Assembly: GCA_043808325.1 (NCBI GenBank)
Contig: JAZDEY010000034.1
Span: 10,657 to 74,656, forward strand
Length of the DNA: 64,000 nucleotides
Direction: 5' to 3'
DNA from: JAZDEY01 sp043808325 [NCBI: Candidatus Eiseniibacteriota bacterium]
GTDB taxonomy: Bacteria; Arandabacterota; Arandabacteria; Arandabacterales
Numbering within the stretch: the stretch's first letter is position 1; each line of letters starts with the position of its first letter. The translations under genes were made by a program, and so were the position numbers. Shown here piece after piece: positions 1 through 64,000 of this stretch. Under the pieces are notes generated by a model. That model worked only from the letters and a program-made list of their open reading frames with translations. It made no database searches and was not told the origin of the DNA.

Positions 1-180
1 AGACCGATATGATGCGAAGTCATCCCTTAGGAACTTCAGATCTACGCGAAGAAAGTCCACATCATTCTTGGCTGCAAGGCCCTTCACGTCTGCCTTGGTA
101 GCGAAGTTCTTCAGGTCTGCCCTGGTAGCAAGGTGCTTAAGATCTGCTATGGTGACGGGTCTGCTTTTCCTAAGTGCCAT
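1..180 (-). CDS. Coiled-coil repeat protein, N-terminal 60 residues, cut by window edge
   Basis: An open minus-strand frame begins at the ATG at 180-178 and runs off the left edge without a stop, so only 60 residues are visible. They contain a degenerate 7-8 residue repeat of the type ADLKxLATK (IADLKHLATR, ADLKNFATK, ADVKGLAAK, NDVDFLRVD). Such repeats are typical of small helical coiled-coil proteins of unknown role. Purine-rich GGAGGAGGG stretches and AGGAA lie just upstream of the ATG and can serve as ribosome binding site. No enzymatic motif is visible and I do not assign a function. Confidence 0.6.
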   Translation of the reverse strand, partial: MALRKSRPVTIADLKHLATRADLKNFATKADVKGLAAKNDVDFLRVDLKFLRDDFASYRS

Positions 181-257
181 CGATTTCCTGCCCTCCTCCT
201 CCCACACCCAAGTCCCACCTACCACACAATGCTTCATCGCAAAACATCCACCCTAAA

Positions 258-285
258 ATGGTAACATACCAGGGGCCTTTGTCAA
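258..285 (-). promoter_or_regulatory. Possible sigma-70 promoter for the left-edge gene
   Basis: On the minus strand TTGACA (285-280) is followed after 16 bp by TACCAT (263-258). It points at the ATG at 180 and would leave a leader of about 70 nt. The -35 box is perfect; the -10 box is moderate. Confidence 0.4.
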
Positions 286-334
286 CTAATGCAGTGGGTC
301 CTGATAGGGTAGCATGACCGGTCGATGGTTCGGC

Positions 335-364
335 TTGACGGCCAATCAAAAGTCGTGATACAAT
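335..364 (+). promoter_or_regulatory. Sigma-70 promoter of the beta-helix gene
   Basis: TTGACG (335-340), an 18 bp spacer and TACAAT (359-364) lie about 58 bp before the ATG at 422. An AGGAGG ribosome binding site lies between them (about 408-413). Confidence 0.6.
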
Positions 365-421
365 ACGATTGTTCGCTACAGATATGGCTGGTACCTAGCC
401 TTCTGCTAGGAGGCACTTCAA

Positions 422-1591
422 ATGCGCATCCTAATCATGCTAATGGGAGTCGTGGTGGTGCTGTATGCCGGAATAGCCTTGGGCCATACGATCTGCATCA
501 GACCCGACGGAACCGGTGATGTGACCACAATCCGCGCGGGGATGGATTCCGCTGGGGTCGGAGACACGCTGCTCCTGGCCAGCGGCACTTTTACGGGGGC
601 AGGTAATCATGATCTCATAGTTCCTGGGAAGTCACTTGTGATCAGATCCGAGGCGGGCAATTCCGCCGATTGCACGATCGACTGCGAGGGGCAGTATGGC
701 TTCCAGTTCTGGACGGACCGGACGGTCGTTGATGGTCTGACGATCTCCAATGCCGGATCAAGCGCCGTGCGCATCCACTATGACCGGTATCGCGAGCCGG
801 CGCCGCCGCACACTCCCGATGTCACTTTCACCAATTGCGTCTTCGCGTCGAACTCCGGGTTCCAGGGTGGGGCAGTCAAGATTGATTGCTCGGTTGGCCT
901 AGTCCTTATCAAGAACTGCGAGTTTGTCTCTAATTACGCTGAGTACGAGGGCGGGGCCGTGTACGTGTATGGAATCGGCGGATCGCTTGATCTCACCATC
1001 AAGAATTGCATATTCCGCGACAACAGCACGCAGAACTGGGGCGGGGCCATAAGCTGCTCTCGGCACGAAGTCTGGGTAGCCATCGTCAGCTCGATCTTCT
1101 ATCATAATTCCGCCGGGTCGGGTGGAGGCCTTTCGGCTGGGATCGTTTACGGAGGAGTCCAGAGTTGTACCTTTATCGCGAATTACGCCGCCGAGGGCAG
1201 TGGGATTGCTGCCGGAGAGAACATGCGCTACTTCAATTGCATAATGGCTTACGGCACCGGTGGCTACAGCGTTTCCTACCAACCGTCCGAGTATTACCCT
1301 TACCCGGACATACGATGTACCGACATTTATGGTAACGAGGGCGGTGACTGGGTGGGACCAATAGCTGACCTACTCGGCCAGGATGGCAACTTCTCGGAGT
1401 GCCCCGGGTTCTGCAATTCTGAAATGGAGCCCTACGATCTCCGCCTGTGCAGTACTTCGCCCTGTCTTCCGGGAAACAACCCTACGGGGTACAACTGTCC
1501 ACTCGTCGGGGCTCTCGGGGAAGGCTGTGTCTGCGGTCCGAGTGAGACGCACGCTACAACCTGGGGCGCCATCAAGGCGATGTACAAGTAG
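422..1591 (+). CDS. Secreted right-handed parallel beta-helix protein
   Basis: The 389-residue product starts with a Sec signal peptide (hydrophobic residues about 3-20). Residues about 30-310 are coils rich in Asn, Gly, Cys and aromatic residues (NAGSSAVRI, NCVFASNSGFQGGAVKI, NCEFVSNYAEYEGGAVYV, NCIFRDNSTQNWGGAI). These are typical of the poly-Gly/Asn rungs of beta-helix surface proteins. The C-terminal part carries several Cys residues and ends TTWGAIKAMYK, which looks like a short sorting or anchoring tail. An AGGAGG site about 8 nt upstream and a promoter at 335-364 support the start. The protein is probably cell-surface or secreted. Whether it binds or cleaves glycans cannot be said, since no lyase catalytic motif is evident. 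The convergent neighbour is a secreted M6 protease. Confidence 0.7.
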   Translation: MRILIMLMGVVVVLYAGIALGHTICIRPDGTGDVTTIRAGMDSAGVGDTLLLASGTFTGAGNHDLIVPGKSLVIRSEAGNSADCTIDCEGQYGFQFWTDRTVVDGLTISNAGSSAVRIHYDRYREPAPPHTPDVTFTNCVFASNSGFQGGAVKIDCSVGLVLIKNCEFVSNYAEYEGGAVYVYGIGGSLDLTIKNCIFRDNSTQNWGGAISCSRHEVWVAIVSSIFYHNSAGSGGGLSAGIVYGGVQSCTFIANYAAEGSGIAAGENMRYFNCIMAYGTGGYSVSYQPSEYYPYPDIRCTDIYGNEGGDWVGPIADLLGQDGNFSECPGFCNSEMEPYDLRLCSTSPCLPGNNPTGYNCPLVGALGEGCVCGPSETHATTWGAIKAMYK

Positions 1592-1605
1592 CAAAAATCA
1601 GAAAT

Positions 1606-1678
1606 AGGGACACACCCCATTTTCCTATAATGCGTTTAGGGGCCAAGGTGCGCCGCCCCGAAAATGGGGTGTGTCCCT
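1606..1678. repeat. REP-like inverted repeat between convergent genes
   Basis: Two perfect 19-bp arms (1606-1624 and 1660-1678) contain the core GGGACACACCCCATTTT and its reverse complement, separated by 35 bp. The element fills the space between the convergent beta-helix and M6 protease genes and may act as a bidirectional terminator. One arm recurs at 31195-31210. The core resembles, from memory, repeats seen with REP-associated tyrosine transposases; no transposase gene is present here. Confidence 0.7.
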
Positions 1679-1695
1679 GTTTTCTCTGTTTTCTA

Positions 1696-3705
1696 CTACC
1701 TGGTGATTGTGAGTCGCGCGGTTGCCGCCTTCGCTCCAGACGTAACTCGCACGAAGTAGACGCCGGGGGAGGCCGCCTTACCGCCGCTCGTCTTGCCGTC
1801 CCAGTAGGCCTCGAAGGCGCCGGCCGCGTTCTCGACCCGCGTGGGCTCGAGCGTCCGCAGTAGCCTTCCCGTTACATCGTACACTCCGGCCGCCGCATTG
1901 CGGGATGGGGCCGAGAAGACGATCCGTGCGCGATCGGTCGCCGGGTTCGGGTTGACCGAAACGATTCGGAATTCAACCGGCCCTGTGCCTGCCACGCCGG
2001 CGAGATCATAGATCTCGAAGTCGGCGTCCGACAGGTCGTAGGCTGAATAACCCGAGGGATCATAGGCCACAACCTTTATCTTGCATTGGGCGGATGGCGC
2101 CTGGGTGATGTCCCACGCAAGGCTCCCCGTGTTGGCTAGACCATGTCCCAGCACGTACGGGAAAGTAGCGCCCCCATCCAGGGAAAGCAGGACGCTCACC
2201 GAGTCCACCGCGAGATCATCAAAGGCCGACCATCTCACGGTATCCTGAGTACCGATCTCAAAGGACTCGCCGCCATTGGGCCCCGTGACCGCGACCGTCG
2301 GTGGAATCAGGTTCACGGCCACGCTCACATACCCGTCGGCACCATCCAAGTGGATGTTGTAGATCGAAACCCCGGTCGCAACATCGTCGTAATCCCGGGT
2401 ATTGGGAGTGGACAGGAGGTTAAAGGCGTAGTTGGGATTGTTGGTGCCGCCGCTTCCCGGCCAGGGATCGCCGGCATCTCCCCTATTGTTGTAATACTCA
2501 AGATCGCACTCCCCATCGGCTTGCTCCATGCCAACCAGGTAGTGAGGATACCCGCTTCCGCACATCTGGTTATCGTTGTTCCACATATTCTCATCGACGT
2601 GGTAGATGACTATCCCGCTGCTGGGAGCATAGGAATCGAACATGGTCTGCCTGCGGTGCTCGAGCATGAAGAACTCGGCGCCCGGGGAGCCGTTGGTCCA
2701 TATCTTATATGCCACGGCATTGTCCTCTACCTGGGGAACCAGGACATCGAAGAGGCTGCCGGTGGGGACAACCGGGGTCAGGAAGCCAAGCAGGGCTTTG
2801 TCCCAAGCGTCTATGTGCACGGGCGTGATGCCGCCGTTGCCCCAGCTTCCGGAGGCCATCAGCGACCAGTAGCCGAGCCCGCGCGAATCGTAGCCGTAAT
2901 CATAAAGGTCGGGGCATCCCAGGACGTGACCGAACTCGTGGCAGAAGACCCCGATCTTTCCATCTTCGGGCTCGGTGGAGTAAGACGACGCATATACGCC
3001 GTCCACCGAAACGTTGTAGTAGGTGGACCAGGCGTGGGAATGGATGTCGTTGGGGTTACCGGTCTGTTCGTAGCCGCGCCCCGCATGAACCACAAAGAGG
3101 GCATCGACGTAGCCATCGTCGTCACCCGAGTCAGGAATGCCGTCCGGGCCGTCATTATCATACTGAGAAAAATCGACGTAAGGATCGGCGGCAACGACCG
3201 CGTCTTCCACCATCTTCTGGCAGTTGTGTGGGTAGTCGCCGTAGATGCCCCGCTGCCCGTCAACGTAGTAGGCATAGGTCTGCGGCATCCGCAGCCAGTT
3301 GGTGACCTGGCCGGTCACCGTGAAGTTGCCGTATGAATTCTCGAGGTAGTAATCACGCATGCTCCCCGTTGGATAGGTGCCAACGGAGAAAAGCAGATCG
3401 GTGTAATGAGACGGCGGGTAGGTGGTTTGGTTGGCCACGTTGTCGGAGAAATCGACCAGGATCACGATCGCCTGCCGCGCCGTTACGAGCATCGGCGCTC
3501 CCGGCGCAAGATGATACACCTGGTTCTCGCCGAGGTTGTTGACTCCGAGGCTGCGAGCAGCCTGCTCGAGGGCCTGCTCCTCGGCGAGCTTGCCCTCGGC
3601 CCTCAGGAGATCAACGAGCCCGGGCTCAAGCGGCATTGCGGAAGCGAGACTCGCCCCGATCACAATCACGGCCAGGAAGACTGCTACCCCGACACATCTA
3701 AACAT
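1696..3705 (-). CDS. Secreted M6-family metalloprotease with C-terminal sorting-type module
   Basis: The product (about 669 aa) has a signal peptide, an M6 (immune inhibitor A type) peptidase domain and a C-terminal beta-sandwich part. The zinc site HEFGHVLGCPD is near residue 256 and is followed by a Met-turn-like SLMASGSW. The last ~85 residues (NPNP... VYDVTGRLLRTL ... GVYFVRVTSG) form a FlgD-like/T9SS type A module, which in FCB bacteria serves for export and surface attachment. Between them lies an Ig-like segment (VAVTGPNGGESFEIG). Two ATGs are adjacent (3708, 3705); the GGAGGG site fits the second better. It is a close paralogue of the next gene and is expected to degrade extracellular protein. 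Confidence 0.85.
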   Translation of the reverse strand: MFRCVGVAVFLAVIVIGASLASAMPLEPGLVDLLRAEGKLAEEQALEQAARSLGVNNLGENQVYHLAPGAPMLVTARQAIVILVDFSDNVANQTTYPPSHYTDLLFSVGTYPTGSMRDYYLENSYGNFTVTGQVTNWLRMPQTYAYYVDGQRGIYGDYPHNCQKMVEDAVVAADPYVDFSQYDNDGPDGIPDSGDDDGYVDALFVVHAGRGYEQTGNPNDIHSHAWSTYYNVSVDGVYASSYSTEPEDGKIGVFCHEFGHVLGCPDLYDYGYDSRGLGYWSLMASGSWGNGGITPVHIDAWDKALLGFLTPVVPTGSLFDVLVPQVEDNAVAYKIWTNGSPGAEFFMLEHRRQTMFDSYAPSSGIVIYHVDENMWNNDNQMCGSGYPHYLVGMEQADGECDLEYYNNRGDAGDPWPGSGGTNNPNYAFNLLSTPNTRDYDDVATGVSIYNIHLDGADGYVSVAVNLIPPTVAVTGPNGGESFEIGTQDTVRWSAFDDLAVDSVSVLLSLDGGATFPYVLGHGLANTGSLAWDITQAPSAQCKIKVVAYDPSGYSAYDLSDADFEIYDLAGVAGTGPVEFRIVSVNPNPATDRARIVFSAPSRNAAAGVYDVTGRLLRTLEPTRVENAAGAFEAYWDGKTSGGKAASPGVYFVRVTSGAKAATARLTITR

Positions 3706-3786
3706 CATACCCTCCTCTGTTCACACTCATCAGATGCACATCTTCGCGGACACTCAACTCGCGCGGTCTCGCCGCACCCCATTTTT

Positions 3787-5793
3787 CTATTTTGTAAGGG
3801 TGACTCGGGCGGTTTCGGCGCTGCCCCCGGAGGTCACGCGCACGAAATAGACTCCCGGTGACATCGCGGCACCCCGCGCGTTAGCCCCATCCCAATATGC
3901 CTCGAAGGCACCGCCACCGGTCGGGCTCGCGCTTACGGGAAGCGCTTTCACAAGCCGGCCCGTGATGTCGTAGACATTGGCGCCGACGCCGCGATGAGGC
4001 GACGAGAAGACGACAGTTGTCGCGCCGCTTGACGGATTCGGATTGATGGAAACGATCTTGAACTCCTGGGGCTGCGTCGCCGGGACTCCCGCGGGATCGA
4101 ATATCTCGAAGTCGGCGTCGGAGCCGTCGTAAGCGGAGTAGCCCGAGCGGTCGTAGGCGACCACTCTTATCCGGCATTGGGTCGACATCGGTCCGGCGAC
4201 ATTCCACACGAATGAGGAATCGTTGGCCTCACCGTGGGCAAGCACGGTGGGGAAGGTCGCCCCGCCATCGGTCGAAAGTAGAATGCTTACCGAATCGACC
4301 TCGATGTCATCGAACGCAATCCATCGGATGGTATCCGGATCACCCATCTCAAAGAGTTCGCCGCCGTTTGGGGTCGACAAGGTCACCGTAGGTGGAACCA
4401 GGCCCACCGCCACACTGATATAGCCCACGCCCTCAGTGAAATGGATGTTGTAGATTGATACTCCGGTGGCGGCGTTGGCATAAGACTTGGAATCGGGTGT
4501 TGAGATCAGGTTCAATCGGGTATTGGGATTGTAGGTTCCGCCCGAGCCGGGGTAGGGATCGCCGGCGTCGCCCTGGTTCACGTTGCTCTCAAGGTCACAC
4601 TCGCCGTCGGCCTGTTCGACCGCCACCCGATAGTGCGGACTGCCGCTGCCACAAAGTTGGCTGTTGTTGTTGGACGTGTTCTCATCGACGTGGTAAATCA
4701 CCAGACCCTTGCTGGGCAAATTGAAATCGAATTTGACTTTTCGGCGGTGCTCGACGACGAAATACTCCTTGTTGGGGGCGCCGTTGGTCCAGACCTTGTA
4801 GGCAACCGGATAATCTTCAACCCGCTCGATTGGCACGTCGATCAGGTTGCCTGTGGGAACAACCGGAGTAATGTAGCCCAACTTTATCTTGCCCATGGCA
4901 TCGATATGGCAAGGGGTTATGCCCGCGCCGCACCAGCTTCCGGATGCCATAAGCGACCACTTGCCGACGCCTTCCGAGTCATAGCCGTAATCGTAAAGAT
5001 CCGGCAGGCCCAGCACGTGCCCGAACTCGTGGGCAAACACGCCGCACTTGCCGTCCTCCGGTTCCATTGAGTATCGGTTGATGTAGACCCCGTCAACCGC
5101 GATCGGAGTTCTTGTGTAACCGGCATGGGAGTGGATGTCGTTGACGTTGCCCGACGTCTCATAGCCCGTTCCGGAGTGGATCACAAAGAGGGCATCGACG
5201 TAGCCGTCATCGTCGGCCGAGTGTGGTATGCCATCGGGGCCGTTGTTGTCGTACTGCGAAAAGTCCACATAGGGATCTGCGGCTGCGACCGCGTCTTCCA
5301 CCATCTTCTTGGCGTTGCGTGGATATGTGCCGAAGCCCTTCTGGCCGTCAACATAGTAGGCGTAGGTCTGGGGCATCCGGTACCAGCTCGAGACCTCACC
5401 GGGCACGTCGAAATTGCCGTAAGAGTTCTCAAGGTAATAATCCCGCATACTGCCGGTCGTGAAGGTGCCAACCGAGAAAAGTAGCGAATTGAAGTAAGGC
5501 GCCGGGTGAGCCACGGTATCGGCCAGGTGGTCGGAGAAGTCAACGATGATGACAACCGCGGCCCGCGTGGTCATTACCAAGGCCTTTCCCCCTTCAAGCT
5601 CGTAGACGTTATTCTCCCCGAACTGCTCGAAGCCGCGGGCGATCGCCTGCTCCATAAAGGCTCCCTCCTCGGCGAGCTTGCCCTCAGCCCGGAGTTTTTC
5701 GATTAGGTCGGGATGCAACGGCATGGTGACCACAGGCTTGGCTACCGACAGGGCTACAAGCACGACCACTGCGACGGCTAAAGCTCTCGACAT
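3787..5793 (-). CDS. Secreted M6-family metalloprotease, paralogue of the preceding gene
   Basis: This 668-residue protein matches the product at 1696-3705 along its whole length: signal peptide, propeptide-like region, HEFGHVLGLPD near residue 255, SLMASGSW, Ig-like linker and a C-terminal VYDITGRLVKAL ... GVYFVRVTSG module. It starts at ATG 5793 with AAGGGGG six nucleotides upstream. The gap to the downstream paralogue is about 80 nt. The pair looks like a tandem duplication that has since diverged. The intergenic sequence at 3775-3790 resembles one arm of the 1606 repeat (CACCCCATTTTTCTA). Expected role: extracellular proteolysis. Confidence 0.85.
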   Translation of the reverse strand: MSRALAVAVVVLVALSVAKPVVTMPLHPDLIEKLRAEGKLAEEGAFMEQAIARGFEQFGENNVYELEGGKALVMTTRAAVVIIVDFSDHLADTVAHPAPYFNSLLFSVGTFTTGSMRDYYLENSYGNFDVPGEVSSWYRMPQTYAYYVDGQKGFGTYPRNAKKMVEDAVAAADPYVDFSQYDNNGPDGIPHSADDDGYVDALFVIHSGTGYETSGNVNDIHSHAGYTRTPIAVDGVYINRYSMEPEDGKCGVFAHEFGHVLGLPDLYDYGYDSEGVGKWSLMASGSWCGAGITPCHIDAMGKIKLGYITPVVPTGNLIDVPIERVEDYPVAYKVWTNGAPNKEYFVVEHRRKVKFDFNLPSKGLVIYHVDENTSNNNSQLCGSGSPHYRVAVEQADGECDLESNVNQGDAGDPYPGSGGTYNPNTRLNLISTPDSKSYANAATGVSIYNIHFTEGVGYISVAVGLVPPTVTLSTPNGGELFEMGDPDTIRWIAFDDIEVDSVSILLSTDGGATFPTVLAHGEANDSSFVWNVAGPMSTQCRIRVVAYDRSGYSAYDGSDADFEIFDPAGVPATQPQEFKIVSINPNPSSGATTVVFSSPHRGVGANVYDITGRLVKALPVSASPTGGGAFEAYWDGANARGAAMSPGVYFVRVTSGGSAETARVTLTK

Positions 5794-5998
5794 GACAAAC
5801 CCCCTTCATGCGCTCGGATCAACGCCTGAGCGCGGCTCCATAACACCCCTTTAGACATAATCTTCTACATAAAGGATACCACAAAATGCCCGGAAAATAA
5901 AGCTTCATCAGGCCGCAGGCCGCCTAGGAGAGATCGAGGATGAAGTCGCAGAAGGGAATCCTGCAATCCTGCCGCGCATGGGCAGCAACAGCCTGGGG

Positions 5999-7372
5999 TT
6001 AATCCAGATAGCCGAGGCTCTTCAGGATCTTCCAGCGGCCGCTCTCGGTGGCAGATGGGATTGGGGCAGGATGGAGCCCTCCCGGGGCGATCCAGTTGGA
6101 GAGCAGCGTGTCGAGCCCGGCAGCCCCCTCGGGGTTCGATGGATGAAGATTCCGGGTCTCACCGGGGTCGGCCTTGAGGTCATAGAATTCCTTGGTCAGC
6201 GTAGCCGGCGGGTCCTCTCGCCAAACCAGCTTGGCGCTCCCCGTCCTTATGGCGTGGCGCGGCAGGCACTTCTCGGGAAAGGGGAAGGTCTCCGAAAACG
6301 CATAATCGGTGGTCGCCTCAGCCGTACCCCGGACCAGCGGAATCAGGCTCTTACCTTCGACCTCAGGCGGGCACGCTATCCCCAGCGCCTCGAGGATGGT
6401 CGGGAAGATGTCGATGCTCTGGACCAGGCCCGCTACGCGGCGCCGCGCGGCGTCAATTGACGGGATACGCAGCACCAGCGGGATCAAAATGCATTCCTCG
6501 TAGAGCGCAATATCATGCCCGAAGTAGTATTCGTGCTCGTAGAGAATCTCGCCGTGATCCGAGGTAATGACCACGATCGTATTCTTGAGAAGGTCCAGGG
6601 CCGCAAGCTCATCCAGGACCCTGCCCACCTGGACGTCGGTAAACGCGATCTCCCCGGCATAGAGCCCTCGAACGTAGTTCAAGTCTGCGTCGGCGAGCGC
6701 TATCTTCTCTCGCCAAACCTTCATGGGGAATTCCTCCTGATCGGTTGCAGGGCCCGTGTAGGCCGTCGAGAATTCCCGGCGATAGCGAGGGGGTGGGTTG
6801 TAGGGGCGGTGAGGATGAAACCAATGGATCCACAGGAAGAACCTGGAATCGCGGTTATCCCTGAGCCAGGTCAGGGCTTCGTCAGTTGTGGGATCTTGCT
6901 CGCGCTCGTTCATCTCGCGCCGCACGCGATCGGAGAATGCCAGGTGGATCGCACGATAACTCTGAAAGCCCTGGTCAAGCCCGTATTTGGCATCAAGCAC
7001 GTGGCTGCTCAGCATCGCACCGGTAGTGTAGCCGCGGCCTTCCAAGACCTCGGCGAGGGTGGCGAGCCTGGCATCGACCCGGCTCTCATGGCTTATCGCC
7101 TTATGGGTCCTTGGATACATTCCCGTGAATATGGACGTGTGCGATGGTAAGGTCTCGGGTGACTGGCAGACAGCCTGCTCAAAGACGACGGCATCCTTGG
7201 CGAAGGCATCTATCCTCGGGCTTGTCGGTCTCTGGAACCCGTAGCAGCCGAGGTAGTCAGCTCGCAGGGTATCTATAGTTATGACAATCACGTTGAGACC
7301 GGGCTTCTTGCCGCAGCCGGCGACGAGCAGAGCGGCCAGTGCGCCCAGCGCGACGTACTTTCTAAACTTCAA
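5999..7372 (-). CDS. Sulfatase-fold lipoprotein with Thr at the nucleophile position
   Basis: This alkaline-phosphatase-superfamily/sulfatase-domain protein has 457 residues. The N-terminus is a lipoprotein signal ending LLVAGC, so it is probably anchored in the envelope facing outward. Metal-site motifs are present: TIDTLRADYLGCYG near residue 33 and TSDHGE further on. The position that is Cys or Ser in FGly sulfatases is Thr (ETLPSHTSIFTG), as in phosphoethanolamine and phosphoglycerol transferases. A classical sulfatase activity is therefore doubtful. It ends LKSLGYLD, a tail shared with the other sulfatase-fold proteins of this window. The start is TTG with GAGGAGG five nt upstream. It is divergent from a GT-C gene. 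Confidence 0.8.
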   Translation of the reverse strand: MKFRKYVALGALAALLVAGCGKKPGLNVIVITIDTLRADYLGCYGFQRPTSPRIDAFAKDAVVFEQAVCQSPETLPSHTSIFTGMYPRTHKAISHESRVDARLATLAEVLEGRGYTTGAMLSSHVLDAKYGLDQGFQSYRAIHLAFSDRVRREMNEREQDPTTDEALTWLRDNRDSRFFLWIHWFHPHRPYNPPPRYRREFSTAYTGPATDQEEFPMKVWREKIALADADLNYVRGLYAGEIAFTDVQVGRVLDELAALDLLKNTIVVITSDHGEILYEHEYYFGHDIALYEECILIPLVLRIPSIDAARRRVAGLVQSIDIFPTILEALGIACPPEVEGKSLIPLVRGTAEATTDYAFSETFPFPEKCLPRHAIRTGSAKLVWREDPPATLTKEFYDLKADPGETRNLHPSNPEGAAGLDTLLSNWIAPGGLHPAPIPSATESGRWKILKSLGYLD

Positions 7373-7441
7373 CGGGCCTCCTCAAGAACGACATCAAGCC
7401 TGTCAGACCGAGACACCATGGTGAGTGCCTCAGATGCAGAT

Positions 7442-7471
7442 AATCTACCAAACACGGGCCCCCTCAGTCAA
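7442..7471 (-). promoter_or_regulatory. Sigma-70 promoter of the sulfatase-fold gene at 5999-7372
   Basis: On the minus strand TTGACT (7471-7466) is followed after 18 bp by TAGATT (7447-7442), about 70 bp before the TTG start at 7372. Confidence 0.45.
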
Positions 7472-7573
7472 TCCGATGGTGGCGGCGTGCGCTCATCTGA
7501 TCGGTGTGGTGGCCGGGGATCAGTGCTATACTTACGGGAGAGGAGTTGCATCCAGGCAAAGGGGTTATTGGGT

Positions 7574-9427
7574 ATGAGATCCGCCAGGGTTGGGAGACAC
7601 GCTGAGGGAGAGCCCGTCGCCGAGGGTCAGGGTGGGGTGCCTCGCAGAAGGAGAATGGCTTTTATCTTTCCTCTTTCCGCCTTGTGCATTCTGGCCTTAG
7701 CGGGCTTCCTTCTATTCTGGAAGCTCGGTGCCACCAGTTTCCATGATGGCGATGAGGCCACCTATGCTCAGTGCGCGAAGGAGATGATGGCGCGCGGAGA
7801 CTACCTGAACGTTCACTTCCGTGGGGAGCCCTTCCTCGAAAAACCCCCGGTGAAAATATGGTTGATCACTTTGGGCTACCGTCTCTTCGGCATCGGAGAG
7901 CTGGGTGCAAGATTGAGCTCCGCGCTCTTTGCGCTCAGCACGGTCGCGATCACCATACTTCTTGGTAGGCGTCTGTTCGGGGCCTCCCTGGGGCTGCTCG
8001 CCGGTTTGATCCTCATCTCTTCGACCCAGTTCGTCCACGAACACTGCGGCCGGGCAGCGGAAATGGAGCCCGAGACGGTCTTTCTCTACGTCGCTTCGAT
8101 GGCTTGTCTATGGTTCGCGCGAAGGGACGATCGCTGGTTCTATGCCTTTGCCGCATTGGTGGGAACGCTGGCGATGACCAAAGGGCCGCTATTTGCCCCC
8201 ATCCTTGTCATTGCCGCTCTGTTCCTGGCGACTGATCGGCCGCGCGTTCACATTGCGCGACGGACCGCGTTCCTGAGCACCCTGGTCTTCCTCGTCATCG
8301 CCCTGCCCTGGCACATCCATCAATTGCTCGTACACGGTACCCTCTTCCTGAGGCTTTACCTAGGCGAGCAGATCATTAACCGGTTCTTGGGAATCAAGCA
8401 CAGTGTGGTGCCCGGTGCCATCGTCGGAATTACCCGCCAACCCGCAATTAGGCTCTATGGCTCCGTCGTCTTCCACTCTCTGTTTCCTTGGGGTGTGCTC
8501 CTCCTGCCGGCCTTGGCCTACCAGGTCCGAGAAGTGCTGAGAAAGCGTTCGGGCGCAACTCGGCTCCTGCTTATCTGGATCATCGTATTCGCTCTTACCA
8601 TCGGTTTCTCGAAGGGCAAACTGCCCTGGTACGCGATTCCAATGCTGCCCGCTCTGGCCCTTTCGATCGCGTGCTTCTGCAGAAAGATGGTCGCGTTTCA
8701 GCCCCGATGGCTATACTTCGCTCTTATGGCTGCGGCTTTCGGCTTGTCACTGCTGTTCTTGCCATCGCACCAGTATGATCCATACTCAAGGCGGGCGATG
8801 GCCTGGCCCAGCGAAAATCCTGACGTCGTCACCGCGTGGACGATGAAGCCGTGGGTGCCACTCGGTTTGGTTCCGGGTTTCTTGACCCTGCTTCTGATCT
8901 GCATTGCGGTCTGGGTCGGGGTGGGGTACCGCCGGGCTCCGGCACAGGGCCGACTGCGTACGGCCCTCTGGATTGCGCTGCTATGTTCGTTTGCCTTTTC
9001 GTCAATCTATCGGACTGTCCTTCCCCTGAGAGGCATGGAGCACCGGATCCCGATCGCGAAGTGCCAGGATGCGGTCCGGAAGGCAGGGTTGCATCCCAAG
9101 CGCGCAATCCTTCTGGGGCACGGGCCGGAAGAGTCTCAGTCTCGTGCCACTGACTATTTCTATCTGGACAATCTCTCCGGGGGAAATATCTTGGCCCCGG
9201 AGCGGACCGGAGATCTTGGAGCGGACTCGGTACTGCAGAGCGGCGGATCGGTCGTCCTGGCGGACTCGCAATTCGGCGCCGCTCTTGCCGAGGCTGGCCT
9301 GGGGACGCCACTGTTGAGCGAAGAGGGTCTCACCGCGTTCTATTTCGAGGGCCAGCCGGGAATCAACACGATTAGAAAGGTCCTGGCCCAGGAAAAGGCC
9401 AAGGCAACTAGATTTCGCCCTATGTAG
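7574..9427 (+). CDS. GT-C family 39-like (ArnT/PMT type) membrane glycosyltransferase
   Basis: This is a polytopic membrane protein of about 617 residues. The first external loop carries the acidic pair GDEATYAQCAKEMMARGD, followed by PFLEKPPVKIWLI, typical of ArnT/family 39 glycosyltransferases that move a sugar from a polyprenyl-phosphate carrier onto lipid or protein outside the membrane. About ten or more hydrophobic segments follow. The soluble C-terminus (about 150 residues) contains LGHGPEESQSRATDYFYLDN. I place the start at ATG 7574, since upstream codons lack coding character. A TATACT box at 7527-7532 could be its -10, but no good -35 is seen. Acceptor and donor are unknown. Confidence 0.75.
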   Translation: MRSARVGRHAEGEPVAEGQGGVPRRRRMAFIFPLSALCILALAGFLLFWKLGATSFHDGDEATYAQCAKEMMARGDYLNVHFRGEPFLEKPPVKIWLITLGYRLFGIGELGARLSSALFALSTVAITILLGRRLFGASLGLLAGLILISSTQFVHEHCGRAAEMEPETVFLYVASMACLWFARRDDRWFYAFAALVGTLAMTKGPLFAPILVIAALFLATDRPRVHIARRTAFLSTLVFLVIALPWHIHQLLVHGTLFLRLYLGEQIINRFLGIKHSVVPGAIVGITRQPAIRLYGSVVFHSLFPWGVLLLPALAYQVREVLRKRSGATRLLLIWIIVFALTIGFSKGKLPWYAIPMLPALALSIACFCRKMVAFQPRWLYFALMAAAFGLSLLFLPSHQYDPYSRRAMAWPSENPDVVTAWTMKPWVPLGLVPGFLTLLLICIAVWVGVGYRRAPAQGRLRTALWIALLCSFAFSSIYRTVLPLRGMEHRIPIAKCQDAVRKAGLHPKRAILLGHGPEESQSRATDYFYLDNLSGGNILAPERTGDLGADSVLQSGGSVVLADSQFGAALAEAGLGTPLLSEEGLTAFYFEGQPGINTIRKVLAQEKAKATRFRPM

Positions 9428-9545
9428 GGTGGACCGGCGAGAATCTCACGCTGTGGTTTCACATAGGGCAACCTCGGCATCCTGGGAATCGGCCCGGTGT
9501 CTCGACGTGACCTGTCAGCGATGATACCACGTTAGGCTTGTGCTC

Positions 9546-9573
9546 CAGGACAAGGATGGGTATGCTTGTCCTG
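9546..9573. promoter_or_regulatory. Inverted repeat at the start of the sulfatase-fold gene
   Basis: The arms CAGGACAAG (9546-9554) and CTTGTCCTG (9565-9573) are perfect over 9 bp, with a 10-nt loop. The right arm reaches the GTG start codon at 9573. It may be an operator or an mRNA hairpin limiting initiation. A possible -35/-10 pair (TTGTGC, 17 bp, TATGCT) runs through it. Confidence 0.4.
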
Positions 9574-11390
9574 TGAAAATCTCATTTGATTTCAGAGTTA
9601 TCGAGGCTGGCACAAGGAGGGGGTCTGGCCGGGGCCGGAGGGTATTCGCCATCGCCGCGCTCCTGGCGGCGGGGTTGTTGACATTCTGCGCTTCATGCTC
9701 CAAGCCCCCAGCGAAACCCAATGTGGTCCTAATTGTTATGGATGCGCTGCGCCCCGACTATCTCGGTTGCTACGGCTGTGACCGGCCGACGTCCCCACAC
9801 ATAGATGATCTCGCCCGCCAAGGCATCCTCTTTGAGAACGCCTTCACCCATGCGTCGTGGACCAAGCCTTCGTTCGCGAGCTTGCTGACCTCGCTCTACC
9901 CCTTCCAGCACGGCGTGGTGGATTGGGAATCGGTAATGCCTGATACCATATCCACCCTGCCCGAGGTTCTGCGGCAGAACGGGTACAGTACATCGGGCGT
10001 CATCAATATGCTCGGCATCACCGGTGAGTTCAAAGTCACCAAGGGGATAGACAAGCTGAGTGAAGCCCCCAAGGGCGAGCTGAACGCCACCCGGATCACC
10101 GATACCGCTCTCGCCCTGATCAAGAACTCATCCACTCCCTTCTTTATTCTGATCCACTATTACGATACCCATTGGCCGTATAAGCCTCCGCCCGAGTACC
10201 TCGAATTGGTCCGCAGAACGGATGATCCCAATCCATTTGCCTCGAGAGCAGCCGCGCGCGCGGAGCGCAACGAGAGGCCGTCCCAGGAATACATAGACCG
10301 CCAGAGTCTGCTTTATGCCGCTTGCGTGAAGTACGTCGATGACGAGATCGGGAGGTTGGTGGAGTCTCTGGATAGGATCAGCCCGCGCTCGGAGACCGTC
10401 GTCATTATCACTGCCGACCACGGGGAAGCCTTCTGGGAGCACGGGGCACGCGCTCACGGCACAGACCTCTACGACGAAGCGATACGGGTTCCTCTCATAA
10501 TCCATTATCCTGCTCGGTTTCACAAGACACGCAGAATTGAATCACTGGTGCGGCACATCGATCTAATGCCTACCATCCTCGAGCTCACGGGGGCAACCGA
10601 CAGCGGTCACCGCGAAGGCCTGAGTCTGGTCGGGCTTATTGAGAACGCCAAGCGAACCGGAGGGGGCGGTAAGTTTCTTCCTGCGAGTTGCGCCTTGAGC
10701 GAACTCAACCTCAGGAGGGTGCCCGACCTTAAGTCGATACGCACGGCTAATAGGAAGATCATAGTGGAGCCGGCAACCTCGGTGGTTCAACTCTACGATG
10801 TGATAGGCGATCCCGGCGAGACCACCAACCTGTGGCCAGGGCTCTTCGGGCCCCGTGATTCCCTCTTCGAGATGGTGAGCAAGATTCCCGGCGCAAGCCT
10901 GAACGGCTGGCGAGTCGGTCTCACGGGGTTGGACACAACCAGCGCCGTTGCCGTGCGAGTGAGCGTCCTGGATGGGGGGCGGCTGCTCCTGGCCCGGAAA
11001 GTGACCGCCCCCGGGGACGTCAGCCTGGAGGTCGATGCTGACAGCTCCACACTCAATGTGAAAGCAAGACCGGCCGGTCTCCAAATCCTGCTCTTCGATT
11101 GCGTTCCGCAGGATGCCCGAATCACCGTCGAGATCACTGCTCGCGGCACCCCGCTTCCCGCGGCGATCTACACCGGCATGCAGGGGCGAGGTACGCCTGG
11201 CGCAACGATTAGGCTCGATCCCGAGAGCAGCCGCGGACTGCCCGGGACTTTCCAGCAATTCCGCGCGTCCTCACAGCCGGGTGCATTTGTCTGGTGGTCG
11301 CCTGGTGAAGCAATCGGCAAGCCCGGCAAGGAAGTGACGCTTACGCCGGAGGAGACCAAACGGCTCCGGGCACTCGGATACATCCAGTGA
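9573..11390 (+). CDS. Sulfatase-fold lipoprotein with C-terminal WW-PGE domain
   Basis: A Sec/lipoprotein-like signal (ending TFCASC) precedes a sulfatase-family domain of about 400 residues: VMDALRPDYLGCYG, SWTKPSFASLLTSLYP (Thr at the nucleophile position), DTHWPY, ITADHGEAFWEHG and HGTDLYDEAIRVPL. A further ~200 residues form a separate C-terminal domain (NGWRVGLTG ... FVWWSPGEAIG ... LRALGYIQ) also found in the paralogues at 35921 and 11436-13205. The start is uncertain: GTG 9573, or GTG 9540 which would add 11 residues. It follows a GT-C gene on the same strand and converges with its own broken paralogue. Substrate unknown; a phospho-transfer or phosphohydrolase role is as likely as sulfate removal. 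Confidence 0.75.
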   Translation: MKISFDFRVIEAGTRRGSGRGRRVFAIAALLAAGLLTFCASCSKPPAKPNVVLIVMDALRPDYLGCYGCDRPTSPHIDDLARQGILFENAFTHASWTKPSFASLLTSLYPFQHGVVDWESVMPDTISTLPEVLRQNGYSTSGVINMLGITGEFKVTKGIDKLSEAPKGELNATRITDTALALIKNSSTPFFILIHYYDTHWPYKPPPEYLELVRRTDDPNPFASRAAARAERNERPSQEYIDRQSLLYAACVKYVDDEIGRLVESLDRISPRSETVVIITADHGEAFWEHGARAHGTDLYDEAIRVPLIIHYPARFHKTRRIESLVRHIDLMPTILELTGATDSGHREGLSLVGLIENAKRTGGGGKFLPASCALSELNLRRVPDLKSIRTANRKIIVEPATSVVQLYDVIGDPGETTNLWPGLFGPRDSLFEMVSKIPGASLNGWRVGLTGLDTTSAVAVRVSVLDGGRLLLARKVTAPGDVSLEVDADSSTLNVKARPAGLQILLFDCVPQDARITVEITARGTPLPAAIYTGMQGRGTPGATIRLDPESSRGLPGTFQQFRASSQPGAFVWWSPGEAIGKPGKEVTLTPEETKRLRALGYIQ

Positions 11391-11435
11391 ACACAGCCGG
11401 GTCAGGTCTGATCGATTGCCCGCAACGCAGCCGGT

Positions 11436-13205
11436 CTACTGAAGATAGCCCAAGGACCTGAGGAGTTGCTTCTCTTCGGAAGTGAGCGGCACCCGCTTGC
11501 CACGGCGGCGCATCTCCTCGCCCGGTAGCCACCAGATGAACATCCTGGGGGCGTCCGACTGCAGCTGTTCCTGGTAGGCATCAGGTAGCCCGCGGGCCTC
11601 GGTCAGGCTCACAGGAAACGCTTCGCCGACGGTGTTCTGTCCGCTCTTGCCGACATAGATTGTGCCGGGCTCTGGCCTGCCTTCTGCAAGCACCTTGAAG
11701 ATTACCGCCGCGCCCTTCGGCTCAGTATCGAAGAAAACTGTGCCGGGGCTCTTCGGGGCTATCGTGATCTTGACGGAGGTACTGTCCTGGGAGGCCGCGG
11801 CGACCATTCCTGGATAACCTGCCAGCTTGCCTAGCGTGCTCACCTGCCCACCGTCCACGCGGGCCTCTACCTCGACCTTGAGGTCAGGGACTCTTCCCGC
11901 TAAACTCACCCTCCATCCCCCCAGAGTACTGCCGGCGACCTTTGCCATCAAGCCAGATAGCGAATCTCCAAATGCAATCCCTTCACCCCAATGATTGACA
12001 CTCTCGTCCGGATCTTCCCGAAGATTGTACAAACTGACCAGTGCCGTTGCCGGCTCCACGATCAGTTTCCAGCCGGCAGTACGCAGCGACTTGGTGTCCA
12101 GGTTCTTCCTTTGCATCACGTCGCTTTCAGAGAGAGCCACGTCTTGAGGAAACAGGCTTCCGGGGGTCGCGACTCGCTTCCGCTTCTCGATCAGCGGAAC
12201 CAGGCTTGCTCCCTCGCGATGCTGGTTGTCACGGGCCCCGACCAGTTCAACCACGGTCGGCAAGAGGTCAACCAGCCTCACCTGCTGATCGATTCTCGCG
12301 GGGCCACGATACTTGGCGGGATAACGGATTATCAGCGGGACCCGCAGGACCTCGTCAAAGAGGTTGGTCCTGTGCGTGCCCTTGCCATGCTCTCAGAGAG
12401 CCTCGCCATGGTCGGCGGTCAGGATAAGCACCGTGCTGCGCTCGAGTCCGGCTTTACGCAGAAAGGCGACCAGCCTGCCGATGTTGTCGTCGACGTACCT
12501 TATCGAAGCGCTGTAAAGCAGTCTTTGCCGCTCTGCTAACATCTGGGACGGCGCCGACCCTTCCTCGTCGTACGATTCCGCGGACGAGCCGATCGGGCTC
12601 GTCTCGCCCGGCTTGAGGACAAGGTCGACATACTTAGCCGGCGCCGGGTAGGGCCAATGGGTATTGAAATAGTGGATCATAATGAAAAACGGCTTGGAGG
12701 ATTTCCCAATGAGATCTATAGCATCATCAGTCATCAAGGCGGCATCGCGGAGATACTTGGGGTATTCCTTCCTCTCGTCTATGCCCTGGGTCACGTTGAA
12801 CGACCCCGCAATTCCGAACATGGTGATCAGGCTCATCGTATGGTAACCGTGGCTTCGGAGTATCTCGGGCAGCGTAACAATCGTATCGGACATCACGGCT
12901 TCCCAGTCCACTACGCCGTGCTGAAACGGATACAGCGAGGTCAGGAAGCTTGCAAATGAAGGCTTGGTCCAGGAGGCATGCGTTATGGCCGTCTCGAAAA
13001 GGGCACTTTCGCCGGCCAGGCTGTCGATGTTAGGCGACGTGGGACGATCGAACCCGTAGCAGCCCAGAAAATCAGGCCGGAGGGCATCAACGACAATGAG
13101 CACTACGTTGGGGTTGCGCGGTTGCCTGGAGCAGGAGACCAGGAGCAGGCAGGCTGCCACCGAGATGAGAAACCCGACACAGCCGGGAAAGCGAGGACCT
13201 CTCAT
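11436..13205 (-). pseudogene. Sulfatase-fold lipoprotein interrupted by one in-frame TGA
   Basis: The minus-strand frame from ATG 13205 to the stop at 11436 is 590 codons long and is broken only by TGA at 12395-12393. Both halves align without shift to the paralogues at 9573 and 35921. N-terminal part: lipobox LLVSC, VVDALRPDFLGCYG, SWTKPSFASFLTSLYP, LTADHGEAL. C-terminal part: EHGKGTHRTNLFDE, GGWRVSLAG, FIWWLPGEEM, LRSLGYLQ. In the intact paralogue the TGA position is Trp (GEAFWEHG), so one G-to-A change from TGG explains it. Either a recent nonsense mutation, a sequencing error or stop readthrough is possible. The frame is otherwise clean, which favours a very recent event or an error. Confidence 0.8.
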
Positions 13206-13275
13206 ACTCCCTTCTTCCCTTAGGTTGAGATCATCCGAGATAGTCCCTTCGGCTCAGCCGACGGCCGTACCGATC

Positions 13276-13304
13276 ATTATATCGGAGCGCTGCACGGTAG
13301 TCAA
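13276..13304 (-). promoter_or_regulatory. Sigma-70 promoter of the interrupted sulfatase-fold gene
   Basis: On the minus strand TTGACT (13304-13299), a 17 bp spacer and TATAAT (13281-13276) form a near-consensus promoter about 70 bp before ATG 13205. It overlaps the last codon of the upstream GT-C gene. Confidence 0.65.
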
Positions 13305-14806
13305 CGGGTGCGCGGTACCCAGTGATACAGGTGCACGCTCGCCGGATAGAGGTCCCAGGTCTTGACGTGCTCCGCCCGCCCTTGGAGGGCCGGGAATCGC
13401 AGCTCGGCGGGGCTGCCGGACTGTAGGAGCCACACGTCGCTGCCGCTCGCGAACGGCTCGAAGCGCCGCTCGCCGGCGCCGGCCGGCAGTATGATCAGAG
13501 GATGGTGTCCGAAGAAATCCGCTCTCATATAGTAGATGAACATGGCGTGGATCTTGGAGTCACCCGAGAAGTGAATCCTGTCGCCTTCCTTCATGTATCG
13601 TTCGGTCTCGGCAACGACATCTCGCCAGTCCGCTTGGTGGAACGCATAAGCCGGATGCTGACCGGGGAGGAGGGGGCTCGCTGAGACCGCGAGCACCAGA
13701 ACCAGGTAGGTCAAGTTCGATCCCATTCCTCGCGCAGTCAGAAATCGGGTTGCTGCCCCAAGCCCGCCAGCGACCAGCGCGACCGTAATGGGGTAGGCGA
13801 AGAGGAAGTACTTGGGATCGATGAAGTGCGCCGGCCTCCAGAGCAAGAGCATCAGGAAGGGTACGGTCCAGACCGTGGCGAAGACCAGCGCCGCACCCCG
13901 AAGCTTCCGATCCACGAAACCCCAGAGGACGAGAACCCCTTGGAGACAACAAGGGACGATTCCCCATCCCAGAGATCTATAAACGGTCTTTCTCACGAGA
14001 TCCAGGGTGACTCCCCGGCCGATGCGCTTGCCGATCCCCACCACTTTGCCCTCGAACACGGACTCGGTGATGATGCGCCGCATGGCACCGGCCCAGGGCG
14101 CATAGGCTATCGCTACCAACCCTAGCGCCAGCAGACCTAATATGAACTGGCGGTTCCGATAGCCCGGTGCCCAGGCCCCGCTTACCGAGTTCCTCAGCAC
14201 GGTGATGAGGAAGACCAGAATCTGAACCGCCACAAGGAACACGGCGAAGTAGTGAGTATACAAATTGAGCGCCGATAGAACGGCGACGATCAGAAAATAC
14301 CTGCGCTCGCCGGTCTTTAGCAGGCGGAGAAATGCCCAGGTCGAGAAGGCCGAGAATGCCAGGAACATCGCGTAAGGGCGCAGCTCGGTCGAGAAAAGCC
14401 AATGGTATGGAGAAAGCGCACCTACGAGAAAAGCTGCGATCCCTGCCCTGCGGCCGGCGATCGAACGAGCAACAAGGAAGATCCCCACCAAGGAAGCGAT
14501 TCCAAAGATGAGGGAAAAGACCCGCAGGGAGAATTCGGTCGACGGCAGGACCATCCGCCAGGCAGCTACGAGGATGAAATAGAGTGGCGGGTGCACATCC
14601 TTGACGCAGAAGGCGATTGCCTGGGAAACGGAGGTGGTGTTCATCATGGTGAACCGCTCGTCGAACCAAATCGCTCGGTGGGCGATCATAAGCCGCGGCA
14701 CAAGCGCGGCGACCAAAAGGGCCAAAGCAATGAGGAGATGTGACCGATCGATTCGTGGTCGGCTCACGCTACCGGGCACACTGGCGATCAAGGCTGCGGG
14801 CCTCAC
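13301..14806 (-). CDS. GT-C family 39-like membrane glycosyltransferase
   Basis: The 501-residue polytopic membrane protein has the first-loop acidic motif WFDERFTMMNTTS and then DVHPPLYFILVAAW, typical of the PMT_2/family 39 dolichyl- or polyprenyl-phosphate sugar transferases. Multiple transmembrane helices follow to about residue 370. The C-terminal ~120 residues are soluble (AFHQADWRDVVAETERYMKE). The GTG start overlaps the TGA of the upstream phosphoesterase gene by four bases (GTGA), so the two are translationally coupled. Acceptor unknown; likely envelope glycan or lipid modification. Confidence 0.75.
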   Translation of the reverse strand: MRPAALIASVPGSVSRPRIDRSHLLIALALLVAALVPRLMIAHRAIWFDERFTMMNTTSVSQAIAFCVKDVHPPLYFILVAAWRMVLPSTEFSLRVFSLIFGIASLVGIFLVARSIAGRRAGIAAFLVGALSPYHWLFSTELRPYAMFLAFSAFSTWAFLRLLKTGERRYFLIVAVLSALNLYTHYFAVFLVAVQILVFLITVLRNSVSGAWAPGYRNRQFILGLLALGLVAIAYAPWAGAMRRIITESVFEGKVVGIGKRIGRGVTLDLVRKTVYRSLGWGIVPCCLQGVLVLWGFVDRKLRGAALVFATVWTVPFLMLLLWRPAHFIDPKYFLFAYPITVALVAGGLGAATRFLTARGMGSNLTYLVLVLAVSASPLLPGQHPAYAFHQADWRDVVAETERYMKEGDRIHFSGDSKIHAMFIYYMRADFFGHHPLIILPAGAGERRFEPFASGSDVWLLQSGSPAELRFPALQGRAEHVKTWDLYPASVHLYHWVPRTR

Positions 14807-16950
14807 TTCCTTAGGGTATAAGAGTAGGAGACATCCCCGTTACGGATGTTGCCGCTGCGCTCCTTGAGGGGCTCGTCCTCAGGCAGCACCGACCGAACGT
14901 AATCCACCCTGACGGAATCGGTAGCCACGACGACGCGAAGATGGCCGGCATTGTTCACCTCGATTCCGGTGCTGTAGAGAACCGGATCGAAGTAGCCGCG
15001 CGAGTAGTGGTAGTCTGCTGGGTTCGGGCAGGCCTGGTAGACAATCCCGTCGAGACTCTCATAGACAAAGACGTGGTCATGTCCGTGAAAGCAAACGTCA
15101 ACCCCCTCTTCCACCATCATCCGGTGAATCGGACCGTGAGTCCAGCCCGGCCGCTCGGTCTCGAAGACGTACTTGCCGGTGCTGTCCTCACCGCCCCATT
15201 CGAAGGTCGGGCGATGGGCCACGCGGTACTGCGCTCCGTCGATACCGCCACGGCCGTATGGGCCTTCTGGTTTCTCCCTGCCGGAGACCCCTCCGGTCAA
15301 GTGGTGTACGAAGACAAATTTCCATTTGGCGCTCGACTGATGCAAAGTTTCGTACAGCCAGTTGTACTGGCGCTCTCCAAGGGTCCAATCCCAGGCATCG
15401 AGACTCGGCTCCGATTGACCGCCGACGTTGTGGGGCCGGGTCCCCGTGTACCAGAAAGGATCGAGCACGACGAAGAGAGCGTCGCCCCACTCCCAGGCGT
15501 AATAGTCTTCTCGCAGCCCGCAACACCCCGCGGTGTCGGTGTTGCCGGAGTAAAAGGCATTCGGATATGGATTGGGGAAGATCTGTTTGCGGGCGAGGAT
15601 GCCCCAGGTTGCCAGGCTGTCGTCAGTGATGCGATGCCGCCAGCCCTGTTCGGCTTCGTGATTGCCAAGCACAAAATAGAAGGCCGCCTCCTCTCCGAGC
15701 GGGGCGAGCAGGCGTCGCAAGGAAAGGTAGCGCTCGAAGGCATCATTGGACGTGGTTGCACTGGCCCGGCCCGCGACCTCGATCCGCGCGAAGTCCCCCA
15801 GATCGATGTGGAAATCCGGCTTGTCGGCGAGGGCATTGCCGATCGTGCGTTGATACAACTTGAAGCGGGCTTCCTTCGGGTCTATCACCTCGGTGCCCAT
15901 GTGCGCATCGGCCTGGATCGTGAAGGTGAAGTCCGATCCCCTGGGCCGTTGGGTGTGGAAGCTGCCCTCGGGCCCCGCAAGAAAATCACCGCCACCGGCG
16001 GGTCGCGAGCGGAGTCTATAGAAATACTGCGTATCGGGCCGAAGCCCGGATAGATCCATTTCGATCGGCCGTTCTGCCGGCCGGTCCAATTGGGGCTCGG
16101 TACGAAACGTATAATTGGCGGGCGTCTCGCCGTACTCTAAGTAGGCGTCGATCGCCAGCAGGCTCACAACGCTTATCGTAACCGAGGTATCCGTCGGCCG
16201 TCCGGCCAGGGGCTTGCCCACCAGGGCGTCCTCGAACGTAGGATAGATCTCGATCATCGCCGGGCTTCTTCGGCGATCATTGGGAGCGTAGTCTTGGATC
16301 GCTATGTGGCCCCCGCGGCCACTCCGCGAGGAATCCGGCTCGGCAATAAGAACAAGAGCCTTGCCCGAGATGCCCCACCCAGGCCGAGCCAGGATCTCGT
16401 TCACTATCGGCGCAAGATTGGGGCTCGTTCGATAGATGAAGCGCGGAGTGTGCCTCCGGTACGGGCGAATCTGCCAGGAAGCCGCCTCAGCGGTCTTGGC
16501 AAGCCGGGACGGCAGGCGTGCCTGCGAACACGGTTCGGGGCTATCCTCATCAAGCCCGCGCACGATCAAGCTCAGCGGCGACGGGCCTTTCTCTTCCTCG
16601 GAGGCAAGCCTCAGGCGTGCGAACGCGACCTTATCGCCCTCGGCCAGATCGGGCACGGCAAAACGGAAGGCCGCGATCAAGGGCCGGCCATCGCGATCCA
16701 TCCCGATAAAGTCCAGGCCGGACGAATAGCCATCGGGGTACCACGTGTCCTGGAACTCGGTCCCGTCACCGAGGCGATCCGCAATCGGGTAAGTCAGGAT
16801 CGATGGAGGCATCGATGGAGGCGAGGTTGCCCGCTGCGAGGCGGCCGGATCGGCCGAACACGCAGGGACGCCCGGCGGCAACCCTCCAAGTACGATCGGA
16901 AATAGCGCACCCAAGCAGGCCAGCACCGCGTAAATCAACCCGCCAGTCAT
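14803..16950 (-). CDS. Secreted purple-acid-phosphatase-like metallophosphoesterase
   Basis: The 715-residue product has a signal peptide, an N-terminal beta-sandwich of about 200 residues, an Fn3-like domain (TFRTEPQLDRP ... LRPDTQYFYRLRS) and a calcineurin-like phosphoesterase domain. All five metal-ligand blocks are visible: QADAHMG, DLGDFAR, LGNHEAEQ, FVHHLTGG and CFHGHDHVFVYE. This order is that of secreted purple acid phosphatases and related phosphodiesterases, so it should hydrolyse phosphate esters outside the cytoplasm. It is the first gene of a two-gene unit with the GT-C protein downstream. A promoter lies at 17011-17039, with a leader of about 55 nt. Confidence 0.85.
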   Translation of the reverse strand: MTGGLIYAVLACLGALFPIVLGGLPPGVPACSADPAASQRATSPPSMPPSILTYPIADRLGDGTEFQDTWYPDGYSSGLDFIGMDRDGRPLIAAFRFAVPDLAEGDKVAFARLRLASEEEKGPSPLSLIVRGLDEDSPEPCSQARLPSRLAKTAEAASWQIRPYRRHTPRFIYRTSPNLAPIVNEILARPGWGISGKALVLIAEPDSSRSGRGGHIAIQDYAPNDRRRSPAMIEIYPTFEDALVGKPLAGRPTDTSVTISVVSLLAIDAYLEYGETPANYTFRTEPQLDRPAERPIEMDLSGLRPDTQYFYRLRSRPAGGGDFLAGPEGSFHTQRPRGSDFTFTIQADAHMGTEVIDPKEARFKLYQRTIGNALADKPDFHIDLGDFARIEVAGRASATTSNDAFERYLSLRRLLAPLGEEAAFYFVLGNHEAEQGWRHRITDDSLATWGILARKQIFPNPYPNAFYSGNTDTAGCCGLREDYYAWEWGDALFVVLDPFWYTGTRPHNVGGQSEPSLDAWDWTLGERQYNWLYETLHQSSAKWKFVFVHHLTGGVSGREKPEGPYGRGGIDGAQYRVAHRPTFEWGGEDSTGKYVFETERPGWTHGPIHRMMVEEGVDVCFHGHDHVFVYESLDGIVYQACPNPADYHYSRGYFDPVLYSTGIEVNNAGHLRVVVATDSVRVDYVRSVLPEDEPLKERSGNIRNGDVSYSYTLRK

Positions 16951-17010
16951 GTTTCGGTTTGCCCCCCCAGGGGAGATCTTCGCACGAATCCGACGCTGAC
17001 TCCCGATGGC

Positions 17011-17039
17011 ATTATACGGGCAAGCCCGAACGCGGGCAA
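17011..17039 (-). promoter_or_regulatory. Sigma-70 promoter of the phosphoesterase/GT-C unit
   Basis: On the minus strand TTGCCC (17039-17034), 17 bp, then a perfect TATAAT (17016-17011). Confidence 0.6.
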
Positions 17040-17111
17040 ATCATATCGCGCGCGGGGAGTCGTAGCGGCAATCTAAGAGGCTGCGTCGTGGCATTCCGGT
17101 GGATGGACCCG

Positions 17112-18625
17112 TCAGCTCGCTGACCTCGGGGCCTCTCGCCTCCTGTAAAGGGCGTACTTGTTTCCCTCAAGTTCCAGCACCATGTATTCGTGGTCGTTGT
17201 TAGGAAAATAGTTCTTCAGTATGTCTATCGCAGGCATTCGACGCGGCCCCGTTAGGAACTCCTCCTCGGTGGGAGCGAAGGAACGCAGGAAGATGTACTT
17301 GGGTTTCTTGCTGAGGACATACTCCGTGTCGTGCCGGTTGTGATCCTTCGGCCCCTTTCCCGGATCAAATCTCGGGTTGTGTGCGATCACGGGGTCGACG
17401 ATTCCAAGCATATCGACTATCGGGCGGTTGCAGTAGTAGCCGATCGCGCCCACCACTGACAGGACCAAAAGGGTCAGTCGCTTCAACGCCGGGCGCGGCT
17501 TCATGCGGAGCGTGCGGGCTGAGCGCTCGCCCAGCCAATGTGCGAAAAGTCCGATTTCATCGAACGAGAAAAGGTACATAAAGGGCAGCATATCGACGAA
17601 GAACCGAGGTACCTTGAGGTGGTCCGCTCCCGTGTAGATGATTATGCCCACCCACGCGACCAGCAAAGCCAGGAGATAGTAATCGACGATTCCAAGCCGC
17701 CGCCCTCTTCTGATGATCTTGCTTGCGATAAATGCCAGGAAGACGAAATGCCGCACTCCGCCCCGTGCGAGATACTTCAACCCCACGAGGCTGAGGGCCT
17801 TGGAACCTCCGGCGACCTTGGAATAGTAGGTATTGGGGAAGAGATAGCCGAAGTATTGATAGCGCCAAACGAAATAGGGCAGGAAGACAACCAGATAAGG
17901 CAGCAAGAAGAGCGCGACCGGTTTAAACCGGTCGCGCTTCTCTCGAAACAAAATGAAGCCAAGGTAACAGACGGGCATTACGTAGGTCTCGGGCCTCGTC
18001 ATTGTCGCGAGAACCAGCAGCAGAGATGAGAGCAATAGGTTCCGAAGCCGGCCCCTATCATCCAAGAGGTACTTGGTGAAGAAATAAACCGAACTCAGCA
18101 GTATCAAGAGATAGAACGACGTTTCCATCCCGATGAAACTCCAGAACGCAAACGGGAAGTTGGTGGCCACCAGCATGAGCAAGAAAGGCATGCTGGTCGA
18201 AACGAAAGAATTCTTGTTGGGCGTTCTCTCGTAGAGATACGCCGAAAACCTGTACAGCACGAGAAGGGTCAGCACGCCAAAGCCTATCCCGAGGACTCGC
18301 ACCAGGAGCGCCATGTCTATCGCGGGTATGGCCTTCTTGATGACCCGACAAGGAATATCCACAGGAAGCAGGTATATCCTTCCACCTTCTCCCCGATGTT
18401 GAACACAAATCCGTTCCCATCTGCAAAATTACGGGCGTATCTCAGGGAAATATAGGAATCGTCTATGAGTCCCAAGGGAAACACCAGGCCGATCACAAGG
18501 AGGCATGCTATGACCATGGCCAGCTGCAGGGGGCGTCTCGGCAGGATCTCCATCACGAAGAAGGCCGCCGCTATTGAGAGGCAGACGTAGATCGTTCCGT
18601 GGAGCACGGTCGAGCTGAGCGCCAT
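17112..18625 (-). pseudogene. GT-C membrane glycosyltransferase split by a frameshift
   Basis: Two minus-strand frames make one protein. The first (18625 to about 18340) gives the N-terminal helices and the motif [18 protein letters not shown], then [17 protein letters not shown]. The second (about 18350 to 17112) continues with [18 protein letters not shown] and further membrane helices. The DDSYIS...[12 protein letters not shown] block is the signature of a PMT_2-related GT-C family. The reading frame changes just after a GGG run near 18338-18346, consistent with loss of one base. The total span of 1514 nt is not a multiple of three. Either a real mutation or a sequencing error; both frames are otherwise intact. 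Confidence 0.75.
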
Positions 18626-18749
18626 TATAGGTCAGCCCCCTGGGGCCGCGGTCGCCATGTTGCAGATTCCTTCTTGCTTACAGAGCGCATTTTCAATCCT
18701 TCGACCATCATACGCCCTCTGGGCCGGCGTTGCAACCTCGGCATTATCC

Positions 18750-18778
18750 TTGAAGGAGCCCCGGGGTTGGCCTATAAT
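18750..18778 (+). promoter_or_regulatory. Sigma-70 promoter of the GT-C gene at 18804
   Basis: TTGAAG (18750-18755), 17 bp and a perfect TATAAT (18773-18778) place transcription start near 18785, about 20 nt before the ATG at 18804. Confidence 0.7.
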
Positions 18779-18803
18779 CAGATTCTGGCGCTTGAGGTCT
18801 TCT

Positions 18804-20435
18804 ATGAACAAGTGGGCAGGTCCGTTGCTTGTAGCCGCCATGCTGGCGGCGATGTTCCTCGTCGACGCCTTGACCATCCGCGAGGACTCCCTTACCTACG
18901 ACGAGCCGATTCACTATAAGTACGGGGCCCAAGTCCTCGACGGGGACTCCAGCAGATTCGTCGACGGCACCATGCCCGTCACCGCGCTCAATGCACTGGT
19001 CCGACATCTGGGGAAGGCCTTAGCCCCCGGCCGGATAAGGGACTATCTCCTCCAGGTTCCCTCAGGGCGGTGGGTCACGATCCTCTTCTCGCTGCTCCTG
19101 GGGTACTTTGTCTTCAGATGGTCCCGTGAGCTTTACGGAACCGGCGCCGGGCTCTTCTCCCTCTTACTCTACACGTTCTCTCCGAACATCATAGCCCACG
19201 GGCGGCTGATAACCACCGACGTGTATGCCGCCGGCATGGTCACGCTTTCCACCTATTACTTCTGGCGGTTCCTCAGCCGCGGAGGCTGGAAGCTTGCCGT
19301 GACGACCGCGGTGTTTCTGGGTCTGAGTCAGCTGGCCAAGTACTCCTGCATGTTTCTCTATCCGATCTTCCTCTTGATTGTGGTGGTGAGATACTGGCCC
19401 GAGCTCGTGAGGCTCTTGAGGGCCCGGGATCTCAAGGGTCTCGGCGGCCACCTCAAACCCTTCTTCAGGTTTGCGGTGTTGTTCGCCCTGGTGAGCATAC
19501 TCATCATCAATGCGGGTTTCCTCTTTAACAGATCCTTCGTGCCATTCGGCGAGTACCAGCTTCGAAGCGAAGCCCTGAAATCGTTCCAAGCCAGGCACCC
19601 CGTACTCGGGAGAGTGCCGGTGCCGCTCCCGTATCCTTATCTTGACGGGCTTGACTGGGGCAAGATGCGCGAGGAAACCGGCAAGGGCTTCGGCAGCATG
19701 TACCTCTTCGGCCGGCTGCGCGAGACCGGCGGTTTCAAGGGATACTACTTCTTCGCGTTTCTCTTCAAGGAGCCGATTGCCTTCCAGGTGCTGATCGGCC
19801 TCGCCGCCATATTCTACATCGTAAAACGCCGGCGATACGCGTTCTTGAGGAACGAGGCTTTTCTCGTCGTGCCCGTGGTCTTTTACTTCATCTATCTCAA
19901 TTTCTTCTTCAAACTCCAGATCGGGATTCGCCATTTCCTGGTTGCGGTGCCCCTGATCCAGGTCTTCTGCGGTAGCCTGGTGTCCCAATGGCAGGGGTAC
20001 GGCCGCAGAATGAAGAGCGCCATAGTGGTGCTGCTCGTCTATCTGGTGATCTCCGTGATGTCTTATTTCCCCTACTACATACCTTATTTCAACGAGCTTG
20101 TCTGGGATCGCAAGCAAGCCTACAAGATCCTGGCTGACTCCAACATCGACTGGGGCCAGGCCTCCAAGCAGGCGAAGGAATTCAAGGCAAAGCACCCGGA
20201 CACATACCTGGGAGAAGGCCTCTGGCACATGAAGACCTATCGGGATAAACACATGGAGGAATATCTGCATCCGGAGTTTCCTGACTCGGGACTCCTGATT
20301 GTCAACGTCAACAATTATGTCGGCATCTATCACCCGCATCGGTACAAGTGGCTGAGGGACAGCTGCAAGCCGATCGGGCACATCGCTTATGCGTATCTGA
20401 TATTCAACATCTCGCCGCGGGATACGACCAGGTGA
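18804..20435 (+). CDS. GT-C family 39-like membrane glycosyltransferase
   Basis: The protein is 543 residues from ATG 18804, which has GAGG six nt upstream and lies just inside the transcript of the promoter at 18750. An upstream extension of the frame would start before the promoter and is rejected. The first loop has LTYDEPIHYKYGAQVLDGD (acidic catalytic-type motif) and about ten transmembrane helices follow. The conserved segment DSNIDWGQASKQAKEF near residue 450 is seen in several bacterial family-39-like proteins. Function: presumably transfer of sugar from a lipid carrier in the envelope. Confidence 0.75.
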   Translation: MNKWAGPLLVAAMLAAMFLVDALTIREDSLTYDEPIHYKYGAQVLDGDSSRFVDGTMPVTALNALVRHLGKALAPGRIRDYLLQVPSGRWVTILFSLLLGYFVFRWSRELYGTGAGLFSLLLYTFSPNIIAHGRLITTDVYAAGMVTLSTYYFWRFLSRGGWKLAVTTAVFLGLSQLAKYSCMFLYPIFLLIVVVRYWPELVRLLRARDLKGLGGHLKPFFRFAVLFALVSILIINAGFLFNRSFVPFGEYQLRSEALKSFQARHPVLGRVPVPLPYPYLDGLDWGKMREETGKGFGSMYLFGRLRETGGFKGYYFFAFLFKEPIAFQVLIGLAAIFYIVKRRRYAFLRNEAFLVVPVVFYFIYLNFFFKLQIGIRHFLVAVPLIQVFCGSLVSQWQGYGRRMKSAIVVLLVYLVISVMSYFPYYIPYFNELVWDRKQAYKILADSNIDWGQASKQAKEFKAKHPDTYLGEGLWHMKTYRDKHMEEYLHPEFPDSGLLIVNVNNYVGIYHPHRYKWLRDSCKPIGHIAYAYLIFNISPRDTTR

Positions 20436-20489
20436 AGGCAAGATCGGCGGTCCTGGCTGGCGCCGGATGGGGTAAGGAGCATTGATGCA

Positions 20490-22106
20490 ATGAGCGATAG
20501 GACGGGAAGGGCGCTCTACTTGCTTGTTATCGCGCTCACCATTCTTCACATCGTGCCGGTGTGGGCCTTCAAATACTTTCCTTCCCAGGACGGGCCGAGC
20601 CACCTTGAGAACTCTTACGTGCTGGCTCATTACTTCGACCAGGGCCGGGCCTACGGCGAGTTTTATGATCTCAACCTCAAGCCCGTGCCTAACTGGCTCT
20701 CGCACGCGACACTCGCCCTCCTGATGCAGGTGCTGCCGCCGCTTGCGAGCGAGAAGGTGTTCTTGACGGGCTACATCGTATTTTTCGTAGCATCGATGGT
20801 CTACTTGCTCAGGTCGGTGGCCGTGGGCAAGCAGTGGTTGGTGCTGCTCGCCGTGCCCTTTATCTACAACTATCTCCTGCACAGCGGCTTCTATAACTTC
20901 ATCATAAGCCTCCCGCTGATGTTCCTGACCCTCGGCTATTGGTGGCGCCGGCGCAGCCGCCGGATCGGCTGGAGACTGGGCGTCGGGCTTAACCTGCTCC
21001 TGGTCGTGATGTACTTCGCGAGCATCTTGTCCCAGATCCTGACCGTCCTCGCCCTGCTGGTGCTCGCTCTTGTGAGCTCTCGCGGTCGGGTGAGACGGGC
21101 CGTCCTTCTCGCGGCGGCGATCGTCCCCGCTGGGCTCTTACCTCTCTCTTACTTGCTGCTTGAGCGGAGTGAACCCACGGGCAAGTTTGCGGCAGGCCAG
21201 CTTTGGAAATATCTCTTCACGATCGGATCGCTTGCTTCCTATGACTCACGCGAATACCAAATTGGTGCGGCGCTGGCCGCGGTGATCGGGGTGGCGATCG
21301 TCTTCGCGGTGCTCGCCAGGCTTGGCCTCGGCAGCCGCGGCGCGGGCCCCCGTGACCCTGAAGCTCGTGACCCCGAACCCCATGACTCTTCCGCCGAGCG
21401 CTGCGCGGACGCCGCGGACCGCTCGGCCCCCGCGGATGCGGCGGGGAGGTTCCCGCTCCCCGAGGACGGCTTCTTGATTCTGGCGGTCGCCTTCGGGCTC
21501 CTCTACTTCTTTGCGCCCCAGAGGGCGTTCGGGGGCGGCGCGATAACCTTCCGGCTCTGCCTCTATCCTTTTCTCGTGATCCTGCCCTGGCTTGGTGGCG
21601 GCATGCCGAGAGTGGCAAAATACCTGGCCGGGATGGCTGCGGTCTGCATCGCGCTCGTGCACTTCGGCATCACCGTCCACTACTATCAGATCTTCAACCG
21701 CGGGCTGGAGGAGTTCACCTCGGGGGTACCCCTGATTGAGGAGAACGCCACCATTCTCCCCATCAGTTTCGATCACAAGGGTGAGGCGGCGCGGGTCGGT
21801 GTCTATCGGCACGCCGCAAGCTATTACTGTCTGTCGGGGGGCGCCATCGATCTTGCTAACTACGAGGGGGCCAAGACCTACTTCCCCATCAAGTACAAGT
21901 CGTCGCTTGATCCCTTTGCCATTATGGGAACAATCGAGAGTCAGCGTGGCAACATCTGGCCCCAGAAGTACCCTGCCCGGATAGACTATGTGCTCCTCTG
22001 GGCTGCCCCGGCCGAATTCCCGAGCCTATCTTGGATCGAAAAGAACTACGATCTCATCCACTCCGAAGGCAGGTTGAAGCTATACAGGCGTAACAATAAA
22101 TCTTGA
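20490..22106 (+). CDS. Polytopic membrane protein, GT-C-like
   Basis: The 538-residue protein has an N-terminal helix, then a loop FPSQDGPSHLENSYVLAHYF that takes the place of the acidic loop of GT-C enzymes, then many hydrophobic helices. Residues about 280-320 are a hydrophilic Arg/Asp/Pro/Ala-rich insert (GAGPRDPEARDPEPHDSS) between helices. The C-terminal ~130 residues are soluble. AAGGAG about 10 nt upstream supports ATG 20490. It follows the GT-C gene at 18804 with a 54-nt gap and is probably co-transcribed. The family is less clear than for the neighbours and no specific activity is assigned. Confidence 0.6.
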   Translation: MSDRTGRALYLLVIALTILHIVPVWAFKYFPSQDGPSHLENSYVLAHYFDQGRAYGEFYDLNLKPVPNWLSHATLALLMQVLPPLASEKVFLTGYIVFFVASMVYLLRSVAVGKQWLVLLAVPFIYNYLLHSGFYNFIISLPLMFLTLGYWWRRRSRRIGWRLGVGLNLLLVVMYFASILSQILTVLALLVLALVSSRGRVRRAVLLAAAIVPAGLLPLSYLLLERSEPTGKFAAGQLWKYLFTIGSLASYDSREYQIGAALAAVIGVAIVFAVLARLGLGSRGAGPRDPEARDPEPHDSSAERCADAADRSAPADAAGRFPLPEDGFLILAVAFGLLYFFAPQRAFGGGAITFRLCLYPFLVILPWLGGGMPRVAKYLAGMAAVCIALVHFGITVHYYQIFNRGLEEFTSGVPLIEENATILPISFDHKGEAARVGVYRHAASYYCLSGGAIDLANYEGAKTYFPIKYKSSLDPFAIMGTIESQRGNIWPQKYPARIDYVLLWAAPAEFPSLSWIEKNYDLIHSEGRLKLYRRNNKS

Positions 22107-22131
22107 ACCTGCCGGGGCCTTCTGATAAAAT
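22103..22131 (+). promoter_or_regulatory. Sigma-70 promoter of the matrixin-like gene
   Basis: TTGAAC (22103-22108) overlaps the stop codon of the upstream gene; after 17 bp comes TAAAAT (22126-22131). This implies a 5' leader of about 115 nt before ATG 22252. Confidence 0.55.
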
Positions 22132-22213
22132 CAAGCCGTAAGCTGAGAGCCGCGAGCGCGAGAGGAGGTGAGGAAAAGAGGTACAGATAGTCTTCCTGAG
22201 CGTTTTGGCTACC

Positions 22214-22232
22214 CGTCAGGCTAGGCCTGACG
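22214..22232 (+). promoter_or_regulatory. Hairpin directly upstream of the matrixin-like ribosome binding site
   Basis: CGTCAGGC (22214-22221) and GCCTGACG (22225-22232) pair perfectly around a 3-nt loop. The GGGAGG site begins about 7 nt later. The hairpin would leave the ribosome site open but could stabilise the mRNA 5' region or bind a regulator. Confidence 0.45.
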
Positions 22233-22251
22233 TCCGCGGGGAGGTAAAACC

Positions 22252-23574
22252 ATGGGAAAGATTGCCCGTCTGGTCATCGTCTTAACACTCCTTACCTTTG
22301 TCCTCGCTTCCGCCTCACTGGCTCTTGTCAAAAAGATGGAGATAAGCGAGCTACGTGATGCCTCAAGTGACATCGTCGTCGGCAGAGTGATGTCGCATGA
22401 GTCAGCCTGGGAAGGCAACCTGATTTATACCTACTACGCAGTTAAGGTGCTCGACAAGGTGAAGGGCACGCCTCCCGAGTACGTGACGGTTCGAGTCCCG
22501 GGCGGTGAAGTCGAGGACGTGGCGCTCTACGTTTCCGACACCCCCTATCTGGAATCCGGCGAGGACGCTTTCCTGTTCCTCAAGCCGAACGGCGATTATC
22601 GCGAGGTCACAGGCTGGTTCCAGGGCAAGTACGCCATAAAGAACGGCAAGGTCGAGGACACCGGACTGACCGTTCAGGAGTTTAAGGCCAACGTCGGCAA
22701 GGGCAAGTTTGCCAAGCCACCCTCCAGCGGGGGCTACAAGCTCTGCGGTTACGACTGGAAGTACTTGGGCGTGTCCGGCGGCAAGTATCATCTTGAGCCC
22801 TGGGAAGTCAATCCATCAAACAATGACGGCATCTCCAGCGGCTCGGTGAACTCGGCGGTCCAGGCTGCGGCCAACACTTGGGGCGCAGCCGGCGCCTGCT
22901 TCAACTTCGGGTCCGGGGGAAGCAGCAATCTCAACGGCGGTGTGCTTGACGATCACAATGTCGTCTCTTTCGGCAACACCGGCGGGGCCGTGGCCGCTAC
23001 CTATATCTGGGTTCTGAGGAGCTGCCGCAAGTGCATAGCCGAGCTCGATCTGGTGTTTGACCACGTTTACTGGAATTTCGCCGTGCCGGCCTGCGGCAGC
23101 ACCAACAAATTCGATCTCCAGAATGTCGCGACCCACGAGTTCGGCCACTGGCTGTGCCTCGGCGATCTCTATGGCGCCGGCGACATCAACCAGACAATGT
23201 ACGGCTACGTCGACTACGGCGAGTGCTATAAGAAGGATCTCTACACCGGTGACATCGCCGGCATAAAGTCGATCTATGGAACCTGCGCTTCTCTGGCCGC
23301 GGCCTCACCCGCGCCGGCAGCTACCTCGGATAGGATCGCGGGAACCACGCTCAGGTTCGCTGTCCCCAAGTCCGGCCCCGCCACGGTGGCGATCTATAAC
23401 GTAATGGGCCGGAATGTCCGCACCCTCTCCGACGGCCATCTCGATGCCGGTGAGCATTCAATGGCCTGGGACGGAAGGGGCGCCAGCGGCAACAGCGTTG
23501 CCTCGGGTGTCTACTTCCTGGTGGTCCGAGGTGCCGATTACTCACGCTCCTCCAAGATCATGGTGGTGAAGTAA
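22252..23574 (+). CDS. Secreted matrixin-like metalloprotease with FlgD/T9SS-type tail
   Basis: The 440-residue product has a signal peptide (about 1-24), an N-terminal domain, a metzincin-like domain and a C-terminal sorting-type module. The zinc motif HEFGHWLCLGDLYG lies near residue 295. The third ligand position is Asp rather than His, as in snapalysins. A Met-turn-like QTMYGYVDYG follows about 25 residues later. The last ~80 residues (VAIYNVMGRNVRTL ... WDGRGASG ... GVYFLVVRG) match the C-terminal module of the M6 proteases at 1696-5793, implying the same export or anchoring route. A strong GGGAGG site precedes ATG 22252, and a hairpin terminator follows. Likely an extracellular protease. 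Confidence 0.75.
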   Translation: MGKIARLVIVLTLLTFVLASASLALVKKMEISELRDASSDIVVGRVMSHESAWEGNLIYTYYAVKVLDKVKGTPPEYVTVRVPGGEVEDVALYVSDTPYLESGEDAFLFLKPNGDYREVTGWFQGKYAIKNGKVEDTGLTVQEFKANVGKGKFAKPPSSGGYKLCGYDWKYLGVSGGKYHLEPWEVNPSNNDGISSGSVNSAVQAAANTWGAAGACFNFGSGGSSNLNGGVLDDHNVVSFGNTGGAVAATYIWVLRSCRKCIAELDLVFDHVYWNFAVPACGSTNKFDLQNVATHEFGHWLCLGDLYGAGDINQTMYGYVDYGECYKKDLYTGDIAGIKSIYGTCASLAAASPAPAATSDRIAGTTLRFAVPKSGPATVAIYNVMGRNVRTLSDGHLDAGEHSMAWDGRGASGNSVASGVYFLVVRGADYSRSSKIMVVK

Positions 23575-23594
23575 ATCGAGGTGTTTTGGGTTAG

Positions 23595-23618
23595 GGGGGA
23601 GGCTCTGATGCCTCCCCC
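23595..23618 (+). terminator. Hairpin terminator after the matrixin-like gene
   Basis: GGGGGAGGC (23595-23603) and GCCTCCCCC (23610-23618) form a perfect 9-bp stem with a 6-nt loop, 20 nt after the stop codon. The T-run after it is short and broken, so termination may be partial. Confidence 0.55.
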
Positions 23619-23643
23619 TTGCGCTTTGCCCTGAGAGGTTTTG

Positions 23644-25377
23644 ATGGCCCGAGTAGCGGAGTTCACAGAAGCGCGCAAGCACATCATCGTTGCCGTCTTC
23701 TTCGCAGCGGTGCTTGCAATCGGGCTTGTGGCCTTCAAAGATTACGGCATTGCCTGGGACGAGCCGGTCCAGCGGCAGTACGGCAGTGAAGTCTATGGCT
23801 ATATCCTCCATCACGATCAGCAGCTCTTAGTCGACCGCCACAGGTACTATGGTCCGGTGTTCGAGCTGCTGCTCTATTCTCTCGAGAAAGCCTTGCTGCT
23901 CAGTGACCCCCGCCCCATATACATGATGCGGCATCTGGTGAACTTCCTGGTGTTCTGGGTTGGGGTGGTCTTCTTCTATCTGCTGTGCAAATACCTTTTT
24001 CGGAGCTGGAAGCTCGGTCTGCTCGGGAGCACGTTCCTGGTGCTCAGCCCGGCGATCTTTGCCCACGGCTTCTATAACACCAAGGATATTCCTTTTCTTT
24101 CCCTGTTCATTGCCGGTGTCTATACCCTGGTCCGTTATCTCGATCGACCTGTCCTGCGCTGGGCCGCGGTACACGGCGCAGTCTGCGCGCTCCTCGTGGA
24201 TACTCGAATCGTGGGCATCCTGCTGCCGGCCCTGACGGTGCTCTTCTTGGGGTACGATGCGGCGAGCCGGCGGAGGCGCGGGAGCGAAGTCAGGAAGGCC
24301 GCCTTGAGCCTCTGTGTGTTTGCCGCAGTTTGGGCCGGGGGCACGGTGCTTCTCTGGCCGACTCTTTGGCGTGATCCCATCAAAGGTTTCGTCCAAGGGT
24401 TCGAAGGCATGCAGAATTTCCCCTGGGAGGCGACGGTCCTCTACTTGGGGCGATACGTCTGGGCGACCAATCTGCCCTGGCACTATACCCCTGTCTGGAT
24501 AGGGGTTTCGACGCCGCTTGCATATGTGATTCTCTTTGCCGTCGGGCTTGCGGTCGCGGCAAGATCCGTTGCCCGGACGCGATCGATCAGGAGCTCCATC
24601 AGGGGAGATGGCGTGCCCAAAAATGCTGCCGCCAATCGCGGCCGCACAGAGCGGTGCCAAGCACCGATTGACACCCGGCGCACGAGGCTCCTCGTTCTCT
24701 TGTGGCTCCTGCTGCCACTCGTCTATTACGTGGTGTCGCGGGCAGTCCTCTACGATGAATGGCGCCACTCCTTCTTTGTCTATCCGGCGCTCTTGGTTGT
24801 CGCGCTGGTGGGCTTGATGTCCCTGTGGGGTTTGGTGAGGGATAGATTTCACGGCGTCGGCCGCCGCCTCGCCTCGAGTGTCCTCGTCTGGCTGGTGGCG
24901 CTCAACCTCGGGACAACCGCTATCTTCATGCTCAGATATCACCCGTACCAGAGTGTCTACTTCAACTCACTCGTGGGAGGTGTCAAAGGCGCCAGCGGCA
25001 AGTTCGAGCTGGACTACTGGGGGCTCTCCTATAGAAAAGGACTGGAATATATCTTGCGAAGTGACCCTGCCCGCATGATACCGGTCTTGTCCGCCAATCC
25101 CCCCGGCAGGTATAACGCCGATATCCTGAAGCCTGCCGATCGGAAGCGGCTGGTCTTTGTGGAGGACGCGGCCGAGGCCAAATACTACATCACGAATTTC
25201 AGATGGGAGAAGAAACGCTTGGCCCCGGAGGCCGAGCGCTACTCGGTTCAAGTGGGCGGCGCGAAACTGATGGCTGTGTATCAGCTCGGGGGCACCGCAG
25301 AGCAGGGGCGGCTGCACCACGGCTCGGCCCGAAGCAGGAGGCAGGGAGAGGGAGAGGGAGAAGGATTTGGCTCGTAA
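23644..25377 (+). CDS. GT-C family 39-like membrane glycosyltransferase
   Basis: The 577-residue polytopic membrane protein starts at ATG 23644 (GAGAGG upstream). Its first loop is YGIAWDEPVQRQYGSEVYGY, with the acidic WDE pattern of GT-C enzymes. Transmembrane helices are spread over residues about 15-440. A soluble insert at about 315-345 (IRGDGVPKNAAANRGRTERC) interrupts the helices. The segment RYHPYQSVYFNSLVGG before the C-terminal soluble domain recurs in bacterial family-39-like proteins. The gene overlaps the next (radical SAM) by 11 nt, which suggests co-transcription although the functions appear unrelated. Confidence 0.75.
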   Translation: MARVAEFTEARKHIIVAVFFAAVLAIGLVAFKDYGIAWDEPVQRQYGSEVYGYILHHDQQLLVDRHRYYGPVFELLLYSLEKALLLSDPRPIYMMRHLVNFLVFWVGVVFFYLLCKYLFRSWKLGLLGSTFLVLSPAIFAHGFYNTKDIPFLSLFIAGVYTLVRYLDRPVLRWAAVHGAVCALLVDTRIVGILLPALTVLFLGYDAASRRRRGSEVRKAALSLCVFAAVWAGGTVLLWPTLWRDPIKGFVQGFEGMQNFPWEATVLYLGRYVWATNLPWHYTPVWIGVSTPLAYVILFAVGLAVAARSVARTRSIRSSIRGDGVPKNAAANRGRTERCQAPIDTRRTRLLVLLWLLLPLVYYVVSRAVLYDEWRHSFFVYPALLVVALVGLMSLWGLVRDRFHGVGRRLASSVLVWLVALNLGTTAIFMLRYHPYQSVYFNSLVGGVKGASGKFELDYWGLSYRKGLEYILRSDPARMIPVLSANPPGRYNADILKPADRKRLVFVEDAAEAKYYITNFRWEKKRLAPEAERYSVQVGGAKLMAVYQLGGTAEQGRLHHGSARSRRQGEGEGEGFGS

Positions 25378-26641
25378 GGTCAGTCTCGCGATCGGCAGGG
25401 ACGTCCGCACCTTCGAGGTGATCGACGAGCCGCATCCACATATCCTTGTCGCATCCAAGAAGGAGCTCCACGGTTGGTGGAAGGGCAAACGCGAGTGTAC
25501 CGGCGAGCGCATGCTCGTGAATCCCTACAACGGTTGTTCGGTGGGCTGCATCTTCTGTTATGCCCGGGCGCTCCCCGCGCCCTACTTCAAGCTCTTCAAT
25601 GACACCGGCGTGGTGACGGTGTTCCGGGATTTCGATCGCGTGGTCGCCGACCAGTTGGATTCGATCGACGTTGCCGCCTGCGGCTACCTCTCCCCGGTGT
25701 GCGATCCCTTCCAGGCGGTGGAGTCGGTTTACGCGCTTTCCGAGAAGATCGTTGAGGAGTTCGTGACGCGGGGCCTCCCCATCGAGTTCATCACCAAGTG
25801 CGTGGTGCCGACCCAGGTGGTCTCATCGATGCGGCGCCAGCGCCATGCCTTCGGCCAGTTCTCGGTCGTGACCGCACGCGAAGATCTTCGGCGCGCACTG
25901 ATGACGGGAGGCGCAAGCCTCGAGCGTCTCCTCGGCTCGATGAAAAAGTGCGCAGTTGCGGGTCTCCCGGTGGTGTTGAGGATCGATCCCGTGATCCCTT
26001 ATCTTACGGATTCCCGGCAGGAGATGAAGCAACTCCTCGATAGGGGCGTCGATGCCGGCGCCAAGCACGTGGTGGCAAGCGTGCTCGACATCCCCGTGAA
26101 GATCGCTAAAGAAGTGTTTGCCAACTTCAAGCCCTTCGGTGTAGGATTTGTCTACGATCTTAAGCGGCTCTACAGTCAGTCGATAGATGGTTACCTTCAT
26201 GCAAAGATCGACTATCGCAAGAAGGTATTCGATACTATCCGGAACTTGTGCGAAGCGCGGAGGGTTACCTTCGCGCTTTGCATGGAATATGAATTGCGGG
26301 AAGGCACCCCCGTCGGACTCAATGCCGAATTCATGAGCTCGGTGAACTGTGAGGGGATGGATATCCCCGTATATGTAAGACGCGGAGAGGGGTTTGTCCC
26401 GGCCGCGGACTGCCGGGGTGCCTGCTTGAGGTGCGCCGAGGCGCGGTGTGGCATCGACCAGCTCGCCATGGGAAAAGCTGTGGGAAAAGGCGAGGGGCCG
26501 GGCGAGGGCTCTTGCGAGGGGCCGGGTGAAGGTGGGGCCGAAGGCAAACGGGATTTCTCCCTTGCCGACTACAGGAGATGGTCGAGGGACCGGAGAGGGA
26601 GACCCGAGAAGGCCGGGCGCTCCGGGCAGGACCGGGGGTAG
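25367..26641 (+). CDS. SPL-family-like radical SAM protein
   Basis: The 424-residue protein carries the radical SAM cluster motif CSVGCIFCYAR near residue 60 (C-x3-C-x2-C) within GERMLVNPYNGCSVGC, as in spore-photoproduct-lyase-like proteins and the Rv2578c group. Later Cys residues (CRGACLRCAEARC) near residue 350 could hold a second metal site. The C-terminal ~60 residues are a low-complexity Gly/Glu/Arg tail (GKGEGPGEGSCEGPGEG). The TTG start lies right after a GA-rich ribosome site (GAGAAGGA) and overlaps the upstream gene by 11 nt. The reaction is unknown; SPL itself repairs thymine photoproducts. The next gene is an endonuclease V homologue, which hints at a nucleic-acid role. Confidence 0.7.
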   Translation: MARKVSLAIGRDVRTFEVIDEPHPHILVASKKELHGWWKGKRECTGERMLVNPYNGCSVGCIFCYARALPAPYFKLFNDTGVVTVFRDFDRVVADQLDSIDVAACGYLSPVCDPFQAVESVYALSEKIVEEFVTRGLPIEFITKCVVPTQVVSSMRRQRHAFGQFSVVTAREDLRRALMTGGASLERLLGSMKKCAVAGLPVVLRIDPVIPYLTDSRQEMKQLLDRGVDAGAKHVVASVLDIPVKIAKEVFANFKPFGVGFVYDLKRLYSQSIDGYLHAKIDYRKKVFDTIRNLCEARRVTFALCMEYELREGTPVGLNAEFMSSVNCEGMDIPVYVRRGEGFVPAADCRGACLRCAEARCGIDQLAMGKAVGKGEGPGEGSCEGPGEGGAEGKRDFSLADYRRWSRDRRGRPEKAGRSGQDRG

Positions 26642-26677
26642 CCGGCGGGCAGCGGCTAAGAGATCGGGAGGTAACCG

Positions 26678-27334
26678 ATGGCGGAGCCAAGTTCCCTAAG
26701 AGAGCTGAGAAAGCAAGAGCTCACGATCCTCGGAGAGCGAGTGGCAAAGCGGATCAGGATCAAGCCCTTGACGAAGCGGGTACGCAGGATCGTGGGGGTG
26801 GATGTAATGTTCACCCCGAAAGCATCCAAGGTTCATGTCTGCGCGTGCCTGGTTTCCTTCCCGAAGCTCGAAGTGCTTGAGGAGGCGATCGCCACCGACG
26901 AGATGGAGTTTGCCGTGTTCAAGAATCTCGGTAATGTGAGCCTGGTGCCGCTGGTCTTGAGCGTGCTCAAAATGCTCAAGCGCAATATAGACATCATCGT
27001 GGTGAGGGAGCTCGCGCTTGGCGAAGAAATCACACTCGGCAGCTACATCGGGGTGATCTCCGGCAGACCCGCTTTCAGCTTGAGCGAACGGTCCGGGAAT
27101 CTCAAGAGAATCGTCAAGTGGGACGGCGAGCGCAGGGCCGGCCTCATTAAGATCAGGGGCCGGAAGACCCCGATCGCCGTCGTTGCCGGACACCACATGA
27201 GCCTCAAAGACGCCACCACGCTGGCGAGAGCATGTGCCAAGAATCTCAGCATGCCCGAACCCATCTGTAGCGCCAGTGCGAGGGTGCGGGCCTGGGAAAG
27301 GGAGTGGAGAAGGGTTAATCTTCCGAGGAGGTGA
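26678..27334 (+). CDS. Endonuclease V (Nfi) homologue with degenerate active site
   Basis: Of 218 residues, the N-terminal part (ELRKQELTILGERVAKRI ... RRIVGVDVMF) and the C-terminal part (VVAGHHMSLKDATTLARA ... MPEPICSASARVRAWERE) follow endonuclease V closely. In the enzyme, the first Asp sits in GVDxSF, the Glu in FREGP and the second Asp in DGQG or DGHG. Here the first Asp is kept, but the FREGP region reads VFKNLGNVS and the DGxG region reads VRELALG, so the other two metal ligands appear lost. It is therefore likely a non-catalytic nucleic-acid-binding relative or a recently decayed enzyme. It lies 36 nt after the radical SAM gene. Confidence 0.65.
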   Translation: MAEPSSLRELRKQELTILGERVAKRIRIKPLTKRVRRIVGVDVMFTPKASKVHVCACLVSFPKLEVLEEAIATDEMEFAVFKNLGNVSLVPLVLSVLKMLKRNIDIIVVRELALGEEITLGSYIGVISGRPAFSLSERSGNLKRIVKWDGERRAGLIKIRGRKTPIAVVAGHHMSLKDATTLARACAKNLSMPEPICSASARVRAWEREWRRVNLPRR

Positions 27335-27401
27335 TGCGAGAAGGCGATTGCTAAAGAACGATTGATTCACCGGTTTGTACCAAGAGATTCGTACGGGCCG
27401 C

Positions 27402-27431
27402 TTGACTATGAGCGAGGACTCGTGCTATATT
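27402..27431 (+). promoter_or_regulatory. Sigma-70 promoter of the small zinc-ribbon gene
   Basis: TTGACT (27402-27407), 18 bp, then TATATT (27426-27431), about 90 bp before ATG 27520. Confidence 0.6.
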
Positions 27432-27519
27432 ACGCAGCAAGGACTGGTTGTGGCTTGATCGGTAGTTCTATCGCTGGAGGCAGTTGGCTGTGCATGAGAA
27501 GGGATGGGAGGTTACGCTA

Positions 27520-27717
27520 ATGGAAGGCGAAGGTTCATTCCCGAAATGTAGGAAGTGTCATGATGGTGTCCTTATCCCGCTATCTGACTACGGTCGTGAG
27601 GGGGCACCGATTACGTACAAGGCGTGGGTCTGTTCTAATCCTGAGTGCGGCTTCAATCTCAGGATAGACAATGGCGAGATTAGCGTGGGTAGGACGATCG
27701 GCCAGTCCTTGAAGTAG
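27520..27717 (+). CDS. Small zinc-ribbon protein
   Basis: From ATG 27520 (GGGAGG eight nt upstream) the product has 65 residues. It carries two Cys pairs, CRKC near residue 10 and CSNPEC near residue 40, the pattern of a small zinc ribbon. Between them is LIPLSDYGREGAPITYKAWV and after them NLRIDNGEISVG. A longer reading from TTG 27484 has no suitable ribosome site. It has its own promoter (27402) and terminator (27818), so it is a one-gene transcript. No family name is recognised; nucleic-acid or protein binding is possible. Confidence 0.6.
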   Translation: MEGEGSFPKCRKCHDGVLIPLSDYGREGAPITYKAWVCSNPECGFNLRIDNGEISVGRTIGQSLK

Positions 27718-27817
27718 GGATCTTATTAAAATACAAGCAGTTGCGCAATCAAGATCCTGTCTAATCGATACTGATTGCCGGCACTTGAAGGCTGTAGGAA
27801 ACTGTAGAGAGACAGGG

Positions 27818-27856
27818 GCGGGCTGAGAATACCCAGGCTCAGCCCGCTTGTTTTTT
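27818..27856 (+). terminator. Intrinsic terminator
   Basis: GCGGGCTGAG (27818-27827) pairs perfectly with CTCAGCCCGC (27838-27847) and is followed by TTGTTTTTT. This is a textbook rho-independent terminator about 100 nt after the zinc-ribbon stop codon. No gene is visible in the 100 nt between. Confidence 0.9.
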
Positions 27857-27878
27857 GGGGCCCGCCTGAATATCCTTG

Positions 27879-27907
27879 TTGCAACCTTTTCCCACCTTGA
27901 ATATGAT
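27879..27907 (+). promoter_or_regulatory. Sigma-70 promoter of the acpS operon
   Basis: TTGCAA (27879-27884), 17 bp, TATGAT (27902-27907), about 80 bp before the GTG start of acpS and just after the terminator at 27818. Confidence 0.6.
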
Positions 27908-27985
27908 ACGCTGAAACTTGGCGTCCCGTAACCGCGAGCGCGGGCCGGTGCCGCGCCGCGCTCAATACGCCTGACGGAGCGGGCT

Positions 27986-28387
27986 GTGACTGACCTCTCG
28001 AGAGTACGCGCAGGCATAGATATCGTCTCGGTGGGGAGAATCGAAGATATGCTCACCAGATGGGGCGAGAGATTCCTCAAACGGATCTATACCGACGGCG
28101 AGATCGCTTACTGCATGAACCGGGCATTTCCAGCGCGCTCGCTGGCCGCCAGGTTCGCGGCGAAAGAGGCCTTCATCAAGGCCGTGTCGCCCTGGCCCGC
28201 GGACGGGATCGATCCCAGAAGCATCGAAGTCGTTGTCGACTCAAGTGGAATCCCGGCAATCGAGCCCCACGGGAACGCCCGGAAAGCGCTCAGGGGGCAG
28301 ATGGCATCGGTGAGTGTCTCCCACGAACAGGAGTTTGCCGTGGCGATGGTGGTTACCTCGGGTCCAAGCCAGGAGGTCAAGCCTTGA
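27986..28387 (+). CDS. acpS: Holo-[acyl-carrier-protein] synthase
   Basis: The 133-residue protein transfers the 4'-phosphopantetheine arm of CoA onto apo-ACP in the cytoplasm. The two Mg-binding blocks of AcpS are present: GIDIVSVGRIEDM near residue 9 and RFAAKEAFIKAV near residue 55. The length is close to the family norm of about 125. The start is GTG. It opens an operon; nnr overlaps its stop by four bases (TTGA). AcpS with Nnr is a common bacterial pair. Confidence 0.92.
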   Translation: MTDLSRVRAGIDIVSVGRIEDMLTRWGERFLKRIYTDGEIAYCMNRAFPARSLAARFAAKEAFIKAVSPWPADGIDPRSIEVVVDSSGIPAIEPHGNARKALRGQMASVSVSHEQEFAVAMVVTSGPSQEVKP

Positions 28388-29937
28388 TACCTGTGGCTAC
28401 GGCCCGCGAAATGCGGGCGATCGATGAGGAGACGATTCGGCACCACGTGCCGGGCCTTACGCTGATGGAGCGAGCCGGCGAGGGTGTCAGGGATGAGATC
28501 GTTGCCCGTTGGGATAAGAAGACCGGCCGCCGGGTGGTCGTTGTCTGCGGTAAGGGCAACAATGGTGGCGACGGCTTTGTCATCTCGCGGCTGCTCAAGC
28601 GCGACGGCTATCAGGTGAGAGTCCATCTCGTGGGCAAGGCCGGCGACGTCAAGGGTGACGCCCTGGCAATGCTCAAACGCTGCCGCAATGCAGGCATAGG
28701 CATTAAGGAAGTGACGCTGGAGAGGCTTACGGCTCTGGCTGAGGACCTCGCGGCCGCCGATGTGGTCGTGGATGCCCTCTTCGGAACCGGCTTTGAGGGT
28801 GAGCCTGAGGGGATCGCCGCGAATGTCATAACGTTGATCAATCAGACCCAGGCCTCGACGATTGCCGTTGATATCCCGTCGGGGGTGGATGCCACGACCG
28901 GGGAGGCCACCCTTGCCGTGAGTGCGGATGTGACCGTCGCCATGGGGTTGCCCAAGAGGGGACATCTGTTCTTCCCCGGGAAGGCCCTCGCCGGGGAATT
29001 GGTGGTCGCAGATATTGGAATTCCCTACGAAGTGGTTCGCCGCGCGGGTATCAAGGTGTTTCTGCTCACAAGGCAGGACGTGAAGGCGGCTTTGCCGCGG
29101 CGGCCCGGCGATGCTCACAAGTGGTCGTGCGGCCACGTGGTGTGCGTCTGCGGTTCGACGGGTCTCACGGGGGCGGCCGCGCTCTCGGCCCATTCTGCCC
29201 TGAGGGCGGGCGCGGGTCTTGTGACCCTTGCCATACCCCGGAGCCTCAATGCCATTATGGAGGCGAAGCTGACCGAAGTTATGACCCTGCCGGTCGATGA
29301 GACCCCGCAGGGCAGTTTCTCGCTCAAGGCTCTCGACACGCTCCGCGAGTTGGCCAAGCGTGCCAATTGCGTCGTGGTGGGCCCCGGGCTCTCTCAACAT
29401 GAAGAGACCGTGGGCCTGGTGCGGGCGCTCTTGCCGACCCTCGGCTGCCCCTGCGTGCTCGATGCCGACGGCATCAATGCGTTTGCAGGCCGGGCCGACG
29501 AGCTCAAGTCGGCCAAGGGTCCTCTGGTCATCACGCCCCATATAGGTGAGGCATCGCGCCTCTTTGGAGTCGATAAGGCGGAAATCGCGCCGCGCCTGGT
29601 CGAGTTTGCGGCAGAGAAGGCCCGCCACCTCGGGGCGGTGCTGGTGCTGAAGGGCGCTCCCACGGTGGTCGCCGGACCTCGGGGGGAGGTCTTCATCAAT
29701 CCGACCGGCAACCAAGGCCTTGCCACGGCGGGATCGGGTGATGTCTTGACGGGCATCATTGCGGGGCTTGTGGCTCAGGGCGTGCCGCCGCTTAAGGCCG
29801 CCTTCTGTGGAGCCTTTATCCACGGTGTCTGTGGTGACCTGCTGCTCACGGACCAGGGGTACTACGGTTTCCTGGCCGGTGAGATTGCCGACGCGATTCC
29901 CACGGCGATGTGGAGTGTGCTGAGCGAGATGGAATGA
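28384..29937 (+). CDS. nnr: Bifunctional NAD(P)H-hydrate epimerase / ADP-dependent dehydratase
   Basis: The 517-residue protein joins a YjeF N-terminal epimerase domain (residues about 1-215; GKGNNGGDGFVISRLL, VDALFGTG, VDIPSGVDATTG) and a C-terminal ribokinase-like dehydratase domain (GDAHKWSCGHVVCVCGSTGLTGAA ... LKGAPTVVAGP ... GNQGLATAGSGDVLTGIIAG). It repairs damaged hydrated NADH and NADPH. I choose TTG 28384, seven nt after AGGAGG and overlapping the acpS stop, because residues follow the family from IPVATAREMRAID onward. The frame is open further upstream, but that sequence is acpS in another frame. Confidence 0.92.
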   Translation: MIPVATAREMRAIDEETIRHHVPGLTLMERAGEGVRDEIVARWDKKTGRRVVVVCGKGNNGGDGFVISRLLKRDGYQVRVHLVGKAGDVKGDALAMLKRCRNAGIGIKEVTLERLTALAEDLAAADVVVDALFGTGFEGEPEGIAANVITLINQTQASTIAVDIPSGVDATTGEATLAVSADVTVAMGLPKRGHLFFPGKALAGELVVADIGIPYEVVRRAGIKVFLLTRQDVKAALPRRPGDAHKWSCGHVVCVCGSTGLTGAAALSAHSALRAGAGLVTLAIPRSLNAIMEAKLTEVMTLPVDETPQGSFSLKALDTLRELAKRANCVVVGPGLSQHEETVGLVRALLPTLGCPCVLDADGINAFAGRADELKSAKGPLVITPHIGEASRLFGVDKAEIAPRLVEFAAEKARHLGAVLVLKGAPTVVAGPRGEVFINPTGNQGLATAGSGDVLTGIIAGLVAQGVPPLKAAFCGAFIHGVCGDLLLTDQGYYGFLAGEIADAIPTAMWSVLSEME

Positions 29938-31259
29938 AAGCGAAAACTGACTTGAAACATAGTGCTATGCAGAATATTGCCGGTTTGTGCCGGAAAGTCG
30001 AGCAAGACGTGATCACGATGAGACGCGCCTTGCACCAAATACCGGAAGCTTCCTTCCATGAAGAGAAGACCCGGGCGGCGGTCTCGTCCTATCTTAAGAA
30101 GGCTGGGATAAGATTTGAATCGGGTGTTGGCGGATCGGGTGTGGTGGGCTTGATCCAGGGTGGGGGTGCCCAAGGCGGCGCGAAGGGATCGCGCTCGGCG
30201 GCGCGCCATAGATCCTCGCAAGCTCGGACGGTCGCCCTCAGGACCGATATGGATGCTCTTAATCTGGTCGAGCAGACCGGCCTCCCATTTGCCTCCCGGC
30301 ACCGAGGCTTCATGCATGCCTGCGGCCATGATGCACATATGGCAATGGTATTGGGCGCCGGCATGGTGCTCAAGGGCCTTGGGAAAGATCTCCCAGGCAA
30401 CGTCAAGTTGATCTTTCAGCCCGCCGAAGAGACACCACCCGGCGGCGCCCTCGGAATGATAAAGGCTGGAGTGCTCACCTCTCCGCCGGTCGATGCCATA
30501 ATCGGGGTGCATGTCGATCCCGTGGTCCCATCCGGCAAGGTTGCCGTGAATGCGGGCGTCATATCGGCGGCGGCCGACGACTTCAACATTAGGATCACGG
30601 GCAGGGGCGGACACGGCTCGAGCCCCCACGTCACGGTCGATGCCATTGTGGTCGCGGCCCATTTCATCACCGCGCTTCAGACCATTGTCTCAAGACGAGT
30701 GAGTGCTCTCGATAACGTGGTCGTCACGGTCGGCAAGATTGCCGGTGGCGAGAGGCACAATATCATCGCCGGCACGGTGGAGCTCGAGGGCACGATTCGC
30801 ACCAAGAAGGAAAGCACCCGGCGCAAAGTGACCGCGATGGTCAAACAGGTGCTCGATGCTACCTGCGCCGCCTTCGGCGCCCGCGGCGAGTTCGAGTACG
30901 TCAAGGGCTATCCCGGGGTTCATTGCGATGAGCATTTCTCCAAAGAGGTCCGCGCGGCGTGCTCCGAGATCCTGGGGCGGGGCCGGGCGGTGCGGAGCAC
31001 AGGCTTCGAGATGGGTGGCGAGGACTTTGCCTACTACGCCGAGAAGGTGCCGGGCACGATCGTCATTGTGGGGGTCGGAAGCAAGAAGCAGGGCAAGATC
31101 CATCGCTTGCATCACCCGAAGTTTGACATCGACGAAGCCGCTTTGAGGGTCGGCGTGTGCGCCCTCGCTTACTCCGCCTACCACCACCTAAATAGGGACA
31201 CACCCCATTTAAAAACGGGGATGGATCCCATTGATAGGAGCCCAGATGAAGTTGGATGA
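29934..31259 (+). CDS. M20 family amidohydrolase/carboxypeptidase
   Basis: The 441-residue cytoplasmic enzyme resembles N-acyl-amino-acid or hippurate hydrolases. The first helix is RRALHQIPEASFHEEKT; the metal-site motif HACGHDAHMAMVLGAG lies near residue 125, and FQPAEETPPGGA, GRGGHGSSPH and FEMGGEDFAYY follow. A basic low-complexity insert (GAQGGAKGSRSAARHRSSQ) lies near residue 85. ATG 29934 overlaps the nnr stop (ATGA). The C-terminus after AYSAYHHL reads through a copy of the GGGACACACCCCATTT repeat (31195-31210) and extends past the start of thiL, so the last ~20 residues are probably repeat-derived. Substrate not determinable. Confidence 0.85.
   Translation: MKAKTDLKHSAMQNIAGLCRKVEQDVITMRRALHQIPEASFHEEKTRAAVSSYLKKAGIRFESGVGGSGVVGLIQGGGAQGGAKGSRSAARHRSSQARTVALRTDMDALNLVEQTGLPFASRHRGFMHACGHDAHMAMVLGAGMVLKGLGKDLPGNVKLIFQPAEETPPGGALGMIKAGVLTSPPVDAIIGVHVDPVVPSGKVAVNAGVISAAADDFNIRITGRGGHGSSPHVTVDAIVVAAHFITALQTIVSRRVSALDNVVVTVGKIAGGERHNIIAGTVELEGTIRTKKESTRRKVTAMVKQVLDATCAAFGARGEFEYVKGYPGVHCDEHFSKEVRAACSEILGRGRAVRSTGFEMGGEDFAYYAEKVPGTIVIVGVGSKKQGKIHRLHHPKFDIDEAALRVGVCALAYSAYHHLNRDTPHLKTGMDPIDRSPDEVG
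31195..31230. repeat. REP-like repeat arm inside the amidohydrolase 3' end
   Basis: GGGACACACCCCATTT (31195-31210) is identical to the core of the repeat at 1606-1624, preceded in both by AAATA or AATA. It is followed by a poor inverted copy ending GGGGATGGATCCC (to 31229). Here the element is translated as part of the amidohydrolase C-terminus and lies just upstream of the thiL ribosome site. Confidence 0.65.
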
Positions 31260-32259
31260 AATCGGTGAATTCGGCCTGATCGAGAGGATAAAGGCAAGAA
31301 AGACCGCCTACGACGGCGATGTGGTGATCGGTATCGGTGATGATTGCGCGATCTTGAGACGCGGAATGGTGCTCGAGGTCCTGACGACCGACTGTCTGGT
31401 CAAGGGCACGCATTACGAGGACCAGTGGCTCGATATGAAGGATGTGGGCTGGAAGGCCCTCGCCGTCAACGTCAGTGACATCGCTGCGGTCGGCGGAACA
31501 CCCAAGCACGCGCTCGTCACCCTGTTTCTGCCTGAGGAGTTGACAACGGGGGACATCGATGATCTATATGACGGTCTGGATGAGTGCGGCTCGGCCTACG
31601 GTGTGAGCATCGTCGGCGGGGACATCGTCAAGATCCGGGGGCCCTTCGCGATCTCGATCACGCTCTCCGGTACCTGTGAGCGGGATGAGGTGGTCTTGCG
31701 GTCGGGGGCGCGGCAGGATGACATCATCGTTGTCACGGGCTCGCTCGGGGAAGCCTCACTCGGACTCAGGTGCCTGAAGGAACAGGTGATGTGCGTCGAG
31801 CGGGGCTCGCTCGCCGACTGTGTGAAGAAGTTCCAGCGGCCCGTGCCGAGACTCAAGGAGTCGCGGGCGATCGTTCAGGAACTTCGGACGTCTTCGATGA
31901 TTGATATAAGTGACGGACTGCTTTCCGATATGTGGCACATTCTCGAGGCAAGCAAGGTCGGCGCCATGCTCGATGCCGACGCCATTCCCGTGGGCCAGGG
32001 TGTGGTCGATTTCTTCAGCGGGGAAAAGGAGGAAGCGCTCTCCTGGGCGATAACGGGAGGAGAGGAGTACGAGCTGCTCTTCACGATGGCAAGCCGCCTC
32101 GAGAGCAAACTGCCCGAGCTTTCAGATAAGCTCGGTATCAAACTCACTCGCATCGGCAAGATTACGTCGAAAGCCGCCGGGGTCAAACTTGCGGGCCCGG
32201 CGGGTGAGAAGGACATCAAGCGGGGCGGGTTTGATCATTTCAAGTCCGGTGCGGTCTGA
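31246..32259 (+). CDS. thiL: Thiamine-monophosphate kinase
   Basis: The 337-residue enzyme phosphorylates thiamine monophosphate to thiamine diphosphate with ATP. Family blocks are GIGDDCAIL near residue 30, VNVSDIAAVGGTPKHALVTL near residue 75, GGDIVKIRGPF and DISDGLLSDMWHI near residue 220. ATG 31246 has AGGAG five nt upstream and gives the family N-terminus MKLDEIGEFGLIERI. An in-frame TTG at 31231 lies upstream of that ribosome site and is unlikely. It overlaps the end of the amidohydrolase frame by 14 nt. Confidence 0.92.
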   Translation: MKLDEIGEFGLIERIKARKTAYDGDVVIGIGDDCAILRRGMVLEVLTTDCLVKGTHYEDQWLDMKDVGWKALAVNVSDIAAVGGTPKHALVTLFLPEELTTGDIDDLYDGLDECGSAYGVSIVGGDIVKIRGPFAISITLSGTCERDEVVLRSGARQDDIIVVTGSLGEASLGLRCLKEQVMCVERGSLADCVKKFQRPVPRLKESRAIVQELRTSSMIDISDGLLSDMWHILEASKVGAMLDADAIPVGQGVVDFFSGEKEEALSWAITGGEEYELLFTMASRLESKLPELSDKLGIKLTRIGKITSKAAGVKLAGPAGEKDIKRGGFDHFKSGAV

Positions 32260-32275
32260 ATAAGGAGGGGCCAAG

Positions 32276-33373
32276 TTGCACGTAAGAGAGTCCTATGTGC
32301 GCAGGATCACCAAGATGGTCTACGTGGGCGAGGTGCCGGTTGGCGGCGGCTCACCCGTCGTGATCGAGTCGATGACCAAGACCGACACCCGTGACGTCAA
32401 GGCGACCGTGAAGCAGATTAAGAGCCTCGAGGAAGCGGGCTGTGAAATGGTGAGAATAGCGGTCCCCGACTATGAGGCTGCCGAAGCCCTTGCCGGAATC
32501 AGGCAGAAATCCAAGATACCGATCATCGCCGACATCCATTTCAATTATAAGCTTGCCCTGATGGCGCTCGAGGCCGGCGCCGATTGCGTGAGGATAAACC
32601 CCGGTAACATCGGCGGCCGCGAGAACGTGATCCGAACCGCTGAGGCCGCGCGGCGGCAGAATGCGCCCCTGAGGATTGGGGTGAATGCCGGGTCGCTTGA
32701 TAAGTCACTGCTTCAGAAGTACGGGGCTCCGATTCCCGAGGCACTGGTTGAGAGCATCTCGAAGACCGTCTCGCTGCTTGAGGACATTGGCTTCACCGAG
32801 ATCGTGATCTCCGCCAAGGCATCGCGTGTGCCGGTCACGATCGAGACCTATCGAATGATCGCCAACCGCTTCCGCTATCCCCTGCACGTCGGCGTGACTG
32901 AGGCGGGATCTCCGCCTGTGGGGATCATCCGCTCCGCGGTCGGGATTGGAACGCTCCTGGCTGAAGGGATCGGCGATACCATAAGAGTGAGTCTCACTGC
33001 GCCGCCCGAGGAGGAGATCAAAGTTGCCGAGGAGATCTTGAAAGCCCTCTTCCTGAGGGAGAAGGGCCCGGTGATCATCTCGTGCCCCACCTGCGGGAGA
33101 TGCGAAGTCGATCTCATGAAAATCGTGAAACAGGTTGAGAAGAAGCTCGTCAATATGAAGGAGCCCACGGTGGTGGCCATCATGGGCTGCGTCGTCAATG
33201 GCCCCGGGGAGGCCCGCGAGGCCGATGTCGGGATCGCGGCCGGCAAGGGCTCGGCGCTGATCTTCAGGAAGGGCGAAATCATAAAGAAGGTGGCGCCCTC
33301 ACAGGCCGTGGGAGCTCTCCTGCGGGAGATGAAGCAGGTTGTCAAACGGCGGGGCAAGCCGAGGAGAAGGTAG
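32276..33373 (+). CDS. ispG: 4-hydroxy-3-methylbut-2-enyl diphosphate synthase
   Basis: The 365-residue iron-sulfur enzyme makes HMBPP in the MEP isoprenoid pathway. An N-terminal TIM barrel (PVVIESMTKTDTRDV, ADIHFNYKLALMALEAGADCVRINPGNIGG) is followed by the cluster domain with SCPTCGRCEVDL and MGCVVNGPGEA, giving the three Cys ligands. It is the short bacterial form without the insert domain. The TTG start is eight nt after AAGGAGG. The pathway genes ispD and ispF are at 55212-56470. Confidence 0.94.
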   Translation: MHVRESYVRRITKMVYVGEVPVGGGSPVVIESMTKTDTRDVKATVKQIKSLEEAGCEMVRIAVPDYEAAEALAGIRQKSKIPIIADIHFNYKLALMALEAGADCVRINPGNIGGRENVIRTAEAARRQNAPLRIGVNAGSLDKSLLQKYGAPIPEALVESISKTVSLLEDIGFTEIVISAKASRVPVTIETYRMIANRFRYPLHVGVTEAGSPPVGIIRSAVGIGTLLAEGIGDTIRVSLTAPPEEEIKVAEEILKALFLREKGPVIISCPTCGRCEVDLMKIVKQVEKKLVNMKEPTVVAIMGCVVNGPGEAREADVGIAAGKGSALIFRKGEIIKKVAPSQAVGALLREMKQVVKRRGKPRRR

Positions 33374-33389
33374 GATCGGGGTAGGATCG

Positions 33390-34148
33390 ATGCTTACAGG
33401 TTTTGAGGGACGGGTAATCGGCGTTTGCGGTCTCAAGGATACCGGCAAGACCGCCGTCGTCGAGGGCCTCGTCAAGTTCTTAAAGGAGAAAGACTTTACG
33501 GTCGGGACCGTGAAGCACGCGCATAGCGAGATCGCGCTTGACTCGGAAGGAAAGGATTCGATACGCCATCTGGGGGCCGGCGCCGATTGCGTCGTGACTA
33601 TCGGAGAGCGATTGGTGCAGGTGATGGTTCGCCCCGATGGTGTGGGTGCCTCCGATTCCGGCGGGAAGATCGGTGGCGGGGGGATCGGCGAAGGAGACCT
33701 TGGCGTCTCCGACCTTGAGGCTGCGCTTGCCCGGTATCTTGCGTCTTGCGATTACGTAGTTGTTGAGGGCTTCAAGGGCCTTGATATCCCCAAGATCGTA
33801 GTCCTGGGTGCCGACAGCGCGATGTCGGGGGGGCTTAAGAATATCGTCGCTCTCGCTTATCGGGGAAACCCCTGCGAGTGCCGATCCGGAGATCTTCCCG
33901 GTCAGTTTCAGGGACTCCCGCTTCTTGCTATCGATGAGGTTGAGAAGATAGGGGGGATGCTCTTCGACAGGGGCATCCTGCAAGCCCCTGGTGCCCGTGC
34001 CCATCTCCTGGTAAACGGCAAGCCCATCCCCATGAATGAATTTGTGCGGAGCGCCCTCGCCGGCGTCCTGGAAGGTTTCGTCGGCAGCCTCCGCGACGTC
34101 GAGGCTCCCGCGAAGATAGAAATCAGTGTCAAACATCCGAAGGCGTGA
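33390..34148 (+). CDS. mobB: MobB-type P-loop GTPase (Mo-cofactor nucleotide adapter)
   Basis: The 252-residue protein from ATG 33390 has a Walker A GLKDTGKTAVVEGLV near residue 12, TVKHAHSEIALDSEGKDSIRHLGAGAD and a core like MobB. A C-terminal segment (MNEFVRSALAGVLEGFVGSLRDVE) matches the small C-terminal domain of longer MobB proteins. A Gly-rich insert (SDSGGKIGGGGIGEGDLG) lies near residue 90. Codons at 33879-33932 coincide with a dispersed repeat (second copy at 41051-41103) and encode CRSGDLPGQFQG, apparently an in-frame insertion. It sits 16 nt after ispG. No other molybdopterin genes are in view. Confidence 0.75.
   Translation: MLTGFEGRVIGVCGLKDTGKTAVVEGLVKFLKEKDFTVGTVKHAHSEIALDSEGKDSIRHLGAGADCVVTIGERLVQVMVRPDGVGASDSGGKIGGGGIGEGDLGVSDLEAALARYLASCDYVVVEGFKGLDIPKIVVLGADSAMSGGLKNIVALAYRGNPCECRSGDLPGQFQGLPLLAIDEVEKIGGMLFDRGILQAPGARAHLLVNGKPIPMNEFVRSALAGVLEGFVGSLRDVEAPAKIEISVKHPKA
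33879..33932. repeat. Dispersed repeat, copy 1, inside the mobB coding sequence
   Basis: A 34-bp block (33888-33921) is identical to 41060-41093, and similarity extends to 33879-33932 and 41051-41103. The block contains AGATCTTCCCGG and CAGGGACTCCC and can fold into a hairpin whose outer arms are GGGAG and CTCCC. Here it is translated in frame. Confidence 0.75.
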
Positions 34149-34151
34149 CCG

Positions 34152-35921
34152 ATGAGCCTCGCCAGCCAGCCACATGCCACCGCACCGGCCGATATCCCCC
34201 GGAGACGTCTTGATTGGCCGGCGATCGGGATGCTGGCGTTGGCCGCCGCATATTCGCTGTTCCTGGGGTGGAACTTCGCCCCTGCGGTTGCGGCGTTCGA
34301 TGAACACGGGTACTACGCCCAGGGCAGTCTCCTTGCGGCGACCGGGAAGCTCTACTTCGTGCCCGAGTCACCGACTCAGTACATCGGGCAACACTGGTTC
34401 AGCACACTTGACGGCCGCTACTACAGCCGCCATTCGCCGGGGCTTGCGGTTGTGGTTGCGCTGATCTTCCGCACGCTAGGTCCTGATGCCAGCTTCGCGG
34501 TCAACCCCCTGCTGGCGGTGCTCGGTCTTGTGGGCATTTTCCTCCTGGTGCGCAGCCAACTGGCAGGTGGGTGGGGTCTCGGTGCGGCCCTGCTCCTTGC
34601 GGCCAACCCGACCTACAATGCCCATGCCATCGCCGGGGATGCGCATATGTCAGTCACCGTCCTAATGCTATGGGGCACTTATCTTCTCTTTCGATGGCGC
34701 CAAGGTGGTGAGATCGGACAAGTACTTGTGGCCGGGCTGCTGCTCGGCTGCGTGCCTGCGCTGCGCCCCCCAGATGCACTCTACGGCCTCGGTATCGCTC
34801 TTTTCCTCTTGATGTCCCTGCGAGCCCATCCGCATATCTTACGCCACTACGCGGCTGCCGGGGCTGCGGTGATGATTCCCATCATCCCGTTCCTGGCATA
34901 CAACCATATGTCTTTTGGCGCATTCTGGAAGACGGCCTACGGCCTTACCAATGAACAGACCGCCTTCTCATTCCAATATCTGCAGCAGCACCTTCCGCAA
35001 TATCTGGGAAACCTGTTGCGGAACGATGGCGCGGGGTTGTTCTTTCCGCTTGGCTGCGTCGGCATGGTCGTGATGGCAGCTCGCAAGCGGACACGTGCGC
35101 TCGGCTGGAGCATGCTGGCTCTGATCGTGCCGGTCAGCCTGCTCTACATGGCCTACTACTGGGCGCCGCGCGTGCCGGCTTCTCTCACTATGCGGTTTCT
35201 GCTGCCCACGATTCCCCTGTACATCTTGGCGGGTCTCTGGCTGATCTGCTTGGTGACGCGTTCGCTGGGGAAAAAGCGACGCCTGGCGATTGCGGCGACA
35301 CTTGTCGCCCTGCATCTGGCTTGGGGTGTCCCGAAGAGCTTCACGCAGTCTCGATCCGAGTACTACCACAAATCCTTGATGAGAGCGGCTTCGGTGGGGT
35401 TGGAGGCCAGCGTGGCCGATGGCAGTGTGATCATTGCAAACCCGGGAGTGCTTCAGCACCTGGACTTCTTGCGGCACTGGCGCCTGGCTGACCCGATGCT
35501 TGTGGCGGGCGCTCGGGGCTCAGCCGGCAGGAAGTCAGCTCAGGACCAGCCTCAAAGGACACAGAGCGGGGCGCGCCAGACCTACTCCAGCGTGGATCCG
35601 GGCGAGCGTGGCAAAGTTTTCATGGATGATCTGTGGACGTGGGCGAACGCAAGCCCTGTTTGCCTTGTGGTTTCTGAGTCGCAGATCTCCGGTATGCTTG
35701 ATCTCTTGGGATACGCTGGCGGCTTCAAGATAATCGGCCGCATTCCGATGCCAGAGCCCCCGCCTGCCCGGCTGGCGGAGGCGATCGGCTCCCTTAGGGG
35801 ATCGAAGCAGCATACTGCGCCCGGGCCAGGTTCCCGGCAGGGACCCTCCGATCGGGCCGACGCCGCCGAGCTGTCCCGAGGGCCGGAGCCCCTGGTCGTC
35901 GCGGAACTGGAGCGTCCCTGA
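34152..35921 (+). CDS. GT-C family 39-like membrane glycosyltransferase
   Basis: The 589-residue polytopic membrane protein has a first-loop acidic motif VAAFDEHGYYAQGSLLAATG and then GRYYSRHSPGLAVVVAL, as in family 39/GT-C transferases. About ten helices follow to residue 415. A hydrophilic segment (ARGSAGRKSAQDQPQRTQSG) lies near 465 and a Pro/Arg-rich tail ends the protein. The ATG lies 4 nt after the mobB stop. The TGA shares one base with the ATG of the following sulfatase-fold gene (TGATG), so the two are translationally coupled. Acceptor unknown. Confidence 0.75.
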   Translation: MSLASQPHATAPADIPRRRLDWPAIGMLALAAAYSLFLGWNFAPAVAAFDEHGYYAQGSLLAATGKLYFVPESPTQYIGQHWFSTLDGRYYSRHSPGLAVVVALIFRTLGPDASFAVNPLLAVLGLVGIFLLVRSQLAGGWGLGAALLLAANPTYNAHAIAGDAHMSVTVLMLWGTYLLFRWRQGGEIGQVLVAGLLLGCVPALRPPDALYGLGIALFLLMSLRAHPHILRHYAAAGAAVMIPIIPFLAYNHMSFGAFWKTAYGLTNEQTAFSFQYLQQHLPQYLGNLLRNDGAGLFFPLGCVGMVVMAARKRTRALGWSMLALIVPVSLLYMAYYWAPRVPASLTMRFLLPTIPLYILAGLWLICLVTRSLGKKRRLAIAATLVALHLAWGVPKSFTQSRSEYYHKSLMRAASVGLEASVADGSVIIANPGVLQHLDFLRHWRLADPMLVAGARGSAGRKSAQDQPQRTQSGARQTYSSVDPGERGKVFMDDLWTWANASPVCLVVSESQISGMLDLLGYAGGFKIIGRIPMPEPPPARLAEAIGSLRGSKQHTAPGPGSRQGPSDRADAAELSRGPEPLVVAELERP

Positions 35922-37714
35922 TGCCAGTGAAGCTACATCTGCGTTGTTCAGGCGGGAGAAAGCGTGGATTGCCGGGCGAGATGCCTATCCTCTTGGCAGT
36001 GTGCTTGGTCGTCTGTGCGCTGGCCTTGGTCACAATCCCGTTCTTATCGTGTAACCGCCGAGCCGAACGGCCCAATTTTGTCTTGGTGGTTGTTGATGCC
36101 CTTCGTCCGGACTTCCTGGGATGTTACGGGTGCCGTATGCCAACCTCGCCCAACATCGATCAACTGGCGGCTGGCGGGGTCGTCTTTGAATCCGCGGTAT
36201 CGCACGCACCCTGGACCAAGTCGGCGTTCTCTAGCATGCTCACGGCCCTCTATCCGTTTCAGCACGGCGTTGTCAATTGGGAAGCCGCGATGCCCGATAC
36301 TATTATGACCCTGCCCGAGATTCTCAGCAGCCAGGGCTACAACACCATGGCAGTTGTCAACATGCTTGGCCTTACCGGCGAGTCAAAGGTGATGAAGGGA
36401 ATCGCCGAGATCAGCGAAGGCCACAAGCACGATCGTGATGCTCCCGCCACTACCGAGGCTGCGATTGAGCTCATCAAGGCTTCTTCCAAGCCCTTCTTCA
36501 TAATCATTCACTACTTTGACACCCACTGGCCTTATCGTCCCCCCCAGGAGTACGTGGACATGATCTCGGGCGCAGGAGCGCCCGACTCCACAGATCCAGC
36601 ATGTGCGCTCCGGTTGCGTTACGGCGGTTGCGTCAGGTTTGTGGATCAATCGATCGGAAGGCTGGTGGCCTTCCTGGATGGGGCTGGGATGCGGAACGAC
36701 ACCGTGCTGCTTATCACCGCCGATCATGGCGAGGGTCTAATGGCACACGGCGCAGGGTCCCACGGCACCAACCTCTATGATGAGGCAATACGAGTCCCGC
36801 TGATAATCACCTACCCTGCGAGGTACGGCAAGGGACTGCGCATAGCGGACCAGGTCCGGCATATCGATCTCCTCCCCACAATCGTCGACCTTGCAGGAGC
36901 GCGGGACGGCCAGCGAAGAGAGGGGACCAGTCTCGACCCGCTGATTCGGAAGGGTTCGAGATCGGCCGACCTGCCGGTGGGGAAGGGGAAGGGGTCGCTG
37001 CTCCCGGTGGACTGTGCGCTCTGCGAGATCGGCCTCAGGGACGTTCCCGAGGCCAAATGCATACGCACCAATGACTGGAAGCTGATTATAGAGCCCTCTA
37101 CGGCGGCCATTCAGCTCTATGACCTGACACAAGATCGCGGCGAGCTAACCAATCTTTGGGGCAGTGGCCCGACAGCCGGCGACACCCTGCTCCGTGTGAT
37201 CGGCCGGGTCCCCGGCGTCAGCGTAAAGGGTTGGCGGATAGGGTTCACGGGATCGATGCGGACCGGAGGCATCCGGGCTGATGTCCAGGTCGGGAGCGAG
37301 GGCCGGATCAGGCTGGCCGAGCCCGTGGCCGGCAGCAACCTGCTGTCATTCAGACTCAGCGAGGACAGCACCGCCATGGAAGTGATTGCCGGCCCACAGG
37401 GTTTGCAAATAATGCTCTTCGAAGTCGAGCCTTCCGATCGGCCCGTGACCTTCAAGTTCACGGCTGACGGGCAGGATGCCCCGCAAGCTGTCTCGGTCGG
37501 TGAGACCGGGGAGCGGCCGTTTGGCCAGGCGTTCGTCCTGACCCTTGATGACGCCATGGGTCTGCCTCGGGCCTTCGGTCAATCCCGCTCGTCCACAGCG
37601 TCCGGAGTTTCCCTCTGGTGGCTCCCGGGAGAGCATCTGCAGCGCGCCCAAAAGGCGGTCATCCTGTCCCCCGAGGAGCAGAATCGGCTGCGGTCGCTTG
37701 GCTATATACACTGA
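35921..37714 (+). CDS. Sulfatase-fold lipoprotein with C-terminal WW-PGE domain
   Basis: The 597-residue protein has a lipoprotein-like signal (TIPFLSC near residue 43) and a sulfatase-family domain: VVDALRPDFLGCYG, HAPWTKSAFSSML (Thr at the nucleophile position, with SA instead of PS), DTHWPY, ITADHGEG and HGTNLYDEAIRVPL. A C-terminal domain of about 200 residues has KGWRIGFTG, VSLWWLPGEHLQ and the end LRSLGYIH. It is a full-length paralogue of the proteins at 9573 and 11436-13205. Coupling to the GT-C gene by TGATG implies joint function, perhaps adding or removing a phospho or sulfo group on the glycan made by the GT-C partner. Confidence 0.78.
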   Translation: MPVKLHLRCSGGRKRGLPGEMPILLAVCLVVCALALVTIPFLSCNRRAERPNFVLVVVDALRPDFLGCYGCRMPTSPNIDQLAAGGVVFESAVSHAPWTKSAFSSMLTALYPFQHGVVNWEAAMPDTIMTLPEILSSQGYNTMAVVNMLGLTGESKVMKGIAEISEGHKHDRDAPATTEAAIELIKASSKPFFIIIHYFDTHWPYRPPQEYVDMISGAGAPDSTDPACALRLRYGGCVRFVDQSIGRLVAFLDGAGMRNDTVLLITADHGEGLMAHGAGSHGTNLYDEAIRVPLIITYPARYGKGLRIADQVRHIDLLPTIVDLAGARDGQRREGTSLDPLIRKGSRSADLPVGKGKGSLLPVDCALCEIGLRDVPEAKCIRTNDWKLIIEPSTAAIQLYDLTQDRGELTNLWGSGPTAGDTLLRVIGRVPGVSVKGWRIGFTGSMRTGGIRADVQVGSEGRIRLAEPVAGSNLLSFRLSEDSTAMEVIAGPQGLQIMLFEVEPSDRPVTFKFTADGQDAPQAVSVGETGERPFGQAFVLTLDDAMGLPRAFGQSRSSTASGVSLWWLPGEHLQRAQKAVILSPEEQNRLRSLGYIH

Positions 37715-37816
37715 CAAAGACATCATTAGATGCAGGTTGGAAGTAGTCGAATAGTTCTCTGACTTGTATTCTAAAATGAAATAATGGGAAGGAAACTCCC
37801 AGCTCAAGCCACGCCG

Positions 37817-38155
37817 TTAGGGTCCGATGATCTCGTTCAGACCCTCTACGACTTGGGCTATCTCTTCTGGACTTGCCCTCCCGATTCTCTTGTCGATCCT
37901 CTCCACGGCCAATGTCCTGATCTGACTGATCTTCACCCATGACCGCTTCGGCAAACCCTTTGACTCCAACTCAAGTGTCAAGGGAAACCCTGCCCGCTGA
38001 GGCTGACTCGTGATCGCCACTGCTATTACTGTCCCTGAGCGCTCGTTGAAAACATCCTGACTCAGGATCAGAACCGGCCGCTGCCCTGCCTGCTCGCTTC
38101 CCCGAACTGGGTTCAGATCGGCCCAGCGAATCTCACCTCTCAGTATTCTGGCCAT
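37817..38155 (-). CDS. mazF: MazF-type mRNA interferase toxin
   Basis: The 112-residue toxin has the PemK/MazF fold: [32 protein letters not shown] with the conserved Arg, then [28 protein letters not shown] and a C-terminal helix ending LNEIIGP. Members cut mRNA at short sites when free of antitoxin. The start codon lies inside the last codons of the antitoxin gene (16-nt overlap), the standard arrangement of such pairs. It converges with the sulfatase-fold gene ending at 37714; no clear terminator is seen in the 100 nt between. Confidence 0.9.
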
Positions 38156-38382
38156 CGCCCCAACTCCTCCGAAAGCCCCTCCTCGGCCAACGCCTTCTCA
38201 AAGCCAGGATCAAGTTTGCTGCACTCGCGAGCCAGGCGACTCTGGTCAACACGCTCCAGTTTCTCCTTGACTGCTATCTGGATAGCCTGACTCCGATTTC
38301 GGAAGACTGCCCTCTTCACCAGCCGGTCCAGCCTTGCTAGGAGTTTCTCATCGATGGTTATGGCAACCTTTGATCTACTCAT
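38140..38382 (-). CDS. Ribbon-helix-helix antitoxin of the MazF-type toxin
   Basis: The 80-residue protein starts at ATG 38382 with AGGGGGTG upstream. The N-terminus [38 protein letters not shown] is a ribbon-helix-helix DNA-binding domain. The acidic C-terminus ([20 protein letters not shown]) should bind the toxin. It very likely represses its own promoter through the inverted repeat at 38396-38414. Confidence 0.85.
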
Positions 38383-38395
38383 ATCGCACCCCCTA

Positions 38396-38414
38396 GTATG
38401 ATGATATATCATAC
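38396..38414. promoter_or_regulatory. Operator-like inverted repeat at the toxin-antitoxin promoter
   Basis: GTATGAT (38396-38402) and ATCATAC (38408-38414) are perfect arms around GATAT, and the centre is itself palindromic. The site covers the -10 box of the antitoxin promoter, as expected for ribbon-helix-helix autorepression. Confidence 0.65.
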
Positions 38415-38429
38415 CAACAGGAATGTCAA
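38401..38429 (-). promoter_or_regulatory. Sigma-70 promoter of the toxin-antitoxin pair
   Basis: On the minus strand a perfect TTGACA (38429-38424), 17 bp, then TATCAT (38406-38401). The antitoxin ATG is 19 nt further on. Confidence 0.7.
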
Positions 38430-38518
38430 GCACATTCTGTCCTACGGACCCCAACTACGGCTTATACTGCGGCAATCGGGCTGCGCCAGCACCTTGCCTC
38501 CCGCCCATCAAGATCCGG

Positions 38519-39871
38519 CTACAGGGGCTTGAGGCCCTTCATTGCCTCAGCAAGTGCAGCGTCCGGCAACTCATAGTCGGTAAGCTCGCCCCTCAAATAG
38601 GAGTCGTAAGCTGCCAGGTCAAAGTGGCCGTGCCCGCTAAAGTTGAAGAGGATCACCCTCTCCTCGCCCGCGCTCTTCGCCTGAAGCGCCTCGTCAATGA
38701 CTGCCTTTATGGCGTGGGCCGTCTCGGGAGCCGGCAGGATTCCCTCGGTCCTCGCAAAGGTGAGCGCCGCCTCAAAGACCTCGATCTGGTTATAGGCCCT
38801 CGCTTCAATCAGACCTCGCCTTACGAGCTCGCATAGCAGGGGACTGTCACCATGGTACCTGAGCCCGCCCGCATGGATCTTCGCCGGCATGAACTTGTGG
38901 CCCAGCGTGAACATGGGCAGCAGGGGCGTGAGCTCCGCGGTGTCGCCGAAGTCATAGGCGAATATGCCCTTGGTGAGCGTGGGACAGGCGGTCGGTTCAA
39001 CGGCCACCGCGCGCAAAGCTCTTCCCTCAAGCTTGTCCTTGATGAAAGGCATGGCGATCCCACCGAAGTTTGAGCCGCCCCCCACACAACCTATCACGAC
39101 GTCCGGATAGTCACCGGCTTTGTCCATCTGCTTCTTGGCCTCAAGCCCGATTACGGTCTGGTGGAGCAGCACGTGGTTGAGGACACTCCCGAGCGCATAC
39201 TTGGTGTCGGCGTCGGAGACTGCATCGTTGACGGCCTCGCTTATGGCGATGCCGAGACTCCCGGGAGATTCGGGGTCCTGCTCGAGCATGAGCCTTCCGG
39301 CCTGCGTGTCCCGGCTTGGGCTCGGCACCACCTTTGCTCCCCAGACCTCCATCATTATCCTTCTATAGGGTTTCTGCTCGTAGCTCACCCGCACCATATA
39401 GACCTTGCACTCCAGGCCGAAGATATTGCAGGCGAAACTGAGCGCGCATCCCCACTGGCCGGCGCCGGTCTCCGTCGTCAGGCGCTTCACGCCCGCCTGC
39501 TTGTTGTAGTAGGCCTGCGCGACCGCGGTGTTGGGCTTGTGGCTTCCGGTGGGACTGACGCCCTCGTACTTGTAGTAGATCCTGGCCGGCGTCTTGAGGG
39601 CGACCTCGAGCCTGCGGGCCCGATAGAGGGGAGTCGGCCTCCAGAGCGTGTAAGCGTCAAGCACCTCCTCGGGTATCTCGATGTATCTCTGGGTGGAGAC
39701 CTCTTGCTCGATCAGAGCCATCGGGAAGAGGGGCGCAAGATCATCGGGACCAATGGGCTTGCCGGTTCCCGGATGGAGCACTGGCCGCATGCCGCCCTCG
39801 AGATCGGCAAGTATGTTGTACCACTGCCTTGGAATTTCCTTCTCCTCAAGCGTGAACTTCGTCGGCTGCAT
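38519..39871 (-). CDS. trpB2: TrpB2-type tryptophan synthase beta chain
   Basis: The 450-residue PLP enzyme belongs to the TrpB2 branch, longer than TrpB1 (about 400). It has the TrpB2-like N-terminus LTLEEK-type [19 protein letters not shown], the family block [12 protein letters not shown], the PLP lysine in GSHKPNTA (K112), ETGAGQWG, and a glycine loop [10 protein letters not shown]. It joins indole to a serine-derived aminoacrylate to make Trp. Some TrpB2 enzymes of archaea prefer O-phosphoserine. ATG 39871 has AAGGGGG upstream; an upstream extension of the frame overlaps the next gene and is not conserved. It lies 26 nt after a SerK-like gene, and both are preceded by a Trp attenuator. 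Confidence 0.9.
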
Positions 39872-39897
39872 TTCAATTCCCCCTTTCTGTGGAGCCT

Positions 39898-40764
39898 TCA
39901 ATCGTCGAAATGGAAAGTCGGCTCCTGGTAGAACCTGATCTTCCTTTCCCGGATCTTTCTCCTTAACACGCGCTCGAGCGCAGTCTTCTTGGCAGCGAGG
40001 CTTCTCGAGTCCTTGAGGAAGGCAAGCGGCACCGAAAGCGAGACGGCTCGCTTGGGCACGCCGAAGCGTGTTATCCCACTCGGACACTTCTTGCCGCTCA
40101 GCGCAAACTCGAGGATGTCGCGCTTGGTGAAGCCTCGGTAGCAGATCAACGCCGAGAAGCGCGGGTAGTTTCGGCGAAGGTCATCGAGATTGGTGTAGCT
40201 TACCCGATCCACGTTGCGAGCGTCCTTGAGGGCGTCGGTGACGGCTCTTGCGGCGTCCAGCCGGTCGGTGGCTGATAGGCCGGTCCGGATGACGAAGGCG
40301 GCGCCTGTGGGGAGGAGGATCGAGCATGCCGCGTCCCCTGTGAAGGTCGGGATGAAATCGTGTTGCCGGGTGAGGCGCGCCCGGATTGGAGAGACCTTCG
40401 ATACCCTGGATGCCCGTCGGAGGCGCTTGGCTATGGCGGCGCCGCTTAGCCCCTCAACGGCGTGATGCCATGTGGAGAGAACGAGGCCCTCATCGTCAAG
40501 GTCGACATCCTGGATGACGACGCATCTCGCTCCGAGGGCGCGCAGGGCTTCCAACCTGTTGGCCCCATCGAGGAGAAGGTGAGTGGCCGTGCCATGGTCT
40601 CGCGCCGCGATGAGAGGGTTCCTGAGACAGCCGTCGGCGGCGATCCTCTCGGCGAGGGGCCCTGACCGCGTTGGATCGGGGTCCTCGTGGAGCAGGAGGG
40701 AGTTCATAGCAATTACCTGGATGGATGGGAGCTTGCCTATCTCAAGGTGCGGTTCTCGGTTCAA
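39898..40764 (-). CDS. SerK/SbnI-like ParB-fold protein, putative free-serine kinase
   Basis: The 288-residue protein has an N-terminal ParB/Srx-like domain with HE at residues 26-27 and [17 protein letters not shown] near 63-79, where SerK has a DGHHR motif. The rest follows the SerK/SbnI layout: a TWHHAVEG segment, a middle region with [17 protein letters not shown], and [29 protein letters not shown], where SerK has KTTRHVLPFIP. SerK (archaeal) and SbnI (staphylococcal) phosphorylate free serine to O-phosphoserine. The His residues of DGHHR are replaced (DGANR), so activity needs proof. The TTG start has GGAGAGGTGAG upstream. Adjacent trpB2 and the attenuator suggest it feeds O-phosphoserine to TrpB2. 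The alternative is a ParB-like regulator. Confidence 0.6.
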
Positions 40765-40813
40765 GTCCGTCTCACCTCTCCTTCCGGTCTCGTTACCGTG
40801 GTCGCGTCAAATT

Positions 40814-40841
40814 AAAAAGGCCCGTGGCGTTTCCACGAGCC
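40814..40841 (-). terminator. Second intrinsic terminator in the trp leader
   Basis: On the minus strand GGCTCGTGG (40841-40833) pairs with CCACGGGCC (40827-40819), 9 bp with one G-U, followed by TTTTT (40818-40814). It stands 10 nt after the first terminator and about 50 nt before the SerK-like start. Confidence 0.75.
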
Positions 40842-40850
40842 TGGATATGG

Positions 40851-40883
40851 AAAAAGGCGGGAAACGCCTTGGCGTCCCCGCCT
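40851..40883 (-). terminator. Attenuator terminator (3:4 hairpin) of the trp leader
   Basis: On the minus strand AGGCGGG (40883-40877) pairs with CCCGCCT (40861-40855) and ACGCC with GGCGT inside, followed by a run of T. AGGCGGG can instead pair with CCCGCTT (40907-40901), which would prevent the terminator. Confidence 0.85.
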
Positions 40884-40900
40884 CGGGAAGATCTAGCCTA

Positions 40901-40929
40901 AAGCGGGCACACCTACAATGAGGTGCGCC
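40901..40929 (-). promoter_or_regulatory. Attenuator regions 1 and 2 (1:2 pause hairpin and antiterminator arm)
   Basis: On the minus strand GGCGCACCT (40929-40921), which begins inside the second Trp codon, pairs over 9 bp (one G-U) with AGGTGTGCC (40914-40906). Overlapping the second arm, CCCGCTT (40907-40901) can pair with AGGCGGG of the terminator (7 bp, extendable by two more pairs past a mismatch). This is the classic mutually exclusive 1:2 / 2:3 / 3:4 arrangement. Confidence 0.8.
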
Positions 40930-40972
40930 ACCAGTTCAATGTGAGTGCCAGGCTGAGTGCTTTCGTTTTCAT
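40913..40972 (-). CDS. trpL: trp operon leader peptide with tandem Trp codons
   Basis: A 19-codon frame starts at ATG 40972 and ends with TAG at 40915-40913, encoding MKTKALSLALTLNWWRTSL. The two adjacent Trp codons (40933-40928) followed by Arg-Thr-Ser resemble the end of enterobacterial TrpL (WWRTS). A stalled ribosome at these codons would cover region 1 and free region 2 to block the terminator; a ribosome reaching the stop would cover region 2 and allow termination. No ribosome site precedes the ATG. The predicted transcript starts within a base or two of it, so the leader is probably translated from a leaderless message, as reported for Sinorhizobium trpL. Confidence 0.85.
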   Translation of the reverse strand: MKTKALSLALTLNWWRTSL

Positions 40973-40979
40973 CAGTGCT

Positions 40980-41008
40980 AGTGTATCACGGGGCCTCTGC
41001 GAGTTCAA
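40980..41008 (-). promoter_or_regulatory. Sigma-70 promoter of the trpL-serK-like-trpB2 operon
   Basis: On the minus strand TTGAAC (41008-41003), 17 bp, TACACT (40985-40980). Only 7 nt separate the -10 box from the leader ATG, so transcription should start at or next to that ATG. Confidence 0.7.
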
Positions 41009-41050
41009 GCCCAAAGTGGCGGCCGCCCGGGAATGGCCGTGCGCGTGGTA

Positions 41051-41103
41051 TGCCGATTGGGAGATCTTCCCGGTCAGTTTCAGGGACTCCCGCACTTGCT
41101 GTC
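41051..41103. repeat. Dispersed repeat, copy 2, downstream of the FkbM gene
   Basis: It shares an identical 34-bp block (41060-41093) with the copy inside mobB (33888-33921). It begins directly at the stop codon of the FkbM methyltransferase and lies upstream of the trp leader promoter. The folded minus-strand form pairs GGGAGTCCC with GGGA...CTCCC and might weakly terminate FkbM transcription, but there is no T-run. Confidence 0.75.
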
Positions 41104-41896
41104 ACCAGCCGTCATCAAACAATTCAGAACGAACGACAAGCAAATCCGCCTGCAGAAGTTCTTTGTGCTCATTGAAGTGAAACTGCACAACATCGTAGAG
41201 GCGAAATCCGGCAGCTTGTCCAAACGCCAGGACTTCGGGAAGCAACGGAGCCCCTTCGTTGTATTTCTGCACATTGCACTCAATCTGCAGGGCGCGCGCA
41301 TGTGCGAGGCACCGCGGCGCTCCACGCAAAATGTCGAGCTCAGACCCCTGCGTGTCAATCTTGATAAAGTCCGGCATGGGCCAGCCGCGCTCTTCAACCA
41401 AACTGTCTAAGCGACGTGTCGTACGGCGGCTGGAAAGCAGGGCACCTGATGCATAGAACGCAGTCCGTTCCAGATAAAGGGAATCTCCAGTTCCCGGAGC
41501 GTAGGCGCTGGTTTCGTAGAAGGTCTTCTCCACTCCATCGTGCTCGTCCAATATGGCAATTGCGTATGGCTCCTTACTACGGATTAGGGCGGGTTCATGC
41601 TTCGCCATCGCTTCAAACAGAAAGAAGTCAGTGTGCGGCATAAGAGGCTTGTACACCGTTTGCTGCCCGTCCGGGGAAAATGGATCATTGGCACCAATGT
41701 CGTAAAACACCTTCGGGACAAAGCACTGAGTCAGAAACAGCCGCCAGCGGATCATGCTGTAGAGGCGGGGGTCCTGCAGAAAGGTCAGTATCTGATCGTC
41801 ATTTCCAAATGTGTTTACGGGGAAGCGCCCTTTCAGCTTGGCAATCCCGCGGGAGATGAGTGACATGGATTTGTTGATGGGTGTCTTAGACGGCAT
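41102..41896 (-). CDS. FkbM-family SAM-dependent methyltransferase
   Basis: The 264-residue protein has the FkbM pattern: a SAM-binding motif FYDIGANDPFSPDG near residue 65, FLFEAMAKHEPAL, and the hallmark PDFIKIDTQGSELDILRGA near residue 175. Such enzymes methylate hydroxyl groups of sugars, lipids or natural products. The start is ATG 41896; no good ribosome site is seen, and M11 is an alternative. It lies apart from the trp operon, whose promoter is downstream, and next to a GGDEF remnant. Substrate unknown; envelope glycan is plausible given the neighbourhood. Confidence 0.8.
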   Translation of the reverse strand: MPSKTPINKSMSLISRGIAKLKGRFPVNTFGNDDQILTFLQDPRLYSMIRWRLFLTQCFVPKVFYDIGANDPFSPDGQQTVYKPLMPHTDFFLFEAMAKHEPALIRSKEPYAIAILDEHDGVEKTFYETSAYAPGTGDSLYLERTAFYASGALLSSRRTTRRLDSLVEERGWPMPDFIKIDTQGSELDILRGAPRCLAHARALQIECNVQKYNEGAPLLPEVLAFGQAAGFRLYDVVQFHFNEHKELLQADLLVVRSELFDDGW

Positions 41897-41927
41897 GATT
41901 GTGCGCTCTAACGGCAGGGCTCAATTA

Positions 41928-41947
41928 GACTTGAACTCCTTCAAGTC
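41928..41947. promoter_or_regulatory. Perfect inverted repeat upstream of the FkbM gene
   Basis: GACTTGAA (41928-41935) and TTCAAGTC (41940-41947) flank a 4-nt centre, about 32 bp before the FkbM ATG and at the end of the GGDEF remnant. It may be an operator or a short hairpin; no T-run follows. Confidence 0.4.
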
Positions 41948-41957
41948 ATCCCTCCGT

Positions 41958-42146
41958 TTATATATCGAGAGATGCATCCCAGACGCGCGTACAGTTTCGC
42001 CCCGAACACTTTGCAGCATATAATGCCTTATCAGCCCGCTCAACCGCCTGCTCGACAGAGATGTCTGGATCAAGAAGCGTAAGCCCAAAGGATGAAGTAA
42101 CGCGGATTTCCTTGCCTTCGTAACGGATGGGATTATCAGCACTCAT
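41958..42146 (-). pseudogene. C-terminal remnant of a GGDEF (diguanylate cyclase) domain
   Basis: The 62 residues (IRYEGKEIRVTSSFGLTLLD ... AVERADKALYAAKCSGRN) match only the last third of a GGDEF domain. The GGDEF active-site loop and everything before it are missing upstream, where no matching frame is seen. An AGGAG precedes an ATG by chance or remains from rearrangement. It is most likely a gene fragment without cyclase activity. Confidence 0.7.
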
Positions 42147-42323
42147 CTGCTCCTGAACGAACTATAGCACAGATTGGCATTGGGGCAATTCCATTGTCAA
42201 TATTATTCGGGGTCGGAAACAGACATCGTGACCCCTGGGTAGTTCCTGGTATCTGGTCCGTCCATGGAGGGATCTATGGGCGCAGTCGGGGCGCCAATCT
42301 TGGCATTCGCCGTGCAATTGCAC

Positions 42324-44039
42324 TCAGATTGTCGGGGGTTCCTGGGGTGGTGCCGGCGTGACGAAGACCACCTTTTCGCGAAGCATGACGCACAGGCCCG
42401 GGGCGCCCCTCCGCACTTTCTTGACGTAGCGCTTCTCGGTGTAGGATACGGGAACGTGTTTCGAATTCTTGGCCTTGCTATAGTATGCCGCGATCCGCGC
42501 GGTATCGACGATCGCCTGCTTGGAAGGCTCGGTCTTCTTCTTATCTCTCCTCAGAACGACGTGTGAGCCGTGGGCCTGTCTTGCGTGAAACCAGAGGTCG
42601 CTCGGGTTGGCGTACTTGTGAGTGAGAAGATCATTCTCCGCGGCCGATCGCCCAACCAATACCGTCCAGCCTTCGCTCACTACGAATCTCCTCGGCTTGA
42701 TCCCAAGAGTGGACGCCTTCTCATCGACTCGTTCTTCTTTCTCCTTCGGGGTGACGATGGCGCGGCCAAGTTGTTCATCGAGCTGCTTGAGCTCTACGTA
42801 GGTGGTCGCCTCCGCCTCGGCCTCCGCGCGAAGCGCCTCAAGTTCCTTGAGCCGCCGCTTGGCGCCGCGGACGGCCTCAACGGCCGACCGCGCGCTTCGC
42901 TCGGCCCGGCGCGCCCGCTTGAAATAGGCATCCGCATTGGCGTGCGCGCTGAGGCGCGACTCGAGCGGGACCGCGATCTCTCCCGGTTCCTCGGAATAGA
43001 TGTCCGGCAGATCAGCCTCGGCTGCCCCTTTCCCGATCTTCCCGGGGTTCGCCAGGATCAATTCGCCGAACCTTCGGTATTGCACCGCGAGTTCTTTTTC
43101 CTTGATGGCCCGATCGGCATCATGCTGGATCGCACGGCACCGCGCGATCTCCTTGGAGATCGCCTTAAGGACGGCTGCCCTCCGCCTGTCGAGCGCCGTG
43201 GTGCGGAGAAAGGTGCGGGCGGCGGAGGCCCCCGCTGCATTGATCGAAGGCATGGCGCGCAAGTCGTGAACCCCGTCCATGGTCGGCTTATACCAGGCGA
43301 CGCCGATCTCGGGTGGTTGCTTGCTCAAGGTAGGGCTTACGCCGAAGACGCACGGGGTCACATTGCTGTGGCGGTAGGCATCAATGGTCTCGCCAAAGGC
43401 CTTCGTGAGCGATCCGTGCCGTCTGGCGCGCCAGCATATCTCCTTTGATAGAAATGGACTAACGCCCAGGACCGCTTTGCTCAGGGCCTCATCATCTTTC
43501 TGCCAGGGGAGGGATACGAGCTCGTCCGCGGTTACATCGAATGGGCTGATCTTGCTCTGGGATGCCGGTGGGAGATAGGGCTCTCCCTGTCTGAGCGTCC
43601 GCCTGCGAGTTTGCGTACCGGCCCGCAGGAGTATCGCCAGCAGGCGGCCCTCGCCGTCGGCGAGAAAGGCATTCGGGAAGGGCGGAGTGAGTTCGAAGTA
43701 GAGGTGAAATGTGCGGCTGTCCTGTCCCATCACCGTGAGTTTTATAACTCGCTCGAGGTCGGCCTGCGCAACTGCCGAGACGGTGCCTCCGCCAAGCGGC
43801 TCTTCAAACCGCGGGCTCGGCAGGAGCGGCGACTTCCCGAGGGCGTGTTCGGTCATACACAGAATTGGGAAGCTCGGGTCATAAAGGAACCGGAGTTGTC
43901 CCTGCTTCTTGTTGACCAGACTGACGACCAGGACCCGATCGTCGCCGATCGCTATGCTCTCGATTTCCTGGTCGCGAAGCATCTTGTCGAGCTCCCGCGC
44001 CAGGAAGGTGATCGTGAATGAGTCAAGTGGAACCGGCAT
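42324..44039 (-). CDS. rqcH: Rqc2/NEMF-type ribosome quality control factor (NFACT protein)
   Basis: The 571-residue protein has an NFACT-N domain (LDSFTITFLARELDKML ... LRFLYDPSFPILCMTE), a helical coiled-coil middle (LSAHANADAYFKRARRAERSARSAVEAV) and a C-terminal NFACT-R domain with PSDLWFHARQAHGSHVVLRRD. In bacteria RqcH binds stalled 50S subunits and adds Ala tails that mark nascent chains for decay. Older databases name it fibronectin-binding protein. It follows hicBA on the same strand with a 41-nt gap and may share their transcript. Confidence 0.88.
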   Translation of the reverse strand: MPVPLDSFTITFLARELDKMLRDQEIESIAIGDDRVLVVSLVNKKQGQLRFLYDPSFPILCMTEHALGKSPLLPSPRFEEPLGGGTVSAVAQADLERVIKLTVMGQDSRTFHLYFELTPPFPNAFLADGEGRLLAILLRAGTQTRRRTLRQGEPYLPPASQSKISPFDVTADELVSLPWQKDDEALSKAVLGVSPFLSKEICWRARRHGSLTKAFGETIDAYRHSNVTPCVFGVSPTLSKQPPEIGVAWYKPTMDGVHDLRAMPSINAAGASAARTFLRTTALDRRRAAVLKAISKEIARCRAIQHDADRAIKEKELAVQYRRFGELILANPGKIGKGAAEADLPDIYSEEPGEIAVPLESRLSAHANADAYFKRARRAERSARSAVEAVRGAKRRLKELEALRAEAEAEATTYVELKQLDEQLGRAIVTPKEKEERVDEKASTLGIKPRRFVVSEGWTVLVGRSAAENDLLTHKYANPSDLWFHARQAHGSHVVLRRDKKKTEPSKQAIVDTARIAAYYSKAKNSKHVPVSYTEKRYVKKVRRGAPGLCVMLREKVVFVTPAPPQEPPTI

Positions 44040-44080
44040 GTCGTGTCCTCGCGACGACGGCTAACACCCAGTGGCAGCAC

Positions 44081-44314
44081 CTACAGGACGCCATCCGGCA
44101 AATCGAATCGTCTCTTGATAGCGGCGATCGTCCCCTTGCCGTATTCCGGGATCTTCCCGTGGAAGGTCAGGGCGTAGGATCTTTCCTGACCACTGATATC
44201 GGGATGGTAGAGCATCCGGTGGCTTCCCTTGCCTCTCTCAACAAAGACGCGGAAGCGTGGATCGTAGTTCCTCAGTCGCCTGATGAGCTCGGTGAATCTG
44301 TAGGCCTTAGGCAT
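44081..44314 (-). CDS. hicA: HicA-family mRNA interferase toxin
   Basis: The 77-residue protein has the HicA double-stranded-RNA-binding-like fold: the N-terminal helix with RFTELIRRLRNYD, the catalytic-His segment GKGSHRMLYHPD, and a C-terminal GTIAAIKRRFDLP. HicA toxins cleave mRNA. The start overlaps the end of the antitoxin gene by 8 nt. Confidence 0.82.
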   Translation of the reverse strand: MPKAYRFTELIRRLRNYDPRFRVFVERGKGSHRMLYHPDISGQERSYALTFHGKIPEYGKGTIAAIKRRFDLPDGVL

Positions 44315-44681
44315 TGGCTAGTGCGAAGTGCGGTGCCTTGCCCTTTGGGGGACGCAAGGGCAGATTCGCAATGGCATGGGATCGGTTGGCAATCGGCTTT
44401 GGAAACGCGGACAGCGTCTCCCGATAGAGGCGATCAAACTGCAGAAAATACTCCGGCGGCGCAGGATGATATAGAAGGGCCGCATTATTCCTGTAAACAG
44501 CGAAACCGATCTGCATCTCTATGAGTTCCTTGAGATGCTCACAAGCCTTCCGGAAAGTCGGGCCCTCGCCAACCAGATCGAGCTCGAGACAGTGGGCAAC
44601 CCAATTCCTGCCGTCTTTATACCCAAGCACGCGCGTAACTATCTCGGTCGGGGGCCAATCGCTGCAGGTTTTCACGTCCAT
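44307..44681 (-). CDS. hicB: HicB-like antitoxin
   Basis: The 124-residue protein has the partial RNase-H-like HicB domain: VTRVLGYKDGRNWVAHCLELDLVGEGPTFRKACEHLKELIEMQI. The C-terminal ~50 residues show no clear DNA-binding domain. It should neutralise the HicA toxin encoded downstream. GTG 44684 and ATG 44681 are adjacent; the ATG is chosen. Its promoter is at 44747-44775. Confidence 0.78.
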   Translation of the reverse strand: MDVKTCSDWPPTEIVTRVLGYKDGRNWVAHCLELDLVGEGPTFRKACEHLKELIEMQIGFAVYRNNAALLYHPAPPEYFLQFDRLYRETLSAFPKPIANRSHAIANLPLRPPKGKAPHFALANA

Positions 44682-44746
44682 CACCTCATGGGCTCTTCAG
44701 GAGACCATACAACTCCACGGAAGACCTTTGCTCCTAGGGTTACTTG

Positions 44747-44775
44747 ATTATACGCAATCACAGCACAACGTTCAA
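44747..44775 (-). promoter_or_regulatory. Sigma-70 promoter of hicBA
   Basis: On the minus strand TTGAAC (44775-44770), 17 bp, perfect TATAAT (44752-44747), about 65 bp before the hicB start. Confidence 0.65.
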
Positions 44776-44883
44776 TCGATTTATACCTCCCTCTGGGTTA
44801 TCGTCTGATCGAGCGGGAATCTTTACCCGCCAGGGAACTGATCACAAACATCAAGAAAGTCGCCTCAGACTCGTCCTCGGGGG

Positions 44884-44912
44884 TTGACCACGGCCACATT
44901 CAATGCCATAAT
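44884..44912 (+). promoter_or_regulatory. Sigma-70 promoter of the CorA-like gene
   Basis: TTGACC (44884-44889), 17 bp, CATAAT (44907-44912); ATG 44932 follows with GAGGTG as ribosome site. Confidence 0.55.
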
Positions 44913-44931
44913 CCCTCAGAGGTGACAAGCG

Positions 44932-45846
44932 ATGCTCAAGCGGTTCAACGTTGTGGATCAGAAGATGACCGAAGTCACGACGGATCCCTGTCTCGTCTCC
45001 CTCTATGTCAATCCCGATGAGGCCGAGAAGCGCTACCTCATAGACACGCTCAAGATTGACGAGCACACTCTCAACTCCGCCCTGGACCCCGACGAGCTCT
45101 CGCGCTTGGAGTTTGAGCCCGAGCACATGGCGATCATTTTCAAGCGTCCCAAGAGCTACTCCTATAAAGACCAGTTCGTCTTCCGGTCCGCCTCCACGGG
45201 GCTCTTCCTTTTCAAGGACCGTTTGATCATAGTGATTTCCGAGGACGTGCCGGTCTTCGACGGCACCCATCTGATGCGCTCCAACACGCCGGCTTACGTC
45301 ATGCTCCGCACCATCTATCGTTCCATCTTCCATTTCCTGGAGCACCTCAGGGTGATAAGCTCGATCTCCGATCAGCTGCAGGACAAGATCAATCGCGCGA
45401 TGGAGAACCGCTACCTGATCAACCTCTTCACCCTCGAGAAAAGCCTTGTTTACTACCTCAATTCCATAAACTCCAATAGCGGTCTCCTGGAGAAGATCCG
45501 GCTCAACGCTCCCAAGTTCGGCTTCACGATTGAAGAATCGGAGCTCCTCGAAGACACCCTGATCGAGAACAGCCAATGCTATCGGCAATCCGAAATGTAC
45601 TCCAACATTCTGGCGAGCCTTATGGATGCGCGGGCCTCGATTGTGAGCAACAACATCAACGTGCTCGTTAAGACCCTCAACATCATCACCATCTGCATCA
45701 TGGTGCCGACCCTGGTGGTGAGCGCCTTTTCGATGAACGTATCGATCCCCTTCCAGAAGCACCCCTACGCCTTCTGGATAATCCTCTCGTTTGCCACGGT
45801 CTCGGTGCTCACGGTGGTCTATATCTGGTGGCGGAGGAAGTGGTAG
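44932..45846 (+). CDS. CorA-family divalent cation transporter
   Basis: The 304-residue protein has a cytoplasmic N-terminal domain of about 240 residues ending in a long helix and two C-terminal transmembrane helices, the CorA layout. The loop motif after the first helix, GMN in CorA, here reads SMN (VVSAFSMNVSIPFQ). SMN occurs in some CorA-like subfamilies and may change ion selectivity. The C-terminus is basic (WWRRKW). It probably imports Mg2+ or a related ion as a pentamer. It has its own promoter and is not obviously linked to either neighbour. Confidence 0.8.
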   Translation: MLKRFNVVDQKMTEVTTDPCLVSLYVNPDEAEKRYLIDTLKIDEHTLNSALDPDELSRLEFEPEHMAIIFKRPKSYSYKDQFVFRSASTGLFLFKDRLIIVISEDVPVFDGTHLMRSNTPAYVMLRTIYRSIFHFLEHLRVISSISDQLQDKINRAMENRYLINLFTLEKSLVYYLNSINSNSGLLEKIRLNAPKFGFTIEESELLEDTLIENSQCYRQSEMYSNILASLMDARASIVSNNINVLVKTLNIITICIMVPTLVVSAFSMNVSIPFQKHPYAFWIILSFATVSVLTVVYIWWRRKW

Positions 45847-45863
45847 TACCTCTCCTTATTGGA

Positions 45864-45892
45864 TTGACATAGGCCCATCTGAGTTTTATCCT
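45864..45892 (+). promoter_or_regulatory. Sigma-70 promoter upstream of the yicC-remA-gmk operon
   Basis: A perfect TTGACA (45864-45869), 17 bp, TATCCT (45887-45892), about 160 bp before yicC. Nothing else is recognised in the leader (45893-46054). Confidence 0.6.
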
Positions 45893-46054
45893 CTTGGCAT
45901 TGGTGTGGGATGGGCGGAGCTGTGCCTGTCCTTCCATTAGCGGCAAGGAACGCTCAAGAGCAGGGAACGATAAGTAACGAAAAGTAAGCAGCGCTTAACA
46001 ACGGTGTCTTTGGAAATAGCGAAGCGGTCTTAAGGCCGGTGCGAGGTTGGGAAG

Positions 46055-46933
46055 TTGATCCGGAGCATGACGGGGTATGGCAGGGGCGAGATCGAAGAGA
46101 AGGGGGTGAGAGTAACAGCCGAATTGAGATCGCTCAACAACCGCTTTTTTGAGTTGGTTGCCAAACTCCCCAGGTTCTTAAGCCCGCTTGAAGACGAAAT
46201 CAAGAAGTTGGTTCAATCACGAATTTCCCGCGGCAGGATTCTCCTGACACTGGGTTGGGAAGAGCCGGGCGGCCTCTCGGAGACCATCGTCCTCGACAAA
46301 CAAGTTGCCGACGTCTACTACAATCTCCTCAAAACCCTCAAGGAGACTTACAATCTTTCCGGAGAAGTGGACGTCGCCACTTTCGCGGCACTCCCGGATC
46401 TCGTCAAGAAGGCAGTCAAGGAGTGGGAACCCTCGCAGGCCTTCCTGCTTGCCAAGGAAGCCCTTGTGATCGCTCTTGATGATCTCGTCGAAATGAAAGA
46501 GAGGGAAGGTGCGGCGATCGGACGGGATCTCGACGCGCGGCTGGCGCTCACGCTGGATTGTGTGGGGGAGATCGAGGAGCGCGCGCCCGAGCGTACCGAG
46601 GAGCTGAGGAAACGCCTCAAGGCCAGACTTGCCGAGCTCGACGATCACGGCGAATACAACGAGGGCATCATAGCCCAGGAAGTTGTGATCTTTGCCGAGC
46701 GGTCCGACTGCACTGAGGAATGCGTTCGCTATCGGGTCCACTGCAAGAACTTCAAGGATTACCTCGGTGAAGGCGGCGCGGTCGGCAGAAAGCTCAATTT
46801 TTTGCTTCAGGAGATGGCGCGGGAAGCAAACACCATGGGATCTAAAGCCACCGATGCCCAGATATCTCAAAATGTGGTCCTGATTAAGGAAGAACTCGAA
46901 AAGGTACGCGAGCAAGTCCAGAACATTGAGTGA
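46055..46933 (+). CDS. yicC: YicC-family endoribonuclease
   Basis: The 292-residue protein has the family N-terminus MIRSMTGYGRGEIEEKG, then ELRSLNNRFFELVAKLPRFLSPLE, and the C-terminal block EGGAVGRKLNFLLQEMAREANTMGSKA. YicC proteins are endoribonucleases that act in RNA turnover. The TTG start at 46055 is chosen because it yields exactly the conserved N-terminus, with GAGG upstream. It is the first gene of a long operon; remA and gmk follow, a frequent bacterial order. Confidence 0.92.
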   Translation: MIRSMTGYGRGEIEEKGVRVTAELRSLNNRFFELVAKLPRFLSPLEDEIKKLVQSRISRGRILLTLGWEEPGGLSETIVLDKQVADVYYNLLKTLKETYNLSGEVDVATFAALPDLVKKAVKEWEPSQAFLLAKEALVIALDDLVEMKEREGAAIGRDLDARLALTLDCVGEIEERAPERTEELRKRLKARLAELDDHGEYNEGIIAQEVVIFAERSDCTEECVRYRVHCKNFKDYLGEGGAVGRKLNFLLQEMAREANTMGSKATDAQISQNVVLIKEELEKVREQVQNIE

Positions 46934-46992
46934 AACATCGAATAGGACATCGAATCACGCGCAGTTGACGGCAGAATTGCGGAGGTAATGAT

Positions 46993-47253
46993 TTGAGTGG
47001 ACATCTCATTAACATAGGTTTCGGAAATGTCGTTGCGAGCGACAAGATTGTTGCAGTGATCACACCGGGTTCATCCCCGATCAGAAGACTCAAAGATCAG
47101 GCAAGACAGAAGGGCAAGCTGGTGGATGCTACTGAGGGAAGGCGCACGCGATCGATAATCGTCATGGACAGCGACCACGTGGTGCTCTCGGCAATCGCCT
47201 GCGAGACCATAACCCAGCGCCTGGAGAAATCCGACGGGAATCTCGATGGGTAA
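46993..47253 (+). CDS. remA: RemA-family regulator (DUF370)
   Basis: The 86-residue protein matches RemA: INIGFGNVVASDKIVAVITPGSSPIRRLKDQAR near residue 6-38 and the end VVLSAIACETITQRL. In Bacillus RemA forms DNA-binding rings that activate matrix and osmoprotection genes. The TTG start has GGAGG about 8 nt upstream. It lies between yicC and gmk, as in many phyla, and its stop overlaps gmk by 8 nt. Confidence 0.9.
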   Translation: MSGHLINIGFGNVVASDKIVAVITPGSSPIRRLKDQARQKGKLVDATEGRRTRSIIVMDSDHVVLSAIACETITQRLEKSDGNLDG

Positions 47254-47902
47254 GCCCGGCAAGAGGATCGCGTTTCCGGTGGTGGTCTCGGGCCCCTCAG
47301 GTGTTGGAAAGACGACTCTCTGTCACGGGCTCATGGAACGTGATCCGGGAGTCGCATTTTCGGTGTCGGCAACCACAAGGAAGGCAAGGGCCACCGAGGA
47401 GCACGGCAAGGATTACTTCTTCATCTCGAGGCAGGAATTCGAGAAGATGCAGGAACGGGCCGAGTTCGCGGAATGGGCCCTGGTCCATGGAGAGATTTAC
47501 GGCACCCCGAGGAAGTACCTGGACGGCAAGATCGCCGAGGGCCTGAGCGTCCTTCTGGATATCGACGTTCAGGGTGGAGTCCAGGTGATGGAGCGTTACC
47601 CGATGGCGGTATCGATTTTCGTGATTCCGCCGTCCTTCAAGGTGCTCGAGGAGCGGCTGCGCAACCGCAAGAGCGAGACCGAAGATGCGCTCCGCCGGCG
47701 GCTCACCAATGCGATCGGGGAAATGGAATACTTATCCCAGTACACCTATATTGTGGTGAACGACACAGTCGACGCGGCTGTCTCAAAGATGACATCGATC
47801 GTCGGAGCCGAAAGGCTCAAGCGCGAGAGAATACTTGCTGGTACGTCGTGGAGACATCTGGTCGGCCTGGAGACCGCGGGACTTGATCCCAAGGGGGTAT
47901 GA
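47246..47902 (+). CDS. gmk: Guanylate kinase
   Basis: The 218-residue enzyme phosphorylates GMP to GDP with ATP. It shows the P-loop GPSGVGKTTLC near residue 15, SATTRKARATEEHGKDYFF, EWALVHGEIYGTPRKYLD and DIDVQGGVQVM. Length is near the norm of about 205. The ATG overlaps the remA end and the stop overlaps rpoZ (ATGA). Confidence 0.95.
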   Translation: MGKPGKRIAFPVVVSGPSGVGKTTLCHGLMERDPGVAFSVSATTRKARATEEHGKDYFFISRQEFEKMQERAEFAEWALVHGEIYGTPRKYLDGKIAEGLSVLLDIDVQGGVQVMERYPMAVSIFVIPPSFKVLEERLRNRKSETEDALRRRLTNAIGEMEYLSQYTYIVVNDTVDAAVSKMTSIVGAERLKRERILAGTSWRHLVGLETAGLDPKGV

Positions 47903-48192
47903 GGTTGGGAAAGAATCGTAAGACCCTGGTGACGCGAGAAGACGTTCTCAAGAGATCCTCAAGTGAGTACGAGGCCTTGGTCGCGATTGCCAAGGAGGCA
48001 AGACGGCTGAACGCCGTTCCTGGGCTCCATCTTAAGGACGGCGAGCAGGCGATTCCAGAGGCGGTAAAGCATTTCGTCGAAGGCAAGATGCAGTACGAGG
48101 TAGATGGCGAGCCGGCGGGCGAGCGGGCTCCGGCCAAGAAGCCGGCCGCGAAGAAGCCGCGCAAGAAGGTTCGGAAGGCAAAGGCAAAGTAG
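47899..48192 (+). CDS. rpoZ: RNA polymerase omega subunit
   Basis: The 97-residue protein has the omega core VTREDVLKRSSSEYEALVAIAKEARRLNAVPGL (residues about 11-43), which helps assemble RNA polymerase through beta-prime. A Lys/Ala/Pro-rich tail (PAKKPAAKKPRKKVRKAKAK) extends beyond the usual core. It overlaps gmk by four bases, the usual gmk-rpoZ-coaBC order. Confidence 0.88.
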   Translation: MRLGKNRKTLVTREDVLKRSSSEYEALVAIAKEARRLNAVPGLHLKDGEQAIPEAVKHFVEGKMQYEVDGEPAGERAPAKKPAAKKPRKKVRKAKAK

Positions 48193-48258
48193 GGGTCAGG
48201 GCGAAGGCTCAATGGAAGCCACGGGGTCAATGAGGGTCAGAATAAGGGTCATGTCACA

Positions 48259-49446
48259 ATGAGAGTCTTGCTCGCAGTCACATCATCGATCGCAGCCTAC
48301 AAAGCGGCTGAGGTTGTGAGCCGGCTTGTTAAGTCCGGGGCCCAGGTCTCGGTGGTGATGACCCGTAACGCGACCAACCTGGTCGGGCCCGCGACCTTCC
48401 GGGCACTCTCGGGTAACGAGGTCCGGGTTGATCTCTGGGAGAGTGGAACCAAGAAACCGATTCACCTCGATCTTGCCCAGGACCAGGACGTGGTGGCGAT
48501 AGTTCCGGCCACGGCCAATATCATCGGCAAGATCGCCTGCGGCATTTGTGACGACCTGGTCTCGACGGTGGTGCTCTCCACCACCGCGCCCGTGGTCGTC
48601 GCGCCCGCGATGAATGAAGCCATGTATCTCAATCCGGTGGTGCAGGCGAATATCGCGGTCCTCAAAGAGCGCGGCTTCATTTTTGTGGAGCCCGAGACCG
48701 GGTGGCTCGCCTGCGGTAAAGAAGGCAAAGGGCGGCTTGCCGCCATCGAGACTATCGTGGTGGCAATAATGGACGCCGCCGGCCTGCGGGGTGACCTCGC
48801 GGGTAAGAAGGTAATCGTGACCGGCGGGCCTACGCGGGAGCCGATCGATGCGGTGAGATTCATCTCCAACAGGTCCAGCGGCAAGATGGCTGTTGCGCTC
48901 GCACGGGTAGCTCGGCGGCGAGGTGCAGACACGGTCCTCATAACCGGTCCGGTCGAGGTGGAGCCCCCGGCCGGGGTCAGGGTGATCGAGATCGAAACTA
49001 CGGCCGAGCTTCGCGATTCCTTGGGGCGAGAGTGGCAGGGCGCGGACTGTTTGGTGATGGCCGCGGCGGTCTGCGATTTCAAACCCGAAGCCGCGGGCCC
49101 GGGGAAGATTCACAGGCAGGGAAAACTCTCCCTGGAACTTGTCGCTACCGAGGACATATTGAAGGAGTTTTCCCGCAAGAAGGATGGTAGAATAGTCGTC
49201 GGATTTGCGCTTGAGACTGAAGACGAGATCGAAGGGGGAAAGCGGAAACTTGCCGATAAGAACCTGGATCTCGTTGTTGTCAATAATCCTCTACGAGAAG
49301 GCACGGCGTTCGGCAGCGAAATGAATAGCGGCTACTTAATCGGCCGGGGCGGCACGGTCGAGGAGCTCCCCCTGGCGACCAAGACCGACTTCTCCGAGAG
49401 GATCTTTGACGCAGTCGCAAGCCTCCTTAAGAAGCCCCGTACGTAA
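48259..49446 (+). CDS. coaBC: Bifunctional phosphopantothenoylcysteine synthetase/decarboxylase
   Basis: The 395-residue protein fuses CoaC (residues about 1-180; flavin site VTSSIAAYKAAEVVSRL, PATANIIGKIACGICDDLVS, PAMNEAMYLNP, catalytic Cys in GWLACGKEGKGRL) and CoaB (from about 190; VTGGPTREPIDAVRFISNRSSGKM, AAAVCDFKP). It carries out two consecutive steps of CoA synthesis. It lies 66 nt after rpoZ in the same operon. Confidence 0.95.
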   Translation: MRVLLAVTSSIAAYKAAEVVSRLVKSGAQVSVVMTRNATNLVGPATFRALSGNEVRVDLWESGTKKPIHLDLAQDQDVVAIVPATANIIGKIACGICDDLVSTVVLSTTAPVVVAPAMNEAMYLNPVVQANIAVLKERGFIFVEPETGWLACGKEGKGRLAAIETIVVAIMDAAGLRGDLAGKKVIVTGGPTREPIDAVRFISNRSSGKMAVALARVARRRGADTVLITGPVEVEPPAGVRVIEIETTAELRDSLGREWQGADCLVMAAAVCDFKPEAAGPGKIHRQGKLSLELVATEDILKEFSRKKDGRIVVGFALETEDEIEGGKRKLADKNLDLVVVNNPLREGTAFGSEMNSGYLIGRGGTVEELPLATKTDFSERIFDAVASLLKKPRT

Positions 49447-49460
49447 CGAAGGATAGGCAC

Positions 49461-50288
49461 ATGGCGGACGGATTGGTGTCCGAGATCGGGCGCGAGGATC
49501 TTCGCGAGCAACTCTGCAATTGGCTGAGGCTGCTTGAGCTCTCGGGAATGAAAGAGATGGTGATGCCAGCTGGCTCGGGTGACGGCTGTACTGAAGCCGG
49601 CGCGGTGGGCTCCGGTGAGGTTGGTCCCAGCGGCTCAGGCTCCGGTGCGACGGGCGAAGGCGCGGCGGCGACCAGACCTGCGGACGCGGGCGGGCTGGAG
49701 GCCCTACGGCGGGAGACCCTCGCCTGCAAAGCGTGCTTCCTCGCCAAAGGTAGAACCAAAGTCGTTTTCGGTGAGGGCGACCCGTCGGCGGCGCTCGTGT
49801 TTATAGGTGAGGGCCCGGGCGCAGACGAAGACCGCCAGGGCGAACCCTTTGTCGGCCGCGCCGGAATGCTGCTCACCAAGATCATCGAAGCGATGGGACT
49901 CACCCGGCAAGAGGTCTACATTGCCAATGTGGTCAAGTGCCGACCCCCCGGAAACCGTGCGCCCGAGCCCGACGAGATCGCAGCGTGCCTGCCTTATCTT
50001 GAGAAGCAGATCGACCTCATCAAGCCAAAGATCATCTGCACGCTCGGCAATGTGGCGACCCAGACCGTGACCGGCGTACGTAGCCCCATATCGACGATGC
50101 GCGGTAGGCCCTATGACTACCGGGGCGTCACTGTGATTCCGACGTTTCATCCTGCCGCATGCCTCAGGAATCCTGAAATCAAGAAAGACGTCTGGGAAGA
50201 TGTCAAAAAGGTAATGAAGGCAATTGATTTGCCCATCCGAGGGGTAAGAGGTGTGAGTACAAATGGCCCAGGTAAGACTAGGGATTGA
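49461..50288 (+). CDS. Family 4 uracil-DNA glycosylase (Fe-S type)
   Basis: The 275-residue enzyme removes uracil from DNA. After an N-terminal helix and a Gly/Ser/Ala-rich linker (about residues 40-75, GSGEVGPSGSGSGATGEG), the catalytic domain shows the Fe-S cysteines (CKAC, KCRPPGNRAP, AACLPYL), motif A GEGPGADEDRQGEPFVGRAG and motif B HPAACLRNP. The linker is unusually long. The end overlaps dnaB by 26 nt. Confidence 0.9.
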   Translation: MADGLVSEIGREDLREQLCNWLRLLELSGMKEMVMPAGSGDGCTEAGAVGSGEVGPSGSGSGATGEGAAATRPADAGGLEALRRETLACKACFLAKGRTKVVFGEGDPSAALVFIGEGPGADEDRQGEPFVGRAGMLLTKIIEAMGLTRQEVYIANVVKCRPPGNRAPEPDEIAACLPYLEKQIDLIKPKIICTLGNVATQTVTGVRSPISTMRGRPYDYRGVTVIPTFHPAACLRNPEIKKDVWEDVKKVMKAIDLPIRGVRGVSTNGPGKTRD

Positions 50289-51654
50289 GCACATTCCGCC
50301 TCAAGCGCTTGAGGCGGAGATGGCAGTCCTGGGAGCGATCCTCCTGGACCGGGATGCCATTGCGAGAGCTCTGGAGATCATCGACGACAAGTGCTTCTAT
50401 TCGAGCCAGCACTGCAAGATCTTTAACGCCGTGATCTCGCTTTATGACCGGAACGAAGCTGTCGACCTGATAACGCTGACCGAAGAACTGAGGAAGTCCA
50501 ACGATCTCGACGCGGTTGGCGGGATCACCTATCTTGAGAGCGTTTTGAGCAGTGTGGCCACCTCCGCCAACATCGAACATCACGCCAAGATCGTGCTCGA
50601 GAAGTCCACGCTGCGGCGGTTGATAGAGGCCTCGACCCAGATCATCAATGAATCCTACAACGGCCAGATCGAAGTTGCCGAACTCATAGATCGCGCCGAG
50701 CGGCGGATCTTTGAGATCTCCGGCTCGAAGCTCCGCAAAGGTTTCGTAGCGATGCAGGACATCATCAAGGATAGTTTCGAGCTCGTGGAGCAGCTCTACC
50801 AGCAGAAGCGCTACGTCACCGGACTTGAGTCCGGCTTCAAGGATCTCGATACCATGACCGCCGGTTTTCACGCCGGCGATTTCGTAGTGGTCGCCGGGCG
50901 GCCGTCGATGGGAAAGACCAGTTTCGCCCTCAATATCGCCCAACACGTCGCGATCAAGCACAAGATCCCGGTCGCGGTCTTTAGTCTCGAGATGACCAAG
51001 GAGCAGCTTATGCTCCGGGTGCTGTGCTCCGAGGCGCGGGTCAAGGCGCACAGCGTGAGGACCGGCTTCGTCGGAAAGAATGAGTGGGGGAAGCTGACGC
51101 GCGCGGCAGGCGCGCTCCACGATGCCCCGATCTACATTGACGACAGCGCCGACCTCAACGTCTTGGAAATGAGGGCGAAGGCGCGGCGGCTCAAGTCCGA
51201 GGTCGATCTGGGACTGGTGATCGTGGATTACCTTCAGCTGATACGAGGCCACCAGCGTGCGGAAAATCGGCAGCAGGAGATATCGCACATCTCAAGATCG
51301 CTCAAGGCGCTCGCCAAGGAACTGAGCATCCCGGTGATGGCCCTGTCGCAGCTGTCGCGAGCGGTCGAGCAACGGGAGCGTAAGGAGAAGCGTCCGATTC
51401 TCTCGGACCTAAGGGAGTCGGGTGCGATCGAGCAGGATGCCGACGTGGTGATCTTCATCTATCGGCCCTTCGTGTATAAGCAGAGCGGAGATGCGGCCGA
51501 AAGCGGGGATGCCGCCATGGCCGAGGACCGCAGGAAGGCCGAGATCATAGTCGGCAAACAGCGCAACGGCCCGACCGGTCACGTCGACCTCATCTTCTTC
51601 GACGAATACACGCGCTTTGAAGACAAGGCGCGGGTCGAGACCGAGCGAGAGTGA
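50263..51654 (+). CDS. dnaB: Replicative DNA helicase
   Basis: The 463-residue hexameric helicase has the N-terminal primase-interacting domain (PPQALEAEMAVLGAILLD) and the RecA-like domain with Walker A GRPSMGKTSFALN near residue 213, Walker B VIVDYLQLI, SRSLKALAKELSIPVMALSQLSR and DLRESGAIEQDADV. No intein is present. It starts within the end of the udg gene, so the two are tightly coupled. Confidence 0.95.
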   Translation: MAQVRLGIEHIPPQALEAEMAVLGAILLDRDAIARALEIIDDKCFYSSQHCKIFNAVISLYDRNEAVDLITLTEELRKSNDLDAVGGITYLESVLSSVATSANIEHHAKIVLEKSTLRRLIEASTQIINESYNGQIEVAELIDRAERRIFEISGSKLRKGFVAMQDIIKDSFELVEQLYQQKRYVTGLESGFKDLDTMTAGFHAGDFVVVAGRPSMGKTSFALNIAQHVAIKHKIPVAVFSLEMTKEQLMLRVLCSEARVKAHSVRTGFVGKNEWGKLTRAAGALHDAPIYIDDSADLNVLEMRAKARRLKSEVDLGLVIVDYLQLIRGHQRAENRQQEISHISRSLKALAKELSIPVMALSQLSRAVEQRERKEKRPILSDLRESGAIEQDADVVIFIYRPFVYKQSGDAAESGDAAMAEDRRKAEIIVGKQRNGPTGHVDLIFFDEYTRFEDKARVETERE

Positions 51655-51664
51655 ACTGGTAGAT

Positions 51665-52462
51665 ATGGATGCTGTTCAATACATCGGGAAGAACATCGGG
51701 CAGAGCCTCGTCTCATCGCTCGGCGATGTCGGCGCCGCCTTCCTGCTCTTTGCGAGTGCCGTGAAGGCCGTCCCCGCGGCCATAAAAGAGAAGCATCTCT
51801 GGTTTGACCAGATGGTCCGGGTCGGCATAGGTTCGATCCCGCTCGTGCTTGTCACTTCGATCTTCACCGGTGGCGTGGCGGCCGTCCAGGCAGCCTACCA
51901 GTTTCAGGATTACGTCCCGATGCGCTATCTCGGCACGGTGATCGGCAAATCGGTGGTGATCGAGCTGGGGCCCGTGCTTACGGCGCTTGTGGTTGGCGGC
52001 AGAGTCGGAGCCTCGATCGCGGCAGAGCTCGGCACCATGAAGGTCACGGAGCAGATCGATGCCCTGGAGACCCTTGCGATAAATCCCATCAGGTATCTTG
52101 TCGCGCCGCGCCTCCTGGCGGCCGTCATCATGCTTCCGGTGATCACGATCTTCGCCGATTTTTTGGCGCTCATGGGCGGATGGATCGTCGCCCTTGTCGG
52201 ACTCAAAGTGAGCACCCACACTTTCTTCTCGGGCCTCAGGCTCTTCTTTCATCCCAGTGACATCTATAGCGGTCTCATAAAGGCGGTCTTTTTCGGAGCG
52301 ATAATCGCCACGATGGGCTGTTTTCATGGTATGCGGACCGAAGGGGGCGCCGAAGGTGTCGGGATCGCTACGATGCGGGCGGTGGTTTCATCCTGTCTGC
52401 TGATCTTGATTACCGACTACGTCCTTGCTTCTTTGCTTTTCAGAACCGTGCTTATGCGTTAA
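51665..52462 (+). CDS. mlaE: MlaE-type lipid ABC transporter permease
   Basis: The 265-residue inner-membrane permease has the MlaE pattern: an N-terminal amphipathic region, QMVRVGIGSIPLVLVTSIFTGGVAAVQAAYQF, GPVLTALVVGGRVGASIAAELGTMKVTEQIDALE, and further helices. It moves phospholipid between membranes with MlaF and MlaD. ATG 51665 (10 nt after dnaB) is chosen over an upstream in-frame ATG that lies inside dnaB. It implies an outer membrane. Confidence 0.92.
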   Translation: MDAVQYIGKNIGQSLVSSLGDVGAAFLLFASAVKAVPAAIKEKHLWFDQMVRVGIGSIPLVLVTSIFTGGVAAVQAAYQFQDYVPMRYLGTVIGKSVVIELGPVLTALVVGGRVGASIAAELGTMKVTEQIDALETLAINPIRYLVAPRLLAAVIMLPVITIFADFLALMGGWIVALVGLKVSTHTFFSGLRLFFHPSDIYSGLIKAVFFGAIIATMGCFHGMRTEGGAEGVGIATMRAVVSSCLLILITDYVLASLLFRTVLMR

Positions 52463-52476
52463 GTTGGGGAAGGCCG

Positions 52477-53223
52477 ATGATAGAGATAGTCGATCTTTGC
52501 AGGAGATTCGGAGGTAATGAGGTCCTCAAGGACGTCAACCTCAAGGTCAGGAAGGGCGAGACGGTCGTTGTGATAGGGAGAAGCGGCTGCGGCAAGAGCG
52601 TTCTCCTCAAACACATAATAGGCCTGATGAAGCCCGATCGTGGAAGCATTCTCGTCGGCGGCGTGGATGTCACGACGCTCAAGGGCAACCAGCTCTACGA
52701 GTTCCGAAGGAAATTCGGGATGCTCTTCCAGGGAGCCGCTCTCTTCGATTCGCTCTCGGTGTGGCAAAATGTGGGGCTGGGTTTGATCGAGCACACCGAT
52801 CTCTCGGAGAGGGAGATACGAGAGCGTGCCAGGGAGAAGCTTGCGCTTGTCGGCCTTACGGGTGTTGAAGACGTGCATCCGGCCGAACTGAGCGGCGGGA
52901 TGAAGAAACGAGTCGGACTTGCCCGGGCCATAGCGATGGATCCGGAGGTTGTGCTCTACGACGAACCCACAACCGGGCTCGATCCCATCATGGCAGACGT
53001 GATCAACGAACTGATCCGAACGCTTCAAGCGACGCTCAAGATCACCTCCGTTGCCGTCACCCACGACATGAAGAGCGCGTACAAGATAGGCGACAAGCTG
53101 GCGATGCTCTACGGCGGCAAGATCGTTTTCGAAGGCACCCCGGACGAGATCATGCACACCCGCGATGAGGCGATCAGGCAATTCATCGAGGGGAGAGCCG
53201 AGGGCCCGATATCGGTGCATTAG
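52477..53223 (+). CDS. mlaF: MlaF-type lipid ABC transporter ATPase
   Basis: The 248-residue ATPase has Walker A GRSGCGKSVLLKHIIG near residue 36, the Q-loop region FGMLFQGAALFDSLSV, the signature LSGGMKKRVGLARAIA, Walker B VVLYDEPTTGLDP and the switch His in VAVTHD. The GAALFDSLSV element is typical of the MlaF group. It couples ATP use to lipid transport by MlaE and MlaD. Confidence 0.94.
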   Translation: MIEIVDLCRRFGGNEVLKDVNLKVRKGETVVVIGRSGCGKSVLLKHIIGLMKPDRGSILVGGVDVTTLKGNQLYEFRRKFGMLFQGAALFDSLSVWQNVGLGLIEHTDLSEREIRERAREKLALVGLTGVEDVHPAELSGGMKKRVGLARAIAMDPEVVLYDEPTTGLDPIMADVINELIRTLQATLKITSVAVTHDMKSAYKIGDKLAMLYGGKIVFEGTPDEIMHTRDEAIRQFIEGRAEGPISVH

Positions 53224-53243
53224 CAGGCCTCGAGGAGTAGGCG

Positions 53244-54119
53244 ATGAATACGAGATCGACTGACGTCAAGGTGGGCATTGCAGTGATTCTCGCCTTGGTG
53301 ATCCTGGTTCTTGGTATTGCCTGGATCGGTGAGGTCCGCGTCAATCGCCGCTGGGCGACCTACGTGGTCTATTTTGGCGAGGTTGGAGGCTTGAATCCCG
53401 GCGATCCCGTTACGGTGTCCGGGCTCGACATGGGAAAGGTGGGCCTGATCACGCTCGAAAGCGGACGGGTGCGGGCCGAGCTCCTTGTCGATGACAAAGT
53501 CACGCTGAGGAAGGACGGTTCGGTGGAGGTACGAAGCATCGGGTTGATGGGAGAGAAGTATGTCTACATAACGCCGGGTGTCGCCGGTGAGGTGATCGCT
53601 CCGGGGTCCACGATCGAGGGTGAGTATAAGGCCGGGATCACCGATCTGTCGATTAGCGTGGAGGACGTTCTCGGCGAGATCAAGTCGCTGTCGCAGGCCC
53701 TGAGGAAGCTGGTCTCATCCGAAGAGGGCGGCTATACCCTGGGCGAGAGCCTTGCCAGGCTAAACCAGCTCTCGACCGAGATGGTCACGATCCTGCGCGA
53801 GAACCGCGACGATCTTCGAGGCACCGCCAAGAGCATGCGGTCGGCGTCCGAGAACCTGAGCGACATCCTGGGCGGCAAGAAGCAGGACCTCACGGCGACG
53901 GTGGAGCGGATGGCGCGAGTCTCGGCGCGGCTCGATTCCCTTACCCTTTCGCTGATGTCGCTGTCGGCAAGCATCGAGCGGGGCGAGGGAACGTTGGGTA
54001 TGCTGATCAAGGAGAGGAAACTTCACGACCAGATCGAGACCACGGTCAAGAATCTGGATGATCTTATCAAGGACATAAAAGCGCACCCCGAGCGCTACGT
54101 CAAGATCGGGATTTTCTAA
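53244..54119 (+). CDS. mlaD: MCE-domain lipid-binding protein of the Mla transporter
   Basis: The 291-residue protein has one N-terminal transmembrane helix (residues about 8-28), then the MCE domain: TYVVYFGEVGGLNPGDPVTVSGLDMGKV ... VRSIGLMGEKYVYITPG. A long helical C-terminus (about residues 135-290; LARLNQLSTEMVTILRENRDDL) could extend across the periplasm. It completes the mlaEFD set. E. coli MlaD lacks this long tail; tailed MCE proteins are known elsewhere. Confidence 0.92.
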   Translation: MNTRSTDVKVGIAVILALVILVLGIAWIGEVRVNRRWATYVVYFGEVGGLNPGDPVTVSGLDMGKVGLITLESGRVRAELLVDDKVTLRKDGSVEVRSIGLMGEKYVYITPGVAGEVIAPGSTIEGEYKAGITDLSISVEDVLGEIKSLSQALRKLVSSEEGGYTLGESLARLNQLSTEMVTILRENRDDLRGTAKSMRSASENLSDILGGKKQDLTATVERMARVSARLDSLTLSLMSLSASIERGEGTLGMLIKERKLHDQIETTVKNLDDLIKDIKAHPERYVKIGIF

Positions 54120-54171
54120 TCATACTTCATAATGGACTGCAAAATGGGTGGTCCCGGAGGGAGAAGCGGTA

Positions 54172-55143
54172 GTGCTGGCAATCAGAATAGTTTTCCTGGG
54201 GCTGTTTTGCCTCGCGGGGTATTTCTTTTCGAGTATTGGGGGGTTCCCGCATCGCTGGCTTGGAATCTTAGTGGGATTCGTCGCGGGGGGGGGGATAATC
54301 TACGGTGAGAGAAGATTGGAGAAGAGGTCGGGGCGAGAGATTCTGGCCGGGGTGCTCGGCCTGATCCTGGGCCTGGTAGTAGCTCTTCTGATCGGAATGA
54401 TCGTGGTCCAGATTCCCGTCTTTCGGGACAACAAGCAATACCATCTCTATGCGATGATCTTCATGACCCTGATCCTCGGCTATTTGGGCACCGTGGTTGG
54501 GATCCGCAAGCGCGGGGACCTGAGGCTTGCCTCGAGGCACCACGAGAACGAGGCGTCGGCCAAGATCCTTGACACCAGCGTGATCATCGACGGCCGGATC
54601 GCCGACATCTGCGAGAAGCACTTCATCGAGGGGAAGATCATAATTCCCAAGTTCGTGCTGGATGAGCTTCAGCAGATAGCGGACTCGGCGGATCCGCTGA
54701 AGCGAAACCGCGGCAGGCGGGGCCTGGAGATCCTGCGGCGGATGCAGCTTAGGAAAGACCTCGAGGTGGTGGTGGACGAATTCAACCCCGGCGAGAACGA
54801 CGACGTGGATGCCAATCTTGTGAAGCTGGCACGCCTGAGGGGCGCCAAGGTCATCACCAACGACTTCAACCTCAACAAGGTTGCGGAGCTTCACGGGATC
54901 AGGGCGCTGAACGTCAACGAGCTTGCGAACGCTCTGAAACCGGTCGTGCTTCCCGGCGAGGAGATCAGCGTTAAGATCACCAAGCGGGGAAAGGAGCCGG
55001 AGCAGGGAGTGGGCTATCTCGATGACGGCACGATGGTCGTCGTCGAGGGCGGTAGCGGCATGCAGAATCGCACCGTCGATGTCATTATCACAAGTGTGCT
55101 CCAGACAACGGTGGGAAGGATGATCTTCTCGAAGCTGAGATGA
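54172..55143 (+). CDS. Membrane-anchored PIN-TRAM protein (YacL type)
   Basis: The 323-residue protein has 3-4 N-terminal membrane helices (to about residue 115), then a PIN nuclease domain (LDTSVIIDGRIADICEKHFIEGKIIIPKFVLDELQ, VKLARLRGAKVITNDFNLNKVAEL) and a C-terminal TRAM domain (LPGEEISVKITKRGKEPEQGVGYLDDGTMVVVEGG). This is the YacL-type layout, a putative RNase at the membrane. GTG 54172 is chosen since GGAGGGAG lies about 9 nt upstream. It precedes ispD as in many bacteria. Confidence 0.88.
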   Translation: MLAIRIVFLGLFCLAGYFFSSIGGFPHRWLGILVGFVAGGGIIYGERRLEKRSGREILAGVLGLILGLVVALLIGMIVVQIPVFRDNKQYHLYAMIFMTLILGYLGTVVGIRKRGDLRLASRHHENEASAKILDTSVIIDGRIADICEKHFIEGKIIIPKFVLDELQQIADSADPLKRNRGRRGLEILRRMQLRKDLEVVVDEFNPGENDDVDANLVKLARLRGAKVITNDFNLNKVAELHGIRALNVNELANALKPVVLPGEEISVKITKRGKEPEQGVGYLDDGTMVVVEGGSGMQNRTVDVIITSVLQTTVGRMIFSKLR

Positions 55144-55211
55144 GAAGTGACGGTGAGAGCGGACAGGGTAGGAGCCACTAACAGCATCATCATCTATACG
55201 GAGAGGCGAAT

Positions 55212-55976
55212 ATGGTAGGAGCAGTGATAGTAGGCGCAGGTGAAGGCAAGCGGATGGAGGCAGCGGCCAGGAAGCAGTTCGTCAAGATCGCGGGGCGCCC
55301 CATCATCGCATACACGCTGGATGTTTTCGAGAAGTCGCCGCTGGTGGACCACATGGTGATCGTAGTTCCCAGAGACGCGATCGATTGGGTCAGAGATGAG
55401 ATCGTGGCCGAGTACGGCTATAAGAAGGTCCACGCGATCGTCTATGGCGGGGAGAGCCGCCAGGAGTCGGTCTATAACGGCCTCAAGGCGCTTAAGCCGG
55501 GAACCCAGCGGGTCATCATCCATGACGCGGTGCGTCCGCTGGTCTCGGAGACCCTGATAAGACGAGTGCTGGATGCCTCGCAGAAGTCCGGGGCCGCGAT
55601 AACCGGCGTACCGGCGAAGGATACCGTGAAGCGAGTCGAGAGCGGCGAGATCGTGGGGACCCTGGACCGGCGGCTCCTCTGGCTGGCGCAGACGCCGCAG
55701 TGTTTTCGCTTCGACACCCTAATGAATGCTCACACCAAGGCCCACGGCCAACATACGGACGCTACCGACGACGCTTCGCTGGTGGAGAAGGCCGGCATCA
55801 AGGTCGCGGTTGCCGTGGGAAGTTACTCCAATCTCAAGATGACCTCGCCCGAGGATCTTCCGATGTTTGAGTATTTCCTGGGGCATGAGGTCAAGGCCAA
55901 GATTGATGCGGCGGTCGGCCAGCGGCCCAAGGGCCCGCAGGCTCGGCGTCGCAGGCGTCGGCCGCGCCGCAGGTAG
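55212..55976 (+). CDS. ispD: 2-C-methyl-D-erythritol 4-phosphate cytidylyltransferase
   Basis: The 254-residue enzyme couples MEP with CTP. It shows the nucleotide loop IVGAGEGKRMEAAARKQFVKIAGRPII, GGESRQESVYNGL, HDAVRPLVSETLI and AKDTVKRV. The last ~20 residues are a basic tail (RRRRRRPRRR type) not needed for the fold. The pathway partner ispF follows after 23 nt. Confidence 0.93.
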   Translation: MVGAVIVGAGEGKRMEAAARKQFVKIAGRPIIAYTLDVFEKSPLVDHMVIVVPRDAIDWVRDEIVAEYGYKKVHAIVYGGESRQESVYNGLKALKPGTQRVIIHDAVRPLVSETLIRRVLDASQKSGAAITGVPAKDTVKRVESGEIVGTLDRRLLWLAQTPQCFRFDTLMNAHTKAHGQHTDATDDASLVEKAGIKVAVAVGSYSNLKMTSPEDLPMFEYFLGHEVKAKIDAAVGQRPKGPQARRRRRRPRRR

Positions 55977-55999
55977 ATCGCACCTGAAGGAGAGAGCGC

Positions 56000-56470
56000 T
56001 TGCTCAGGGTCGGCATCGGGTATGACATTCACAGGCTTACCCCGGGGCGGAAGCTGGTAATCGGCGGAGTGGAGATTCCTTTTTTCAGGGGGCTCTGGGG
56101 GCATTCCGATGGCGACGTGCTTATTCATGCCGTGATAGATGCGATCCTTGGAGGTTGCGCGCTGGGGGATATCGGCCGCCATTTCCCCGATACCGACGAG
56201 CAGTATCGAGGCATCGCGAGCACCGAGCTCCTGGCCCGGGTCGAGGAGATGATCGCGGAGAAATGCCGCGTGGAAAACATCGATTCGACGATTGTGGCCG
56301 AGCGGCCCAAGCTGGCGCCCTATATTGATGCGATGCGAGAGCGGATTGCGGAGAAGCTCAAGATCCCGATAGAGAAGATATCGATCAAAGCCAAGACGGC
56401 CGAAGGGGTGGGTCCCCTTGGAGAGGGGCTTGCGATAGAGGCCCACGCGGTTGCCCTGGTGGATGTTTGA
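56000..56470 (+). CDS. ispF: 2-C-methyl-D-erythritol 2,4-cyclodiphosphate synthase
   Basis: The 156-residue trimeric enzyme forms the cyclic diphosphate of the MEP pathway. Its metal and substrate sites are GIGYDIHRLTPGR near residue 5, GHSDGDVLIHAVIDAILGGCALGDIGRHFPD near 36-66 and the C-terminal TAEGVGPLGEG. The TTG start has GGAGAG upstream. It is adjacent to ispD, the usual order. Confidence 0.95.
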   Translation: MLRVGIGYDIHRLTPGRKLVIGGVEIPFFRGLWGHSDGDVLIHAVIDAILGGCALGDIGRHFPDTDEQYRGIASTELLARVEEMIAEKCRVENIDSTIVAERPKLAPYIDAMRERIAEKLKIPIEKISIKAKTAEGVGPLGEGLAIEAHAVALVDV

Positions 56471-56481
56471 ATGGATGTTTG

Positions 56482-57960
56482 ATGGCTAACGACCGCACAC
56501 GAGTCAGGTTCGCTCCAAGTCCCACCGGCTTCCTTCACGTTGGCGGGGCGCGCACGGCGCTCTTTAATTGGCTCTTTGCGCGCCATGCCGGAGGCACTTT
56601 CGTTCTGCGGCTCGAGGACACCGATGTCGCAAGGTCTTACGCTGAGGCGGAGCACGACTTGGTTGCAGACCTGCGGTGGCTCGGGCTCGATTGGGATGAG
56701 GGCCCCGACCGCGGCGGCCCCTGGGGCCCCTACCGGCAGTCCGAGCGGCTTGGTGTTTACCGGGAAGTGGCCGACTCGATCATACGCGCGGGCAAGGCCT
56801 ACAAGTGCTATTGCACCGACCAGGAGCTCGAGGCGCGGCGCAAGGCTGCTCTCGAGGCGGGCGGCATGCCTCATTATGACGGACGATGCCGCCGGCTTGG
56901 TGAGCGCGAGATCGCGGCCCTTGAGGCCGAAGGGCGACCAGCTTCCGTCAGGTTCGTCGTCGAATACCATGAGGTGGTGATCCCGGACATCGTGCGGGGC
57001 GAGGTCCGCTTCAAGACCGGCATGGTGGGGGATTTTGTGATCCTGCGGTCTGACGGCATGCCGACCTATAACTTCGCCTGTGTCGTGGACGACTGGAAGA
57101 TGAATATCACTCACGTGATAAGGGGCGAGGAGCACCTTTCCAATACGCTGCGGCAGAGTCTGGTCTACGAGCACCTTGGGCTGAAGCCGCCCATATTCGC
57201 TCATCTGCCACTGGTCCTGGCGCCTGACCGGACCAAGCTTTCCAAGCGTCACGGGGCGACCTCCGTAGGCGAGATGCGCGCCCTGGGCTATCCGCCCGAG
57301 GCCATTCTCAACCACTTGGTACTCTTGGGATGGTCGCCCGGGGATGACAGGGAGATCATGACGCGCCCGGAGATTGTAGAGAGGTTCTCGCTCGAGCGGG
57401 TCTCGCGGAGTCCGTCGGTCTTTGATAGGGACAAGCTCGAGTGGATCACCTTACATCACATTAAGCTAATGGGCACCGATGAGATCATAGCGGGGATCTT
57501 GCCCTACCTTGAGGCCAAAGGCGGCGACACCGGCGACCAGGCGCTTCTTGCGCGGGTGGCCGGGGCCCTCAAAGATACCGGGAAGAAGTTTCCCGATCTG
57601 GCCGAGGAGGCCATGATCTTTCTTAAGACCGATGACGCGATTCCGCTGGAGCTCGCGGCGCGGCTTAAGTCCGAGAGCGCGGCGACTGCGATTTCCGGTT
57701 TCCTTTCGGCGCTTGGGCAACTCGGGAGCGGTGGGCCGGGCCCGTGCACCGGGCAAAGCGGGAGCGTCGATCGGGCTGCGGTGAGCAATCTTCTGGCACA
57801 GCTGGTAAAGGAAACTGGACTGAAGAAAGGCGAAGTCTTCATGCCCCTGAGGATTGCCCTCACCGGAGCCACGAAGGGTCCTGAGATCCCGATTGTGGTC
57901 GAGGTGCTCGGGAAAGAGAAGGCGCTGGGGCTGCTGAAGCGGGCGCTCGCTCTTCCATGA
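56482..57960 (+). CDS. gltX: Glutamyl-tRNA synthetase
   Basis: The 492-residue class I synthetase has RFAPSPTGFLHVGGARTALFNWL (HIGH variant) near residue 8 and the KMSKS-type KLSKRHGATSVGEM near residue 250, followed by the anticodon-binding helical domain. An insert of about 20 residues rich in Gly/Ser (GSGGPGPCTGQSGSVD) sits near residue 415. ATG 56482 is preferred to TTG 56467, which lies inside ispF. Confidence 0.95.
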   Translation: MANDRTRVRFAPSPTGFLHVGGARTALFNWLFARHAGGTFVLRLEDTDVARSYAEAEHDLVADLRWLGLDWDEGPDRGGPWGPYRQSERLGVYREVADSIIRAGKAYKCYCTDQELEARRKAALEAGGMPHYDGRCRRLGEREIAALEAEGRPASVRFVVEYHEVVIPDIVRGEVRFKTGMVGDFVILRSDGMPTYNFACVVDDWKMNITHVIRGEEHLSNTLRQSLVYEHLGLKPPIFAHLPLVLAPDRTKLSKRHGATSVGEMRALGYPPEAILNHLVLLGWSPGDDREIMTRPEIVERFSLERVSRSPSVFDRDKLEWITLHHIKLMGTDEIIAGILPYLEAKGGDTGDQALLARVAGALKDTGKKFPDLAEEAMIFLKTDDAIPLELAARLKSESAATAISGFLSALGQLGSGGPGPCTGQSGSVDRAAVSNLLAQLVKETGLKKGEVFMPLRIALTGATKGPEIPIVVEVLGKEKALGLLKRALALP

Positions 57961-58013
57961 TCGAGCATGATCGACCATGATCAAGATACTTGCCGCTCAC
58001 GCGGGAGGCTAAA

Positions 58014-58976
58014 GTGATCATCCAGGTTTTGATGGGAGGGACTTCATCTGAGCGTGAAGTATCCCTGGCAAGTGGCGAAGCAATTGCGCGAGGCCTTGAT
58101 CTTGCAGGCCATAAGGTCTCGAGCTATGACTTGAACCCCAACGCGGGCCGCGACGTGCGCCATCTGATCGAGTCCTCCGGCCTCAAGGAGGCCGACATAG
58201 TTTTCATAGCCCTTCATGGCGGCGAAGGTGAGGATGGGCGAATCCAGGCGGTCCTCGAGCTTGCGGGAAAGCCCTACACCGGCTCCGGTGTGAGGGCGAG
58301 CGCCGTCTGTATGGACAAAGCTATCACCAAGATCGTACTCGAGTACCACGGGATCGTCACGCCTGCCTGGGTCTACCTGGGGAGAGACGATGTCCCGACG
58401 TGGCGTGGTAATGCGGCGATCAAACGACTTGGCCTCCCGGTCGTCGTGAAGCCCGTTGATCAGGGCTCCACGATCGGGCTTACGATTGTCGAACGCGAAG
58501 CCGATCTCGGGGCCGCGATCGACCTTGCCCTGCAATACTCTCAGGGTATAGTATGCGAGAGATTCATCGCGGGGCGGGAACTGACCGTGGCAATCGTCGG
58601 CGACGAAGTCTTCCCGATTGTTGAGATCAAACCCAAGGACGGCTTTTACGATTACAAGCGCAAGTACACCAAGGGTATGACCGACTATGAATCGCCCGCG
58701 CGGCTTGAAGCGAGCCTCGCCGAGAGGTTCCAAAGAGATGCCCTCAAGGCTTACAAGGTGTGTGGGTGTGAGGGCTTCGCGCGAGTCGACTTGAGGCTGG
58801 CGGCCGATGGTGTCGGTTACTTCCTTGAGATCAACACCATTCCTGGCATGACCGAGACAAGTCTTGTGCCGATGGCGGCCAAGGCCAAGGGGGTCGCCTT
58901 CGAAGATCTTGTCGATCGGATCGCGGCACTCGGACTCAAGCGAGGCAAACCGGTAAACCCCAGGATCGGAGGTTAG
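58014..58976 (+). CDS. ddl: D-alanine--D-alanine ligase
   Basis: The 320-residue ATP-grasp enzyme makes D-Ala-D-Ala for peptidoglycan. It shows GGTSSEREVSLASG near residue 8, ALHGGEGEDGRIQAVLELAGKPYTGSGVRAS, VVKPVDQGSTIGLT and FLEINTIPGMTETSLVP. GTG 58014, five nt after GGGAGG, is chosen over a start 24 nt upstream. Confidence 0.93.
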   Translation: MIIQVLMGGTSSEREVSLASGEAIARGLDLAGHKVSSYDLNPNAGRDVRHLIESSGLKEADIVFIALHGGEGEDGRIQAVLELAGKPYTGSGVRASAVCMDKAITKIVLEYHGIVTPAWVYLGRDDVPTWRGNAAIKRLGLPVVVKPVDQGSTIGLTIVEREADLGAAIDLALQYSQGIVCERFIAGRELTVAIVGDEVFPIVEIKPKDGFYDYKRKYTKGMTDYESPARLEASLAERFQRDALKAYKVCGCEGFARVDLRLAADGVGYFLEINTIPGMTETSLVPMAAKAKGVAFEDLVDRIAALGLKRGKPVNPRIGG

Positions 58977-58980
58977 ATCG

Positions 58981-60087
58981 ATGGCTAGGTCGATGGCTTC
59001 CCGAGGATCAAATGCTAAGTCGCTGGACCCGACCGAGGTTCTGCTTAAAGAGCTGACGGAGATAAACGGCATCGCCGGCTCCGAGAAGGAAGTCGCCAGG
59101 GCGATGGAGAAGCATCTCAAGGCGATCACCAAGGTCTCCTACGATAAGCTGGGAAGCATCATCTGTCGGAAGGACGGACGGTCGAAAGCGCCCAGAGTGA
59201 TGCTCGCCGGCCACATGGATGAAGTCGGCTTTCTCGTGAAGAACATAACCAAGGAAGGTTTCATCAAGTTCATCCCGATTGGGGGCTGGTTCAGCCAGGT
59301 GATCCTTGGTCAGCGCGTAGTGGTGAAGACCCGTAGCGGTGAAATCTTCGGTGTCGTGGGCTCAAAGCCTCCTCATGAACTTGACGACGAAGAGCGCAAG
59401 AAAGTTGTCCAGATCAAGGACATGCACATCGACGTGGGGGCAACGCGCGGTTTCGATGTCGAGAAGACCCTCGGGGTGCGGGTAGGAGATCCGATCGTGC
59501 CCTGGAGCCCGTTCCAGATTCTGGGCAATCCCAAGACCTATCTGGCCAAGGCCTGGGACGACAGAATCGGCTGTGCGATGATGATCGAAGTGCTCCGGCG
59601 GCTTACCCGGGAGCGGCATCCCAATTCGGTATTCGCCGTGGGGACGGTGCAGGAGGAGGTGGGCCTGCGCGGAGCCACGACGAGCGCTGCGGTTGTCGAT
59701 CCCGACGTGGCCTTTGCGCTCGAGGTCTCGATCGCCCACGATACACCGAGCTTCGGGCTCGAGGAGGTCGAAGCCCTGGGCAGCGGGCCCGCGATTTTTG
59801 TCTATGACCGGAGCATGGTGCCCAATCGGAACCTGCTCGATATGACGATCGATCTGGCGGGGAAGCACAAGATTCCTTATCATCTGGCAACCATCGATAA
59901 GGGCGGCACCGATACCGGCAAGATCCATATGAACAAGGCAGGGGTGCCCTCTCTTGTGATAGGTGTGGCGACAAGGTACATTCATAGCCACGCCGGCATC
60001 ATCCATCGCGCCGATTACGATAACGCAGTGAAACTTATCACGGCGCTCGTGATGGCGCTGGATGCCGGGACGGTGTCGAGGTTGTAA
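58981..60087 (+). CDS. M42-family metalloaminopeptidase
   Basis: The 368-residue protein matches the tetrahedral dodecameric aminopeptidases (M42, FrvX type). Metal-ligand and catalytic segments are LAGHMDEVGFLVKNI near residue 75, AWDDRIGCAMMIEVL, GTVQEEVGLRGA, ALEVSIAHDTP and YIHSHAGIIHRADY. It probably trims peptides in the cytoplasm. It lies 4 nt after ddl, in the same operon. Confidence 0.9.
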   Translation: MARSMASRGSNAKSLDPTEVLLKELTEINGIAGSEKEVARAMEKHLKAITKVSYDKLGSIICRKDGRSKAPRVMLAGHMDEVGFLVKNITKEGFIKFIPIGGWFSQVILGQRVVVKTRSGEIFGVVGSKPPHELDDEERKKVVQIKDMHIDVGATRGFDVEKTLGVRVGDPIVPWSPFQILGNPKTYLAKAWDDRIGCAMMIEVLRRLTRERHPNSVFAVGTVQEEVGLRGATTSAAVVDPDVAFALEVSIAHDTPSFGLEEVEALGSGPAIFVYDRSMVPNRNLLDMTIDLAGKHKIPYHLATIDKGGTDTGKIHMNKAGVPSLVIGVATRYIHSHAGIIHRADYDNAVKLITALVMALDAGTVSRL

Positions 60088-60148
60088 CGGTGGGTGGTGG
60101 GCGGTGGCGGCCCGTGAGCGCGGCTGGCGGAGAATTGGCGGAGCTAAG

Positions 60149-60973
60149 ATGATGCGCAGTTTCGAAGATATCTTTGGCCGCGGGAAGGTACTTATAGGTG
60201 TGGTGCACCTCAGGCCCTTGCCCGGAAGTCCCGGCTTTGGGGGAGACTTTGCGGGCGACGTCGTGAGGAGCGCCGTCGAAGACGCGCGGCTGATGGCCAA
60301 ATCAGGCTTTGACGGCCTGATCGTCGAAAACTATGGCGACATCCCGTTCCTGAGCGACCGCGTCGAGCCCGAGACCATTGCCGCAATGGCGGTTGTGGCA
60401 AGCGAGCTCAAACAGGCCGTCGAGCTCCCGATCGGAATCAATGTCCTGAGAAACGATGCCCAGGCGGCGCTTGCGGTCGCCGGTGTGTGCGGCTGCGAAT
60501 TCGTACGCGTCAATATCCTGGTGGGGGCCTTCGTTACAAGTGAGGGCGTGATCGAAGGCGCTCCGGGTGAGCTTATGAGGCTCCGCAGCCGGATCGCACC
60601 CGATGCCCTGGTGCTTGCGGACACCATGGTCAAGCACGCCTCGGCGCTTGCCCCGACCACCCTGGGAGAGGATGTGCTGGATGTCGTTGAGCGGGGCCGA
60701 GCGGACGCCGTAATTGTGACCGGCCCAAGAACCGGCCGCGCACCTGCGGGCGACGATCTTGAGGTCGTTAGAGCAAGCCTCAAGGGGGCGGGGTTCTCGG
60801 TTCCGATCCTGGTGGGAAGCGGCGCCGATCCATCCAATGCTGAGGATTTCCTGCGGCTCAGCGATGGCCTGATTGTCGGAAGTTACATACGAAAACATGG
60901 CCGGGCGGGCGAAGAGATCGACGCTGAGCGCGCGCTCGAGATGGGCGAGATCAAGAAGAGGTTCACGGGATGA
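60149..60973 (+). CDS. BtpA/SgcQ family TIM-barrel protein
   Basis: The 274-residue protein matches the BtpA family: GRGKVLIGVVHLRPLPGSPGFGG near residue 9, DGLIVENYGDIPF, PIGINVLRNDAQAALAVA, CEFVRVNILVGAFVTSEG and DAVIVTGPRTGRAP. BtpA supports photosystem I in cyanobacteria and SgcQ is of unknown role; in non-phototrophs the function is not known. ATG 60149 has GGAG upstream. It overlaps cysS by four bases. Confidence 0.85.
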   Translation: MMRSFEDIFGRGKVLIGVVHLRPLPGSPGFGGDFAGDVVRSAVEDARLMAKSGFDGLIVENYGDIPFLSDRVEPETIAAMAVVASELKQAVELPIGINVLRNDAQAALAVAGVCGCEFVRVNILVGAFVTSEGVIEGAPGELMRLRSRIAPDALVLADTMVKHASALAPTTLGEDVLDVVERGRADAVIVTGPRTGRAPAGDDLEVVRASLKGAGFSVPILVGSGADPSNAEDFLRLSDGLIVGSYIRKHGRAGEEIDAERALEMGEIKKRFTG

Positions 60974-62406
60974 AAATCTACGATACGTTCGATGCCAAGA
61001 AGAAGGAGTTTGTACCCGTCAAAGAGGGCAAAGTCGGGATGTACATGTGCGGCATGACCGTCCAGGACCGGCCCCACGTCGGACACATGCTCGCCTTCGT
61101 GAGCGGCGATGTGATCAGACGCTATCTCGAATACAAAGGCTACGAGGTCACCTATGTCCAGAACTTCACCGACGTGGACGACAAGATAATTGCGCGGGCC
61201 AATGCCGAGGGCGTCGATTTCAGAGTGATCGCCGAACGCTATACCCGCGACTATTTCACCTTTGCCGATATGCTCAATATTAAGCGCGCGACCATCCATC
61301 CCAAGGCGACCGAACACATCAAGGAAATAGTCGATCTCGTCGCGGCGCTGGTGGCCAAGGGTTTCGCCTATGAAGCCGGCGGCGACGTCTATTACGAGAT
61401 TGCCAAGTTCCCGGGGTACGGGCGGCTCTCGAAGAAGAAGATAGACGAGCTTCGGGCCGGGGCCCGGATCGAGATCAGCGAACATAAACGCAATCCGGCG
61501 GACTTCGCTCTGTGGAAAGCGGCTAAGGAGGGCGAGCCTTTCTGGGAGACTCCCTGGGGCCGCGGGAGACCCGGATGGGCGATCGAGTGCTCCGCGATGT
61601 CGATGAAGTATCTTGGGTCGAGCGTCGATCTCCACGGGGGCGGTGAGGATCTGATCTTCCCGCACCACGAGAATGAGATCGCTCAGTCGGAAGCCGCGAC
61701 GGGCCAGAAGTTCGTTCACTTCTGGGCCCACAACGGGCTCTTGAACCTAGTCGGGGAGAAGATGTCCAAATCCACGGGCCACTTCTTCGCGATCGAAGAT
61801 ATCTTGAAAGAGTTTGAGCCGGACGTCGTGAGGTTCTACCTCTTGTCGTCGCATTACCGGAATCCCATGGAATTCAGCCGTGATCGGCTTGCCGATGCAA
61901 GGGCCGCGGTCGGCCGGATGCGGAACACCTTCCGGGCAGTCGAGGCCTATGTCGGTGACGGGAAGGTTGGGGGTTCGGTGGATGCCCTTGAGGGGGCCGA
62001 TCTCGAATTCTGGAAGGGCGTTGCCGCCAAGCAGGATCTCTTCATTAAGGTAATGGATGATGACATCAATGCCGCGAGTGCGGTCGGGCACATCTTCGAC
62101 ATTGCGAAGGACATAAACCTGTATTTGGGTGGGGCAGAGAGCACGTCCAAGAAGTTGGTGTTGGCCAAGGCCCTGGACAAGATCAAGGAATTGTCCAACG
62201 TGCTCGGCATCTTCCGGTCGATCGGCGGCGAGATCGTCCGCCTCGAGGATCTGCCGCAGGAACTAAGAGACCTTGTCGATGAGCGTACCCGCGCCCGCGT
62301 TGCGAAGGACTGGGCCCAGGCCGATGCCCTTCGAACCCAGCTTGCCGCCCAGGGCCACTTCCTCGAAGACCGTGCGGAGGGGACAATAGTAAGGAAGGGG
62401 AGCTGA
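60970..62406 (+). CDS. cysS: Cysteinyl-tRNA synthetase
   Basis: The 478-residue class I synthetase has the zinc-Cys and HIGH-type segment MYMCGMTVQDRPHVGHMLAF near residue 23, GRPGWAIECSAMSMKYLGSSVDLHGGGEDLIFPHHENE with the other zinc ligands, and EKMSKSTGHFFAIEDIL near residue 265. The C-terminal anticodon domain ends EDRAEGTIVRKGS. It is the last gene of the long operon that begins at yicC. Confidence 0.95.
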   Translation: MKIYDTFDAKKKEFVPVKEGKVGMYMCGMTVQDRPHVGHMLAFVSGDVIRRYLEYKGYEVTYVQNFTDVDDKIIARANAEGVDFRVIAERYTRDYFTFADMLNIKRATIHPKATEHIKEIVDLVAALVAKGFAYEAGGDVYYEIAKFPGYGRLSKKKIDELRAGARIEISEHKRNPADFALWKAAKEGEPFWETPWGRGRPGWAIECSAMSMKYLGSSVDLHGGGEDLIFPHHENEIAQSEAATGQKFVHFWAHNGLLNLVGEKMSKSTGHFFAIEDILKEFEPDVVRFYLLSSHYRNPMEFSRDRLADARAAVGRMRNTFRAVEAYVGDGKVGGSVDALEGADLEFWKGVAAKQDLFIKVMDDDINAASAVGHIFDIAKDINLYLGGAESTSKKLVLAKALDKIKELSNVLGIFRSIGGEIVRLEDLPQELRDLVDERTRARVAKDWAQADALRTQLAAQGHFLEDRAEGTIVRKGS

Positions 62407-62443
62407 GACACCGGCTCAGTAGCCTACTCGGTAGAGCCATGAG

Positions 62444-62475
62444 TATTGGAGGCTTTACGCCTCCACGCACCAATA
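62444..62475 (+). other. Nested inverted repeat after cysS
   Basis: GGAGGC (62448-62453) pairs with GCCTCC (62459-62464) over a 5-nt loop, and TATTGG (62444-62449) can pair with CCAATA (62470-62475). No T-run follows, so it may be a weak terminator or the relic of a repeat. The rest of 62407-62689 holds nothing I recognise. Confidence 0.4.
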
Positions 62476-62689
62476 GGTTCGCCTTTCCCCAGCAAGACCG
62501 ATGGATGCAGTATAACGCCAGTACCCCAGACATTATCCTGAATCTCTATAAGCCCCACCTTGACTCATAATACAGCGCAAAAAGTGTTGAAACTATCGTG
62601 GTCTCTCTGATAAGATAACCGGAGTGCAGCCCAACGGCGGTCCACACCGATCAGTATAAGCACTAATTGGATGCTGAGAGGAGGAAGGA

Positions 62690-63619
62690 ATGGATATTGA
62701 TATTCTTGACAACGACCTGACCACACTTCGAGCCATCGGCAAAGACGAGGACTGGTTACACAGTTGGATCAAGGAGAAGCCGAGTCGACTAGGACTGGGC
62801 GAAATCGCCATCAAGCAATCCGAAGTCGTACACTACAAGAACGGAGGTGGACGACTCGATATCCTTGCCTACCGCCCCGATCTGGATACTTACTACGAAA
62901 TCGAGGTCATGCTAGGCGAATGCGACTCCGATCACGGGTTCAGGACGCTGGACTACTGGGCTCGGGAACGCCTCCGAAATCCGAATGCAAGACACATGGC
63001 GGTTCTGGTTGCCGAAGACCTTTCCGGGCGATACAAATCCTTGATCGAAACACTGCCGCAGTACCTTCCGTTCATTGGCATCGAGATCAATGTCTTGAAG
63101 ATCCCATACAAGGACGCGATCGCCACAATTCAAACAAGCATTGTTGCCCAACCGGATGACCTAATTCTGGATTCTGGTGATGAACCTGAAACGGGAACCA
63201 AGAAAGGTGTCGTACCAAGAGACAGGAGTTGGTGGGAAGAGAATGCGACAGCTCAGTTCATGGGAACAGTGGATGAGTTGGCCAAGTACTGTACCGACAA
63301 AATCGGTCCTTCCCGACTGGACTTTTCAGCAAGTAGTTACGTGTCTCTGAAGAAGGGAAGAAGATGCTGGCTCCCCATGTGGCCGCGGGCAACGGGTGTT
63401 TTTGTCTACCTGCCAGGTGGAACGGACGGGGCGGAAGATTCACCGGCAGAGTTCTACCAGTACGTAAAAGGGAAACTGCAAGAAATCGGCATTGACGAAC
63501 CGACTTGGACGTACAAGTACAACGGCGGAGCGAATCCAATCGGCTTTCCCATTCCCGGAGACAAGGCGACGCATTCTGTGGTACGGGAGATCCTGCAAAG
63601 AGCGTACGAACTGGCATGA
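62690..63619 (+). CDS. Uncharacterised protein with PD-(D/E)XK nuclease-like N-terminal domain
   Basis: The 309-residue protein is not recognised as a named family. The N-terminal half has GGGRLDILAYRPDLDTYYEIEVMLGE (residues about 53-78), an Asp, then E-x-E after a strand, the pattern of PD-(D/E)XK nucleases, followed by TLDYWARERLRNPNARHMAVLVAED as the usual helix and strand. The C-terminal ~110 residues form another module (SSYVSLKKGRRCWLPMWPRATGVFVYLPGG), compact and aromatic-rich. A GGAGG site lies 7 nt before ATG 62690. Base composition is lower in GC than the preceding operon. Together with the adjacent IS-like end it suggests acquired DNA; a defence-type nuclease is possible but unproven. 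Confidence 0.55.
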   Translation: MDIDILDNDLTTLRAIGKDEDWLHSWIKEKPSRLGLGEIAIKQSEVVHYKNGGGRLDILAYRPDLDTYYEIEVMLGECDSDHGFRTLDYWARERLRNPNARHMAVLVAEDLSGRYKSLIETLPQYLPFIGIEINVLKIPYKDAIATIQTSIVAQPDDLILDSGDEPETGTKKGVVPRDRSWWEENATAQFMGTVDELAKYCTDKIGPSRLDFSASSYVSLKKGRRCWLPMWPRATGVFVYLPGGTDGAEDSPAEFYQYVKGKLQEIGIDEPTWTYKYNGGANPIGFPIPGDKATHSVVREILQRAYELA

Positions 63620-63940
63620 GCAACGCAAGAGGGAATTGAAGGCATCCGACAACCGCACCGAGCCTACGAGATGACCGCGGACGGCCATGGAGCGGCTCAT
63701 GCCGGGCATGATGAGCCAACGGTCAGGGCTATGCTGTAGATGCCCTTTAACTCTAGAGATGACTGCTGACGCAGGCTGGTTATTGACATCTCAATGACTG
63801 TGAACGATACTCTGCCGCAGAGGATCTTTCAGAGGTGGCGAATGCGACCGTATGATCCACTAGTACCGTGTCTCACAAAGTGGTAGCTTTTTTGCCGCTG
63901 GTGTTGTAATCATGGGGGGACCTTAAAAGGAGGTTCCTTC
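63620..63940. other. Gene-free stretch with a probable IS left end
   Basis: No coding frame is supported. GGCTCAT and ATGAGCC form a 7-bp hairpin near 63692-63715. From about 63863 the sequence AGTACCGTGTCTCACAAAG, preceded by a TA-containing CTAG, resembles the terminal repeat of an IS630-type element that inserts at TA. The right end is outside the window. Confidence 0.35.
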
Positions 63941-64000
63941 ATGTGTGTTGCAGTTAGGGAGTTGACGATAACGGAGGGGCAGACATTGCAGCGATTGCTT
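63941..64000 (+). CDS. Start of a probable IS630-type transposase, cut by window edge
   Basis: ATG 63941 with AAGGAGG seven nt upstream opens a frame of 20 codons to the window end (MCVAVRELTITEGQTLQRLL). It resembles the first helix of IS630-family transposases, in which a motif like TxEE..LQRLLR precedes the helix-turn-helix. The evidence is short and the identification tentative. Confidence 0.45.
   Translation, partial: MCVAVRELTITEGQTLQRLL

What the first reader, a model, noticed from the sequence alone, without database searches (positions are those of the whole stretch)
40851..41008. Complete tryptophan attenuator in front of a serK-like/trpB2 operon
On the minus strand a promoter (TTGAAC, 17 bp, TACACT) is followed by a 19-codon leader peptide with two adjacent Trp codons (MKTKALSLALTLNWWRTSL). 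Then come a 1:2 hairpin (40929-40921 with 40914-40906), an antiterminator pairing (40907-40901 with 40883-40877) and a T-run terminator (40883-40851). All parts sit where the ribosome-stalling model needs them: a ribosome at the Trp codons covers region 1, and one at the stop codon covers region 2. I know of no described attenuator of this kind in front of trpB2, and its presence says that this TrpB2 is used for Trp synthesis in vivo.
Basis: partly seen in the sequence, partly recalled or inferred. Interest (0 to 1): 0.93.

Follow-up and report, generated by a model that had tools for sequence, protein, structure and literature searches.

The report
Tryptophan attenuator before serine-kinase–trpB2 operon
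A bacterial control switch that senses tryptophan by how fast a tiny leader peptide is translated sits in front of two genes that probably make tryptophan from indole and phosphorylated serine, and relatives show the same pairing of switch and genes.

Summary
On the minus strand, 40972-40913 encodes a 19-residue leader peptide with two adjacent Trp codons. Behind it lie exclusive 1:2, 2:3 and 3:4 hairpins ending in a U-tract, then an intact SerK/SbnI-like gene (40764-39898) and an intact trpB2 (39871-38519). Two relatives keep the 2:3 helix through two-sided changes. All 13 testable relatives (of 15) with serK beside trpB2 have a Trp-rich leader ORF and a terminator. Its 5' arm and loop can pair with segment 4, so the leader looks like a six-segment relay; in relative L001 only this second hairpin has a U-tract. 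The first protein folds like free serine kinases (Z about 20) and keeps their catalytic Glu. TrpB2 enzymes are reported to use O-phosphoserine, so the operon reads as an indole-to-Trp unit. Twelve of 16 such genomes lacked all four Trp-pathway genes tested, fitting indole salvage. Attenuation by Trp is classical; the target and the probable relay with a nearly leaderless leader message are new variants. Enzyme activity and regulation are inferred, not shown.

The parts
41003..41008 (-). -35-like hexamer TTGAAC
   Evidence: best pair within 75 nt of the start codon, 8 of 12 matches at 17-nt spacing; a consensus match only, and below the threshold of the scan
40980..40985 (-). -10-like hexamer TACACT; the start codon follows after 7 nt, so the leader mRNA would be nearly leaderless
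   Evidence: similar geometry in L001 (5 nt) and L083 (4 nt)
40913..40972 (-). leader peptide ORF MKTKALSLALTLNWWRTSL-stop
40928..40933 (-). two adjacent Trp (UGG) control codons
   Evidence: two adjacent Trp codons in L001 and L083 too
40921..40929 (-). segment 1 (GGCGCACCT), pairs with segment 2
   Evidence: 9 of 9 pairs in all three leaders, one pair changed on both sides
40903..40914 (-). segment 2 (AGGTGTGCCCGC), pairs with 1 or with 3
40872..40881 (-). segment 3 (GCGGGGACGC): with segment 2 forms antiterminator 1 (GTGT/ACGC plus CCCGC/GCGGG round one mismatch)
   Evidence: 9 of 9 pairs in all three leaders, three pairs changed on both sides
40851..40883 (-). terminator 1: hairpin 3:4 (40883-40855) with T-run 40855-40851
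   Evidence: -22.9 kcal/mol, z -4.21 for 40851-40890
40860..40868 (-). segment 4 core GGCGTTTCC, complementary to segment 5
40826..40842 (-). segment 5: 5' arm and loop of terminator 2; core GGAAACGCC 40834-40826; pairs with segment 4 as probable antiterminator 2
   Evidence: 13 segment-4-to-tail pairs in the truncated transcript, 0 of 1000 shuffles reach this number (37 of 1000 fold at least as stably)
40814..40842 (-). terminator 2: hairpin 5:6 (40842-40818) with T-run 40818-40814
   Evidence: 10 pairs
39898..40764 (-). serK-like gene, 288 aa, TTG start, intact
38519..39871 (-). trpB2, 450 aa from ATG 39871, intact

Best explanation
This is a ribosome-mediated, tryptophan-sensing transcription attenuator for a two-gene serK-trpB2 operon. 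With charged tRNA-Trp in good supply, the ribosome runs to the leader stop codon, 3:4 forms, and transcription ends at terminator 1; segment 4 being occupied, terminator 2 forms as well. When tRNA-Trp is short, the ribosome waits on the two Trp codons and covers segment 1; 2:3 forms, terminator 1 is lost, and the freed segment 4 pairs with the 5' arm and loop of terminator 2 before its 3' arm is made, so both stops are passed. The operon then yields a SerK/SbnI-like kinase that phosphorylates free serine and a TrpB2 that condenses O-phosphoserine with indole to give Trp. Shown by sequence: leader, segments, covariation of 1:2 and 2:3, gene order, families, predicted fold. Inferred: ribosome stalling, read-through, the relay, kinase activity, O-phosphoserine use, and indole salvage as the physiological role.
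For: Leader and hairpins in the window. Three related leaders (window, L001, L083): 1:2 and 2:3 pair completely in all three, with one and three pairs changed on both sides; leader peptides differ but keep WW near the stop. Transcript cut after segment 5 with the ribosome on the second Trp codon: the free minimum-energy fold holds 2:3 and 4:5 in 3 of 3, in L001 with a slightly shifted lower 2:3 stem, with 13 segment-4-to-tail pairs, a number reached by 0, 19 and 14 of 1000 shuffles (window, L001, L083). In L001 hairpin 3:4 has no U-tract and only the second hairpin does (read). Of 15 distinct loci with serK next to trpB2, 13 had the upstream region, and all 13 have a leader ORF with clustered Trp codons and a terminator-like hairpin with T-run read by eye in the sequences. 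SerK/SbnI. TrpB2. trpA and trpB1 in 3 of 16, trpC and trpD in 4 of 16 of these genomes. TrpB2 as O-phosphoserine-dependent synthase: Busch 2014, seen only as cited in PMC11917138. Three loci carry chorismate mutase in the same gene string with a Trp/Phe/Tyr-rich leader (family shown for L087 and L090).
Against: No expression data. Full-length minimum-energy folds of L001 and L083 with the ribosome on either Trp codon still show 3:4 and 5:6; the window shows 3:4 with the ribosome on the first Trp codon and 2:3 on the second, but terminator 2 forms in both; held to 2:3, the window folds better with 5:6 than with 4:5 (-50.5 against -44.1). So antitermination, above all at terminator 2, must be kinetic. 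The core 4:5 pairs do not covary. For L001 the plain duplex test is weak (490 of 2000 hairpin shuffles as good, 400 of 1002 other stretches of the locus as good) and its truncated fold is no more stable than shuffles (506 of 1000); for L083 97 of 1000 shuffles fold as stably. The SerK-like protein is below the NCBIfam cut-offs (74.9 against 350, 37 against 380). The window's own genome is not held, so its other trp genes are unknown. Outside the two operon-bearing phyla only 64 + 50 genomes were searched, with one SerK-like gene each, neither with trpB2 in the stretch fetched. Completeness of the genomes is not given.
Confidence: 0.8

Rival explanations
1. An ordinary four-segment trp attenuator: the second hairpin is only a back-up terminator and the 4:5 complementarity is a by-product of the two hairpins resembling each other.
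For: 5:6 is more stable than 4:5 at full length; the segment 5 core GGAAACGCC resembles GGGGACGCC of segment 3; 4:5 core pairs do not covary; duplex and stability tests are weak in L001. That back-up terminators occur elsewhere is recalled.
Against: In L001 the only U-tract follows the second hairpin, so without a relay the kept 2:3/3:4 switch could not act there; GCGTTTC in segment 4 and GAAACG in the second loop are invariant in three leaders, while the hairpin-2 stem differs from that of L083 by three two-sided changes; pair counts; duplex test in the window (17 of 2000) and L083 (66 of 2000).
Confidence: 0.35
2. The first gene is not a metabolic kinase but a ParB-like, nucleotide-binding regulator that shares the operon with trpB2.
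For: Best NCBIfam name is 'bifunctional transcriptional regulator/O-phospho-L-serine synthase SbnI'; a survey reports a SerK-like archaeal protein binding CTP rather than ATP (PMC12704722, passage read).
Against: Match over both domains to SerK and SbnI, Z 18.7-20.5, rmsd 3.3-4.3, 220-241 residues aligned, against at most 7.6 for ParB, Noc and sulfiredoxin over 73-100 residues; Glu27 aligns with SerK Glu30 and SbnI Glu20 and is invariant in 23 of 23 relatives aligned.
Confidence: 0.15
3. TrpB2 here makes something other than Trp (serine deamination or another beta-replacement product) and Trp control is indirect.
For: A 2007 study speaks of another, not yet identified function for a trpB2 gene left after loss of the other trp genes (PMC1854888, passages read).
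Against: Trp codons cluster in 13 of 13 testable leaders, with runs up to WWWWW, and four trpB2 genes without serK also have Trp-run leaders plus terminator (L004, L009, L012, L024).
Confidence: 0.1
4. The leader ORF and hairpins are chance.
For: None beyond the small size of the ORF.
Confidence: 0.01

Closest known systems
trp operon attenuators: E. coli type (recalled) and those of Corynebacterium and Streptomyces (PMC1262725, passages read)
   Same: Leader peptide with tandem Trp codons, alternative antiterminator and terminator hairpins, U-tract.
   Different: Controls serK-trpB2 instead of the usual trp genes; second terminator with a probable antiterminator of its own; no match to any Rfam family.
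his operon attenuator (A:B, C:D, E:F against B:C, D:E; recalled, not from a call)
   Same: Six-segment relay logic with the last hairpin as terminator, as in L001.
   Different: Trp rather than His codons; the window also has a T-run after the middle hairpin.
Sinorhizobium meliloti trpL, whose RNA starts at the leader ATG (PMC7298713, passage read)
   Same: Trp leader peptide on a leaderless message.
   Different: There the target is trpE(G); here the start site is inferred from promoter-like hexamers only.
SerK of Thermococcales and SbnI of staphylococci
   Same: Fold, two domains, positions of the catalytic Glu and the conserved Asp.
   Different: 18-22% identity in the fold alignments; found beside trpB2 in bacteria. 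Makino 2016 (PMC5120207, passage read) saw no clear-cut SerK homologues in bacteria.
TrpB2 (6hul, 4qys, 6hte in the PDB)
   Same: Family match over cut-off and best structural relatives by sequence.
   Different: In one operon with a SerK-like gene and under a Trp attenuator.

Membership tests
Ribosome-mediated trp transcription attenuator | Short leader ORF with tandem Trp codons | tested here: met
Ribosome-mediated trp transcription attenuator | Intrinsic terminator between leader ORF and first gene | tested here: met
   two in the window
Ribosome-mediated trp transcription attenuator | Mutually exclusive antiterminator, conserved | tested here: met
   9 of 9 pairs in 3 of 3 leaders, three pairs changed on both sides
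Ribosome-mediated trp transcription attenuator | Read-through rises when Trp-tRNA is short | not testable with these tools
   needs expression data
Any Rfam leader family | Score over the gathering threshold | tested here: not met
   0 matches in the window
Six-segment relay attenuator (his type, recalled) | Fourth segment pairs with the 5' arm of the last terminator, exclusive with 3:4 and 5:6 | tested here: inconclusive
   for in pair counts and invariance, without covariation in the core and weak in L001
Free serine kinase SerK/SbnI | Two-domain SerK/SbnI fold | tested here: met
   (model mean pLDDT 73.6 from three sequences)
Free serine kinase SerK/SbnI | Catalytic Glu (SerK Glu30, SbnI Glu20) | tested here: met
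   positions counted by me on the printed alignments; importance of Glu30 inferred from PDB titles of E30A/E30Q mutants, that of SbnI Glu20/Asp58 recalled
Free serine kinase SerK/SbnI | Score over the NCBIfam equivalog cut-off | tested here: not met
   so a homologue, not filed as the SbnI or archaeal SerK equivalog
Free serine kinase SerK/SbnI | Makes O-phosphoserine from serine | not testable with these tools
   needs an assay
TrpB2 | TIGR01415 / PRK12391 (NF009057) over cut-off | tested here: met
   675.3 bits against 518.85 and 755.9 against 366
TrpB2 | O-phosphoserine as substrate | not testable with these tools
   class property as cited in PMC11917138

The most novel reading that the evidence does not exclude
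A portable tryptophan module: a serine kinase that supplies O-phosphoserine and a TrpB2 that joins it to salvaged indole, controlled by a six-segment relay attenuator with two tandem terminators and an almost leaderless leader message. In bacteria that have lost the rest of the Trp pathway it would be the only Trp synthase, and its attenuator would report which amino acid TrpB2 really makes.
Probability: 0.5. Interest if true: 0.8.

Novelty: new variant of a known kind. Interest (0 to 1): 0.68.

Why it matters
The role of stand-alone TrpB2 and the source of its phosphoserine have been unclear. A kinase-type gene beside it, both under a Trp-reading switch, ties enzyme, co-substrate and product together from regulation alone and makes the question testable. 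If the relay holds, it shows the his-type logic in a Trp leader far from the model phyla.

Tried and rejected
Fifty further TrpB2 genomes gave one SerK-like gene (L162) and 64 genomes of the phylum of L003 one (L161); neither has trpB2 in the stretch fetched. Seven SerK-like genes without trpB2 in the stretch fetched: no terminator in any of the 7, no Trp-run ORF in 6; L161 has one. Of 75 TrpB2 loci with at least 200 nt upstream, 12 have a WW or WxW ORF within 350 nt. I call four of them leaders by reading the rows (L004, L009, L012, L024: Trp run, then a terminator). The other eight I set aside: L030, L034, L036, L038, L039 and L048 have no terminator in the scan, in L058 the terminator lies before the ORF, and L077 has a weak hairpin. 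L001 and L002 are among the 75 but not the 12, since serK lies between their leader and trpB2. In the 12 leaders of the other operon group, with the ribosome on the last Trp codon, the terminator arm is paired upstream by at least 5 nt in 7 of 12 and by 3 or more in 11 of 12; L101 gave 0. The promoter scan (at least 9 of 12) did not list the leader promoter, which scores 8. trpA is missing in 13 of 16 genomes with the pair and in 66 of 146 others, Fisher p 0.0076, but genomes are related and completeness is not given, so this is support only; G149, counted among the 16, shows serK and the leader but no trpB2 in its short stretch. Tandem terminator tests that came out weak are in the Against line. 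Papers: no Trp attenuator before serK-trpB2 came up in the listings (searches list 12 of 32, 8 of 9 and 12 of 41), nor in the passages read of PMC12704722, PMC11917138, PMC1262725, PMC1854888, PMC2395257, PMC5120207, PMC11085991, PMC7298713 and PMC9413887; none was read whole. PMC1262725 reports a candidate attenuator before trpB2A of C. diphtheriae; that this trpB2 is a second copy of the usual kind is my inference. Busch 2014 and Hiyama 2014 were seen only as citations.

Full report
What is there. The minus strand carries, in order, a gene for an FkbM-type methyltransferase (41896-41102), a promoter-like pair of hexamers (TTGAAC, 17 nt, TACACT), a leader ORF of 19 codons (40972-40913) with two adjacent Trp codons, a set of overlapping inverted repeats, two terminator-like hairpins (40883-40851 and 40842-40814, T-runs included), a SerK-like gene and, 26 nt later, trpB2. 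These genes are open from start to stop.

Is it more than chance. The leader region is 4.2 standard deviations more stable than shuffles, none of 200 as stable. A leader-plus-terminator scan hit twice in the window, the other time inside a 501-aa ORF, against 2 hits in 200 shuffled windows. The strongest evidence is comparative. The closest relatives, L001 (a Krumholzibacteriia metagenome bin; SerK 48%, TrpB2 76% identical) and L083 (51% and 79%), carry different leader peptides, MMITLLSINNWWCTCT and MMKQYICISWWCTSL. In a three-way alignment every pair of 1:2 (9) and 2:3 (9) is kept in all three; one pair of 1:2 and three of 2:3 change on both sides.

How widely it goes. SerK-like genes were found in 4 of 80 genomes of the phylum of L001 and 17 of 82 of the phylum of L002. 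Counting each place once, 15 loci have serK next to trpB2. In 13 the upstream DNA is long enough, and all 13 have a leader ORF with clustered Trp codons, followed by a terminator-like hairpin with T-run that I read by eye. L089 and L091 are cut by the contig end (L091 still shows the terminator). L101, a serK piece at a contig end, has such a leader too. In L087, L090 and L100 a chorismate mutase gene lies between leader and serK, and the leader reads WFWYWYY or WFWCWYY, that is Trp, Phe and Tyr codons (Pfam CM_2 shown for L087 and L090). Seven SerK-like genes without trpB2 in the stretch fetched have no terminator upstream, and six of the seven no Trp-run ORF. Four trpB2 genes without serK have Trp-run leaders with terminator (L004, L009, L012, L024).

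The relay. Segment 4 (GGCGTTTCC) is fully complementary to GGAAACGCC in terminator 2. GCGTTTC and GAAACG are invariant in the three leaders, although the stem of hairpin 2 differs between window and L083 by three two-sided changes. If the transcript is cut just after segment 5 with the ribosome on the second Trp codon, the unconstrained best fold holds 2:3 and 4:5 in all three (in L001 with a slightly shifted lower 2:3 stem), and 4:5 reaches into the outer 5' arm of terminator 2. The observed 13 pairs between segment 4 and the tail are reached by 0, 19 and 14 of 1000 shuffled tails for window, L001 and L083; in energy alone 37, 506 and 97 of 1000 shuffles do as well. In L001 hairpin 3:4 has 13 pairs but no U-tract; the U-tract follows hairpin 5:6 only, so a Trp signal could reach its terminator only through such a relay. 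Against this, at full length 5:6 is the more stable choice, the duplex test is weak for L001 (490 of 2000 hairpin shuffles and 400 of 1002 other stretches as good), and the 4:5 core does not covary. I give the relay about 0.6.

Leader translation. In window, L001 and L083 the start codon lies 7, 5 and 4 nt behind the -10-like box, so the message would begin at or near the ATG. In the 12 leaders of the other group the distance is 22-40 nt, and 7 of 12 promoters match 11 of 12 consensus bases (best pair within 75 nt of the start codon I chose). A leaderless trp leader is known in S. meliloti (PMC7298713, passage).

The proteins. The 288-residue protein matches SbnI and SerK by sequence. Its model (mean pLDDT 73.6) aligns over 220-241 residues with SerK and SbnI at Z 18.7-20.5, rmsd 3.3-4.3; ParB, Noc and sulfiredoxin reach 7.6 at most. 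Glu27 and Asp66 align with SerK Glu30/Asp69 and SbnI Glu20/Asp58 and are invariant in 23 of 23 rows. It is below the cut-offs of both NCBIfam models, so it is a homologue, not a filed member. TrpB2 is well over the cut-off of TIGR01415.

Metabolic setting. In 16 genomes (15 with the pair; G149 with serK and leader, trpB2 not in its stretch), trpA and trpB1 were found in 3, trpC and trpD in 4; 12 had none of the four. Across the two phyla trpA is in 3 of these 16 and 80 of the other 146. This fits indole salvage, which is reported for TrpB2 of T. kodakarensis (Hiyama 2014, seen as cited in PMC11085991), an archaeon that also has SerK (PMC5120207). The window's own genome is not held; a DnaB comparison suggests the phylum of L001 or a neighbour, 58% identity at best and 54-58% in the better half of the hits.

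Verdict. A genuine Trp attenuator of classical logic on a new target, probably with a six-segment relay. Confidence is about 0.93 for the attenuator, about 0.75 for the phosphoserine-indole role and about 0.6 for the relay.

Noticed in passing
L087, L090, L100, upstream of the chorismate mutase ORF: Leader peptides with Trp, Phe and Tyr codons (for example HWFWYWYYH) and a terminator before chorismate mutase-serK-trpB2.
   Followed up: partly
L004, L009, L012, L024, ORFs starting 190-293 nt before trpB2: Trp-run leader ORFs with a terminator before trpB2 genes that lack serK, suggesting that Trp attenuation of trpB2 is wider than the serK pair.
   Followed up: partly
window 37817-38454, minus strand: Ribbon-helix-helix gene and MazF/PemK-type toxin gene, a toxin-antitoxin-like pair directly behind trpB2.
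   Followed up: no
window 11436-12281 and 12393-13205, minus strand: Two ORFs that by eye look like two parts of one sulfatase-type gene, beside similar longer ORFs at 5999-7372, 9540-11390 and 35921-37714 (Pfam Sulfatase shown for the last); it looks interrupted.
   Followed up: no
window 1696-3708 and 3787-5793, minus strand: Two neighbouring ORFs of similar sequence, by eye secreted protease-like with similar C-terminal tails; probably a tandem duplication.
   Followed up: no
window 41102-41896, minus strand: FkbM-type methyltransferase gene just ahead of the leader promoter.
   Followed up: no
L099: trpB2 matches in two pieces and the SerK frame is shorter than in relatives; this copy looks damaged or misassembled.
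   Followed up: no
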